From Cinnamomum chago (Eukaryota; Streptophyta; Magnoliopsida; Laurales; Lauraceae), in NCBI GenBank assembly GCA_038049695.1, contig CP142457.1:26240501-26304500 (forward strand): DNA of 64,000 nucleotides, given 5' to 3'. Positions within the stretch are counted from its first letter, which is position 1; the number at the start of each line of letters is the position of its first letter. The position numbers were made by a program, and so were the translations under genes. The notes under the pieces are model-generated. The model had not been told where the DNA came from, ran no database searches, and saw only the letters and a program-made list of their open reading frames with translations. Positions 1 through 64,000 of the stretch are shown one piece after another.

Positions 1-30
1 TTCTTTCCCTCATTTTACCTCCTTCCCAAA

Positions 31-613
31 GAGAGGGTTAGCGACAACCAATCAAAGAAATCGGTTGTAAGTGGAAAAATTAAGGCTTCATTTTAAGTTG
101 CATTGGCCGGACCTATGGCTATAAAAAGGAATCTCACTCTCTCAATCTATCGACCCCCACAAGAGATGGTGGAAGATTAACTTTTAAACGAAACATTGAA
201 AGAGACGGGGAAAGACTTGACTCTATCAATGGAAGACTCGGAAAGAGGGAGAGGAAGGCCGACTTTGACTCTGGAAGACCAACACATGTCCCTCGCTCCA
301 AGCTGGGGTCCAAGCTGTGGGACCCCTTCTTTAAAAGTCAGTACTTGGGGGAGAGGATCCCATAATTTGCTTTTTTCACATGGAGCACTGTTAGGTAAAC
401 ACTTAGTGGGGCCACCTTATGTTTCTTCTGAGTGGACCATAGAAGAAGGATTCCCTTTATTTTTTGAAAAGGTGTAAAGTGACCACTATTTAAAGTTACA
501 CTCTTTAATCTTGTGGTCAGAAATTCTAGCACTCACACTCGAACTATTAGATATTGTAACCTGTAGAAGCTTTCCCTCCTTCAAAGAATTATCCTCATTG
601 GGGGGAAATGTTT
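31..613 (+). repeat. Upstream-flank duplicate, copy 1 (uninterrupted)
   Basis: This stretch recurs in order at 2713-2892, 3797-3981 and 5905-6040, the last piece lying just upstream of the lectin receptor kinase. The similarity is high: for example GCGACAACCAATCAAAGAAA occurs at about 37 and again at about 2718. Copy 1 is contiguous and copy 2 is split by insertions, so copy 1 shows the uninserted order. I infer a segmental duplication of the 5' flank of a receptor kinase gene. No kinase coding sequence follows copy 1 here. Confidence 0.7.
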
Positions 614-1300
614 GATTCCCCATTTTGGGAATTTCTAATAGAAATGAAAAGCATGACGTTGGGAATTCCGATTTCTCTGTTAGAGAGCATATGAAGGTTG
701 ACTATTAGCCGAGGCCCAATTGTCTCACGGACAAAACAGTATACTCTCCATTAGTTGTACATGAAACTATGTAGCCTTTGATTCTTTTATGAAAATAGAA
801 TAAGAGGAAAAGTGGGAATGAATGTATTGCGTTTGATCTTCAGTTTTAACTACTTAAAAAAATTCCAATGCATTAAATTCTCATGCATTATATGGGTAAC
901 ATACAGGCCCTGAATTAGTTTGCTAATGAACCACCCATAAACAAATAAGAGTACCTGCTCCAAGAAATAAACTCTCATACGATCATCCTTTCACAAACTT
1001 TACCCTCCATTGGCCACAACTCCCTCTATATTATTGGCCCAATTTCCACTCTTGTAATCCACATCTCGCTGCATTGATCACATGGCTTACTTCGATTCAC
1101 ATGAAATTTGAGCTTATGCCTGTACTTGGCTAGTGGGTTAGTGATTGTTAGTGGTTCCAGTTAATTAAGTTGGACCCTTTTAATTTGTGGATAGACTTTT
1201 TTTTGTAAAGATTTGTTGACGGACTAGGTAATCTAATAAACTATCCAATGTTTGAGTCGTGATCCTCTAAGTGGGTACATGTATGGTGACCGGAGGTGGA
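614..1300. other. Intergenic, nothing recognised
   Basis: AT-rich sequence after the end of flank copy 1. I see no coding exon, no terminal repeats and no RNA gene. It does not resemble the sequence that follows flank copy 2 at 6041. Confidence 0.5.
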
Positions 1301-1302
1301 CC

Positions 1303-1380
1303 ATCCACGGTCAGTCACGTCACCGTGGGGCAGCCCATATGATCCACGGTCAGTCACGTCACCGTGGGGCAGCCCATATG
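1303..1380. repeat. 39-bp tandem duplication
   Basis: Two identical 39-bp units start at 1303 and 1342. Each begins ATCCACGGTC and ends GCCCATATG. Each unit also contains the short inverted pair CACGGT/ACCGTG. A recent local slippage or repair event is the simplest explanation. Confidence 0.85.
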
Positions 1381-1384
1381 ATCC

Positions 1385-2712
1385 AAGACATGGCAGGCCT
1401 ACGGTGATAAGGCGGATAGTTGGTATACCTATGATCGATGTGGGGTTTTACCTCAACACATCCGGACTCTCAATTGAGCTTTGGAGTCTTACCCATAAAA
1501 TAAGTCTTTAACTTGTACAGTTGCACCCAGCAGTTTCGTGAAAAGAATTTAAGGGGCAAAGAAACATGCACAACCCCTCCACCCAACTCCACACAGACAA
1601 ACACACCATTTCCATAGATATCATTTATGTAGGGGTTCCGCCCCGGTGGGGCCCATTTATGGACATCTGAACCATTTAAAAAAAAAATCATTCCCTGTTG
1701 CTTGGGCCCACCAAATTCGACTTGAGTAATTGTTGGGTTCATTGATATTGATCACCCACAAAACATATGAATAAAATATCATGAATAATCAGAGTATCTA
1801 AGACTGATCGATCTGATGATGGCCCAAATATGTTTCGAGTGAAATTATACTGGATAAGTTTTGGGGTTGGGTCTCTTTGAATATCGGTAACATTATAGTT
1901 CTTTGTAAATAATAAACCAACTGGCTCCTGTTACACCAATCCAGCCAAATTATCACGATTAGGCACAACATTTGTTATTGAATGGTAAAGAAGATAGTTC
2001 ATCTTGGTTGATAAGGTGCGACGAAATCAACAAAAATGAACGGTGCACGGCGGGGAAGTCGTGGCAGCGAAAAATTGTGCAAAAACAACTATAGTCCTTA
2101 AGTCGAGATACTGATCGGGAAAAAGGGTCTGTGAGTATATTTTGTAACTGTTTATTAGTTCTTGATTTCTGGATCATGGTTTTTTTCCCTAGAAAGGATT
2201 TTCACTCTAAATATTGTGTCTGTCTTCTTGTGGTATGTGATTAGTTGATATATTTGCTAGTTATATCTTATTTGGTTGATTACTTCCGCTGTACGTGCAT
2301 TGGTTCGTTGGTAACTAACACCCGTTTTAGAAGAAACTCTCTGTTTTACCAGGGTTATTGAAGGCAGAGGTTAGCATTCTAGTCCTTGATTTATAATTTG
2401 AAACTTAGCTTATCATAAAATTCAATGGATTGAGAAGGTTCATTTGATGGCTTCTCAATTTATGTAAATTGAAGTGCAAGTATGGAAAATTCGATGAACT
2501 AATTCATCTGTGCCCTTGTCATATGTTTATCACTATGGCCTGCATTTAAAATTTAAATCACTCAAAATATGTTATTTACATTTACTATTGGAAAATATTT
2601 ACTTAGAATAAATAAATAATGTATATTTCAAGATAAAAATAAAGAGCCGAATTGTACTTGGAATGGTGAGTTTGTATTCCAAGCACCCAATTTGAAGTCT
2701 CGGGGCTTGGAT
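1385..2712. other. Intergenic, nothing recognised
   Basis: AT-rich DNA with no supported exon. A segment near 1620-1700 carries GTGGGGCCCA and TGGGCCCACC stretches of the kind common in plant repeats, but I found no bounded element. Confidence 0.45.
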
Positions 2713-2892
2713 ATTTAGCGACAACCAATCAAAGAAATTGGTTGTAACCAGAGAAATCAAAGCTTTGCATTGGAGACCTATGAAATGAAATCTCTCTTTC
2801 TCAATCTATCCCCACGAGAGATCGTGGAAGACAGACTTTTAATTGAAAGACCGGAGGAGTTGGGGAAAGACCCGGGCTCTATAAATGGAAGA
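2713..2892 (+). repeat. Upstream-flank duplicate, copy 2, part a
   Basis: Matches about 31-240 of copy 1, starting at TTAGCGACAACCAATC and running through the TCTCAATCTATC and GGGGAAAGAC landmarks. It stops at the boundary of the TIR element at 2896. The matching sequence resumes at 3797. Confidence 0.7.
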
Positions 2893-2895
2893 CTT

Positions 2896-3792
2896 GGGGC
2901 TTGTTTGACAAATCTTATCTTTACGAAACAGATCTGTATGATATAGATCTATTTCAAATGGAACGGTTTGAAATTGATGTTTTACAAATAGACTGTTTGG
3001 TAAGACATGGATAATTTAAAAATAAACTGTTTGGTAAGACACATGTAAAAGTAGATCTAATGGTCTGGGCATTTTGCAAATATCTCAAGCTTCATGAAAG
3101 ATCAATGGTTGAAAATTGAACATGTAGCCTTTTTATGCCTTCTGAAGATCCTCAACGGTTTGGATCATAATTTTGTGGCCTGGAATTTAAAGAAAATAAA
3201 AAAACAGACAGTAGAATAATCACGTGGAAGTCACTGCTCTTGATTGGGCATATCAAACGGCTGGCCACTTCTCACCAATATCTTGAGATCTACATTGAAT
3301 TAGGGGTTCAAATTTGAACTCAAAGTTCTGTTCCTTGTTTCAAAGAGAATCAATGGGTCGGATTTTGATTGGGGGACCCCACAAAAGTACCAAAATAGTT
3401 ATCTAAGGGTGTATGATGTTTTCCGAATATATCGAGATTTGAGATGAATCAACGGTTGAATTTTGAATAAATAGTCGTTTTAGGTATTCTTAATATTTCA
3501 GATGGTTTGGATCATAGTTTTGGGGCGGATAAATTAACAAAAAAGGAGACAAACGGATACTTAAAAATTAACGTTGAAATCACTGTAGCAACTTGGGTCT
3601 GTCCGCTTCAGAGACTATCATCTGTGTCAAAAGCACCGTTTTTCAGCCCACGTGAAATAGATGAAAAGCATCTGATGTCTGGTTGCAATAGACATATGAT
3701 GGGCACCATCCAAACGGTCTAAATTTGAAAAACATCTTGATCAAATCACTTTAAGACATATAGACCTTGAAAATAGAGAAGCCAAACGGCAC
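2896..3792. mobile_element. Degenerate TIR DNA transposon, non-autonomous
   Basis: About 0.9 kb that interrupts flank copy 2 compared with copy 1, which gives it defined edges. It begins GGGGCTTGTTTG and ends CCAAACGGCAC, a weak terminal inverted repeat. A CTT trinucleotide lies on both sides (2893-2895 and 3793-3795). Inside are two diverged copies of one module, each with a 'CAACGGTT... TTTGGATCATA.TTTTG' theme (about 3085-3185 and 3430-3525). No transposase is visible. The family is uncertain; a Harbinger-like or other short-TSD element would fit. Confidence 0.5.
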
Positions 3793-3796
3793 CTTG

Positions 3797-3981
3797 TAAA
3801 GAGGGATAAAGACCGACTTTTCTGGAAGACTTTGGTCGGCATTGTCACCAACACAAAATCCCATGCTGCAAGCTGTGGAACCCTTTCATTAAAAGTCCGT
3901 CCTTTAGGAGGAATCTTGGAACTTGCTAAGCAACTTGGCTTTTTCACCTCCACGACTTCCACACATTTCAGATGGTATGCT
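3797..3981 (+). repeat. Upstream-flank duplicate, copy 2, part b
   Basis: Resembles about 244-375 of copy 1, sharing AAGCTGTGG, AAAAGTC and CTTTTTCAC landmarks in the same order, but is more diverged than part a. It ends at the SINE insertion. Confidence 0.55.
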
Positions 3982-3988
3982 CTATGCT

Positions 3989-4208
3989 CTTTTTTTTTTT
4001 TTTTATAAGGTAGGGTTCTTAACCCTTTGGATTAGACTAATTCCTCCGAGTCCAGAAAAAAGCCGGATATAATCCATGTGGCCTCCAGGTGGTAATACAA
4101 GTGAACTCAACTTTCAGTTCCTAAAGAGAGGGGAACCGGGGTCGATACCAAGACCTCTAACTTCGGAAGAGGGAGGAACCATGGTCCTGACCACTCCTTG
4201 CATTAGAA
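3989..4208 (-). mobile_element. tRNA-derived SINE, antisense
   Basis: On the minus strand a ~220-bp element starts near an A-box-like GTGGTCAGGACCATGG, has a B-box-like GGTATCGACCC about 40 bases later, and ends in a poly-A tract (the T run at about 3990-4006). The heptamer CTATGCT flanks it at 3982-3988 and 4209-4215 as a target-site duplication. The internal Pol III promoter layout is typical of plant tRNA-derived SINEs. No family assignment is possible by eye. Confidence 0.6.
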
Positions 4209-4215
4209 CTATGCT

Positions 4216-5280
4216 GCTGCAGTTTAAATTTTCTCTGTGGAACAACGGTTGACCCCAGATTTTCATTTGGGTGAGGCGGACAATGGTCAATTAAAAATTA
4301 AAAATATTAAAATTAATGTCAACTACCAATGATCTTCACTTATTGCATATTTTAAAGACATTTTTTTTAATTTCTTAAAAAATTAAGTATAAAGAATTCA
4401 TATCCCACTACTAATCAACATATTGCTTTCTCACATATTGTGTAAAGGTACGATTAGAGGGCAGACATTTATGCTATGCTATTGTGCAGAAGGCGAGCTG
4501 TCTGAACTTAGAGTGGAAGAAGCTGAATCATTGAGCGAAGGGTTCCAAAGTTTTTCGTTCGGGAGATCTTTGAGACCGAGAGGGAAGGTTTTTTTTTTTT
4601 CTGAACCTTGATGATAAAATATTATGATTGGATCCTTATTGGATTTTTTTTTCCACCATTGTAAATTCTAATATTTCTCAGTTTCTTATTTGGATATTTG
4701 CTGGAATTTTATCTAATTGTTTAATATACATGTGTTTCTCTCTTTATCACTCTTCATAAAATGTGAGATTTTATTGGACAAGAAAATATTCGCCAAGGAA
4801 TAACATGCATCCTCTTCATACTTACGTCAAATAGCATCAACACTAATAAAATTTTAGTTTTAAATTGTAATCGGATTCCATGTGATAAGAGCCTTGGAAG
4901 ACTAATATCTCCAACTTCTAATCTGAATCTGGTTATTAGTAGTCTTTTAGACAACAATTAAAATTGGGATTTAGCAAAATTTAATAGGACTTTCAATTCT
5001 TACCAGGCTGCGCCCGGGGTAGAAAAATTTAAGAAAACTAAAATTGGGATTCAGTTCTTACTTTGCTACACCTATTCTCGCTTGTGCGGGCTCCTTTCCT
5101 ACTTGTGTGCGCTTTCTTCCTGCGCGTGTGGGCTTTAATCTCACTTGAGTGGATTGCTTTCTCATGTGTATGCAGGCTCAAAAAGAAAAAAAAAACCAAA
5201 AAAAAAAAAAGGAAAAAAGAAGAGTACTTTCAACAATTCCTTGGACATAGTGGATATGCTTAAGATCTATATTTGTAGAG
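4216..5280. other. Intergenic, A/T-rich, no gene seen
   Basis: No supported exon. Near 5076-5180 a degenerate tandem of about 28 bp (CTTGTGCGGGCT, CTTGTGTGCGCT, GCGCGTGTGGGCT) is followed by A-rich tracts at about 5180-5222. That may be the tail of a retroposed sequence, but I cannot find its head. Confidence 0.4.
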
Positions 5281-5286
5281 TGAAAT

Positions 5287-5560
5287 GAAATAAAGTGAGG
5301 TAAAGCCTCTATTATCCGGACAACATAAGATAAGGAGTCATATCAAAAGTGTACAAATTCAAAATTCCCCCTTTCTTTAAAAAAAAAAAAAAGTAAAAAA
5401 GCAACCTCCTTTTCTCCACTATATGACAAAAAAAAGAAAAAATTCCTCTTTTACACAAAAAGTCAAAAAGATTCTCTATTAAGCAACTAAAAATAAAATA
5501 CCATCATACCCTCCTATATTTTATTCTCTCTTGATTTGATGCTTCACCTCACTTTACTTC
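5287..5560. repeat. Fold-back element with 20-bp arms
   Basis: The left arm at 5287-5306 (GAAATAAAGTGAGGTAAAGC) pairs with the right arm at 5541-5560 at 18 of 20 positions. It lies directly against the Tourist-type MITE at 5573 and resembles that element's inner sequence in composition. It may be an older, nested copy of the same MITE family. Confidence 0.55.
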
Positions 5561-5572
5561 AAATCGCCTTAA

Positions 5573-5901
5573 GGGTCTGTTTGGATAAATGAGAAGTGGA
5601 ATAAAATGAAGTGGATTTCACATGTAGAGTGGAGTGAAGAGAAATAGGTTGAAGTTATAATAGAGTACTTCACTTCACTCCATTTGGATGCTTATTTTAA
5701 AGTTAAGGTTTGGAGTATAATCCACTTTTATTCAAAGAAATAGAAGTATTTTGAGTTGAAGTGAAGTGGAGTACATATGACTCACAACATTACTTCATCT
5801 ATTGGGCCAGACTCATCCAAACGGGGTAGAGTTGAAATTTTAGACTATTAAAGCCCATATAACTTCACTCTACTCTATTTTTTCCCACTTCAAACAGGCC
5901 C
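5573..5901. mobile_element. Tourist-like (PIF/Harbinger) MITE
   Basis: A 329-bp element that begins GGGTCTGTTTGG and ends CAAACAGGCCC. The 11-base terminal inverted repeats match at 10 positions. A TAA trinucleotide flanks both sides (5570-5572 and 5902-5904), as expected for the TWA target of Harbinger transposases. Flank copy 2 resumes immediately after the right TAA, which confirms the right edge. There is no coding capacity; mobilisation would need a transposase in trans. Confidence 0.8.
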
Positions 5902-5904
5902 TAA

Positions 5905-6040
5905 GTGACTACTATTTAAAGTTACACTCTTTAATCTTGTGATCAGAAATTCTAGCACTCACACTAGAACTATTAGATATTGTAACATGTTGAAGCTTTC
6001 CCCACTTCAAAGAATTATCCTCATTGGGTGGAAATGTTTA
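5905..6040 (+). repeat. Upstream-flank duplicate, copy 2, part c
   Basis: Nearly identical to 479-613 (GTGAC.ACTATTTAAAGTT at the start, GGAAATGTTT at the end). It is the piece of the duplicated flank closest to the receptor kinase start codon. Confidence 0.85.
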
Positions 6041-6403
6041 ATAAGGGTTGTCACCGGAAGCAGCCCCACGGTCAAATCCCTTGAGAGATCCCGATTCCAT
6101 TATGAAAATATATCCTATTTCAATTTCAACAGGGCCGATCGGTTCCACTGTTGAGCACTAATGCCACTTTAGCCGGTCAAATTAATAAATAGTTATTTTA
6201 AATGGTTTAGATTTAGATTTAGATTTTTTTTTTTTATAAATAATGATTTAATATTCATTCATTTTCGTCCTGATTGCTCCGAACTTTCTGAGGTACGACC
6301 GTACGACTCGTCCGTGGCCACTCAAGAAGAGGAGAGCTACCCCTACAAAATCAATGCTCAACTCTCTTGGTTCACAATTCACATACATGAGATTGAGATT
6401 GAG
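6041..6403 (+). promoter_or_regulatory. Presumed promoter and 5' leader of the receptor kinase
   Basis: The unique sequence between the duplicated flank and the start codon. A TATA-like TTTATAAATAATG lies at about 6234, roughly 170 bases before the ATG, after a T tract. An in-frame ATG at 6314 would add 30 residues without signal-peptide character. The ATG at 6404 opens directly on a hydrophobic signal sequence and is preferred. Confidence 0.4.
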
Positions 6404-6902
6404 ATGGCACCTACCATTTGGGCTGTGTTCCTCTTTGCGTTTGCTATTATTGTCGAGAGATCTCAATCAACACTTCACCGAAACATAAGCTTGGGCTCTT
6501 ATCTATACCCAACAGGGAACTCCACCTGTTGGCTTTCCCCTTCAGGGCATTTTGCCTTTGGATTCTACCCACAAGGTCGGGACTTTGCTGTTGGGATCTG
6601 GTTATTAGATGGATCTCCAAACTTTACAGTGGTCTGGACGACATACGACAAAGACCCACTTGTCCCTTCCAATGCCACTTTGGGCCTTACGAAGGAGGGC
6701 AGACTCGTGTTAACAGGCGAAGGCGGCCAAACCAGGTCGTTTACTAATGATATCATCATTTACTCTGCTTCCATGTTCGACAATGGCAATTTTGTTCTCT
6801 ACGGTTCTAATTCAGAAATCATCTGGCAAAGCTTCAATTTTCCCACAGACACCATTTTATCAGGCCAGTCTCTCTTACCAAATACAGGGAAGAATTGGTT
6901 GA
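6404..6902 (+). pseudogene. G-type lectin receptor kinase (LECRK/RLK1-type), 5' part: signal peptide and bulb-lectin domain
   Basis: First of three pieces of an intronless gene of the S-domain receptor-like kinase family. These proteins sit in the plasma membrane, bind ligands outside the cell and signal through a Ser/Thr kinase in defence and stress responses. About 166 residues are open. A hydrophobic signal peptide (residues 1-22, MAPTIWAVFLFAFA...) precedes the mannose-binding bulb-type lectin domain, with landmarks FAFGFYP, VGIWL, VWTT, GNFVLYG and the family signature WQSFNFPTDT. The frame is clean up to a solo LTR that enters at 6903 inside the lectin domain and brings an early stop. 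Pieces 2 and 3 are at 10721 and 14588. Family identity is very likely; loss of function is inferred from the insertions. Confidence 0.88.
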
Positions 6903-9900
6903 TGTGAGGTCCCACCCTTGGTGGGCCCTCTAAATGCTATTTTATAGACTAATTTATTCTAATCTATGTTAATTATTGGTTAATTATTGCTAATTACTAC
7001 TAATCTCTACTAATCTTTGCTAATCTTTGCTAATTATTATTTAATTGGGCTAATTAGGGGTTGATAGAGAGATTAGTTAGATTTTCCTAAGTTAGTTAGA
7101 TTAGCTTAGTGGGTTAGTGTTTTTAATTAGTTGAGGTGTTGTGTTAATCCTAGGCTATTAGTCTGGGGTAGGCTTAGTTAATAAGTCTAATTAATTAATT
7201 TAAGGTTGGGTTAGTGCAAAATGTGCTCCTCTAGAAGCTTCTTCCCAAAAGACCAGATTAACCTCAAACCCTAACCCTAGTCCCATTAAACCCTAAGGCT
7301 AATCTAGTAATTAATCACCCTCCCCTAAGCTATAAAACCTCTCTTATTCCAAATGCAAGAACCCTAATCCCAAGAGCAGCCCTCTTCCCAAGAAAACTAC
7401 CTCCAGCCCATTGCAACTCCCAACTTCCATTTCTAATTTCCTCCCATACGTTGAGCTAAGCTTGGCTGCTGTGACTGCTGGAACCCCATCTTGAAGCTAC
7501 TGCTGCAGCTGGTTCACCATCTTCTTCCTTTCATATTTCATCTCCTCCAAGCCACCGAATCTGTTGCTGGAAATCCACCTGGGTGCTACTGTTCTGCTGG
7601 AACCTCATCTTGGAACTCCTCCTCTGTAGCAGCCACTACCCCACCTTCCTCTCTTCATTTCTCTCATCTGCTACTTACTGGAAAATCACCTTCGGAGCTA
7701 CTATTGCTGAGTTCTTCTTCTCCTTCAGCTGGGAGCAGCCACCCCCTTCATCTTCTTATTTCCCCTTTTCTTACCTCTCATTTTCCCTGCCTGCTGGAAC
7801 CATTACTCTGCTGGAATTCCATCTGGAAGGCTACTGCTACAGCCACTACATCTTCTTCTTCATCTTCCTTGCTGGAACCAGCACTCTGCTGGGATTTTAT
7901 TTTCCCTAAGAGTTCTGTTGCTGCTACTTCTCCTTCTTCTACATAGAGCTGTTACCATTTCAGCTGTGCTGGAATTGTTTTGGAACTGCTACTACACCTA
8001 CAGCAGCTGGGTCATCTTCTTCTTCTCCTTCCTCTGCATATCAGCTGGAATTCTGGGCTTTTCTCTTCCTCTGTTTCTCTCTACAAACCCTCTCTTGATA
8101 GCTAAAAGGCAAGTGCATCATACTGATAACTTAGGATGTGTGTTTATTTTCGTGATTCCATTAGTTTTCAGCTCATTATATGTTCAGTTAAGTGTTAGTT
8201 TACCTTTGAGCTCTGTTTTGTATTTTGGATGGAAAGGTCACTGATGGATGGGGGTTTTCACCCCCCATTTGGAAGATCAGTGGGCCATAAGGTGATTAAT
8301 GGATGGTTATTGAGTTACTTAATGATTAGAAATGTTTGGGTGAAGTTTGGAACCAATTGGAAGTGGTTTGGGCGAAAAAGGAGTCAAAAACGGAAAAGTT
8401 GCAGAAATCTGCCGAGACTGAAATTTCAGTATGCTCGGTCGACCGAGACCCCCCTCGGTCGACCGGCGACACTGCAGATTTGAAAATTCTGCTCCCAGTT
8501 ATTCTGTTTTCTGCAGACTCGACCTGACTCAACCGGTAGTGTTCTGGGTCGACCGAGACCTACCTTGGTCGACCGAGAACACTATAATTTTTATGAAAAA
8601 TTGGCCCTCAGCCATTTTCTTGCAGAAAATCCTTTTCAGTTAGCCAAGTTGACTTGGCCTTGACCAAGTTAACCTGGAACACACTATTACTGCAAGAATT
8701 GACTGAAAGTTGGTTTTTCACCCGAAACTCAGACTCCTTACACCCAAATCAACATGATACTCGGAATTTACATTTAGAAAGTGTTTAAAGCTGGAACATC
8801 AATCTTTCTAAGGTTTTTAGAGTATGCGGTCAATCACCTAGGCCGGGTTGTTTGACCGGACACACTGGAAACCTTTAGAAATGAATTAAGTTGTCCAGGA
8901 AGCCTGATTCAGGTTTGTCAGTGCACTCGGTTGATCCTCCAGGCCAGGAGATCAACCGAGCTCACAACACATCAGGTTCACCTGGAAAACCCTGATTGTT
9001 CCAGTTTTCAACATTTAGTAGTTATGATCAGTTGTGGGGCCCATTGACCATCCAAATGAGCATTTATCAGTGTTCTAAGCCCGAGTCAACGGTGTGGCTC
9101 AACCTTGACTCGCGGGGACCACTGTTTAGTGTTTTGGTTGATAATCTAAGATGATTCGACCTCTAAGATTTGTCATAGATGCCATTAACTAACTAAGCAC
9201 CAAATACAGTATTTTTCGGCATTCATGACATCGTTTAGAGATCGAATTACCGGAGATAGACCCGAACCTAAAGTGGCCCATTACCTAGGATTGGACCGTT
9301 GGATTTCCCTATTGATTCCTATGTTGAAGTTCATACTTCCTTATTATTGTTCTGTCATTCTTAGATCTTTAGATTAGCTGTTTACTGTTAATTAAACATA
9401 ATTGGAAGACCTGAACCTAGGGTATCTAGAGGTGACCCGATAGTGTGATTTCGGAGATCATTGACCCGTGTCTGTGTCTAGGCGGGCCCTTATTGGGCCT
9501 AAGTGTGGAGATGTGAACCCTTTAGCTTGAAGAGGTAGTTTTTATTGGACTGTTGAGTTATATGGATTGAAATAGAACTGTTTATCAGTATAAGTGGATT
9601 AGTTACCTCGTTTGGACAGAATTAGACCAGGCCAGGTGCTGTTGGGCCTTGGTATGGATCCAACGAGTGGGCTTGGGCCTTGAATGAAATCCATGGACTA
9701 AGTTGATATGTATGGACCTCATAGAGGTGTGGATAGGACCTTGTTCACGCAAGGCAAAGCCTAGACAGACACAGACCCTTAGAGTTATTCGTGAGTCGGC
9801 ATGAACATTCACTCGGTTGATTTAAGCTCAACCTGTGGACTGATCATCCCCGGTAGGAGCTAGTTGAGTACTGTGAAGCTATCATGATGAGCTGTATGGT

Positions 9901-10720
9901 TAAGACGGACGGTGTGATACCGTGCCGGTCTGGAGTGTTGAGATGATGAGTTGATGAGATAATTTGTGGGATTAGTAATTCTCAGCACTAGTGAGATTTC
10001 CCCGCCGCAACTGTGTTCAGTATGGGAGGGCCGCGGCATAATATCCCGCGGTATTCCAGCTCGTGTGAATGTGCCAGTTTGGTGTAGTAGTTTAGATGTT
10101 TATCTTTATACTGATTCCTTATGATTTAAATGCACAACTGCCTAGTTCATTTCCCTTGCTATTCATTTAATTTATGTACCTGTCTTTATTTCCTTTGATA
10201 TATATGTTCTATGTTAGTAGTATGCTGTAACTTGCCAAATCTTTTAGATCTGACCCACTCATTGGTGCTTAGGCCTTGACCCAGAGATCCCTGACGATGC
10301 ACTAGCTGTAGTGGAGGCACCCGTTGCAGGAGAGTACGCATGGGGCCCGGCCGACACGGATGTCGAGCCGGAGGGCGAGGAGTATCTCCATGGGTTTTGA
10401 GGGACTCTCTTTTATTTTGTGTTTGAGAGACAATTTTGTAGCAAGTTGGGTAGATTCAAATGTATAAGTGTTGATTAACAACTGATACTGTAACTAGACC
10501 TTTGTTCTGCTCACACTTTATATATCGATACCTATTGCTTCCGCATTGTTTAATTGTTATGCTTCCGCAATTTAAATGTTATTATTATATGGTTCAAAAA
10601 GTTTTAAATTGGACCTCACTGCGGCCTACGATCTTGGAAGTTCTCGGATTTTCCGGGAAGTAGCGCGCCAACTTCGGGTATTCGAACGATTATATCGGTA
10701 TCCGAAATTGGGACGTTACA
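6903..10720 (+). mobile_element. Long solo LTR, probable Ty3/gypsy, in the lectin exon
   Basis: This 3.8-kb insertion splits the lectin coding sequence. It starts TGTGAGGTCCC and ends GGGACGTTACA, so the ends are TG...CA within a longer inverted repeat. Flanks GTTGA and GTTGT are a 5-bp target duplication with one difference. A TATA-like GCTATAAAACC lies near 7330. No gag or pol, primer site or second LTR is seen, so a solo LTR left by LTR-LTR recombination is the best reading. Near its end, TTGGTGCTTAGG...GACCC resembles landmarks in the relics at 11540-14587 and 60946-61906. A fossil; its age is uncertain, but the surrounding host frame is still open, which argues for a fairly recent insertion. 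Confidence 0.7.
8434..8960. repeat. Palindrome/hairpin modules inside the solo LTR
   Basis: Several perfect or near-perfect inverted repeats lie in about 530 bp: CTCGGTCGACCGAG at 8434-8447, further GGTCGACCG units at about 8455-8468 and 8548-8575, a CGGTCAA/TTGACCG stem at 8827-8858, and an 11-bp stem CTCGGTTGATC/GATCAACCGAG at 8926-8960. The GGTCGACC core recurs in the unrelated LTRs of the 36-59 kb array. Confidence 0.75.
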
Positions 10721-11539
10721 GTTGTCTTCATGGATGTCGAGAACCAACCACAAAATTGGAAGGTTCATACTCTACTTGAATAGCGGAAACAGCCTTTCAC
10801 TGACCCCTGCTGATGATGTTTCCAGTTCCTACTGGACAATCAATTCATACTACGAGGGAGACTTCTTCAAGTTAAATTTAGATGACAACGGCCACATGTA
10901 CTTGGCCAGGGAGAATGACAAAATTTCGCGGAATTTAACGGATGGATGGCCTTCTTCCAAGGACACTTCCGTAATTTATCGTGCAACTCTCGACGAAGAT
11001 GGGATTTTTCGGTTGTATTCGCATAGTATGCGGAAGAACAATTACTCTACAGCGGAGTTGAAATGGCAATCCTTGAACGACAAATGTTCAGTCTACGGTA
11101 CCTGTGGAATCAACAGCTATTGCATGGTGGGTGAAGAAATAGATTGTACATGTCTCCCAGGTTTTATTTATATAAACTCCAGTGAAAGGTCTGCGGGATG
11201 CGAAATGAGATGGGGTAACCATAGCTTTGGAAGCGTTGAAGAGAAGAGAATGACTCCCACAATTGTCACCCTTCAGAACACTTGGTTTAATCCTGATTAC
11301 TATTCTTCATTACAGAACATGGAGAAAGAAGATTGTAAGGAGGCTTGTTTAACCGATGCTAATTGTGTGGCTGCACTGTCAAGTTCTAGTGATTGTTACA
11401 AACTCAAGTTTCCACTAAGGTACGGGCAAAGAACTAGAGATAAATCAATTACAGATGTGCTTTTTGTCAAGTTGGCTAATCGAGATTCGGCAAGAGAAAA
11501 ACATTCCTCCTCCATTTCCAAGACATCGATCATGATTTT
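10721..11539 (+). pseudogene. Receptor kinase, middle part: end of lectin, EGF-like and PAN-like region
   Basis: Second piece of the gene begun at 6404, about 272 open residues in one frame. It resumes with SSWMSRTNHKIGRF, the end of the lectin fold. A Cys-rich EGF-like stretch follows (CSVYGTCGINSYC and CTCLPGF at about 11087-11163), then a PAN/apple-like stretch with spaced cysteines (EDCKEACLTDANCVAA). Family members use this region for extracellular dimerisation and binding. N-glycosylation sequons (NLT, NNYS, NHS) fit a secreted ectodomain. The piece ends at the ATTTT duplication (11535-11539) of the second LTR, just at the start of the transmembrane segment. Confidence 0.87.
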
Positions 11540-14500
11540 GGTCACGTCCCCCAAAATAAGAATTGGGGAAAAACGTGAAAAATAAATTAAATTCAAATTT
11601 TTCTGTGTTTAATACAACACAAGCTTCCAAAAAAGTGGACCCATAAAATTTTTTTCTTATTTCAACCTGTGGTGAGTCCAAATATATTTCATTATATGCA
11701 ACGGAAGCTTAATCAATTGGTATTCAATGATCATAAATAAGATCCAACACGAAAATCAAATAAACATTAAATGTTAAAATTGCAGAATGAATAAAACAAT
11801 TACTAAGGAAATGTTTATTATTAAGGAAAGTTCATCTAAAGAGTTGCTAAGATGACGTTCACTCTCATGCAGGTTCAGACGGCTCCGAAACCGTCTCCGG
11901 CATCCCACTCGGGTTCATCAGTTGGCTCAAACGTTTGAAACGCTTGATCCTCCTCCGTCTCCTGGGTAAAGTAGGGCTCGGTACCTATGCACCAAATATT
12001 ACAAAGTAAACAGCAAGTACATAATCATAATTCGAAATTTAATACAACAACGAGAAGAATATAGACGAGAGTGATCATATAGAAGTAATGACAATAATAC
12101 TGACACGAAAGAACGTATAGCCTAATCCAAATAAAACAAAAGGAGCAATATGATTCACACGAAGACAAGTGTCCCTGTTTTGGGTGGTCAGCCCTAAATA
12201 AATCGGGAGAGCCCGTCCATAACGTCGGTGGTCATAAACCGATCGAATTAAAAACAAATCAGGATAACCTGTTCACATTCAAAGCGGATTATAAGTGATC
12301 CGGTCACATCGGTGATCAACCGTCCATATATCGAGCTGCAGTCGTCCATAAATGACCCACATAAACATAAACATATAAGCATAATAGACCTGAATAATAA
12401 AGCTCCGACACAAGAGTCCTAAGTCAAAATAAAGTGCTGGCCATTCCACATCCCATATCATAATCAAATCGTCATACAAAATTTGCCGAGCTACTTTATA
12501 GTCCATAATAAACAATATGGTATGCATCTAAAGAAATACATATCATAAACCAACATAGAAATGCATGCGAAGGTTAATACATAAATACGAATCGATCCTA
12601 AGGTCAAACATAAGGTCTCGTACCCCACAACCATAGAAATCTCTAATAAATATAAGATCAATACATCTATTTTCCATCAATGGTACATAGACCCACTTAA
12701 GGGTTTTCCAATAGAGATGGGTTGAACTCGAATTCATTAGGATTTTCCCGAGGTCATACAAAGTACTAAACCCCATGTTAGTAGTATACCGTTGCCCGGA
12801 CGGTATTTACTCGGTCCAAAGATTCAATTAATAAAAGTATAATTTTAACACATTAAAAACTAAGATGTCATTTAATATTAATTTGCAACTAAAAATAATC
12901 TTGGTCTATAATTTTAGAAAACTTGAGGACCCACCTAAGATATCTCCCAACTCAATTCTTTATAAAATATGTTAAATTCCTAATTGAATTCATTACAAGC
13001 TAATGATCATCTTTTTAACTCAAGGACTAATGGGCCATAAATTTTAAAAATCAAATGCCCATGTCCCCATCACAACAGTTGTAAGTTTGTAATAGGACTC
13101 ATCTCTCTCCTTCATTCCTATCCTTAACAGGTCATGTACTATCATCACATGGGATGACATCACCTGACATCTCCACTCTCTTATTTGATTTCAAAACCCA
13201 TTCAAAATATGCAAGAGTCAACCGTTCTAACATGAAGCCTCTCTCTCTCTTTCCTCTCTTTTTTTTCAACTCATCAAGCTGTGAAAATCACACGCAGAAG
13301 CCAGAACGATGGCTCCACGTCTGCGCATCTCGACTCTCTGGGAAATGGGGCCCACTGATCACACCTCAAGATCAGCCTGCACCATCAAGGTCGCCCAGCC
13401 ATGTAAGGACGGATGTGCGGACTAGATTTGTGATCAAATCCCCTAGTGGACCCCACCACTGCCTAATATCCAAAATAAAACCCCATCTGATGATTAACGC
13501 CCCGGACTGTATAAACCCTTAGATGAGTGGTCAGATGGGACCCAATCGCCACGGGTCCACCACCATTAGGTTCGCCCCTGGGTCCTCTATCAGATGTGGG
13601 GACCCGATCTACAAGCAATGGCCCACCTGGGTCCCATGGTCAAAGGCACAAAACAACCCAGACGATTGCACAGGTTCTGTTCCCAGTATTGTGTACGCAG
13701 GTTTGGCTACAGTGGTTCTGCCGCCCATCAAGGCCACTTGGAATGGTGGTCTCACATCCCTAAACACCATTCTACAGAAGATGAAAAAGGGATTTTGGAA
13801 TCCAAATAGGACTGGGTAATGGCAGCAGAAGTTGAAAACAGGGTAATATTAAATACGAAAAATCGATGGAACAATTAACATCATAAAAAAAAAAAAAAAG
13901 GCATCAAAGGGTTTCTATATGCATTGGCACGCAAATCAAGGAGAAAACAAGTATTAAATCTTATAAATCATGATTAGGTACTTGCCTTTTTACCGGATTG
14001 AAGAGAAAAGCACAGATCTTCACCAAAACCCAATCCGAGATTACTACGGCGCTCAATCACAGTCCTAATACCAATCTGATATAAGAGATGAGAAAGAAAT
14101 ACCCAGGTGATCAGATCTATGGTATTCCTATCCAAAACCTAGCATTAGAAAGAATATGAAGATAACCTAAAAGTACAGATCTACTCCTAATGATTTGAGG
14201 AGAGGGTTACCTGAGATCAGAAGGTTGAGCCAAGAATGCTGGTATGCTCAGATCTTGATTCTGATGGCTGGATCCAAAAGCCGGTATGGCTTGGAAAGTT
14301 GAAAGAGGAAGAAGATGAAAGGGTTACGGGAGGAGTTGCAGAGAGAGATAAGTGGTTTCATTAAAAAGGGATTAGGTTAAAAGAGTATTATTGGGCTTAA
14401 GTCATTGGGTCAAAACTATGGGTCAGGTCATCTACCCATCAACCCAACTCACCGATCCAAGCTTCTAATCTATCGTGTACCCCACTTAATTCTACCCACT

Positions 14501-14587
14501 TAAATAGCTAAAATACATTTAATTAAAATAATAAAAATATCTAATAAAAATATGATAAAATATTATAGGTGGGACCAGGATCTTACA
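11540..14587 (-). mobile_element. Solo LTR, probable Ty3/gypsy, antisense, in the receptor kinase
   Basis: A 3.05-kb insertion flanked by a perfect 5-bp duplication ATTTT (11535-11539 and 14588-14592). Read on the minus strand it begins TGTAAGATCCTGG and ends near GGGGGACGTGACC. Its 3' part shares landmarks with the relic ending at 61906 (GGTGCATAGGTA.CGAGCCC and the ACGTG...GGGGACGTGAC end), so both derive from one family. There is no gag-pol, primer site or partner LTR. Old enough to have a worn end, but younger than the host gene it interrupts. Confidence 0.7.
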
Positions 14588-15829
14588 ATTTTAGTGATTG
14601 GTGCCATTCTCACAATATGCTCTGGCATTACTATGGCAGTGTTTGGTTACCTAATTTCAAGACGTGGTTTGTGGGCACATGTAAAGTCATGTGAGGATAA
14701 ACTTGGTACGACAGAAGACATTGTTCTGCGGTCATTTTCTTATAACGAGCTTGCCGTGGCTACAAATGGCTTCAATCAGGTACTTGGTCGTGGCTCTTTT
14801 GGTACTGTTTATAAAGGGGCCTTATCGAACAATGAGAGAACTGTCACAGTGAAGAGGTTGGAGAAAGTGGTGGAGGAAGGAGAAAGGGAGTTTCAGATGG
14901 AGATGAGGGCTATTGGGAGAACCCATCACAGGAACTTGGTGCGCTTGATTGGCTTCTGCAATGAGGGTTTCAATAGGCTTTTGGCATATGAATACATGAG
15001 TAATGGTTCGCTCGCGGATTTCATCTTCAGGGGTGAAGGTCGGCCTCTTTGGAGTGATAGGGTGAGAATTATATTAGAAGTTGCTAGGGGGATACTCTAT
15101 CTACATGAAGATTGTGAGCCCCATATCATCCACTGCGACATAAAGCCACAAAATATACTCATCGATGAGTTTTGGACTGCAAAAATTTCTGACTTTGGGC
15201 TGGCGAAGCTGTTGACGTCGAATCAAGCAAGAACATTCACAGGACCCAGAGGGACAAGAGGGTACCTGGCCCCAGAATGGTACCAAAACAAACCAATATC
15301 AGTAAAGGCAGATATATACAGCTTTGGGATTGTATTGCTGGAGATTGTATGTTGCAGGAGGAACATCGAGTTAGAGGTCGAAGATGACGAGATCATTCTA
15401 ACTGATTGGATCAGTAAGTGCTATCGAGCAGGGGAGCTTGCTAAGCTATTTCATGGTGAAGAAGTAGAAAAGAAACAGTTTGAGAGGGTTGTGATGGTGG
15501 GTTTGTGGTGTATTCAAAGTGAACCTGCTTTTCGTCCTTCAATGAAGAATGTGATTTTGATGATAGAAGGGAATATGGATGTTCAGGTTCCTCCATTTCC
15601 AGCTTCTAAGTCTCAAGTCGTTTTAGTTTTTTTAACGAACCATGTCGACGGTTCTGTTAGTGTGTATGCAATTTGTGCTTTCCATTTGTCTCTTTCTCCG
15701 TACTTGGTTAAAAATAGAAAAGCAATAAAGTTTCTAAATGTGTGCCCCACATGCTTTATATTACCTTGGGATTCTGTGGACTGGATGGGGGACCGGGCCA
15801 TGGATCGGTCCCCCATTCAGTCCAAGTAG
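14588..15829 (+). pseudogene. Receptor kinase, 3' part: transmembrane segment and Ser/Thr kinase domain
   Basis: Third piece of the same gene. A transmembrane helix (TILVIGAILTICSGITMAVF) leads into a complete kinase domain. It has the Gly-rich loop GRGSFGTVYKG (14786-14818), the ATP-binding Lys in VTVKRL (codon 14852), HCDIKPQN (15131-15154) as the catalytic loop, DFG (15191-15199) and GTRGYLAPEW (15251-15280). The HCD form in place of HRD marks a non-RD kinase, common in plant immune receptors. The usual short C-terminal tail after PPFPAS is replaced by about 70 unrelated residues before the stop. The frame is otherwise clean, so the gene was probably working until the LTRs arrived. Confidence 0.9.
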
Positions 15830-17470
15830 CAGGACTGTTATATTATTTCACTGTTGGTGTTTGTGTATGATGATAATTAAATAACTAATGGAGGATTTTC
15901 TAGTTCTATATATAGAAAATGAGAAAAGATACATGTGCTTCGTATGTAACATATGTAACTTTCTTTAAGAGGTTTCTTTTCCACTCCCTTGGATTGAACC
16001 AATATAAAATGAAGCCCAGCTTATAATGATTGTTGATTAGCTAGTGGTTTGCTGGCTCAACCCAAAACCTAGTAGCTCAATAATAATCCAAGAGTCCAAC
16101 TAAATTAAACTTTGCAAATGCAGAAAGCATATACAACGGTGAAAAAACAAAAAAAAACAAAAAAAAATGGTGTGTGCTATGTTCCTCTATTGAGCTGACT
16201 TAATTGAATCATGCAAACTTAATTGCACAAACTTATCACACAGTCCAAGCCGAGGCCAAAGATCCAAGGCAAGAAATTTAGAAGGGTTAGTTAAAGAATT
16301 ATATATAAAGAAACAGTGTGTGTGTGTAGGGATCTATGGCCCAACAGCTGAAAAGAGCTTTATTGTAAATCAAATGAGAAATTTCACCTCAAAATTTCAC
16401 GATACTTTCCTCCACAAAAACTTTTCCTCCACAAAAACTTTTGATCTCTTTACAGCACTTTAACCACACACTACTACACAATCAACACAAGATATACAGC
16501 TATTCTAGGCTATTTCTAGATGCAAAATCTTTTGCATTGAAAGTGAGTTTCTAAAATAAAACTTAAATTCCCTAGATGACTTTCAGGTTTTAGGTGATTC
16601 TTAGACTCCGCAGGCAACCTTTAGACTCCATAGGAAATATTAAGACTATAATTCTAGCATAATCTCCCCTTAGTTTGAATACTTAATTTACTTTCAAGTC
16701 TCAATGACCCTTCTCCATAGGTCAATTTTTAATCCTTTTGACACATTTTATTGATTTATTCTTCAAAAAAAATTCATTTTCTTCATTTTCTCTCGGAGGA
16801 TTTTACCAGAAATCTCTCTTAGATTTGGTGGAGAAAAAAGAGATCCAAAATATTTATCCATCATAGTGGTCATAGGGGGCGTTTTCAATTTTTTTTTTTA
16901 AACTGTTTATTAGGTAGCGATATCGCCACTATCTTCTTTTATACCCAGCCAAAACCCTTCCCCCTCCTTTCTTCTTCTTCTTCCTCTCTTCTACTCCAGC
17001 AATTTGAATGTGACCTACCGATATGTGAAATCATATATAAGTCCTTTAGATTATCCTAATTCCTTGACCCAAGACTCCAAAGTTTAACGGCTCTTTATAA
17101 AAAAAAAAATTTGACCCCTCGATCCAACAATCTACTCAATTTAGTTTGGTGCAAATCCATGGATCCGGTGTGGATACAGGGTGGGGAATTTGATGATCCA
17201 TTCAATACACAAGTGGGCAGTACATGGCCGTCCAAATGGAAGTCCCCTTTGCAAACTGTCCCTATGAGAGTATTTTCCCTCTAAAGCAATATTAGAAAAG
17301 TATTTTCAGAAAATTATACCTTAAGAAAGACACGCCTCAAGAAAGACACTCCTAGGGCCCCTTTGCCTGACGGAATTGAATTCCTAGTAACTCTATTAGA
17401 TAAAATCTATGGGTATTCTGGAGCCCTGTTCCAGAACTACATTAGAAGAGTGTGAGAGAAAATTGTAATG
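15830..17470. other. Intergenic, nothing firmly recognised
   Basis: 3' flank of the receptor kinase. Contains a short TG repeat near 16317 and a self-complementary GCGATATCGC near 16918, with no exon or bounded element. GGGCCCCTTTGCCTG at about 17355 looks like a worn TIR start without a visible partner. Confidence 0.4.
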
Positions 17471-17479
17471 GCCATGAAG

Positions 17480-18200
17480 TTTTCAATGAAAATCACATCT
17501 TTTGCATTGGAGGAGTACATTCTTTTGGATCGGAGCACAAAGTAAAGTTAAGTGATTTTATTTTCGTTCTATGTCTTTAATTTAATTTTTATGTCCCTAT
17601 GATGCATGTTTAATAGAATAATAGATCTGCCTTCGCGCCATAGGCAAACCTCCGCTTTATATTTTTAATAAAAAAATTTTCGATCAGTTAATCTTCTTTT
17701 GATAAAATATACTTAGGTTTATATGCTTTTGATATTTTATGCTTAATTTGTTAACTAACGCTCAAAGTAATTTATATTTTTATTAGGTGATGGAGATCTT
17801 GGATTCTTCTGCTTAAGAATTGAATTTTAAAAGAAAATTCTCTTTCTGATCAGAAACATTGAGTTGTTTCTGATCTGAGTTATTTGCAAGACAAAAGACT
17901 CAATTAAAATATGTGAATTGAGGATTGAAATTAATTAATGAACTCTTTGTTGCTTTGATCTACCTTTATCATTATTTATCCGTTCATCTTGCATTGTAGC
18001 TTTATCTCTCATTCAAATTTTGATTTATTTTTATTTTCATTATAAAAAAAATCAGAGTTTAATAATAAAAAAAAGATATTTCAGTAGTGCTCTCTGTAGG
18101 ATTCGACCTGGACTTGCCACTGTCTCAAAAAGACAGCTGTGCACTTGCAGTGTTAAAAGATTGAACTTAAATTCACATCATCTTTGTATTATGATGTATA
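17480..18200 (+). other. Possible worn Ty3/gypsy LTR end
   Basis: The phrase TAGGATTCGACCTGGACTT at about 18098 resembles a stretch near the 3' end of many Tat/Athila-type LTRs, and the preceding AT-rich 600 bases have LTR-like composition. I see no clear terminal dinucleotides, target duplication or coding domain. Treat as a weak suggestion of an old LTR fossil. Confidence 0.25.
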
Positions 18201-18530
18201 TATAAATAACAAGAGAATTATATCTATTACATTTATATTTGAAAAAGTCCTCATCTAATAAGGATTTCACAGTATTTGAACTTGTGCATATCTAGGATAA
18301 GCCAAATAGCCAACCGATCTTATCCTTGAGATTGGGCTGAATCAGATCTATTCACAAGTGTATGGGTGGTTTCTCTAGTTTAAATATTCTTCCAAAAGAA
18401 TCATATGGTATCATTCCAAACTCATAATTTCATGTACATTTGTTCCCCTGTCTTAAAATTGATGCATTTTCCTCTACATGTTTAAATGAATGTGTGTATA
18501 AATTTGGACATAAGTATTTAGATGAAAACT

Positions 18531-18850
18531 CACTAGTAGAAAAGGGACTTTTAGCGGCCGCCATTAGCCGTCGCTAAAAGTCCCCTGGCGGTCGCTAATG
18601 GGTATTAGCGACCGCCTAGCGACCGCTAAATAGCGGCCGCGATAAGCTCGTCGCAAATGGTTATTAGCGACCGCCACACCCTTTAGCGACCGCCATTTAG
18701 GCCTTTAGCGGCCGCCAAAAGTAGTTAAAAAATAAAAAAAAAATATTTTTTGATTATTTGCGGCCGCCATTTAGGCCTTTAGCGACCGCCAATGGCGGCC
18801 GCAAATAATGAGAAATTTTTTTTTATTTTTTTTTGTTTTTGAAAATACCT
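18531..18850. repeat. CACTA left end: TIR and subterminal repeats
   Basis: After the CACTA terminus, the motif TTAGCGACCGCC and its variants (TTAGCGGCCGCC, inverted GGCGGTCGCTAA) recur about ten times in both orientations within 260 bases, forming strong potential hairpins. This is the typical subterminal layout of CACTA elements. Confidence 0.9.
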
Positions 18851-19005
18851 TTAGCCGCTAATACATAAAAAAAAAATTTCCCGATTTTACAAATTTTTCC
18901 TTTTTTTTTTGTACCTGTACCTGTACATATACTTGATTATATTACATACAACTAAAACAATTAATTAAAAATACTAATAACAAAACAAAGACTTATATTA
19001 ATCAC

Positions 19006-19118
19006 ATTGAAAACATTACAAAAATTTCAAGAAATAATCTTTACAATTCAAGCAAAAATCATATTGAAAACATTACAAAAATTTCAAGAAATTATAATCT
19101 TTACAATTCAAGCAAAAA
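19006..19118. repeat. 57-bp tandem duplication
   Basis: Two near-identical 57-bp AT-rich units start at 19006 and 19063 (ATTGAAAACATTACAAAAAT), followed by an A tract. They lie within the CACTA element. Confidence 0.8.
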
Positions 19119-19498
19119 AAAAAAAAAAAAACAACAAAAATAAATATATTGTCTTGACAGGGTGTTGTGATCGATCCGATGCTCTCAAACCTGAAAACAA
19201 AACGATTAATAAATATTAATAGTTAATTAAAAAAATTGGCAATATATAGTAAATATAAACGAAATTAAGTATTAAAATCAAAATTTTGAGAGTTAAACCT
19301 ACGTTTTAACTATACGAAAAATCCGAGAGTCGAAATCTCAAGCCATCAATTCCAGCAAGTCGGGGATGAATATGAGCTTGTGCCCGTCCAGTTTCACGAA
19401 AACCGGAGCCCGTTTGCACGATTTGGGCTCTTGGAGGCTAATTTCTTCAGTTTTAAGTTAACGTTTTCAGTTAAATCTACGTTTCAAGCATACGAGCA

Positions 19499-20480
19499 AT
19501 CCGGGAGTCCTATTTGCGAGCCGTCAGTTCCTACAAGTCACTCTACCCACGAGCGAAGTGCTCGTGCTGGTTTTTGATTTTTCCGGTGGCCGTTTCCCGT
19601 TTCGGACCCCCGGCGGGCAGTTTTCGAGCCAAGTGTTGGAAAATGACAGGTTTTCGCTCGTAATTCTCTAACCGGGAGTGCTATTTGCGAGCTGTCAGTT
19701 CCTACAAGTCACCCTACCCGCAAGCGAAGTGCTTGTGCCGGTTTTCGATTTTTTCGGGGGTCGTTTCCCGTTCCGAACCCCCGGCGGGCCGTTTTGGAGC
19801 CTAAGTGTTGGAAAATGACAGGTTTTCGCTCGTAATTATCTAACCGGGAGTCCTATTTGCGAGCCGTCAGTTCCTACAAGTCACTTTACCCTTGAGTGAA
19901 GTGCTCGTGCTGGTTTCCAATTTTTCCGGTGGCCGTTTCCCGTTCCGGACCACCGGCGGGCCGTTTTTCGAGCCTAAGTGTTGGAAAATGACAGGTTTTC
20001 GCTCGTAATTCTCTAACCAGGAGTCCTATTTGCGAGCTGTCAGTTCCTACAAGTCACTCTACCCTTGAGCGAAGTGCTCGTGCTGGTTTCCAATTTTTCC
20101 AAAGGCCGTTTCCCTTTCCGGACCCCCGGCGGGCCTTTTTGGAGCCTAAGTGTTGGAAAATCCTATGTTTTTGCTCGTAATTCTCTAACCGGGAGTCCTA
20201 TTTGCGAGCCGTCAGTTCGTACAAGTCACACTACCCTTGAGCGAAGTGCTCGTGCCCGTTTTTTATTTTTCTGGGTGCCGTTTCCCGTTCCGGACCCCCG
20301 GCGGGCTTTTTTGGAGCCTAAGTGTTGGAAAATCCTATGTTTTCGCTCGTAATTCTCTAACCGGGAGTCCCATTTGCGAACCGTTAATTCCGACAAGGCA
20401 CTCTACCCACGAGCGAAGTGCTCGTGCTGGTTTCCGATTTTTACGGGGGCCGTTTCCCGTTCCGGACCCCCGGCGGGCCG
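19499..20480. repeat. ~173-bp minisatellite within the CACTA element
   Basis: Six head-to-tail units of about 172-174 bp begin near 19499, 19672, 19846, 20019, 20190 and 20362, each opening with CCGGGAGTCCTATTTGCGAG or a close variant. Inside each are TCACTCTACCC, CGAAGTGCTCGTG and GACCCCCGGCGGGC. The first unit blends leftward into a more worn copy at about 19310-19490. Units differ by scattered substitutions, so the array is not brand new. Confidence 0.9.
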
Positions 20481-20904
20481 TTTCTCTCTCATATGCTTGC
20501 TTGAAATCTCACTCTATGACAAGAAAAAAGAGGAAAGCATAATTAAAGCCATACATACCTTACAGAAGATGGAAACGCACAAGACCCATAACCTACAACA
20601 CACACAAAACAAAAAAAACGATGTAGCTCAGCCACTGAGGAAAAAAAAAAAACATGAGAACAGGAGACAACAGTTTCACCCCCTACTTCTGAATGAGAAG
20701 CCCCCACAACACTCAGGCACTTCACCCATGACTCAAAACAATTTCCCAAAAAGGGCTCACAATCAAGACTAGGCGGTAAAAATATCACCTTCCAAAACCC
20801 AAAAAAAAAAAAAGAATACAATTTATACCAACCTCACCCCCTGTTTCAAATGTTATCCAAACTACAGAATGTAATAAAACTAAAATTTGAAAAAAAGAGG
20901 AACT

Positions 20905-21090
20905 AAATAGGAAGAGCAAAAGAAACACTGACCTTGGATTGTAAAATACAGTGAAGGGACTATGGTTGTAGCAGCATGTGCTGCTGCAACTAGAATCCCA
21001 ATAAGCATAATATCACTTGACAAAACAGATGAAGATATATTCATAGGTTGCTTCTTAGCCCGCCTAATAATGCCCAAGAGTAGTTGTGAT
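20905..21090 (-). pseudogene. Captured exon of an unrecognised gene (hydrophobic)
   Basis: On the minus strand an open stretch reads [20 protein letters not shown], continues through [11 protein letters not shown] and a hydrophobic run [18 protein letters not shown], and meets a plausible splice donor (CCAAG/GTCAGTG) near 20936. It looks like a membrane or structural helix of a host protein carried in the CACTA element. I do not recognise the family, and its upstream acceptor is unclear. Confidence 0.4.
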
Positions 21091-21799
21091 TTTTCATCTA
21101 TGCTCTCAAGCAGAAGCAAAAAAAATGTGAATCACAAAAAAGTGGCAGATACCAAGATATGATTACTTATGATTGTATAGCTCATATAAATCAGTTGATA
21201 CATGGAAAAGAGAAGACTTCCAAAAATCAATTGATATGTGAGAAGAAGAGAATGAATATTTTTGAGATTTTGGAAAGAAAGAAACAAAATATATTCAGCA
21301 GCTGGTGACCTTGAATTAATTCATATTAAAAAAAAAACACGCACTATATTTCAGAGACTGAAAACACGATCAAGTCTGATTTCAAATAAAAAGATGACTC
21401 CCACAAATGATGGCAACTCTTGTCTTTCCTCTACCAATTTCTGCTATACTATTTATTTCTTGCCTTTATTATCATGAACCTATATTGCAGACATTTTCTC
21501 CTGACTGATATGATGTGGACTTTCACTTTTCTTTAGGAGACTTAGATCCAGAATGAAGCATTTATAGTATAGACTTATGGAATACCTAATAAATAAGACA
21601 AAATCACTGGCAAAGAGTCTCTTTCCGCTCACAAATAAACTCCAACCAGTCGTAAGTAAATGCCGCTTTGGCTGACCTGTAATCATGAAGAGGAACAGGA
21701 ACTAGCTCTCGGTTACTTGAGTATGAGAATAATAAACATAAAAGAAGTATCTACAAAGATTTTCATGAGTGCTTGTATCACTGGGTGTCAGTGTCTTAC

Positions 21800-21890
21800 A
21801 GAAAAACTCCATCTGTGGTTTAATTGACTTGAGTGCAAGTTCTGATGCCAGCAATATCTCCTTGTCAAACTGCATTACAGTTTCAAACAG
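21800..21890 (-). pseudogene. Captured exon of an unrecognised gene
   Basis: The minus strand shows an acceptor-like TTTTCAG near 21890, an open reading [20 protein letters not shown] followed by [10 protein letters not shown], and a donor-like CT/GTAAGA near 21800. The sequence is helix-like and clearly protein-like in composition. It lies on the same strand as, and downstream of, the DP exons, so it may be from a second captured gene. Confidence 0.4.
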
Positions 21891-22620
21891 GCTGAAAATT
21901 TTAGCAGTTAAACTTCAAGAGAAGTAATGACCGCATCATATTTACATAAACATAAAAGAAAGGTACACGCGTCCAGTTATGTGCTTGTGAATTGTGATTG
22001 TGGGAGTTTCTGTTCCTTCAATTGATTTTACATGAGATTCCATGCAACCGAACAGTATAAGAAAAGTTGCAACAGAATCTCAATAGAACAGAGGATTAAG
22101 CATGCGATTCTTTCATCAACACTTACACTTTCTAAGGTGGTCCGAGCTGAACTCCAGTTCTATGAGGCTGAATTAAAAAGCTTCTTGTGGGCTGTTCTCT
22201 TTGAAACTACAGGAATGACTTCATATTAAGAGGATTTTTTCCTTCTCAAGTTTCTGTAAGAAGTCTCTTCAAAGCTCACCTAACCTTTGCTCTCTGCCTA
22301 ATTACTAAAGATTTTCAAGGCCATACTTTGTTTAATCTTCTTAATTTTTTGGGATTTCCTACTCCACTAAATAGAAGTTTATAGTTTTAATGTTCAAGGG
22401 AACATATTGTTTCTGTTGTCCATGTATCTTTGTATAAAGTCCTTTGTTTGCTCTTTTGGGGATTGTTAGTAGTTTCAGTTCTTCCATCAATACATATCAA
22501 CCTTCCAGCAAAGAAAAAAAAAAGTAAAAAGGGAACAATTGTGCATTAAGATTTTACTATCTTTTACTCAATGAAGAAAAAAACGAGAACTTTGAGGATC
22601 ATTGTGTGTTTCCACATCAA

Positions 22621-23100
22621 ATTCAGATCACAGTCAACTGCATGCAATTGCATCACCGATTTTTCTCCATCATTCATTCAACAACATTAACAAACAACAA
22701 CAAATAAATCAAATGAAAAAAAAATTAAAACATACTAGCAGCTGTAGCAAGATTGAATGGTGCGAGCAAAAACAGGGTTTCCTACACTCAATACACAAAA
22801 ACAGCAACAGGAAAAAAATTTAAAAAAAATAAAAAATCTATAACTGTATACATATATATAATTCAGATCACAGCCAACTGCATGCAATTGCATCACCGAT
22901 TTTTCTCCATCATTCATTCAACAACATTAACAAACAACAACAAATAAATCAAATGAAAAAGAAAATTAAAACATACCAGCAGCTGTAGCAAGATTGAATG
23001 CTGCGAGCAAAAAGAGAGTTTCCTACACTCAATACACAAAAACAGCAATAGGAAAAAGATTAAAAATAAAAAAAAAATCTGTAACTGTATACATATATAA
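22621..23100 (-). repeat. Exact-period 240-bp tandem duplication with a candidate exon
   Basis: Units start at 22621 and 22861, both with ATTCAGATCACAG. Each carries on the minus strand a short candidate exon (acceptor-like GTAG, then a frame reading ETLFLLAAFNLATAAG in the right-hand copy, then GGTATG-type donor), so the candidate exon is duplicated too. The units differ at only a few positions. Confidence 0.8.
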
Positions 23101-23239
23101 ATCGGGAAAGAGAGAGAAATAGAGAGACAGAGGGAGAGGGAAAGGGAGAGGCAGCGGGAGAGAGAGAGAGAGAGGACCAGTGGCAGTTCAGGTGCAGGGA
23201 ATGAGAGAGAGAACCGGTGGCAGCTCCAATCGTGCGGGA

Positions 23240-23304
23240 GGGAGAGGGAGGCCTCCATTACTTGCTTTCTTTTCAATCCGACTCATCAGTCCTAAGCGTA
23301 GTGC
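23240..23304 (-). pseudogene. DP transcription factor fragment, exon 5 (partial)
   Basis: After the acceptor TTGCAG, the minus strand reads ALRLGLMSRIEKKASNGG. In DP proteins the same place reads about 'ALRLGLMSRIEKKAAYLQELE', the start of the coiled dimerisation region. Similarity stops after KKA, where purine-rich sequence of other origin begins, so this is the downstream edge of the captured segment. It joins in phase with exon 4 (...DDIKELE). Confidence 0.75.
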
Positions 23305-23389
23305 CTGCAAGATGACAAAAATATTAGGAATGTTTATCAAGAGTCAAGAGTGCATATGGGTATTAGTTTCTCTAAAGAAGTACTACTCT

Positions 23390-23396
<7 letters not shown>

Positions 23397-23441
<45 letters not shown>
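23397..23441. repeat. (GA)n microsatellite
   Basis: About 22 GA dinucleotides in a row between DP exons 4 and 5, with related purine-rich sequence at 23105-23175. Confidence 0.95.
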
Positions 23442-23443
<2 letters not shown>

Positions 23444-23517
23444 TGAGTGACAACAAGTGGAACCAATGTCTCAAGACCATCTTAATATAATATAATAAAA
23501 TACAAAATGGCACATAC

Positions 23518-23658
23518 CTCTAACTCTTTAATGTCATCAGGGCTCGTTCTTGGAAACCCCTTCCATTGTATTTCCTTTTTGTCCTTAGCAATGATATCCA
23601 TTGCCATGAGAACATTTAATGCATCATACACTCGTCGCCGTATGTTCTTTTCATCAAA
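23518..23658 (-). pseudogene. DP transcription factor fragment, exon 4 (DNA-binding core)
   Basis: A 141-base exon coding 47 residues, with acceptor TATAG and donor GAG/GTATGT. It contains [20 protein letters not shown] and then [19 protein letters not shown], the recognition helix and DEF-box core of DP proteins, the obligate partners of E2F in controlling S-phase genes. The RRRVYD DNA-contact motif is intact and no stop is present. Best match from memory is plant DPA/DPB. In this context it is a copy carried inside a transposon, not a full gene. Confidence 0.93.
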
Positions 23659-23771
23659 CTATAGATGAGAGTAAAAGGTATCACTAGACGCTACTACCTT
23701 AATGACAAATCTGTAATGAAATATGGGAATTGCAATGTTATTATCTAAAAAAGTTTTGGCTTGAGTCAAAC

Positions 23772-23834
23772 CTCATTCAGAGGTACAGGATTAACATCTG
23801 GGGCTGGTAACTCTGCAATGATCTCATCTGCAAC
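23772..23834 (-). pseudogene. DP transcription factor fragment, exon 3
   Basis: A 63-base exon coding VADEIIAELPAPDVNPVPLN plus E, between acceptor TTTCAG and donor GAG/GTTTGA. VADE(I/L)(I/V) is the canonical continuation after the TTY(S/N)E segment of plant DP proteins. The frame is open and in phase with exons 2 and 4. Confidence 0.88.
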
Positions 23835-24292
23835 CTGAAACCAAAGACCCATTCCACTGAACACCACAAAACTAAACTTCCGAAAGAGATGAACAAGAAA
23901 AACAGGTTATACAGTATGGTCACTTCCCATCATCCAGATTAATCTGTACATACCAAACAATGTTGTAGCTAATTATGGTTTTATTATGTATCAGCTACAT
24001 TCTTCTTCTTCAGAACTTGTAATCTTTTACTTTGTTTAGTAATATGGCTGTCCACAGTCTTATTTAACCGCTATAGACCTACCCATACAGTCCTTTTTTT
24101 ATTATATACCACTATTTTGGGGCCTCTTAAAGAACGAAGATCCCCTGTAATTAAACTATTACCCTTTAAAATGCTCCAAGCATTCAACTAACACTTCTTT
24201 AGCCTGAAACCCTTAACAGAAGTGCCATTTCACTCCATACCCTACTTAATCTTCCAAATTTTAAAAATGACAAACTGGCCATCAAATATTAC

Positions 24293-24336
24293 CTCACTGT
24301 ATGTGGTCCTTCCCTTCATCTCAAGCTTCTTGCAAA
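24293..24336 (-). pseudogene. DP transcription factor fragment, exon 2
   Basis: A 44-base exon coding VCKKLEMKGRTTYSE (the V is completed across the intron), acceptor TATTCAG, donor GAG/GTAATA. It matches the winged-helix segment 'VC.K(L/V)E.KG.TTY.E' of plant DP proteins. Splice phases agree with exons 1 and 3. Confidence 0.9.
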
Positions 24337-24487
24337 CTGAATAAAGAACAAAAAGAAAAAAGCTCGGTGAGCTAAGCTTCAAGCAAAGAGTCCATCAAAT
24401 AGGATAACTGAAATTTTAGATGGGGTGAGCACATGATAATCATTACAAGGCTTTAAAATTGCCAAAGTTAGAATAATACAAATCATT

Positions 24488-24583
24488 CCAAGACAAGTGG
24501 AAAAAAGAATCTGCTGTTATGACGAAATTTCTTGTCCAAGACGAGTGGTAAAAAGAATCTGCTGTTATGACGAAATTTCTTGG
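24488..24583. repeat. 48-bp tandem duplication
   Basis: Two units starting CCAAGAC at 24488 and 24536 share GAATCTGCTGTTATGACGAA and differ at a few sites. They lie in a DP intron inside the CACTA element. Confidence 0.8.
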
Positions 24584-24742
24584 CAAACAGATATGTCATC
24601 AGATGAAACAAAGATGTACAAAAGATCAATAGACAGAGTGGCACACAGACATTTACTTAAAAAACCCAATGAAAGGGCAGCACAGTGTTGCTAAATCTAA
24701 TGATAAAAGCGCATTAAATGAATCTCATTGAATGATACTAAC

Positions 24743-24803
24743 CTATCAAACTGAAATGACGAAGTCCTCCGCCAGCAATTCGTGAAACTCTCTTCTTCTT
24801 TTA
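24743..24803 (-). pseudogene. DP transcription factor fragment, exon 1 of the captured part
   Basis: On the minus strand the exon reads KKRVSRIAGGGLRHFSLI with a donor ATAG/GTTAGT; GGGLR(Q/H)FS is the hallmark start of the plant DP DNA-binding domain. The upstream acceptor is approximate. N-terminal DP sequence was not found beyond it, so the captured part appears to start at the DNA-binding domain. Confidence 0.87.
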
Positions 24804-26631
24804 TGCACTATTTAACATTAGTGAATTAGTTCCCAACCATTCATTGGTCATGTAAGTCAACTGTATCTCCTTCAATGGTTTCCCGAACCCAATTGAACAT
24901 TTTTAAACATATTTCTCTAAAAATATTCCATAGACAGATCCATTCTCTAAAAATTGGTTTCATCACTGGCACGATCATCCTTTTACTCCTTAGGTGATGA
25001 TGGTGTGTACTCTGTGGCGCCCTCGTGCTTGAAGAACTGGATCCTTGTTAGGATCCTTGACACACACCCTTGGGCTAAAAAATTCCTCTTTGGTTAAATC
25101 AGATTCAATGGCCTATTTTCATGCACATAATTCGCCATGAATTGTGAATATATGCATAGCACAATGATGATGATAAAGTGGTTATTTTTTATTTTTTATC
25201 TTTGAATAATTAAAGAGGTTATTTCATACATACATAGTAAAGCATTCTGGCCCTGCAATGAAGTTCACTGCTGCCAGCATAACTAAATCAGTGAAGTATT
25301 CTTACTAGAAATTCAACTTACTCTGCTTCAATCTAATTTCCAATTAAAAGAAGCAAACACAGAGGGCATGTTAGTGGGTTACACTGATAAATCACAAAAT
25401 ATTCTCTCCCAGAAAGTCAAAAAATGAAAGAAAACATGATAACTAAGCTGCAATTATAATAACTTAAATATAATCTCCCCACATCATTTCAAGCTCAACA
25501 GGTTAATGAAAGGAAAGCACGCTCCAACAAAAGCAGACAACAAAAAATATACTGTTGCTTTGAAAAATATCTTAGCTTAAAATCTAACTATTGATTCTAT
25601 TCAACCCCAAGAAGCTCTCATCATTTTCTCATACCACACTACAAAATTACACAACATACTCAGATTCAAGGAAGAAGTTAAAAATACAAGACGAATAACT
25701 CAATTAAAGGAAGAAGTTACAAATACAAGAAGGAGACAAGTAAAAGAGAGAAAAAAAAAAGTAAAAAAATTGAGATCCTAAAAAAAAATTGAGGATCACA
25801 GCTCAGAAGATCTCATATTTGGAAGTGATTTCTGAAAAGAAGGAGAGAAAAATCAAAGAGTTTGACCAGATCAATTGCAATGACCATCACTTGGAATACC
25901 ATCGCATTGTCGTCATTCCACACCCTCATCTCTGCAATACCATCGCATCACCCCGCACCACACCTGCCATCGTCAACCACCACCACATCCATCCATCCAT
26001 CAAATTTCACTACATCCAACCCTTTCATCACCATCACAGACCATCACCGTTCCAACAGCCCTCCCCTCATCACCTTCTCCACAACACCCCTGACACCCCA
26101 CAACTCTTCCCAACCCATCCTCATCGTTGTCCAAACCTTTCCATTACATCTAGCCCCTCCATCCCACACAGTCAACGCCCCATCCACCATCCGGAACAGA
26201 AAAACAACCCTCATGCTAAACCCACGTCTGAAACCCCTTTCGAAACACACACACACACACAAAAAAAAAGAAAAGTTTCACAGAATGGAAAAGGCAGCAA
26301 TTGAATGAATCCCTGCTGAAACCCACCACCCAAACCAGATCATCTAACCCATCTCAATCCAGGCGACCCAAAACAGCCCAATCGACACCCTCACACCCAA
26401 AATCAATCCCCTCCTGACGCCTTACTCTCATCAAAACCCCGAAATAAACATCTCCACCCACTAATACCCATCAAGCCCTTCCATTCCCACCGAAACCCTT
26501 CTCCAAAATTCCTCTTCACAAAAGCTCCAGCCCAGCATAACAAGAAAAAGAAAAATCAATCAGCAGAAAGAAGAAGAACGAGAGCAGAGAGCAGAGAGTA
26601 GAAGAAGAAAGAGAAGAGGGCCGAAGTGTAC

Positions 26632-26653
26632 CTGCCACCATCGTCGCAGCCAT
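26632..26653 (-). pseudogene. Possible captured first exon (start codon then splice donor)
   Basis: The minus strand has ATG at 26653-26651 reading MAATMVA, then GCAG/GTACAC as a donor, downstream of a long purine/pyrimidine-skewed leader-like tract. It may be the 5' end of a gene captured at the right end of the CACTA element. It is short and could be chance. Confidence 0.25.
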
Positions 26654-26711
26654 TCTCTCCCAGCTTGTTGCCTACACGTCCGGCATCCACTCACCTGTAA
26701 TCACACATCAA

Positions 26712-26718
26712 AGTGCAG

Positions 26719-26750
<32 letters not shown>

Positions 26751-26991
26751 AGGGAGAGGGAGAGATCTCCGGCGCAGGTGGGCTCCGGCGGAATCGTCGC
26801 TGGTGCGGCGGGAGAGCAGATGGAGCGCAGGGCGGGAGGGGAAAAGGGAAAAGGGGAAAGGGAAAAGAGGAAAAAAAACGAGGGAAGGAAAAGTGGAAAA
26901 AAAACGTGGGAAGCAAATTTAGGGGCTTTAGCGACCGCAGTAAAGCGGTCGCCCGCTTTTTCAACCGCGAATGCCGAAATTTCTAGTAGTG
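26712..26991. repeat. CACTA right end: GA/GGGAGA repeats, subterminal repeats and TIR
   Basis: A (GA)n-(GGGAGA)n tract at about 26718-26764 is followed by G/A-rich sequence. TTTAGCGACCGCAGTAAAGC and AGCGGTCGCCCGC subterminal motifs (26929-26956) and the terminus TTTCTAGTAGTG complete the end. Confidence 0.88.
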
Positions 26992-26994
26992 ACT

Positions 26995-27829
26995 GTTCGT
27001 ATGGTTGTTATATGTGGTCCACCTAATTTCCAAAGCATATGCTCCCTCGCACCTACTACATGTCATGAATTGTCAATGTCTAAATTTGACATTCATCCGA
27101 CCAACCATTAATATATGGGGTGGGTCAATGTCCGGGTCCGGATCCACATACAGATTGGTATGGGAAAAAAATTAATTTTATGGAGATATTCTCAAAAATT
27201 GAGGTAATGTGTTGGGTCCTGGGTCCACGGATCCAAACCAATGTGGAATCGAAATTGGACCCGTTTACGTCAGGGGCCAATAAAAATGACCCAGACCCAG
27301 ACTTTAGCTATCATGCGAGGCCCAGTGCAAATGGGCTACACGTTTCGGTGTACGTACGACGTGACGTGCAAGTGGAAGACAAGCTTTCAGGACGTACTAC
27401 TTGCTAGTGGAAGGCCGGCTTTCGTGACTTGGATTTTCTTCTTGTCACCTTTATTTATATCCATCGGTCTTTTGCAGGACGAAGACGATCAAGTGAGTAT
27501 TATCGATGTGGTTGCCCTGCTAATTTAGGATCTTTTAGGATTTTGAATTTTGGATATACTCGATGTGGCTCATCTGTGAGAGATCCAAGTCAATAAATAA
27601 TAAATAATCTTACCGTGGGTCCATTTAAAAATATATATATATATATATATATCAAAACCATTAAAGATTAGTCTGCCCAAGTGACTTGATGATGGGCCAA
27701 ATTACACACAAATCTGAATTTTGTATCACGGTCAGATTTCCAACAGTTACATTCACCACACTTGTATATTATTCACAGGAAGGAGATACATTGTGCTGGG
27801 AGGGACATGTTACTTCCCTTTAAATAACG
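26995..27829. other. Intergenic, no gene supported
   Basis: GC-richer patches with repeated GGGTCC/GGACCC words near 27130-27300, and an (AT)n run at about 27630-27650. No exon or bounded element is visible. Confidence 0.4.
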
Positions 27830-28134
27830 TGAAAGATATGGATAGATATAGAAGGCTTCTAAATACACAAGTAAATACAGTAGCAAATGGCCATGGGCAA
27901 ATTATAAAAAGGGGTATACGAAGCGGATGTTATCAAAGCATTAGCTGAATCATGTGGGAAGAGAAGGGAATGAAGTAGCTCATAAATTAGCAAAGCATGC
28001 CCAATATGTGAACGATATGGTAGTTTCGTGGCACTCCACCCATACTTAATTAAGCAGTATGTAAGTGTTGATGCGATGTTGGATTCTTAATAAAAATTTA
28101 GAGAGACTTCTTATAAAAGAAAAAAAAAAAAAAA
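27830..28134 (+). mobile_element. 5'-truncated LINE/RNase H-type remnant with poly-A tail
   Basis: An open stretch at 27951-28049 reads HVGREGNEVAHKLAKHAQYV and ends WHSTHT before a stop. The 'REGN.VAH.LAK.A' motif is the end of the RNase H domain found in plant L1-type LINEs and related RVT_3 proteins. About 65 bases of 3' leader follow and then a poly-A tract at about 28119-28134, which fits a retroposed 3' end. The upstream limit and target duplication are not clear. Confidence 0.5.
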
Positions 28135-28524
28135 CCCCACAGAATCGTTCATACAATTAACGATTGTGTGAAATGACATTTTTACATCTTTTTTTAAAAA
28201 CAGAAAAGAAAAAAGAAAACAGAAAAAAAAAAGCAATAAAGAGGATATCACATGGAATCTTGCTTTCCCAAAGATGCAAGGAAAATGACGTTTCAAGAGC
28301 TAGAAAAAAGGTGAATATAAGCAACATTCTATTGGTGTAGGATATCTTACCGGTGAGTATTATGCCATTTCCTATAAATGTAGGATATCACATAGTATCA
28401 AGGCAAAATTTTCATTTTCACACCTCATTTATTATATTAACCATTATGCGGGGATTTTAAAAATAACTAACGTACAGAGGCAAAATTTAAGTCTTGCGGC
28501 ACACTACCGTCAAAACACCTTATA
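28135..28524. other. Intergenic, nothing recognised
   Basis: A/T-rich, with A-rich tracts and two GTAGGATATC(T/A) words near 28337 and 28381. No feature supported. Confidence 0.4.
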
Positions 28525-29205
28525 GGGTCTGTTTGTGCAAACACCTTTACATCCGAAATGGGATGCGAACAAGCCGGTAGATTTTTCTCCTTATTTGGTG
28601 CAGTGCTGAAACCCCTACACTTTCTGCCTTCTTAGTTCTTACATTGTGTTTCCTCGATGGAAAGGATCTGAATTTCTCATCTAACCAATAGGAAATCCAA
28701 AGCCGCGGATGTCGAAACTCGGTTTCCTCTTCCACGGCTCTGCACAAAAAGACCCATAAAGTCTCACTTTTTCATCTTGCAAAGTAGTGTTTCAGTCAAC
28801 TAAGTCATATACAACTGATGAATGTGTTTCACATGCTCCAAGCATGGATTCTGTTGTATATCGAGTAGATTAGAAGGAGTAATTTAGAGGAAAGGCCTTC
28901 TCTATCTAAAAAGGGCATGTGAATTTAGAAGAACTGAGAGATTTCTTGTTTTGGAGAATTCTGAAAATTTTAAAAGCTGCTCCCTAAAGTAAAATCCCAA
29001 ATGCCCAACCCGCCTCTAGCATTTGAAATGTTGGAATTATAGGAATTCATAAGGGTAAAAGTGTCTTTTCATGTGGTTTGAGATTTTGAATTCTTGCAAC
29101 AAACAGTGCATTTAAAATGCTCAAGAGATAAGATGTCACATCATGTCATAAATCCCCAACAAACCCAAATCCTTGTCTCAAAAATTCCTTTAGCCAAACA
29201 GGCCC
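28525..29205. mobile_element. TIR element with GGGTCTGTTTG ends
   Basis: A 681-bp stretch begins GGGTCTGTTTG and ends CAAACAGGCCC, the same terminal sequence as the Tourist-like MITE at 5573. There is no coding region, and the flanking trinucleotides (ATA and AAA) do not match. It is therefore either a worn member of that family or one whose flank has changed. Confidence 0.5.
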
Positions 29206-30260
29206 AAAAGTGTTCTCTTTTTCGTTTTGGTGGTGCAAAGGCTTGTCATAACTCCAGAAGAAAATGACGAAAGGAAGACCATTTCACATGAAAACTTAGG
29301 GGAATTTTACCCTCTAACCTAGACAAATTATAGGTCAACGCAGTCAACTCCATAGTGGAGCTCACTTATTAAAAAAATATGAGCAACTTAAAATGAGCAT
29401 TCTCACGGTGTATAGGATGTCCTTAAAATGCATTTCAAGAAGAGTTGGCAAAACCATTAGCTTGACCATAAAATGAATGAATGAATGTGTTTCAGGTGAC
29501 ACACACAGGTGCGCCCAAGTCCTTGGTTGCCCTAGAAAGCACTTTAGTGCATATTTATTTAGGTTACGCTCTACCATTCATAGTTCCGGCCCAACCTTCG
29601 CCCGAAAATGATTTGAAACCAACATAAGCCCACTTGACCTGTAAAGGAGACGTGTGTGCCCAAGTCCCAAGACCAACATGGGCCTATGTGGGCGCCCAAA
29701 TCCCCGAAACCCTAAATCTACCTTGGTTTACGTGAAGCCTCTAGAAACTCATACACATAGCAACCCTTACCCCTCTTCCACGCCAAAACTCATATAAAGA
29801 GACCTCTTATACTACTTTGCAAAAAGAGGCTACCAAAAAAATAGAAAAAGAGAGAGTAGCCACCATAGAGGAAGCTTTAGATCTAGAAGAAAGGAGAAGA
29901 GGAGCCTTCTAGTTTCCAAGATCAGCAATGGAGAAGGTTTCCAAAAGCCATGGACTTGCACAAAAGCTTCATTCTAGGACTTGAAGAATACAACCCAAAT
30001 CGGTATTTCTAGATTTAGTTCTCTTCAATTAGTATTCAGCACTATTAATGATTAGAAACATACTTAGGATCATGCATACATTGTAGATCTACACTAATAA
30101 CAGTACTTCTTAGTAGATCTGACATCTAATAGTCATTCATCATCAGTAATATGCTTAGGATCATCTATAGGTTGAAGATCTGCATCATTTTCACCATCTT
30201 GAACTCGTGATTAGGATAGATTTACATTCATATCATTTTATTAGGAAAAATCCGAATTTG
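29206..30260 (+). other. Probable non-coding part of an unclassified LTR-type element
   Basis: Holds GTGCGCCCAAGTC words (about 29508, 29650, 29690) that become a regular repeat further on, a TATA-like CATATAAAGAG at about 29790, and a short stem GGCTAC/GTAGCC right after. The layout resembles an LTR promoter region, but I find no terminal repeats, so this is only a suggestion of a fossil. Confidence 0.35.
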
Positions 30261-30261
30261 A

Positions 30262-31140
30262 GGAAGAAAGAGTGCAACAGAGCACTTGGGCGCAACCCTG
30301 CATAGGGCTTTTAACCCCGATTTTCATATCGCGTGCCTTTCCTTTCTCAAATCCAAATTCATTCTCATACATATTGATATCGAGACCTTCGGATCTGTAA
30401 CTCTAAGTTTGAAATCACGCGAAAAGCGTTGGAAAAAGGGAGTGAAAGAGGAAAAAAGTGTAGCAGAGCACTTGGGCGCAACTGTAGGTGCGCCCAAGTC
30501 CCTACATGGGATTTTGACCCCGATTTTCATATCGCGTATATTTCATTCCTTAGATCTGAATTCATTCTCATACATATTGATATCGGGACCTTCGGATCTG
30601 TAACTTTGTGTTCCAAATCACGCGAAAAGCATTAAGAAAAGAAACAAAAGAGGAAGAAAAGTGCAGGAAAGCACTTGGGCGCACCTGTGAGTGCATTCTG
30701 GTTTCAACCCCGATTTCCCGTTACGCGTGCATTCTGGTTCTTAGATCCGAGTTTATCTTCATAAAAATTGATATTAAAGCCTTCAGATTTGTGGAAAAAG
30801 GACTATATGCATCGTTAAAAAGGAAGGAAAAGAAAGGAAGAAAGAATATAGGTACTTGGGCGCCACTGTGAGTGCGCCCAAGTCTCTGCAAAGGGATCTG
30901 TCCCTCGAATCTTAGTCCTCACATCACCATTTTCAAACCCGGAAGTTTTGATATCATTTATTCATATTAGGACTCTTCATTTGGTCACTAATTGTTAGAA
31001 ATCGTGTTAGAAATTGCATTGGAATATCGCTGAAAATTGCAAGTGCATCACAACCCGTAGAGGAGACACTTGGGTGCCACTGTGTGTGCGCCCAAGTAGT
31101 GAAAAGACACGTAGGCGCCCCTGTGCATGAGCCCAAGTCC
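30262..31140 (+). repeat. ~195-bp tandem units each opening with an ACTTGGGCGC hairpin
   Basis: Units begin near 30275, 30468, 30669, 30851 and 31066 with CACTTGGGCGC. Several continue into the complement GTGCGCCCAAGT (30468-30500, 30851-30885, 31066-31098), giving 10-bp stems. The unit bodies share CGATTTTCATATCGCGT, TTCATTCTCATACATATTGA and CTTCGGATCTGTAACT, clearest between units 1 and 2 and fading to the right. Confidence 0.8.
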
Positions 31141-31888
31141 CTAATACATCTTCCGGCCCGCATTTTCCACATCTTGCATTTCATTTAACTTGTTGTTGAA
31201 TCTCTGTGATGATTATAACTGATTATTGAGTTTCTAGACTTCGAATTATTGAATCATCACACTTTAAGTTAGGTTACATTAATTTTGCATAAAACACCAA
31301 AAAAATCACAAAAGCATAAAATTCTTCCCTTCTTATCTTACTCTTTAGTAATTAGAGAAGAGAACCAAAAAAATTAAAAGAACTAGAAAAATCTATAAAA
31401 AATAATAGATATTAGGTAGATAATCCGAGGTTATTCTATTCGTGCCAAAGCGAGTTAATCAATCCTAATAAAATACTTTAACTAAAAACCCTAATTAAAA
31501 AATTTAAGCAATCCCTAATCAACAAAACTATAATCAAAACCCTAATTAATAAACCTTAATCACTCAAAGATCCAATTAAAATCTCAATTAATAAATTTAA
31601 ACAATAAACCTTTAATTCAAGCCTTAATTTACAAAGTCAAATTAATAAAATCATAACCTGAACTTCAAACTCAAATCAAACTTTAATTCAAACCATAACC
31701 GACACAATTATAATTCACAACCCCCACCTAAATTCAAACTTTAAGACCCTAGTCAAAACCTAATTAAAGACAATAAGACCAAACCACACCCAGAGAATAA
31801 AGACATTCTCTCAACCAAGGAACGAGTTAGAATACCCGAATCCGATTTTGAAACACCCTAGAATCGAACGAATCAATAGCTTCACAAT
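31141..31888. other. AT-rich spacer between hairpin blocks
   Basis: Dominated by CCTAATTAA / AACCCTAATTAA words at about 31480-31780, a simple low-complexity drift. No gene. Confidence 0.5.
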
Positions 31889-32690
31889 AGGCAGACTGTG
31901 CCCAAGTCATCTCAGACACCTAGGCGCCCATACAGGTGTGCCCAACCCTTTTTGGTTCTACCCTGAGACACGCATTGGTTGCGTTTCAACTCCCGAACTT
32001 AAATCACAGTCACGCTTAACGTTTATAGACTCAAAACCAATCCACGATACATAATTATTGATATATATCACCTGAAACTCCAAGCCTAAGTGAACAAAAT
32101 CCCGGAACGAACCAAAACCCACGAGTCGCGCAGGGGACATAGGCGCCACCACAAGTGCGCCCAAGTCCCATTATAGCCTTCGGGACTACCGAATTCCTAT
32201 TCACTTCCAAATCTCGATCCAAACCATTTCCCCAGAACCATCACATAACCAATAACAACCTTAAAATCAAAACCTTAATCAACTTAGACCCATCCGGGAC
32301 TTCGAATCAAAGTCGGACGACCAAAGAACATCAAGCCACCACTTGGGCACCACTATTGGTGCGCCCAAGTGCATAGAACCACTTAGGTGCACATATAAAT
32401 GCGCCCAAGTCCTCTGTCAAATTCAAGTTGTGAAATTCAGTTACATTTCGAGTTTCGGACTTAAGATCATTGAAATAAAACAACCCAAAACCTAAAACAA
32501 CATCAAAACAGAGACTTGCATCAAATAGAAACCCTACGAACTCCGAAGATCAAGTCAATTCATCACCACCAGCCAAGCCACACGAGACTTGGCACTTAAT
32601 AGTTGCGCCCAAGTCACCAGAGTGACCTAGGCGCAACCATAAGTGCGCCCAAGTCTTCTGTCAGTCCTATTTCACCGATTTCGACATCTT
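31889..32690 (+). repeat. Second block of GCGCCCAAGT modules, ~210-245-bp spacing
   Basis: Modules near 31889, 32130, 32338 and 32586 each hold one or two arms of the same hairpin (for example CACTTGGGCACC...GGTGCGCCCAAGT at 32340-32372). Between modules the text differs from the first block and is more worn. Probably the same repeat family. Confidence 0.65.
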
Positions 32691-33989
32691 TTCATCATTT
32701 GAAGTAAAACCTGAAATTATAGAACCTTCAACAACTAAAACAGAACCTTAATATATTTAAAAAACACATTAATCAAAACCTTAATCCATCCCTAAATCAC
32801 TCTTAACCAACCTTCAACATAGATCAAGTTAACCGAATCAATTAAGATCATAATCAAATTCCTTAGGCATAATTATCAAACTTAGGCTGTTTGCACTTTA
32901 GGATTAGATTAGAATATCTTGCTAGATAAATTAGAGCATTAAGCTCCGTCCCATCACTTTTCCTGTTCCGTTAAGGGACCGGGAAAGCTAATGTGGGCGG
33001 TGTAAGACCTTAGGTTAGGATTAATCCGATGATCAGTAATAAAGCACTAATCACATAAGTCCAAGTAAAATTCCCTTAGCTAGGCCCTTCTAGCCCAATA
33101 TTAAAAATCCATAAAAACTATAAAACCAACAAAATAAACCCAAAAAGATTTTTCCTTTGTTTATTTCTTCCTCCACCTTAGGTGCCAGATATTTAATCGA
33201 ACTTAATGATAAACGGGAATGTAGAACTGATTTCTAAAATTGAATAAATGAGAATAATAAGATGAGATGAGCGATTTCACATACTTTGCATATTTTTATT
33301 TCGGCTCATCGGCCACCTCTAAATCAATCACGGCCCATCGGCCCCCTTTAAAATGAACATTGGCCCATCGGCCAGCTCCAATCAATTACAGCCCATTGGC
33401 TTCTTGCTTTTATCACTCGTGTATCTGACACGAAAAACACAGAAATCACAAGTCAAAGTCTCATTGGAATCATCATTTTGATTTGAAAAATCAACATTTA
33501 AACCCTATTTTGCCAAGGGATTAGAAAGGGGTACCCGGGAACGGGGCTAATCCTCTTCTTAAATATTTGGAACCTCCCCCCCCCCCCCTCCTTTTTATTT
33601 TCTTTATTTTAATTATTCTATTCTACTTGGATATACTATGATTTTGCTATGTGAACATTAACCTTATTTGGACTTTAACTCATAACCCTGAATTGACCCT
33701 ATATTAAAGAGACTCAAAGAAACCCAAATTAATGTGATAGGAAAACCGCCGTGTGTTGCCAGCAGCACATTAGACGAGAGGAAGAACCCACCCATTTTTC
33801 TTCGGCTTTTGTCGAAGAACGGTGTTACGGCCGTTGCCATAGCTGGCGATCTTGATCCATCGATTTTGAGGGTAGTCGGAATCCTCATTTTCGATGTAAA
33901 ATTTAAATAACACATATAGATGAATGACGATTTCCCTCCCCGGGGGGGGGGGATCAAAATTCACAAAATTCACATTCGACAACTGACAG
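32691..33989. other. Intergenic, low complexity
   Basis: AT-rich DNA with AACCTTAATC words, a GGGACCGGGAAAGC stretch near 32974, a poly-C run at about 33577-33590 and a poly-G run at about 33942-33952. No exon supported until about 33990. No RNA gene seen. Confidence 0.45.
33302..33400. repeat. ~30-bp tandem repeat
   Basis: Four decaying units start near 33302, 33331, 33361 and 33390, each with CGGCCCATCGGCC or a variant followed by CT/AATCAAT. Confidence 0.75.
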
Positions 33990-36450
33990 GGTTCTAATCA
34001 TCCATCGGTTGATTTGAGACCGGTGGGCCTTGTCATTTTCAGAGATGACGACAACAAATGGGTAAAACCCTTCCAGCTTCGTGGCTGTTTCAGTGCTGAC
34101 TTAGACTGGAAGTCATGAATTGATCATGTCCTATAGATTGGTGGCGCCATTCTGAAGGAAGCTGAGATATTTGATGCGGTCTGCGCTTTTAGGGAAACTG
34201 TGATCTTCTCCGACGAAGCCTTCATGGCCATGTTGGAGTCGTTTTTCCCACAAACCTACATGTTCGTTGTCACGAATGGCGAGATTGGTTTCTCTTTGAA
34301 GGAGTTGAGCGCCATCACTGGGCTGTCTATCCTCGGCAAACTCTATGAAGAGTTAATGCCTATCAACAGTGTCCTGGAGGAATAATCTGAGGAGTTCCGG
34401 CTTCTGTACTTTCAACTTGTTGCCTTCTATGATTTTTTGAAGGAGAAGGAGAGCATGAAAGTTAGGTCCAGCAATTGGAGGAGTTTTAGCTTGTCGTCTC
34501 CCAAATTCTTTGACAGTAGAGAGTCTTCTGACGGCATAACCCAGGAAGCCAGGGCTAAGAATCCGGGTTCGAAGAAGACTTCTGTTATGCGTGAAGATTT
34601 GAAGAACTTCTTCGCGGCCACAAATGTCATTTGTTTTGAGATTGCGCTGCGGAGAGATCTCGCTGTTTACTTCACTTATTGGTTAGGTGAGGTTGTTTTT
34701 GCTGGTGGAGATGGCACGCACATCAGGCCGCATTGTATTTATCCAGCTTGTCAAATGGCGTTTGGAGAGAAGCTTGCTTTATTGCCTGCTCTTTACTCCT
34801 ATTTGTGCACCGAACTGCAGGCTACTGCTTTTCGTGTTCGACTTGGGCTCCCTATGAATACGGTATTTTCAGCCCATGTATTTTATTCGTGGTATGTGTA
34901 CCACTGTCCTGACTTCCACAAGTTGGGTGCTGCACAAGATAATGACCCTTTTATCACTCAATTGGCTAAAGGGACAACCATCTTCGAATCACTTTTGTCT
35001 GCCCGTATGAGGATTCGACGGTATCAGGATGTTGAGATAGGGCAGTCTTCTGTGAAGCTTTCTTCGGATTTGCAGAGGAAGGCTTTTGATTTCGGTGTCT
35101 CTCGCAACTCCACCAGGGCATGGTCGGGAAGACATTAATCCTTGACCAACACAGAGAAGAAGTGGTTTTTCAACATACGTGTTGGCACAATGGTGCACCG
35201 TAGACATCTTTTTGTTGACATCTAGTCGTATGTCCCTTCACGCTTTGTGCTGTAGCTGGGCTTCTATTAAGGCGTTGTTAGAGCGCCTTCGAGTATGGTG
35301 AAGCAGTTTGGAGGCTTGCAGGACGGGAGAAATGCATGGGATTTTTATAGTGTAGAGGACATTACCGCCATGATTTCTTATCCTGAGTTGCCCATTTTGC
35401 GGACTATCGGCTTCATGAAATGGTTCGCGGAGAAATGTTCGGTGTACCAGGGGCTTTTCAAGAAGGAACTTGATGTTAAGCAGTCTTCTGGGATCAGATA
35501 GTGTCCAGCGAGAGGAATTTCTGGCCTTCCTTTCTAGAGAAAAGCATAGGATAGGTTTTTCGATGAAAAGGACGTCATCAAATCTGAAGTTGTCCGAGAA
35601 GTACGTGGTGAGGTCTTAGAACAGCTGGAGCTGGAGGAAGCCGAGATCGACACTTGGATGCACGCAGAGCAGAAACGGGCTTCCGTGAAGTCCACTTACA
35701 AGAGCAGACCGTCCAGCGAGGGGTCGAGTGAGAGGCATGATTTTGACAGCGAGGCACATTCTTTAAGAAAACTATCCCGTAGTGGCAAGAGGAAGATAAG
35801 GCAGCGCCATAATAAGAGACGGCATGAAGACTCTCATGATCTGGAAGTTCTTCTCACCATTGCCAAGGAGGTGTCAGGTAGTGCTGACGAGCCTTCAGAA
35901 AAGAGGAGCCAAAAAGAAAAGACCGTTGGTTAAGGTATGATTCTTCTTCCTTCTCTTTCCGTTTCTTTTCTTTCATGGATACTTTTTTGTTTTGATTTGC
36001 TGCTTTCTTTTTTCTTTTTTTTTATAGTAGGGGATGATGAATTGGTGATGCCTGAGGTTTCGACCGATGAGGCGGTGACGGATCCGATTGCGGCATCTGA
36101 AGAAGAACCAAGGGACCCTAGAGTGGTTCCAGAATCTTCACCCGATATGATTACTTCTTCTTTTTATTTTTTTTGTGCCGTCGTTTGCTGACATATTGCT
36201 TGTTTTCTTGTCAGCTAAGTTGCCACAGGATTCTGACGACTTTGAACCATCCATGGATGCAGCTTTTTGCTGACACAAAAAATGACACTTTACCTCTTCG
36301 TATACTTTCAACATCAAGAAATTATATGAAGTCGTATCCTACCACAAGCAGGCAATGCTACTTCAACCATCAAATCTTGTCAGAATCAAACAAAAACCGC
36401 AATATTCTTCAAAACAGCCAAAAGAAGAGTACACATGAAGTTTCGGGCCA
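33990..36450 (+). pseudogene. Plant mobile domain (PMD, aminotransferase-like) gene, decayed
   Basis: A single frame through exon 1 (about 33990-35930) carries PMD landmarks: ILKEAEIFDAV, then SLKELSAITGLSILGKLYEE near the N-end, VVFAGGDGTHIRPHCIYPAC followed by ALLPALYSYL in the core, and WFFNIRVGTMVHRRHLFVDI later. A charged Lys/Arg tail follows. Putative exons 2 (about 36031-36145, GDDELVMPEVSTDEAV) and 3 (from about 36215) follow short T-rich introns. PMD proteins are host factors in silencing and meristem maintenance (MAIN/MAIL type), and PMD is also carried by some transposons. Roughly four in-frame breaks interrupt exon 1. The downstream end is cut by the LTR array inserted at 36456. 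Confidence 0.72.
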
Positions 36451-36455
36451 TTTTT

Positions 36456-38658
36456 GTTAGGAATTTTGTAGATTGCAATTTGATGGATGCATTATCATTC
36501 GAGCATCATTTGATTTACACACTTGCATTGTTTAAGAAAACTTGAAATCTTATTTTATTCATGCATTTTTTTAAGAGTTGTAAAAGTTTTGATTTATGCA
36601 TGATTTGTTTTCAATCTTGGATGCATTTGTTTTTGGAAAAAGTTTTAGAAATCAAGCTAGCCAATGATTTTTTAAATCTTTCAAAGTGTTTTAGGCTTTT
36701 TATGTTCCATGTTTTTAAAACCCTTAGGATGATTTAAAACATGTTTTTAAGCTTGTTTTATTGGCCCAAAAAGTTCCACAAAGAAAATCTTTGAAAATTG
36801 CAAAACTGGAATTTGGGGCCTCGGCAGTGTCGCCGGTCGACCGGCGCAGAGGTCCCGGTCGACCGGGAACATTGCAGGCAGAAAGTCGCCCTGGCGCCCC
36901 AACGGTCATTTTTCTGTCCGTTGTGTGATCCCAGTCGACCGAGGCCTGTGTGCAGGTCGACCGAGGACTAGCCGTTGGGCACTTTTTGCCATAAATATGA
37001 GTTCTTTCCTTTGCCAAAAGTTGGAAATTTTAAGCCCCTCCTTGAGAGGTTTTGAGGCATATTCAAGGGAAAAGAACTAAGGGATGAAGGGGAGCATTAG
37101 GAAAGCTAAAGCTTGGATTAATGAAGTTAAATCACCAAGTAGGCTCTACTTTCCTTAATCATATGTTTTCATGCTTTGTTTTATTTTTGGTAAATCATTT
37201 GTAGCATGATAAACTATGTTTGTGTTGTGTCCTTAACATGTTTTATGTTTTGAGTTGATTTATTGTTTTTGGATACAACACCATTTGATTCAATCCAATT
37301 AGTACTTGAATTGGTAAATCTAAGTAGATCATGTTAATGAAAGAACCTTTGAAATTATATGTAACATGATTCATATACTTGGTTGAATCTTTGGTTGTTG
37401 TTTTCCATCATAAGAAAATCACTTTCAAAACTATCTTATGTTTTGGACTCAACTTCTTTACAAATCATATGTTTTCATGTTTTGTTTTATCTTAGGTAAA
37501 TCTTTAGTAACATGATAAACTATGATGTGTTGTATCCTTAGCATGTTTTATACTTTGAATAGATCTATTGTTTTGGATGCATCACCATTTGATTCAATCC
37601 AAGTAGTACTTTATCTTTGGTAAATCTAAGTAGATCATGTTAATGAAATATGTAACATGATTCATATACTTGGTTGAATCTTTGGTTGTTGTTATTCCAT
37701 CATAAGAAAATCTCTTTCAAATGTATCTTATGTTTTGGATTCAACATCTTTACAAATCATATGTGTATTATTGTTTTAAAGTTTCACAACTTGCCTTACT
37801 TGATAGGTATATCTCTTTCAAGTTGTATTTATAATTACATATGATTTGTCCCCTCTTTTCAATCAAATCTATTCTTATGTTTTGAGCTTCATTGTTGATT
37901 TGATTGACATCCCTATGCATCACATGTTTAGAACTAATTAATTTCATACAACTTGTGTATCTTTGACATCATTAACAAGTTGTTTCTTTTAACATGTGAA
38001 TTGCATTCTATCCTCAATCATAAATGTTTTATGAGCTAAAAATTTCAAAAGCCTTAGGCATACATTTATGAACTTTCATTTTCAAAATGATTGAGGACCA
38101 CACACACACACTTCATGTACTTTCATCTTTGCATTCATAGTGTGAGTGTGTATTAGTTTTCACTTCCATATCTGCCTAATTAAGATGCATTGTAATGAGC
38201 TTAATTGAATCTCCATCAAGTGTTTATAGACACTAACTTAGTGAGATAACCAACCTTGTGGTTGAAGAGGTTATTGCTTAGCCTATGAAAAGCAGAGTGT
38301 ATAGGTTGATGTTAAGCCTTGAAAAACATCATTGTAAAGGTTATTGCTTAGCCTTGAAAAGCATATTGTAAAGGTTATTGCTTAGCCTATTGGAAAGCAT
38401 AAATAGTGGAAATCCGGTGGGGTGTTGGATCACAAGCCGGTAGTGGATGTAGGCATTGAGGCCGAACCACTATAAATACTTGTGTGATGGTGATTGCTTT
38501 GTGGTGATTCTTTTGTTAGCTTCCGCATCTTGTATGATTAATCATCACATGTGACTAGTTTTTGTTTAGAAATTAATATTTGTTTAAATTGGTCATAATT
38601 GAAGCTCACCCTATTCACCCCCCCCCCCCTCTAGGGTTCGGATCCCCATGGAAATACA
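36456..38658 (+). repeat. LTR1 (outer left)
   Basis: 2,203 bp, TGTTAGG...AATACA. It carries several variants in its first ~215 bases that no other LTR in the array has; the rest matches LTR2-LTR4. It holds a (CA)n at about 38100, three CAAAGGTTATTGC-type repeats at 38265-38395, and a U5 end with the CACCC(n)TCTAGGG motif typical of plant copia LTRs. Confidence 0.95.
36831..36968 (+). repeat. GTCGAC palindromes in the LTR
   Basis: A perfect 16-bp palindrome CGCCGGTCGACCGGCG (36831-36846) and a 14-bp CCCGGTCGACCGGG (36854-36867) are followed by two CGACCGAGG units (about 36933 and 36955). They are repeated in LTR2-LTR5 at about +5,198-bp steps. Similar palindromes occur in the unrelated solo LTR at 8434. 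Confidence 0.9.
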
Positions 38659-38660
38659 AT

Positions 38661-38672
38661 TGGTATCAGAGC
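38661..38672 (+). other. Primer binding site (initiator Met tRNA), copy 1
   Basis: TGGTATCAGAGC, complementary to the 3' end of plant initiator-Met tRNA, two bases after LTR1. This is the standard Ty1/copia minus-strand primer site. Confidence 0.93.
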
Positions 38673-38806
38673 GGGTTACTCCATTTTAGGGCTTAACAAT
38701 CCGGAGTTGATCCTTGCTAGATTAGAACCCTAGTGTTGTGATTTATTGCATATCTTTGTGATGATTTCTACTATGATTGAAATTGGATTTTCCCCTAGCT
38801 TCCTTG

Positions 38807-40880
38807 CACCACTCTAAGACTTTTTCAAGTTATATCTTCAAGAGTTGGTGAGTTCTCAAAGTGATCTCTCAAGGACATCCTTTTCAAGACCTTAGGTGAA
38901 TCTTCATTGGTACACATTTAGACTAACCTTAAGGCCTTGATCCCCCTAGACCAATCTATTCTTTTTAGTTATATCTATTTGTTGGTCATAGTACATTTGC
39001 ATTTTGTTTCTTTAAAGTCACATCTTTTAAAATGCAATGTTTCTTTGTGATCATTTGATTTTGTCTTCATGATCTTTTAAAGTTATATCTCATGGTTTTC
39101 AAAATCCTTTGATTGCTATACTTTCATGATGGATTTGCATTTTGTTCATATAGTTATATCTCTTGTAGTGCTTATCTATTCATGATCAATTGATTATGAT
39201 TACAAATGCTTTCATAGCTAGTTTTTTCATGATCAATTGATATTGGAAAATCATTTGATGTTTGTCATAGTTAGATTTTTTTTTGTAAATCAAATGATTT
39301 GAATCTATTTAAGTTTTCCATTGATTTTCAAGTTATATCTCTTGGTATGGAAAATTTGTGAGTGTCTATTGTTTTACAAATTGAAAATTTTACAATAGTA
39401 CACTTCTTGTTTTTCAAAATCACTTGCTCATAATTCTAAATGATTCTTTCATAAATTGAAGTGATTTGAGAAACTTTGGAAAATGCTCTAAGCTTTATTG
39501 GTTGTATTTATAGAAGCATTTTCCTTGAATTTATTTCCTTGTGCTTAATTATGATTATATCATGTGGAAGGAAATAATTTTTACAATCAACTTGCATCTT
39601 TGCTCATTTAGTTACATTCTTTTTATGCAAATTGATTTTGATGTCTTACATTGCTTGGTTGGATATGGTTTCATTGATTGGCATGGTTGTGCCTATCTTG
39701 GTATATATATTTTCATTAATGCAAATTGATGATTGTTTATGTGCTTTATAGTAAAATCTTGTTTTTGAGCTTTTTAAGTACATATGTGATTTTATGTGCT
39801 AAGTTCATTTGGTTTAAACCTCATATCCATTTTCCATTGCATTGTAAGCTTAGTACATTTGCTAAGAGTGGAGATGTTCCATGATAGATTGATCATTTTA
39901 ACTTCATACCTACTTGTGCTTACATAGTTATATTCTTTATTGATGATATGGTATGAGTTAGATCTTGAGTGTTGATTGATCCTCTCTATGCAAATGTCAA
40001 ATTGTTCTATGTATGGTTGTGATCTTAGTTATATTTATAGAAACCATACTAGAACTAAAATCCATCCTCTATGCTTTCTAGTCATTTTTTTTGGGATGGT
40101 TATGATGTTGATTCATGTATTTTCTCTAAGTGATATCATCCTTATACATGTTTCAACTTCATAGTAGTGATCTTGATCATATGAAACTCTTTGAAATCCA
40201 TTCCTCATATTTCTATGTGTTTGATGCATAACTTAGATGTTGAATTTATATGATTTAGTCACTTTTTAAATTGCATGCATTTCAAAGTTATATCCTTTTG
40301 CATTGCAATTTATCTTGTTCATCACTATGCTCTTTAGTCATATCTTTAAAAGTGATGAATATGCATTTATGATACTTGATGGAATGTTGTGATTGTCACA
40401 TTCTTGCTTTTTATCATGTTATCAAATTCAATTGGTTTCAATTGGTATATTTTTTATTGATTTGATTTCTTGTGAATGTGGTAAACCTTGTGTGCATTGG
40501 ATTGAACTTGATAAGTAATATGATTGTTCCATGTCACACACCATTAGCATCATAATGTTCATGTTGCCACCTCTTTTGCTCATATAGGTATATCTCATGA
40601 CCACCATGTTTATGTGTTCATAATATTGGTTGGTTATTAGTTGAGGTTGGCTTCATGTTTGAATTTCATTTCACTCATCTTGCACTTTAATAGTCATATT
40701 TGTTGATTGAATGAAATGAGTTCAAAATTTTCATAGCATATGTTCTCCATAGTTAGATTATTTGATGCTATGACTTATAAACCCCATTTCTTCATGGATA
40801 GCTCTAATTTGGATTTTTTTAATAGTTATACTTTTAAATCCATTTTAGAGTGACTGATTTAATAGTCATATCCTTAAATC
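38807..40880 (+). repeat. Train of variable-stem hairpins with a conserved AGTTATATCT loop
   Basis: Hairpin spans in copy 1: 38807-38850, 38949-38987, 38997-39037, 39057-39106, 39248-39300 (12-bp stem), 39314-39354, 39417-39467, 39478-39524, 39531-39577, 39592-39630, 39752-39794, 39905-39955, 40011-40049, 40268-40311, 40318-40359 (9-bp stem), 40659-40725, 40731-40773, 40802-40850, 40856-40880. Stems are 6-12 bp and unrelated to each other. Nearly all loops carry AGTTATATCT or a close variant (AGTCATATCT, AGTTACATTC, AGTTAGATTA), always on the + strand; 39417 and 39478 have only weak loop matches. Another lies in the LTR (37786-37826, loop AGGTATATCT). The same hairpins recur at +5,199, +10,399 and +15,597. 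Confidence 0.85.
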
Positions 40881-41092
40881 TCAATTGGTATTCTTTGTTT
40901 TTCCAATTGGTATCCATGATTGCTTTTCTCATTAGACCTAGCTCTCTTTTGGTAATTTGATCATATTGTGCTCTATAGTTAAATGAATCTAATCATTTCC
41001 TTGAAGTTGACCCTCATTTGGTTAAACCATCTTCTTCTTGCACCTAATAGTTAAATCTTTGTCAAAAGTTTGACAAAAGGAGAGAATGGATT

Positions 41093-41653
41093 GAGGGGGA
41101 GTGTAAATCTTCATAGGAAGTATTAGTTTTGATCAAATTGACCCGTGGATTGCCTTTGAGCCCTTAGAGATTAATTCCACACATGATAGCCTGTTATGTA
41201 ATTCACTTTCGATTTCTTTTGTTAACATGTGCTACTAAAGGTATTTTCCTTGTTTCATGTGTGTAGGTACCTTTGCAATTTAATGGCAAAGGGGGAGAAA
41301 GTATTCAAGTTCTCAAAAAGGGTGAAGAGAATGTCCAAGCTTCCTAAGGAGAGTTATGTATGATCTTCTACAAAGGGAGAGAATGCATATCTAGCCAAAG
41401 GGAGAGAAAGGCATGGTCAAAGGGGGAGAGCAAATAGAAGAAGAAAGCTTGGAAGCTAAAGAAGATGCTTGGCTAAAGAAAGAAAGATTGAAGAATGATC
41501 AAGCACCAAGCATCATGAAGAATGAAGAAAAGAGCCGAAGCTAAGAGAAGCATCCAAGAAGATTTCAAGCCTTGTCCAGCTGAGGGGGAGCTGAAGACTA
41601 AGTGTGTTTATTCAGTGGTGAGTGTGTTGCCATCAAATTGCAAAGGGGGAGAT
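41093..41653 (+). other. Multiplied polypurine tracts before LTR2
   Basis: Five G5-containing tracts: GAGGGGGAG (41093), AAAGGGGGAGAAA (41288), CAAAGGGGGAGAG (41418), GAGGGGGAG (41582) and the terminal AAAGGGGGAGA (41642-41652) directly before LTR2. Sireviruses are known for such multiplied tracts. The terminal one primes plus-strand synthesis; the others may be extra primers or structural elements. Confidence 0.85.
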
Positions 41654-43857
41654 TGTTAGGAATTTTGTAGATTGCAATTTGATGGATGCATTATCATTCG
41701 AGCATCATTTGATTTACACACTTGCATTGTTTAAGAAAACTTGAAATCTTATTTTATTCATGCATTGTTTATAAGAGTTGTAAAAGTTTTGATTTATGCA
41801 TGATTTGTTTTCAATCTTGGATGCATTTGTTTTTGGAAAAAGTTTTTGAAATCAAGCTAGCCTATGAGTTTTTAAATCTTTCAAAGTGTTTTAGGCTTTT
41901 TATGTTCCATGTTTTTAAAACCCTTAGGATGATTTAAAACATGTTTTTAAGCTTGTTTTATTGGCCCAAAAAGTTCCACAAAGAAAATCTTTGAAAATTG
42001 CAAAACTGGAATTTGGGGCCTCGGCAGTGTCGCCGGTCGACCGGCGCAGAGGTCCCGGTCGACCGGGAACATTGCAGGCAGAAAGTCGCCCTGGCGCCCC
42101 AACGGTCATTTTTCTGTCCGTTGTGTGATCCCAGTCGACCGAGGCCTGTGTGCAGGTCGACCGAGGACTAGCCGTTGGGCACTTTTTGCCATAAATATGA
42201 GTTCTTTCCTTTGCCAAAAGTTGGAAATTTTAAGCCCCTCCTTGAGAGGTTTTGAGGCATATTCAAGGGAAAAGAACTAAGGGATGAAGGGGAGCATTAG
42301 GAAAGCTAAAGCTTGGATTAATGAAGTTAAATCACCAAGTAGGCTCTACTTTCCTTAATCATATGTTTTCATGCTTTGTTTTATTTTTGGTAAATCATTT
42401 GTAGCATGATAAACTATGTTTGTGTTGTGTCCTTAACATGTTTTATGTTTTGAGTTGATTTATTGTTTTTGGATACAACACCATTTGATTCAATCCAATT
42501 AGTACTTGAATTGGTAAATCTAAGTAGATCATGTTAATGAAAGAACCTTTGAAATTATATGTAACATGATTCATATACTTGGTTGAATCTTTGGTTGTTG
42601 TTTTCCATCATAAGAAAATCACTTTCAAAACTATCTTATGTTTTGGACTCAACTTCTTTACAAATCATATGTTTTCATGTTTTGTTTTATCTTAGGTAAA
42701 TCTTTAGTAACATGATAAACTATGATGTGTTGTATCCTTAGCATGTTTTATACTTTGAATAGATCTATTGTTTTGGATGCATCACCATTTGATTCAATCC
42801 AAGTAGTACTTTATCTTTGGTAAATCTAAGTAGATCATGTTAATGAAATATGTAACATGATTCATATACTTGGTTGAATCTTTGGTTGTTGTTATTCCAT
42901 CATAAGAAAATCTCTTTCAAATGTATCTTATGTTTTGGATTCAACATCTTTACAAATCATATGTGTATTATTGTTTTAAAGTTTCACAACTTGCCTTACT
43001 TGATAGGTATATCTCTTTCAAGTTGTATTTATAATTACATATGATTTGTCCCCTCTTTTCAATCAAATCTATTCTTATGTTTTGAGCTTCATTGTTGATT
43101 TGATTGACATCCCTATGCATCACATGTTTAGAACTAATTAATTTCATACAACTTGTGTATCTTTGACATCATTAACAAGTTGTTTCTTTTAACATGTGAA
43201 TTGCATTCTATCCTCAATCATAAATGTTTTATGAGCTAAAAATTTCAAAAGCCTTAGGCATACATTTATGAACTTTCATTTTCAAAATGATTGAGGACCA
43301 CACACACACACTTCATGTACTTTCATCTTTGCATTCATAGTGTGAGTGTGTATTAGTTTTCACTTCCATATCTGCCTAATTAAGATGCATTGTAATGAGC
43401 TTAATTGAATCTCCATCAAGTGTTTATAGACACTAACTTAGTGAGATAACCAACCTTGTGGTTGAAGAGGTTATTGCTTAGCCTATGAAAAGCAGAGTGT
43501 ATAGGTTGATGTTAAGCCTTGAAAAACATCATTGTAAAGGTTATTGCTTAGCCTTGAAAAGCATATTGTAAAGGTTATTGCTTAGCCTATTGGAAAGCAT
43601 AAATAGTGGAAATCCGGTGGGGTGTTGGATCACAAGCCGGTAGTGGATGTAGGCATTGAGGCCGAACCACTATAAATACTTGTGTGATGGTGATTGCTTT
43701 GTGGTGATTCTTTTGTTAGCTTCCGCATCTTGTATGATTAATCATCACATGTGACTAGTTTTTGTTTAGAAATTAATATTTGTTTAAATTGGTCATAATT
43801 GAAGCTCACCCTATTCACCCCCCCCCCCTCTAGGGTTCGGATCCCCATGGAAATACA
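41654..43857 (+). repeat. LTR2 (junction LTR)
   Basis: 2,204 bp. The first part agrees with LTR5 and the last part with LTR1, the pattern of a recombinant LTR. Shares its state with LTR3 and LTR4. Confidence 0.95.
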
Positions 43858-46852
43858 ATTGGTATCAGAGCGGGTTACTCCATTTTAGGGCTTAACAATC
43901 CGGAGTTGATCCTTGCTAGATTAGAACCCTAGTGTTGTGATTTATTGCATATCTTTGTGATGATTTCTACTATGATTGAAATTGGATTTTCCCCTAGCTT
44001 CCTTGCACCACTCTAAGACTTTTTCAAGTTATATCTTCAAGAGTTGGTGAGTTCTCAAAGTGATCTCTCAAGGACATCCTTTTCAAGACCTTAGGTGAAT
44101 CTTCATTGGTACACATTTAGACTAACCTTAAGGCCTTGATCCCCCTAGACCAATCTATTCTTTTTAGTTATATCTATTTGTTGGTCATAGTACATTTGCA
44201 TTTTGTTTCTTTAAAGTCACATATTTTAAAATGCAATGTTTCTTTGTGATCATTTGATTTTGTCTTCATGATCTTTTAAAGTTATATCTCATGGTTTTCA
44301 AAATCCTTTGATTGCTATACTTTCATGATGGATTTGCATTTTGTTCATATAGTTATATCTCTTGTAGTGCTTATCTATTCATGATCAATTGATTATGATT
44401 ACAAATGCTTTCATAGCTAGTTTTTTCATGATCAATTGATATTGGAAAATCATTTGATGTTTGTCATAGTTAGATTTTTTTTTGTAAATCAAATGATTTG
44501 AATCTATTTAAGTTTTCCATTGATTTTCAAGTTATATCTCTTGGTATGGAAAATTTGTGAGTGTCTATTGTTTTACAAATTGAAAATTTTACAATAGTAC
44601 ACTTCTTGTTTTTCAAAATCACTTGCTCATAATTCTAAATGATTCTTTCATAAATTGAAGTGATTTGAGAAACTTTGGAAAATGCTCTAAGCTTTATTGG
44701 TTGTATTTATAGAAGCATTTTCCTTGAATTTATTTCCTTGTGCTTAATTATGATTATATCATGTGGAAGGAAATAATTTTTACAATCAACTTGCATCTTT
44801 GCTCATTTAGTTACATTCTTTTTATGCAAATTGATTTTGATGTCTTACATTGCTTGGTTGGATATGGTTTCATTGATTGGCATGGTTGTGCCTATCTTGG
44901 TATATATATTTTCATTAATGCAAATTGATGATTGTTTATGTGCTTTATAGTAAAATCTTGTTTTTGAGCTTTTTAAGTACATATGTGATTTTATGTGCTA
45001 AGTTCATTTGGTTTAAACCTCATATCCATTTTCCATTGCATTGTAAGCTTAGTACATTTGCTAAGAGTGGAGATGTTCCATGATAGATTGATCATTTTAA
45101 CTTCATACCTACTTGTGCTTACATAGTTATATTCTTTATTGATGATATGGTATGAGTTAGATCTTGAGTGTTGATTGATCCTCTCTATGCAAATGTCAAA
45201 TTGTTCTATGTATGGTTGTGATCTTAGTTATATTTATAGAAACCATACTAGAACTAAAATCCATCCTCTATGCTTTCTAGTCATTTTTTTTGGGATGGTT
45301 ATGATGTTGATTCATGTATTTTCTCTAAGTGATATCATCCTTATACATGTTTCAACTTCATAGTAGTGATCTTGATCATATGAAACTCTTTGAAATCCAT
45401 TCCTCATATTTCTATGTGTTTGATGCATAACTTAGATGTTGAATTTATATGATTTAGTCACTTTTTAAATTGCATGCATTTCAAAGTTATATCCTTTTGC
45501 ATTGCAATTTATCTTGTTCATCACTATGCTCTTTAGTCATATCTTTAAAAGTGATGAATATGCATTTATGATACTTGATGGAATGTTGTGATTGTCACAT
45601 TCTTGCTTTTTATCATGTTATCAAATTCAATTGGTTTCAATTGGTATATTTTTTATTGATTTGATTTCTTGTGAATGTGGTAAACCTTGTGTGCATTGGA
45701 TTGAACTTGATAAGTAATATGATTGTTCCATGTCACACACCATTAGCATCATAATGTTCATGTTGCCACCTCTTTTGCTCATATAGGTATATCTCATGAC
45801 CACCATGTTTATGTGTTCATAATATTGGTTGGTTATTAGTTGAGGTTGGCTTCATGTTTGAATTTCATTTCACTCATCTTGCACTTTAATAGTCATATTT
45901 GTTGATTGAATGAAATGAGTTCAAAATTTTCATAGCATATGTTCTCCATAGTTAGATTATTTGATGCTATGACTTATAAACCCCATTTCTTCATGGATAG
46001 CTCTAATTTGGATTTTTTTAATAGTTATACTTTTAAATCCATTTTAGAGTGACTGATTTAATAGTCATATCCTTAAATCTCAATTGGTATTCTTTGTTTT
46101 TCCAATTGGTATCCATGATTGCTTTTCTCATTAGACCTAGCTCTCTTTTGGTAATTTGATCATATTGTGCTCTATAGTTAAATGAATCTAATCATTTCCT
46201 TGAAGTTGACCCTCATTTGGTTAAACCATCTTCTTCTTGCACCTAATAGTTAAATCTTTGTCAAAAGTTTGACAAAAGGAGAGAATGGATTGAGGGGGAG
46301 TGTAAATCTTCATAGGAAGTATTAGTTTTGATCAAATTGACCCGTGGATTGCCTTTGAGCCCTTAGAGATTAATTCCACACATGATAGCCTGTTATGTAA
46401 TTCACTTTCGATTTCTTTTGTTAACATGTGCTACTAAAGGTATTTTCCTTGTTTCATGTGTGTAGGTACCTTTGCAATTTAATGGCAAAGGGGGAGAAAG
46501 TATTCAAGTTCTCAAAAAGGGTGAAGAGAATGTCCAAGCTTCCTAAGGAGAGTTATGTATGATCTTCTACAAAGGGAGAGAATGCATATCTAGCCAAAGG
46601 GAGAGAAAGGCATGGTCAAAGGGGGAGAGCAAATAGAAGAAGAAAGCTTGGAAGCTAAAGAAGATGCTTGGCTAAAGAAAGAAAGATTGAAGAATGATCA
46701 AGCACCAAGCATCATGAAGAATGAAGAAAAGAGCCGAAGCTAAGAGAAGCATCCAAGAAGATTTCAAGCCTTGTCCAGCTGAGGGGGAGCTGAAGACTAA
46801 GTGTGTTTATTCAGTGGTGAGTGTGTTGCCATCAAATTGCAAAGGGGGAGAT
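43858..46852 (+). mobile_element. Internal domain 2 (non-coding, 2,995 bp)
   Basis: Same length as the other three internal domains, and almost identical to them; at least one private substitution is visible near 44223. Primer site TGGTATCAGAGC at 43860-43871, terminal polypurine tract at 46841-46851. Confidence 0.93.
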
Positions 46853-49057
46853 TGTTAGGAATTTTGTAGATTGCAATTTGATGGATGCATTATCATTCGA
46901 GCATCATTTGATTTACACACTTGCATTGTTTAAGAAAACTTGAAATCTTATTTTATTCATGCATTGTTTATAAGAGTTGTAAAAGTTTTGATTTATGCAT
47001 GATTTGTTTTCAATCTTGGATGCATTTGTTTTTGGAAAAAGTTTTTGAAATCAAGCTAGCCTATGAGTTTTTAAATCTTTCAAAGTGTTTTAGGCTTTTT
47101 ATGTTCCATGTTTTTAAAACCCTTAGGATGATTTAAAACATGTTTTTAAGCTTGTTTTATTGGCCCAAAAAGTTCCACAAAGAAAATCTTTGAAAATTGC
47201 AAAACTGGAATTTGGGGCCTCGGCAGTGTCGCCGGTCGACCGGCGCAGAGGTCCCGGTCGACCGGGAACATTGCAGGCAGAAAGTCGCCCTGGCGCCCCA
47301 ACGGTCATTTTTCTGTCCGTTGTGTGATCCCAGTCGACCGAGGCCTGTGTGCAGGTCGACCGAGGACTAGCCGTTGGGCACTTTTTGCCATAAATATGAG
47401 TTCTTTCCTTTGCCAAAAGTTGGAAATTTTAAGCCCCTCCTTGAGAGGTTTTGAGGCATATTCAAGGGAAAAGAACTAAGGGATGAAGGGGAGCATTAGG
47501 AAAGCTAAAGCTTGGATTAATGAAGTTAAATCACCAAGTAGGCTCTACTTTCCTTAATCATATGTTTTCATGCTTTGTTTTATTTTTGGTAAATCATTTG
47601 TAGCATGATAAACTATGTTTGTGTTGTGTCCTTAACATGTTTTATGTTTTGAGTTGATTTATTGTTTTTGGATACAACACCATTTGATTCAATCCAATTA
47701 GTACTTGAATTGGTAAATCTAAGTAGATCATGTTAATGAAAGAACCTTTGAAATTATATGTAACATGATTCATATACTTGGTTGAATCTTTGGTTGTTGT
47801 TTTCCATCATAAGAAAATCACTTTCAAAACTATCTTATGTTTTGGACTCAACTTCTTTACAAATCATATGTTTTCATGTTTTGTTTTATCTTAGGTAAAT
47901 CTTTAGTAACATGATAAACTATGATGTGTTGTATCCTTAGCATGTTTTATACTTTGAATAGATCTATTGTTTTGGATGCATCACCATTTGATTCAATCCA
48001 AGTAGTACTTTATCTTTGGTAAATCTAAGTAGATCATGTTAATGAAATATGTAACATGATTCATATACTTGGTTGAATCTTTGGTTGTTGTTATTCCATC
48101 ATAAGAAAATCTCTTTCAAATGTATCTTATGTTTTGGATTCAACATCTTTACAAATCATATGTGTATTATTGTTTTAAAGTTTCACAACTTGCCTTACTT
48201 GATAGGTATATCTCTTTCAAGTTGTATTTATAATTACATATGATTTGTCCCCTCTTTTCAATCAAATCTATTCTTATGTTTTGAGCTTCATTGTTGATTT
48301 GATTGACATCCCTATGCATCACATGTTTAGAACTAATTAATTTCATACAACTTGTGTATCTTTGACATCATTAACAAGTTGTTTCTTTTAACATGTGAAT
48401 TGCATTCTATCCTCAATCATAAATGTTTTATGAGCTAAAAATTTCAAAAGCCTTAGGCATACATTTATGAACTTTCATTTTCAAAATGATTGAGGACCAC
48501 ACACACACACTTCATGTACTTTCATCTTTGCATTCATAGTGTGAGTGTGTATTAGTTTTCACTTCCATATCTGCCTAATTAAGATGCATTGTAATGAGCT
48601 TAATTGAATCTCCATCAAGTGTTTATAGACACTAACTTAGTGAGATAACCAACCTTGTGGTTGAAGAGGTTATTGCTTAGCCTATGAAAAGCAGAGTGTA
48701 TAGGTTGATGTTAAGCCTTGAAAAACATCATTGTAAAGGTTATTGCTTAGCCTTGAAAAGCATATTGTAAAGGTTATTGCTTAGCCTATTGGAAAGCATA
48801 AATAGTGGAAATCCGGTGGGGTGTTGGATCACAAGCCGGTAGTGGATGTAGGCATTGAGGCCGAACCACTATAAATACTTGTGTGATGGTGATTGCTTTG
48901 TGGTGATTCTTTTGTTAGCTTCCGCATCTTGTATGATTAATCATCACATGTGACTAGTTTTTGTTTAGAAATTAATATTTGTTTAAATTGGTCATAATTG
49001 AAGCTCACCCTATTCACCCCCCCCCCCCTCTAGGGTTCGGATCCCCATGGAAATACA
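46853..49057 (+). repeat. LTR3 (junction LTR)
   Basis: 2,205 bp. Hybrid state as in LTR2; differs mainly in the length of the poly-C run near its end. Confidence 0.95.
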
Positions 49058-52052
49058 ATTGGTATCAGAGCGGTTTACTCCATTTTAGGGCTTAACAATC
49101 CGGAGTTGATCCTTGCTAGATTAGAACCCTAGTGTTGTGATTTATTGCATATCTTTGTGATGATTTCTACTATGATTGAAATTGGATTTTCCCCTAGCTT
49201 CCTTGCACCACTCTAAGACTTTTTCAAGTTATATCTTCAAGAGTTGGTGAGTTCTCAAAGTGATCTCTCAAGGACATCCTTTTCAAGACCTTAGGTGAAT
49301 CTTCATTGGTACACATTTAGACTAACCTTAAGGCCTTGATCCCCCTAGACCAATCTATTCTTTTTAGTTATATCTATTTGTTGGTCATAGTACATTTGCA
49401 TTTTGTTTCTTTAAAGTCACATCTTTTAAAATGCAATGTTTCTTTGTGATCATTTGATTTTGTCTTCATGATCTTTTAAAGTTATATCTCATGGTTTTCA
49501 AAATCCTTTGATTGCTATACTTTCATGATGGATTTGCATTTTGTTCATATAGTTATATCTCTTGTAGTGCTTATCTATTCATGATCAATTGATTATGATT
49601 ACAAATGCTTTCATAGCTAGTTTTTTCATGATCAATTGATATTGGAAAATCATTTGATGTTTGTCATAGTTAGATTTTTTTTTGTAAATCAAATGATTTG
49701 AATCTATTTAAGTTTTCCATTGATTTTCAAGTTATATCTCTTGGTATGGAAAATTTGTGAGTGTCTATTGTTTTACAAATTGAAAATTTTACAATAGTAC
49801 ACTTCTTGTTTTTCAAAATCACTTGCTCATAATTCTAAATGATTCTTTCATAAATTGAAGTGATTTGAGAAACTTTGGAAAATGCTCTAAGCTTTATTGG
49901 TTGTATTTATAGAAGCATTTTCCTTGAATTTATTTCCTTGTGCTTAATTATGATTATATCATGTGGAAGGAAATAATTTTTACAATCAACTTGCATCTTT
50001 GCTCATTTAGTTACATTCTTTTTATGCAAATTGATTTTGATGTCTTACATTGCTTGGTTGGATATGGTTTCATTGATTGGCATGGTTGTGCCTATCTTGG
50101 TATATATATTTTCATTAATGCAAATTGATGATTGTTTATGTGCTTTATAGTAAAATCTTGTTTTTGAGCTTTTTAAGTACATATGTGATTTTATGTGCTA
50201 AGTTCATTTGGTTTAAACCTCATATCCATTTTCCATTGCATTGTAAGCTTAGTACATTTGCTAAGAGTGGAGATGTTCCATGATAGATTGATCATTTTAA
50301 CTTCATACCTACTTGTGCTTACATAGTTATATTCTTTATTGATGATATGGTATGAGTTAGATCTTGAGTGTTGATTGATCCTCTCTATGCAAATGTCAAA
50401 TTGTTCTATGTATGGTTGTGATCTTAGTTATATTTATAGAAACCATACTAGAACTAAAATCCATCCTCTATGCTTTCTAGTCATTTTTTTTGGGATGGTT
50501 ATGATGTTGATTCATGTATTTTCTCTAAGTGATATCATCCTTATACATGTTTCAACTTCATAGTAGTGATCTTGATCATATGAAACTCTTTGAAATCCAT
50601 TCCTCATATTTCTATGTGTTTGATGCATAACTTAGATGTTGAATTTATATGATTTAGTCACTTTTTAAATTGCATGCATTTCAAAGTTATATCCTTTTGC
50701 ATTGCAATTTATCTTGTTCATCACTATGCTCTTTAGTCATATCTTTAAAAGTGATGAATATGCATTTATGATACTTGATGGAATGTTGTGATTGTCACAT
50801 TCTTGCTTTTTATCATGTTATCAAATTCAATTGGTTTCAATTGGTATATTTTTTATTGATTTGATTTCTTGTGAATGTGGTAAACCTTGTGTGCATTGGA
50901 TTGAACTTGATAAGTAATATGATTGTTCCATGTCACACACCATTAGCATCATAATGTTCATGTTGCCACCTCTTTTGCTCATATAGGTATATCTCATGAC
51001 CACCATGTTTATGTGTTCATAATATTGGTTGGTTATTAGTTGAGGTTGGCTTCATGTTTGAATTTCATTTCACTCATCTTGCACTTTAATAGTCATATTT
51101 GTTGATTGAATGAAATGAGTTCAAAATTTTCATAGCATATGTTCTCCATAGTTAGATTATTTGATGCTATGACTTATAAACCCCATTTCTTCATGGATAG
51201 CTCTAATTTGGATTTTTTTAATAGTTATACTTTTAAATCCATTTTAGAGTGACTGATTTAATAGTCATATCCTTAAATCTCAATTGGTATTCTTTGTTTT
51301 TCCAATTGGTATCCATGATTGCTTTTCTCATTAGACCTAGCTCTCTTTTGGTAATTTGATCATATTGTGCTCTATAGTTAAATGAATCTAATCATTTCCT
51401 TGAAGTTGACCCTCATTTGGTTAAACCATCTTCTTCTTGCACCTAATAGTTAAATCTTTGTCAAAAGTTTGACAAAAGGAGAGAATGGATTGAGGGGGAG
51501 TGTAAATCTTCATAGGAAGTATTAGTTTTGATCAAATTGACCCGTGGATTGCCTTTGAGCCCTTAGAGATTAATTCCACACATGATAGCCTGTTATGTAA
51601 TTCACTTTCGATTTCTTTTGTTAACATGTGCTACTAAAGGTATTTTCCTTGTTTCATGTGTGTAGGTACCTTTGCAATTTAATGGCAAAGGGGGAGAAAG
51701 TATTCAAGTTCTCAAAAAGGGTGAAGAGAATGTCCAAGCTTCCTAAGGAGAGTTATGTATGATCTTCTACAAAGGGAGAGAATGCATATCTAGCCAAAGG
51801 GAGAGAAAGGCATGGTCAAAGGGGGAGAGCAAATAGAAGAAGAAAGCTTGGAAGCTAAAGAAGATGCTTGGCTAAAGAAAGAAAGATTGAAGAATGATCA
51901 AGCACCAAGCATCATGAAGAATGAAGAAAAGAGCCGAAGCTAAGAGAAGCATCCAAGAAGATTTCAAGCCTTGTCCAGCTGAGGGGGAGCTGAAGACTAA
52001 GTGTGTTTATTCAGTGGTGAGTGTGTTGCCATCAAATTGCAAAGGGGGAGAT
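49058..52052 (+). mobile_element. Internal domain 3 (non-coding, 2,995 bp)
   Basis: Primer site at 49060-49071, polypurine tract at 52041-52051. One private substitution is visible just after the primer site (about 49074). Confidence 0.93.
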
Positions 52053-54255
52053 TGTTAGGAATTTTGTAGATTGCAATTTGATGGATGCATTATCATTCGA
52101 GCATCATTTGATTTACACACTTGCATTGTTTAAGAAAACTTGAAATCTTATTTTATTCATGCATTGTTTATAAGAGTTGTAAAAGTTTTGATTTATGCAT
52201 GATTTGTTTTCAATCTTGGATGCATTTGTTTTTGGAAAAAGTTTTTGAAATCAAGCTAGCCTATGAGTTTTTAAATCTTTCAAAGTGTTTTAGGCTTTTT
52301 ATGTTCCATGTTTTTAAAACCCTTAGGATGATTTAAAACATGTTTTTAAGCTTGTTTTATTGGCCCAAAAAGTTCCACAAAGAAAATCTTTGAAAATTGC
52401 AAAACTGGAATTTGGGGCCTCGGCAGTGTCGCCGGTCGACCGGCGCAGAGGTCCCGGTCGACCGGGAACATTGCAGGCAGAAAGTCGCCCTGGCGCCCCA
52501 ACGGTCATTTTTCTGTCCGTTGTGTGATCCCAGTCGACCGAGGCCTGTGTGCAGGTCGACCGAGGACTAGCCGTTGGGCACTTTTTGCCATAAATATGAG
52601 TTCTTTCCTTTGCCAAAAGTTGGAAATTTTAAGCCCCTCCTTGAGAGGTTTTGAGGCATATTCAAGGGAAAAGAACTAAGGGATGAAGGGGAGCATTAGG
52701 AAAGCTAAAGCTTGGATTAATGAAGTTAAATCACCAAGTAGGCTCTACTTTCCTTAATCATATGTTTTCATGCTTTGTTTTATTTTTGGTAAATCATTTG
52801 TAGCATGATAAACTATGTTTGTGTTGTGTCCTTAACATGTTTTATGTTTTGAGTTGATTTATTGTTTTTGGATACAACACCATTTGATTCAATCCAATTA
52901 GTACTTGAATTGGTAAATCTAAGTAGATCATGTTAATGAAAGAACCTTTGAAATTATATGTAACATGATTCATATACTTGGTTGAATCTTTGGTTGTTGT
53001 TTTCCATCATAAGAAAATCACTTTCAAAACTATCTTATGTTTTGGACTCAACTTCTTTACAAATCATATGTTTTCATGTTTTGTTTTATCTTAGGTAAAT
53101 CTTTAGTAACATGATAAACTATGATGTGTTGTATCCTTAGCATGTTTTATACTTTGAATAGATCTATTGTTTTGGATGCATCACCATTTGATTCAATCCA
53201 AGTAGTACTTTATCTTTGGTAAATCTAAGTAGATCATGTTAATGAAATATGTAACATGATTCATATACTTGGTTGAATCTTTGGTTGTTGTTATTCCATC
53301 ATAAGAAAATCTCTTTCAAATGTATCTTATGTTTTGGATTCAACATCTTTACAAATCATATGTGTATTATTGTTTTAAAGTTTCACAACTTGCCTTACTT
53401 GATAGGTATATCTCTTTCAAGTTGTATTTATAATTACATATGATTTGTCCCCTCTTTTCAATCAAATCTATTCTTATGTTTTGAGCTTCATTGTTGATTT
53501 GATTGACATCCCTATGCATCACATGTTTAGAACTAATTAATTTCATACAACTTGTGTATCTTTGACATCATTAACAAGTTGTTTCTTTTAACATGTGAAT
53601 TGCATTCTATCCTCAATCATAAATGTTTTATGAGCTGAAAATTTCAAAAGCCTTAGGCATACATTTATGAACTTTCATTTTCAAAATGATTGAGGACCAC
53701 ACACACACACTTCATGTACTTTCATCTTTGCATTCATAGTGTGAGTGTGTATTAGTTTTCACTTCCATATCTGCCTAATTAAGATGCATTGTAATGAGCT
53801 TAATTGAATCTCCATCAAGTGTTTATAGACACTAACTTAGTGAGATAACCAACCTTGTGGTTGAAGAGGTTATTGCTTAGCCTATGAAAAGCAGAGTGTA
53901 TAGGTTGATGTTAAGCCTTGAAAAACATCATTGTAAAGGTTATTGCTTAGCCTTGAAAAGCATATTGTAAAGGTTATTGCTTAGCCTATTGGAAAGCATA
54001 AATAGTGGAAATCCGGTGGGGTGTTGGATCACAAGCCGGTAGTGGATGTAGGCATTGAGGCCGAACCACTATAAATACTTGTGTGATGGTGATTGCTTTG
54101 TGGTGATTCTTTTGTTAGCTTCCGCATCTTGTATGATTAATCATCACATGTGACTAGTTTTTGTTTAGAAATTAATATTTGTTTAAATTGGTCATAATTG
54201 AAGCTCACCCTATTCACCCCCCCCCCTCTAGGGTTCGGATCCCCATGGAAATACA
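52053..54255 (+). repeat. LTR4 (junction LTR)
   Basis: 2,203 bp. Hybrid state as in LTR2 and LTR3, with one private substitution near 53637. Confidence 0.95.
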
Positions 54256-57250
54256 ATTGGTATCAGAGCGGGTTACTCCATTTTAGGGCTTAACAATCCG
54301 GAGTTGATCCTTGCTAGATTAGAACCCTAGTGTTGTGATTTATTGCATATCTTTGTGATGATTTCTACTATGATTGAAATTGGATTTTCCCCTAGCTTCC
54401 TTGCACCACTCTAAGACTTTTTCAAGTTATATCTTCAAGAGTTGGTGAGTTCTCAAAGTGATCTCTCAAGGACATCCTTTTCAAGACCTTAGGTGAATCT
54501 TCATTGGTACACATTTAGACTAACCTTAAGGCCTTGATCCCCCTAGACCAATCTATTCTTTTTAGTTATATCTATTTGTTGGTCATAGTACATTTGCATT
54601 TTGTTTCTTTAAAGTCACATCTTTTAAAATGCAATGTTTCTTTGTGATCATTTGATTTTGTCTTCATGATCTTTTAAAGTTATATCTCATGGTTTTCAAA
54701 ATCCTTTGATTGCTATACTTTCATGATGGATTTGCATTTTGTTCATATAGTTATATCTCTTGTAGTGCTTATCTATTCATGATCAATTGATTATGATTAC
54801 AAATGCTTTCATAGCTAGTTTTTTCATGATCAATTGATATTGGAAAATCATTTGATGTTTGTCATAGTTAGATTTTTTTTTGTAAATCAAATGATTTGAA
54901 TCTATTTAAGTTTTCCATTGATTTTCAAGTTATATCTCTTGGTATGGAAAATTTGTGAGTGTCTATTGTTTTACAAATTGAAAATTTTACAATAGTACAC
55001 TTCTTGTTTTTCAAAATCACTTGCTCATAATTCTAAATGATTCTTTCATAAATTGAAGTGATTTGAGAAACTTTGGAAAATGCTCTAAGCTTTATTGGTT
55101 GTATTTATAGAAGCATTTTCCTTGAATTTATTTCCTTGTGCTTAATTATGATTATATCATGTGGAAGGAAATAATTTTTACAATCAACTTGCATCTTTGC
55201 TCATTTAGTTACATTCTTTTTATGCAAATTGATTTTGATGTCTTACATTGCTTGGTTGGATATGGTTTCATTGATTGGCATGGTTGTGCCTATCTTGGTA
55301 TATATATTTTCATTAATGCAAATTGATGATTGTTTATGTGCTTTATAGTAAAATCTTGTTTTTGAGCTTTTTAAGTACATATGTGATTTTATGTGCTAAG
55401 TTCATTTGGTTTAAACCTCATATCCATTTTCCATTGCATTGTAAGCTTAGTACATTTGCTAAGAGTGGAGATGTTCCATGATAGATTGATCATTTTAACT
55501 TCATACCTACTTGTGCTTACATAGTTATATTCTTTATTGATGATATGGTATGAGTTAGATCTTGAGTGTTGATTGATCCTCTCTATGCAAATGTCAAATT
55601 GTTCTATGTATGGTTGTGATCTTAGTTATATTTATAGAAACCATACTAGAACTAAAATCCATCCTCTATGCTTTCTAGTCATTTTTTTTGGGATGGTTAT
55701 GATGTTGATTCATGTATTTTCTCTAAGTGATATCATCCTTATACATGTTTCAACTTCATAGTAGTGATCTTGATCATATGAAACTCTTTGAAATCCATTC
55801 CTCATATTTCTATGTGTTTGATGCATAACTTAGATGTTGAATTTATATGATTTAGTCACTTTTTAAATTGCATGCATTTCAAAGTTATATCCTTTTGCAT
55901 TGCAATTTATCTTGTTCATCACTATGCTCTTTAGTCATATCTTTAAAAGTGATGAATATGCATTTATGATACTTGATGGAATGTTGTGATTGTCACATTC
56001 TTGCTTTTTATCATGTTATCAAATTCAATTGGTTTCAATTGGTATATTTTTTATTGATTTGATTTCTTGTGAATGTGGTAAACCTTGTGTGCATTGGATT
56101 GAACTTGATAAGTAATATGATTGTTCCATGTCACACACCATTAGCATCATAATGTTCATGTTGCCACCTCTTTTGCTCATATAGGTATATCTCATGACCA
56201 CCATGTTTATGTGTTCATAATATTGGTTGGTTATTAGTTGAGGTTGGCTTCATGTTTGAATTTCATTTCACTCATCTTGCACTTTAATAGTCATATTTGT
56301 TGATTGAATGAAATGAGTTCAAAATTTTCATAGCATATGTTCTCCATAGTTAGATTATTTGATGCTATGACTTATAAACCCCATTTCTTCATGGATAGCT
56401 CTAATTTGGATTTTTTTAATAGTTATACTTTTAAATCCATTTTAGAGTGACTGATTTAATAGTCATATCCTTAAATCTCAATTGGTATTCTTTGTTTTTC
56501 CAATTGGTATCCATGATTGCTTTTCTCATTAGACCTAGCTCTCTTTTGGTAATTTGATCATATTGTGCTCTATAGTTAAATGAATCTAATCATTTCCTTG
56601 AAGTTGACCCTCATTTGGTTAAACCATCTTCTTCTTGCACCTAATAGTTAAATCTTTGTCAAAAGTTTGACAAAAGGAGAGAATGGATTGAGGGGGAGTG
56701 TAAATCTTCATAGGAAGTATTAGTTTTGATCAAATTGACCCGTGGATTGCCTTTGAGCCCTTAGAGATTAATTCCACACATGATAGCCTGTTATGTAATT
56801 CACTTTCGATTTCTTTTGTTAACATGTGCTACTAAAGGTATTTTCCTTGTTTCATGTGTGTAGGTACCTTTGCAATTTAATGGCAAAGGGGGAGAAAGTA
56901 TTCAAGTTCTCAAAAAGGGTGAAGAGAATGTCCAAGCTTCCTAAGGAGAGTTATGTATGATCTTCTACAAAGGGAGAGAATGCATATCTAGCCAAAGGGA
57001 GAGAAAGGCATGGTCAAAGGGGGAGAGCAAATAGAAGAAGAAAGCTTGGAAGCTAAAGAAGATGCTTGGCTAAAGAAAGAAAGATTGAAGAATGATCAAG
57101 CACCAAGCATCATGAAGAATGAAGAAAAGAGCCGAAGCTAAGAGAAGCATCCAAGAAGATTTCAAGCCTTGTCCAGCTGAGGGGGAGCTGAAGACTAAGT
57201 GTGTTTATTCAGTGGTGAGTGTGTTGCCATCAAATTGCAAAGGGGGAGAT
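54256..57250 (+). mobile_element. Internal domain 4 (non-coding, 2,995 bp)
   Basis: Primer site at 54258-54269, polypurine tract at 57239-57249. Carries the same hairpin train as the other copies, offset +15,597 from copy 1. Confidence 0.93.
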
Positions 57251-59450
57251 TGTTAGGAATTTTGTAGATTGCAATTTGATGGATGCATTATCATTCGAGC
57301 ATCATTTGATTTACACACTTGCATTGTTTAAGAAAACTTGAAATCTTATTTTATTCATGCATTGTTTATAAGAGTTGTAAAAGTTTTGATTTATGCATGA
57401 TTTGTTTTCAATCTTGGATGCATTTGTTTTTGGAAAAAGTTTTTGAAATCAAGCTAGCCTATGAGTTTTTAAATCTTTCAAAGTGTTTTAGGCTTTTTAT
57501 GTTCCATGTTTTTAAAACCCTTAGGATGATTTAAAACATGTTTTTAAGCTTGTTTTATTGGCCCAAAAAGTTCCACAAAGAAAATCTTTGAAAATTGCAA
57601 AACTGGAATTTGGGGCCTCGGCAGTGTCGCCGGTCGACCGGCGCAGAGGTCCCGGTCGACCGGGAACATTGCAGGCAGAAAGTCGCCCTGGCGCCCCAAC
57701 GGTCATTTTTCTGTCCGTTGTGTGATCCCAGTCGACCGAGGCCTGTGTGCAGGTCGACCGAGGACTAGCCGTTGGGCACTTTTTGCCATAAATATGAGTT
57801 CTTTCCTTTGCCAAAAGTTGGAAATTTTAAGCCCCTCCTTGAGAGGTTTTGAGGCATATTCAAGGGAAAAGAACTAAGGGATGAAGGGGAGCATTAGGAA
57901 AGCTAAAGCTTGGATTAATGAAGTTAAATCACCAAGTAGGCTCTACTTTCCTTAATCATATGTTTTCATGCTTTGTTTTATTTTTGGTAAATCATTTGTA
58001 GCATGATAAACTATGTTTGTGTTGTGTCCTTAACATGTTTTATGTTTTGAGTTGATTTATTGTTTTTGGATACAACACCATTTGATTCAATCCAATTAGT
58101 ACTTGAATTGGTAAATCTAAGTAGATCATGTTAATGAAAGAACCTTTGAAATTATATGTAACATGATTCATATACTTGGTTGAATCTTTGGTTGTTGTTT
58201 TCCATCATAAGAAAATCACTTTCAAAACTATCTTATGTTTTGGACTCAACTTCTTTACAAATCATATGTTTTCATGTTTTGTTTTATCTTAGGTAAATCT
58301 TTAGTAACATGATAAACTATGATGTGTTGTATCCTTAGCATGTTTTATACTTTGAATAGATCTATTGTTTTGGATGCATCACCATTTGATTCAATCCAAG
58401 TAGTACTTTATCTTTGGTAAATCTAAGTAGATCATGTTAATGAAATATGTAACATGATTCATATACTTGGTTGAATCTTTGGTTGTTGTTATTCCATCAT
58501 AAGAAAATCTCTTTCAAATGTATCTTATGTTTTGGATTCAACATCTTTACAAATCATATGTGTATTATTGTTTTAAAGTTTCACAACTTGCCTTACTTGA
58601 TAGGTATATCTCTTTCAAGTTGTATTTATAATTACATATGATTTGTCCCCTCTTTTCAATCAAATCTATTCTTATGTTTTGAGCTTCATTGTTGATTTGA
58701 TTGACATCCCTATGCATCACATGTTTAGAACTAATTAATTTCATACAACTTGTGTATCTTTGACATCATTAACAAGTTGTTTCTTTTAACATGTGAATTG
58801 CATTCTATCCTCAATCATAAATGTTTTATGAGCTAAAAATTTCAAAAGCCTTAGGCATACATTTATGAACTTTCATTTTCAAAATGATTGAGGACCACAC
58901 ACACACACTTCATGTACTTTCATCTTTGCATTCATACTGTGAGTGTGTATTAGTTTTCACTTCCATATCTGCCTAATTAAGATGCATTGTAATGAGCTTA
59001 ATTGAATCTCCATCAAGTGTTTATAGACACTAACTTAGTGAGATAACCAACCTTGTGGTTGAAGAGGTTATTGCTTAGCCTATGAAAAGCATAGTGTATA
59101 GGTTGATGTTAAGCCTTGAAAAACATCATTGTAAAGGTTATTGCTTAGCCTTGAAAATCATATTGTAAAGGTTATTGCTTAGCCTATTGAAAAGCATAAA
59201 TAGTGGAAATCCGGTGGGGTGTTGGATCACAAGCCGGTAGTGGATGTAGGCATTGAGGCCGAACCACTATAAATACTTGTGTGATGGTGATTGCTTTGTG
59301 GTGATTCTTTTGTTAGCTTTCGCATCTTGTATGATTAATCATCACATGTGACTAGTTTTTGTTTAGAAATTAATATTTGTTTAAATTGGTCATAATTGAA
59401 GCTCACCCTATTGACCCCCCCTCTAGGGTTCGGATCCCCATGGAATTACA
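57251..59450 (+). repeat. LTR5 (outer right)
   Basis: 2,200 bp. Agrees with LTR2-LTR4 in its first part but carries about seven private variants clustered in its last ~515 bases (58936-59446), including the last few bases. It is followed directly by the ATTTT target duplication. Confidence 0.95.
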
Positions 59451-59455
59451 ATTTT

Positions 59456-59822
59456 AACATTACTTGTCCTAACTTCACTCTTCCAGCAGCTGAACAGGAG
59501 CTCCCGACGGCGGTGAAGTTAGAGACCTCGGTTCACAAAACAGAGCACACAGTTGGCCTTAAAATGCCACTAGAAGGCTTTACATCAAATTCTACGCCAT
59601 TCCAACACTGTTTTGCCCCAAAAACAAACACCGCAGCAAAATCAGCTCTCCCGACGGCGACAGTATCGAAGACATCATATCTTCGATCAGAACCTATGGA
59701 TGGTCTCAAAATACTTTCAAGAGGCTCTATGTCAAGTTTCAGGTCGAACCTAGCCAGTAGTCAAGGCAATTGCTAAGCAACACATAGAGCCTTCGATCAG
59801 AGCCTACGGATGGTCTCAAAGT
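59456..59822 (+). other. Unrecognised coding-like remnant with an internal repeat
   Basis: Right flank of the array. After an acceptor-like CTCTTCCAG (about 59485) an open frame reads ELPTAVKLETSVHKTEHTVG and later ALPTATVSKTSYLRSEPMDG, two versions of one repeat about 150 bases apart, and stops at 59776. DNA near 59683 (CTTCGATCAGA.CCTA.GGATGGTCTCAAA) recurs near 59790. This may be a piece of the gene interrupted by the array, but it does not obviously continue the PMD gene. Function unknown. Confidence 0.4.
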
Positions 59823-59824
59823 TT

Positions 59825-60945
59825 CTATTGTAAAGGTCTAACTATGATTTGATGAATCCATTACATGTATTTCACTTTTAATTGCTTTGTTGTTTTGGAT
59901 TCTTCATTTAGATTCAAACCAAGTTAGTTTTAACTTTGATATCATAATGGTTTCATGCTTTGTTAAAACTTTGATTTCTCTCATAGCATGAATCTCATAT
60001 TTGGTTTAATCTCTAGCTAGTTGTTTTCATTCCAGGAACACATGAAACTAATTTGTTTTGAAAACAACTATGCTCATGCATCACATGTATTAGATTTGAA
60101 ATTTCAAAACAACTTGTGATCCAATGATTGTCATATCATCAACAAGTTATTTTTGTACATGTGATTGGCGTTATACTTTAATCAAAACATTTGTAATTTA
60201 AACTTTCAAAAGTTTCATTGAGCTATCATTTTTAAACTTGATTGAAGTTTTCACACAAACACATTGTACATTCATCTTTGCATTACATAGTGTGTTGTGT
60301 GAGTTAGATTTACACTTTTATATCCGCCTATTTAGAGGCATTGTATTGAGCCAAAATTGTATCTCCATCAAGTGTATTATAGACACTACTTAGAGAAAGA
60401 ACCAACATTTTGGTTGCATAGGTTATTGCTTAGCCTTAGAAAAGCATAAGTGTATGGTTAGGGGTGAACCATAAAACCCAAGAGATTATTGCTTAGCTTT
60501 GAAAAGCATAATATAAATGTTATTACTTAGCCTATTGAAAAGTATATATAGTCACTACAAGAAAAACTGCTTTTAGCAGGGGCCAGTGGACACCAGTAAA
60601 AGTGGTCAAGGCTGCCGGTAAAACATATAGCGGCGGTCACTGTGGCCGCCGCATGGTGAGGGTATATAAGTTCGATGCTAAAAATGTATTTTCTTGTAGT
60701 AAGTGGAAATCTGGTGGGGGGTAGGATCACAAGCCGGTAGTGGATGTAGGCATTGAGGCCGAACCACTATAAATCATTGTGTTATGGTGAATGCTTTATG
60801 ATGATTGTTTTTGTTAGCTTTCGCATTCTAGTTCTGAATCATCACTTGTGACTAATTGTATTAAAGAAGTTTAAAATTGAACATAATTGGTTACTAATTA
60901 GAAGCTCACCCTATTCACCCCCCTTTAGGGTTCGGATCCTGGACT
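59825..60945 (+). mobile_element. Older, diverged partial LTR of the same Sirevirus-like family
   Basis: Follows the array LTR in order from its middle to its end: AACATTTTGGTTG...GGTTATTGCTTAGCC repeats, CAAGCCGGTAGTGGATGTAGG, GAGGCCGAACCACTATAAAT, and the end CTATTCACCCCCCTTTAGGG. It is much more diverged than the array copies and lacks the LTR start and a primer site after it. A fossil fragment, clearly older than the array, interrupted by a mini-CACTA at 60553. Confidence 0.8.
60553..60701. mobile_element. 149-bp mini-CACTA in the older LTR
   Basis: Begins CACTACAAGAAAAACTGC and ends with TTTTCTTGTAGTA, inverted repeats of the CACTACAAGAAAA family with the last base changed. AGT flanks both sides (60550-60552 and 60702-60704). 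Compared with the array LTR, the host reads ...ATAGTGGAAATC without it, confirming the insertion. It contains a GC-rich GCGGCGGTCAC...GTGGCCGCCGC inverted repeat. Confidence 0.85.
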
Positions 60946-61906
60946 TTTAGTTTTCTACAGGAAAATCAGGCCAAAACATGTGCAAAAATGCCAAGAAAAA
61001 TACTAAAGAAGAAAGAATAAAAAAAACCGGAAAACGGCCGAAAGTTGGTGACCGAAAGGGACAAAAGTCCCCAAGGTCGCCAGCAACCCTGGAAATCTAG
61101 GTCATCGGATTTTCGCCAAAAACCCATTCTGGGTCCCTTTTCGCGTTTCGAGATGATTGGCCTCTGTGATTTTCCAAAAATCTGATTTTCGGGGCACGAA
61201 ATTCGTCGATTTTTTTGTCAACATCACGGATCCGCCATCAAAATCATAGCATATGTGAATCGCCTATCTTGTTAGATATTCATGGAAATTTGACTATGAT
61301 TCAAATGCTTTGCGTTTCTGATGATCTTCTCTATTCATTTATTCTGCTTAGTACTACATATCTATTGATGTTTATATATATATATATTTATCTGCTTGCC
61401 GACCGTCATGTCTGATGATGCTATTCTTGGTGCATAGGTATCGAGCCCACCTATCTCGAGGAGCAGAGGGAGGAAGTTCAGGCAGATCAGTCTGATGACC
61501 TCCTACATTATTGTACAAACATTGTTGTATAGTCATACGGCCCCGTACTGAGGGCCGTCATGACTATCTTGGCTAGATTCATCTTTTGTCCTCTTTTGTT
61601 CTTTTGGTTCGGCCAAGTTTTTGTGTGGCCTTTGTTGTAATTAATACTTTTGTTTACCTGTTAAATTTTAACCTCGGTAAATATATTTCAGTATTTGCTC
61701 TTAACTATACATCGTGAGATACCACTTGTTTATTGAAGAAGCTTTTATTATATGTTTTATGCATTTGAGGAAATGTTCACACCTCACAGCAGTATTCGAT
61801 CTATATGGGACATGATTGGGGTCACGTGTCGTGGATTACTTTTGAAAAGTTTTAATTGGTCATAATCTCACGCATAATCCCCGTTTTAATGAATGGGGAC
61901 GTGACA
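60946..61906 (+). mobile_element. Ty3/gypsy-type LTR remnant (3' part)
   Basis: Shares GGTGCATAGGTATCGAGCCC (about 61431) and the end structure ...CCCCGTTTTAATGAATGGGG followed by ACGTGACA with the antisense solo LTR at 11540-14587. It ends in CA at 61906 and abuts a NAL1-like exon. The left part is bounded only by the older copia LTR; no LTR start is visible, so this is a truncated fossil. Confidence 0.6.
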
Positions 61907-62060
61907 CTTATGGGACTCTTAGTACTATCGTGAAGGGCCGAACAGGTAGCCGACAACTTGGTTTCCTTACAAACCGGCATGTTGAAGTAGATTTAGACTA
62001 CTCATGCCAGAAGATAATTCAGTCTAGAAAAATTGCTTATGGACAAAATAGTGTTCGCTA
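61907..62060 (+). pseudogene. NARROW LEAF 1-like trypsin-type protease, exon fragment
   Basis: The frame starting just after the LTR end reads TYGTLSTIVKGRTGSRQLGF and then LTNRHVEVDLDYSCQK. Plant NAL1-family proteins (nuclear/cytosolic serine proteases that control leaf width and auxin transport) have 'GTLGAIVKS.TG.RQVGFLTNRHVAVDLDYP.QK' here, with the His in NRHV as a catalytic-triad residue. After QK the similarity stops. Only this piece of the roughly 600-residue protein is seen, so it is a fragment beside the LTR and the CACTA-like end at 62064. Its reading frame has no stop. Confidence 0.62.
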
Positions 62061-62063
62061 CTT

Positions 62064-62190
62064 TACTACAAGAAAAAAGGCTTTTAGTGACACTTAAAAG
62101 GCAGCGGTTTTGATTTTCCGCCACTAAAAGGCATTAGCAGCAGATAACATTTCCCGCCGCTAAAGGTCTTATTAGTGGTCAAATTTTCGG
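62064..62190. mobile_element. One end of a CACTA-like element
   Basis: TACTACAAGAAAAAAGGC (first base changed from the canonical C) is followed by subterminal TTTTAGTGACAC, GCCACTAAAAGGC and CCGCCGCTAAAGG units, as in the CACTA ends at 18531 and 60553. No matching right end (TTCTTGTAGTG) is visible before the end of the window, so the element is truncated or extends beyond 64,000. Confidence 0.65.
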
Positions 62191-63526
62191 TCTGGATCCT
62201 TTCTTTTATAATTTGTGTCCCGCTTTTTATGAAACTTTTCAGAGTCGAAACCCCATTTCCCCTTCTCCAAACCCCATCGTCACCAACTTTTTAAAGTCTT
62301 TCTCGAACAACATCAACAAGAAGATGAAGAAGTAGAAGAAGCAACAAAAGTCGAAGAAGAAGAAGATCCTGATCCAAGCAAGACATTCTTCAAATCTCTC
62401 TCCGAAACCAACCGTCCTGGCCTTTTCCCACCCCCCATTTTCTCGTCTGGATTCTGATCTCTACACCATCAGAAGCATTCGACATACACTTCACAAATCT
62501 CTTCGGAAATTGAGGTAAAGATTCTGAATTTTTCTTTGGTGAAGATCATGTTAGATCTGCTGTCTTAACTTATATAGTAAGCTAGATCTTCTAATGCTTT
62601 GATTTATCTAGCGATTTCTAGTCTCTTTTTTTGGGTTTTTGTTCTAGATCTGTTTGTTTAACGTTGAAAATGGTTGAGATTTCTGTTTATTTCGGTCGAT
62701 TTCTATTTGTTTCGACTTGCATCAATTGAACAAGCGAGTTCTCGATTGCTTGTTGATGAGCAAGTCTATTGGCCTCTAGGGCTCTGATTCAATTTCTTTG
62801 TAGCGTGATTTTGAAGGACTACCACAAGTTCACATGCATGGGGGATCGATTCATTTTATTTAGTTGGAATATCACTGAATTTCTCTGTGTTGATAGAAAT
62901 TCATGAATTTCTTCTTCTTATTATGTTGCTTTGAGGGTGGCAGTTTAGTCTGTTTCTGTTTTGTTTTGTTCCCCTGTTCAGGCCTTTGAAGCCTGTTCTT
63001 TTTTTCCCTGTTTCTGGGGGCTTGTAGCCCATTCTTCTTCTTCTTCTTTAATACATTCTTACCTTCAAGCAAAAAATTATGTTGCTTTGAGGATTTCTAA
63101 TAACTTGTTGCAACTATTTTCATGCATTTGCTTGCATTCCATCCATGTGATGTTTGATTATTATAATTTATGTTCTATGTAATATGAAATTTAAATATGC
63201 ATATCAAGTGTATGTTATAATGCTTTTAAGAAATTTAAACATACAATACACACATGTATATATTTTCTATATGCATATGTATTTTTGTCATCCATGGTTG
63301 TCACTATAAAGGAATAATTAGTTATCTGGTGGCAGTTGGTAAGGAAATTAAGGATCGTCCATCCAGGGTCTCCTACCCTACAAATCCCAGTGAGTCTCAC
63401 TACCAAACACCAATTGCTTGGGTTTTGCTTTCATATGTTGATCACAAAACAAGAGAATCCATGTTCTGTGGCTGCTGTAATGTTCAGTTTGGTGAACTTT
63501 CAAGTGACGTTTAATCTTGGAATTTA
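62191..63526 (+). other. Leader-like and intron-like DNA, possibly within the CACTA-like element
   Basis: A C/T-rich then GAAGAAGAAG-rich stretch (62240-62500) and a donor-like ATTGAG/GTAAAG (about 62515) followed by T-rich DNA resemble a plant 5' leader plus intron. An open stretch at about 63330-63514 (KEIKDRPSRVSYPTNPSESH then YQTPIAWVLLSYVDHK) ends in a stop; I do not recognise it. It could be a gene captured by the element at 62064, or a host gene start. Confidence 0.35.
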
Positions 63527-63852
63527 GCCCATGTTTGGCATCTCTATTTCATGCCTTTATTTTTCTAAATGTCTAAATCGGACAGATGTTTGAATAATTA
63601 GAGCATTTTGCACAAGATTCTAGACTCCGTTCGCTTTAGACATTTAGAGGCGAATCCTTTAAAATCCAAATGCTCCAAAAGTAGGCTGATGAGAAATAGA
63701 GCTTTTGGGTCTTAAAATATAGAGGCGAGGTATTTAAAATAGATTCGTGTGTTACCAAACGCGTTTTTTATTTTATTTTATTCTAGCCTCTTTTTTTTAT
63801 GGATCTTTTTTTAATGGCTCTATAAAAAAAGAGTAGAGATGCCAAACAAGCC
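63527..63852. mobile_element. Tourist-like MITE
   Basis: 326 bp with ends GCCCATGTTTGGCATCTCTA and TAGAGATGCCAAACAAGCC (18 matching bases over the inner part). TTA precedes and TAA follows, consistent with a worn TWA target. Non-coding. Confidence 0.72.
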
Positions 63853-64000
63853 TAAGTATAACAAGAACTTCTTTTACAAAATTCCATGTTCTGTTATTTT
63901 CAGTTTTTTTGTGACATCACTCTTTTTCACAGTTTGATTCCACATTACTTTTTGGAACTATTGCAAATGAGCATGATAAAACACTTTTGTTAGCCCTTGA

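Follow-up and report, generated by a model that had tools for sequence, protein, structure and literature searches.

What features can selection act on in a retroelement that carries no genes, and by which of them might its RNA be recognised? To our knowledge, the way in which gene-less plant LTR RNAs are chosen for packaging is an open question. The locus described here lies in the window (the whole stretch of DNA that was analysed, 64,000 nucleotides of Cinnamomum chago), which is situated on G000:C7 of a genome searched over 1.06 Gb. The first-pass annotation of this DNA had proposed that a non-coding retroelement interior is built as a train of hairpins with different stems and one constant loop, and had read this as selection on RNA structure with a loop recognised by its sequence.

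Self-BLAST showed a tandem array of one LTR retroelement from 36455 to 59450, consisting of five LTRs and four interiors, all on the + strand. LTR 1 (TGTTAGG...TACA, 36455..38658) is followed by LTRs 2-5 at 41653-43858, 46852-49058, 52052-54256 and 57250-59451, as placed by self-BLAST, the LTR alignment and, for LTR 1, its ends; the LTRs are about 2.2 kb long and 99.2-99.8% identical to LTR 1. The non-coding interior has 2993 bases in all four array copies, and copies 2-4 (43859-46851, 49059-52051 and 54257-57249) show 0 or 1 difference each when aligned with copy 1 (38660..41652). A 5-bp target-site duplication, ATTTT (36450..36454 on the left, 59451-59455 on the right), flanks the whole array. 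Letters private to LTR 1 were observed in its 5' part and those private to LTR 5 in its 3' part, the inner LTRs having neither set; together with the single target-site duplication this would be expected if one insertion had expanded at its site through unequal LTR exchange. Close to the LTR end, the polyC tract (38619-38640) varies in length among the five LTRs.

No stop-to-stop frame of at least 150 aa is present within 36454-59451. The sequence contains a primer binding site, TGGTATCAGAGC (38661..38672, +), which we take to be of the initiator tRNA-Met type. An inverted repeat, CCATCAAATTGC / GCAATTTGATGG (41630..41685, +), surrounds the last polypurine tract (41641-41652) together with the start of the LTR; it is present also in the relative F57 described below, and six polypurine-like copies occur from 41074 on. 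In Kalendar's usage of 2004, LARDs are reportedly large retrotransposon derivatives, and those of the Triticeae are placed in gypsy. The available part of PMC7215508 describes LARD elements with long LTRs, a conserved interior free of gag and pol, many copies and 'well-conserved RNA secondary structures'. The window's element resembles them in its long LTRs, the lack of gag and pol, its many copies and its conserved non-coding interior; however, it has Sirevirus-like (Copia) marks, and a hairpin train with a common loop motif is not stated for LARDs in that part of PMC7215508. In the LTR, palindromic CCGGTCGACCGG-type boxes (36833..36968, +), seen as direct repeats, are like the Sirevirus RM boxes in the portion of PMC2829016 at hand. 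The marks of Sireviruses given in that portion are the PBS junction, repeated polypurine tracts, an inverted repeat round the last of them, CGG-CCG palindromes in the LTR and a polyC tract near the LTR end. All five are found in the window's element, which differs from Sireviruses in being without gag or pol; the hairpin train is not among the motifs named in the same portion of PMC2829016. The non-coding signals are Sirevirus-like, which speaks against gypsy, and there is no reverse transcriptase by which to classify the element, so that it can be called LARD-like only. The element is a non-coding, non-autonomous, Sirevirus-like and LARD-like LTR retroelement.

All five inverted repeats named by the first-pass annotation are located where it had placed them, and the shuffled controls it had called for upheld the excess. 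At a minimum arm length of 7 and with loops of 8-60, 36 inverted repeats were counted in the interior, compared with a mean of 14.2 and a largest value of 23 when 40 dinucleotide shuffles were made; at a minimum arm length of 9 the count was 10 versus 1.5 (largest 4, again in 40 shuffles). The LTR is also rich in inverted repeats (30 versus 10.2 in shuffles, largest 20), and of the other DNA, at 1-36000, 6 of 18 blocks stood above every one of their 12 shuffles, and one did so strongly. The strongest excess among the tested blocks was observed at 18001-20000, where inverted repeats with arms of 8 or more numbered 25 versus 4.2 in shuffles. The folding check turned out negative: in 100-base windows the local folding energy of the interior is no better than in the LTR, with similar values on the two strands, the mean z of the thermodynamic scan being -0.94 (+) and -1.09 (-) in the interior and -0.73 and -0.90 in the LTR. 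As to the number of hairpins, which had been given as about 18, 16 motif-bearing ones could be counted in 38949-40880, and other motif sites, for example 38828, 39956 and 40586, have no convincing stem.

No Rfam family reached its gathering score anywhere in the window, and on 36454-41652 there were two matches below the cut-off (MIR395, E 0.23; PK-BYV, E 0.56). Two candidate functions were tried and rejected. For kissing loops, the self-pairing energy of the 16 loops equalled that of shuffled loops (P 0.54); for clusters of pre-miRNAs, an idea raised by the kept stems and varying loops, stems of 6-12 bp looked too short by established knowledge. Plasmid records, and viral contigs searched with the exact junction pattern, returned nothing.

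The hairpins were followed in copies of the family and in more distant elements. A genome search gave at least 42 matches from 40 scored of 7409 candidates, the full or long ones at 89-100%, and four of them are the array itself (L001-L004). Thirty loci were taken and 23 interiors aligned (the window's and 22 others, mean identity 93.4%); L011 and, from a second array, three of the four copies (L023-L025) were excluded. Three diverged relatives, F57 (L057 with L061), F48 (L048 with L062) and L067, have interiors with 73-87% identity to that of the window in BLAST pieces.

The individual hairpins all lie on the + strand. H1 (38949..38987) has the loop motif AGTTATATCT, which is missing from this loop in F57, F48 and the L045 element and reads AGTTAAATCT in L067. 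H2 (38997..39037, loop AGTCACATCT) has one broken pair each in F57, L045 and L067, while the loops of H3 (39057..39106) and H6 (39314..39354) carry AGTTATATCT again. No motif is present in H4 (ATCAATTGAT / ATCAATTGAT, 39185..39241), where 0 changes were found in 230 family cells and one broken pair in each diverged relative, and no clear one in H7 (AAATCACTT / AAGTGATTT, 39417..39467). The stem of H5 (39248..39300, loop AGTTAGATTT) has 12 bp, and those of H8 (39478..39524, loop GGTTGTATTT) and H9 (39531..39577, loop GATTATATCA) have 10 bp. In F57 and F48 there is no good homologue of H10 (39904..39956, loop AGTTATATTC) and none of H17 (40810..40842, loop AGTTATACTT). Further along follow H11 (40011..40049, loop AGTTATATTT), H12 (40114..40150, loop AGTGATATCA), H13 (40267..40312, loop AGTTATATCC), with pairs broken in F57, F48 and L067, H14 (40318..40359, loop AGTCATATCT), H15 (40664..40718, loop AGTCATATTT) and H16 (40731..40773, loop AGTTAGATTA). 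H18 (40856..40880, loop AGTCATATCC) is weak, 12 of its 161 cells being broken.

That the loops share a motif in one orientation was borne out. Within 3 mismatches, 12 of the 15 loops with arms of at least 8 have the motif on the + strand and 4 on the - strand, and rotations of the sequence, the chance control for motifs falling in loops, averaged 4.3 versus the 12 seen (P 0.005). Over the whole interior, AGTTATATCT occurs at 11 sites on + and 0 on - with at most one mismatch and at 21 and 6 sites, respectively, with at most two; 10 of the 42 sites with at most 3 mismatches are within tight stems, versus 1.2 expected. The loops are mostly 19-39 nt long. The claimed constancy of the loop holds in part: its letters vary among the copies, with 98 variant alleles at 21 motif sites versus 75 expected from the remaining interior, but a loose consensus, approximately AGTYANATYT and preceded by a pyrimidine-rich stretch, is kept. 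A matrix made in each case from the remaining loops puts the cost of the variants at 1.4 to 1.8 units, versus 2.6 to 3.1 under mutation of the same spectrum. The z value of the loop consensus was 5.3, of which a part is built in, since 40 control sets (best matches to random 10-mers) averaged 1.4 with a maximum of 3.8; with the motif register shifted by at least 10 bases z fell between -1.5 and 0.7. The 'constant loop' is better read as a loose loop consensus with strict stems.

The strictness of the stems was measured in the 23 copies. In the 16 motif hairpins 1.65% of the stem cells, 6.5% of the loop cells and 4.0% of the remaining cells are variable (1.69, 6.6 and 4.0% with the window row omitted), the stems being about four times less variable than the loops, and when the stem mask was shifted circularly within 38940-40890, a variability as low as that observed was reached in 0 of 1949 shifts. 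Among chance inverted repeats whose arms of 8 or more bases lie far apart (42, loops of 61-1000), the variability is 3.0%, compared with 1.66% in the 15 near ones (P 0.011). Between shared and singleton variants, stems compared with loops, no significant difference could be detected (P 0.12).

Conserved-stem hairpins extend into the LTR, with exceptions. In 21 rows, the hairpin ATCATGTTA / TAACATGAT (37634..37661, +) has a variability of 0.3% in the stem and 4.3% in the loop; the corresponding values are 1.2 and 7.8% for ACAACTTG / CAAGTTGT (37786..37826, +), with the loop motif AGGTATATCT at 37805-37814, and 0.0 and 5.5% for TCAATCAAATC / GATTTGATTGA (37859..37907, +). For ACAACTTGT / ACAAGTTGT (37948..37983, +), whose arms have similar counterparts in other LTR families, they are 3.7 and 11.9%. 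The stem of TCATAAATGT / ACATTTATGA (38018..38071, +) is not below its loop (1.7 and 1.0%), and the hairpin at 37328-37370, with a stem variability of 11%, is an exception. Taken together over two overlapping stretches, LTR stems with arms of at least 8 are 2.65% and 2.34% variable versus 5.7-5.9% overall (P 0.011 and 0.0013), significance being missed in the first stretch when the minimum arm length is set at 7 (P 0.056) or 9 (P 0.064).

The diverged relatives were compared by hairpin-wise alignment, the whole-interior alignment being poor in the middle. In F57, F48 and L067, respectively, substitutions were found at 18/265, 12/250 and 13/224 stem positions and at 70/399, 64/368 and 60/347 loop positions. 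A summed hairpin folding energy as low as the observed one was reached in 65, 8 and 2 of 1000 random-mutation runs. Thus the fold has been kept beyond chance in two of the three relatives, F48 and L067, and not in F57, the individual hairpins falling mostly short of P 0.05. Retention of the motif gave P 0.025 in F57 (11 sites), 0.20 in F48 (12) and 0.010 in L067 (9), with misplaced sites left out (39926 in all three, 40864 in F48 and 40586 in L067).

One of these relatives brings the train together with a gag gene. The F57 interior matches eight places at 83-85% only from base 177-200 onward, and one of the eight, L067, has a 255-codon open frame with a zinc knuckle, then a 116-codon frame and then the hairpin train. 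The zinc knuckle was found by Pfam zf-CCHC with E 0.0019 at 18.7 bits, below the curated 20.8, and a coiled-coil-like stretch is visible by eye in the 255-codon frame. In this gag part (L067:1-1110) the reading frame shifts between the 255- and 116-codon pieces. The gag stretch occurs at at least 40 places at 91% or more and the train at at least 40 places at 88% or more; among the matches listed they abut at 4 places, exactly at C1:67.83, C12:31.57 and C5:55.16 Mb and with one base between at C12:43.42 Mb. By eye, none of the 150 RVT_2 places scored of 16771 candidates lay near the gag or train places listed. A protein search with this gag gave 10 matches, none named as gag; four of the 10 (61-83% identity) come from records that bear the names Streptomyces plicatus or S. 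clavifer, and these are probably plant contamination. Since the train is common to the gag-bearing family, the window's element is probably a gene-less relative or descendant of that family which has retained the train.

In an element that lacks genes, only cis-acting features are open to selection, and a gag-bearing family has the same train beside gag; both make packaging or recognition in trans more plausible. The explanation that we prefer, and to which we give about an even chance, is that the hairpin train consists of selected cis-acting RNA recognition sites, the likeliest reader being the Gag of the gag-bearing family and the outcome packaging in trans; the Gag step is what we infer. 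Against this explanation stand the scarcity of compensated pairs and the frequent broken ones, the ordinary folding energy, the fold of F57, which is not kept beyond chance, the motif retention in F48, the loss of the H1 motif in three relatives, and the LTR exceptions. The element RNA would present a train of short hairpins from its LTR-derived 5' leader through the interior, and these hairpins may act in the RNA as repeated recognition sites. Their reader would most likely be the zinc-knuckle Gag of the related gag-bearing family, and many weak, similar sites could jointly lead to the packaging of the element RNA in trans. Packaging or Gag recognition is perhaps the role of the train, as a candidate. 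A distributed code, argued by analogy, is a more doubtful proposal: the Gag of the partner family, which has the same train, might cooperatively read about 20 weak hairpins that are distributed through leader and interior and have a degenerate loop in common, and the window's family might be a pure RNA parasite that has dropped all its genes while retaining the code.

The RNA structures could have been selected for some other role in cis, such as stability, export, translation, avoidance of silencing or a contribution to reverse transcription, without any reading of the loops that is specific to Gag. Stem conservation across the LTR leader and the interior suits any structural role, and so do stems that are stricter than loops; a loop consensus in one orientation, however, would be unnecessary for pure stability. 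We regard such a role as a real, though rather unlikely, possibility.

It is less probable still, in our judgement, that what is conserved in the arms is their sequence or an inverted repeat of the DNA (as binding sites or cruciforms), the pairing in RNA being incidental. This idea draws on the pattern of changes, few of which are compensated, the arms being conserved letter by letter. Variable stems held together by compensation had been expected, but in 4374 cells (23 hairpins, 23 copies) 2 were compensated, 44 half-changed and 106 broken, and strict covariation among the relatives was likewise scarce: in the automatic count, pairs with both letters changed and still paired numbered 1, 0 and 0 versus 13, 8 and 6 broken in F57, F48 and L067, respectively. 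The broken pairs are below the permuted number in F57 and F48 and equal to it in L067. The sole automatic double change is C-G to T-A in H7 of F57. By eye there are further compensations, dependent on gap placement, in H9, where a gap-free alignment gives T-A to C-G in F57, F48 and L067 (scored broken in F57 by the automatic pair count), and in H16, where two family copies have the outer T-A changed to A-T. The ordinary folding energy and the inverted repeats in the LTR part upstream of the likely transcription start would also fit a role in DNA. Against it, the arms differ among the hairpins, so that no single DNA-binding protein fits, the motif is strand-specific, and some changes are G-U replacements (two in H12 of L067, and in H14 of F57).

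A mutational process, template switching at quasi-palindromes, might also make and repair inverted repeats with selection absent, and the excess of these repeats in the LTR and interior, mild elsewhere, is what it would give. The two LTRs of one copy differ by only about 0.33%, so the copies are young, and within copies the differences struck 3 of 984 stem positions (0.30%) and 25 of 7387 other positions (0.34%), a comparison of few events, with only 3 in stems and 11 of the 22 copies usable, the other 11 alignments being too short. Between the same copies the stems differ by 0.5% and the other positions by 3.1%. Since changes within copies strike stems and the rest alike, the deficit in stems arose in the transposing lineages, which points to purifying selection there and not to mutation bias. 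The kept loop consensus would also be left unexplained by such a process, and we consider it very improbable. Chance in AT-rich DNA combined with reader bias, which could appeal to the 14 such repeats that shuffled DNA yields and to the ordinary folding energy, is hardly credible, being opposed by the inverted-repeat excess, the motif-loop association, the loop consensus, the distant-repeat comparison and the stem conservation, the conservation results counting against it unless the alignment misleads. The original reading of selection on RNA structure with a sequence-read loop is thus supported by the stem and loop-consensus tests, and its compensation part is poorly supported.

The closest known elements are the LARDs, and the closest parallel to our preferred reading is found in the dispersed packaging signals of RNA viruses. 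Dispersed degenerate packaging signals, with reported contact to the coat or core protein, are described for RNA viruses and HBV in the accessible parts of PMC7612645, PMC7793301 and PMC3593212. The likeness, as far as those parts go, consists of several stem-loops with a degenerate loop motif, and in HBV of a short common motif read by the core protein; the difference is that here a plant LTR element is concerned, whose protein reader is putative, with loops mostly of the length given above. In titles and abstract openings of the literature on Sirevirus, LARD, RNA structure of non-autonomous LTR elements and dispersed signals, a body with few subscription journals, this design was not found. 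If the preferred reading is true, the idea of dispersed packaging signals would be extended from RNA viruses to LTR retroelements. The candidate packaging signal is visible by conservation alone, repeated many times and placed beside gag in a relative, which makes the question of how such RNAs are chosen directly testable.

The array itself also has parallels. Cassandra (PMC7215508) and Wukong (PMC4528315) are, in the available parts of these sources, short TRIM elements with tandem arrays in which LTRs share head-to-tail interiors. Several LTRs share interiors in the window as well, but here the array has a 5.2-kb unit and is enclosed by one target-site duplication. The window's family forms another tandem array, with four interiors at 5273-base spacing, at G000:C3:46273810-46292657 (L022-L025). 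The same genome has coding Copia tandem arrays at C5:21564560-21636143 and C7:25056752-25101037, where RVT_2 places follow each other every 5.43-5.46 kb or so in rows of 14 (C5) and 9 (C7), with open frames of more than 1300 codons. Behind the window's array, at 59840-60939, a related family is represented by a diverged LTR, which matches the LTR of the array at 75-82% and has no PBS behind it. This diverged LTR harbours an insert (60553-60700, about 148 bases) whose ends are of the CACTACAAGAAAA type and which is presumably like a small CACTA element.
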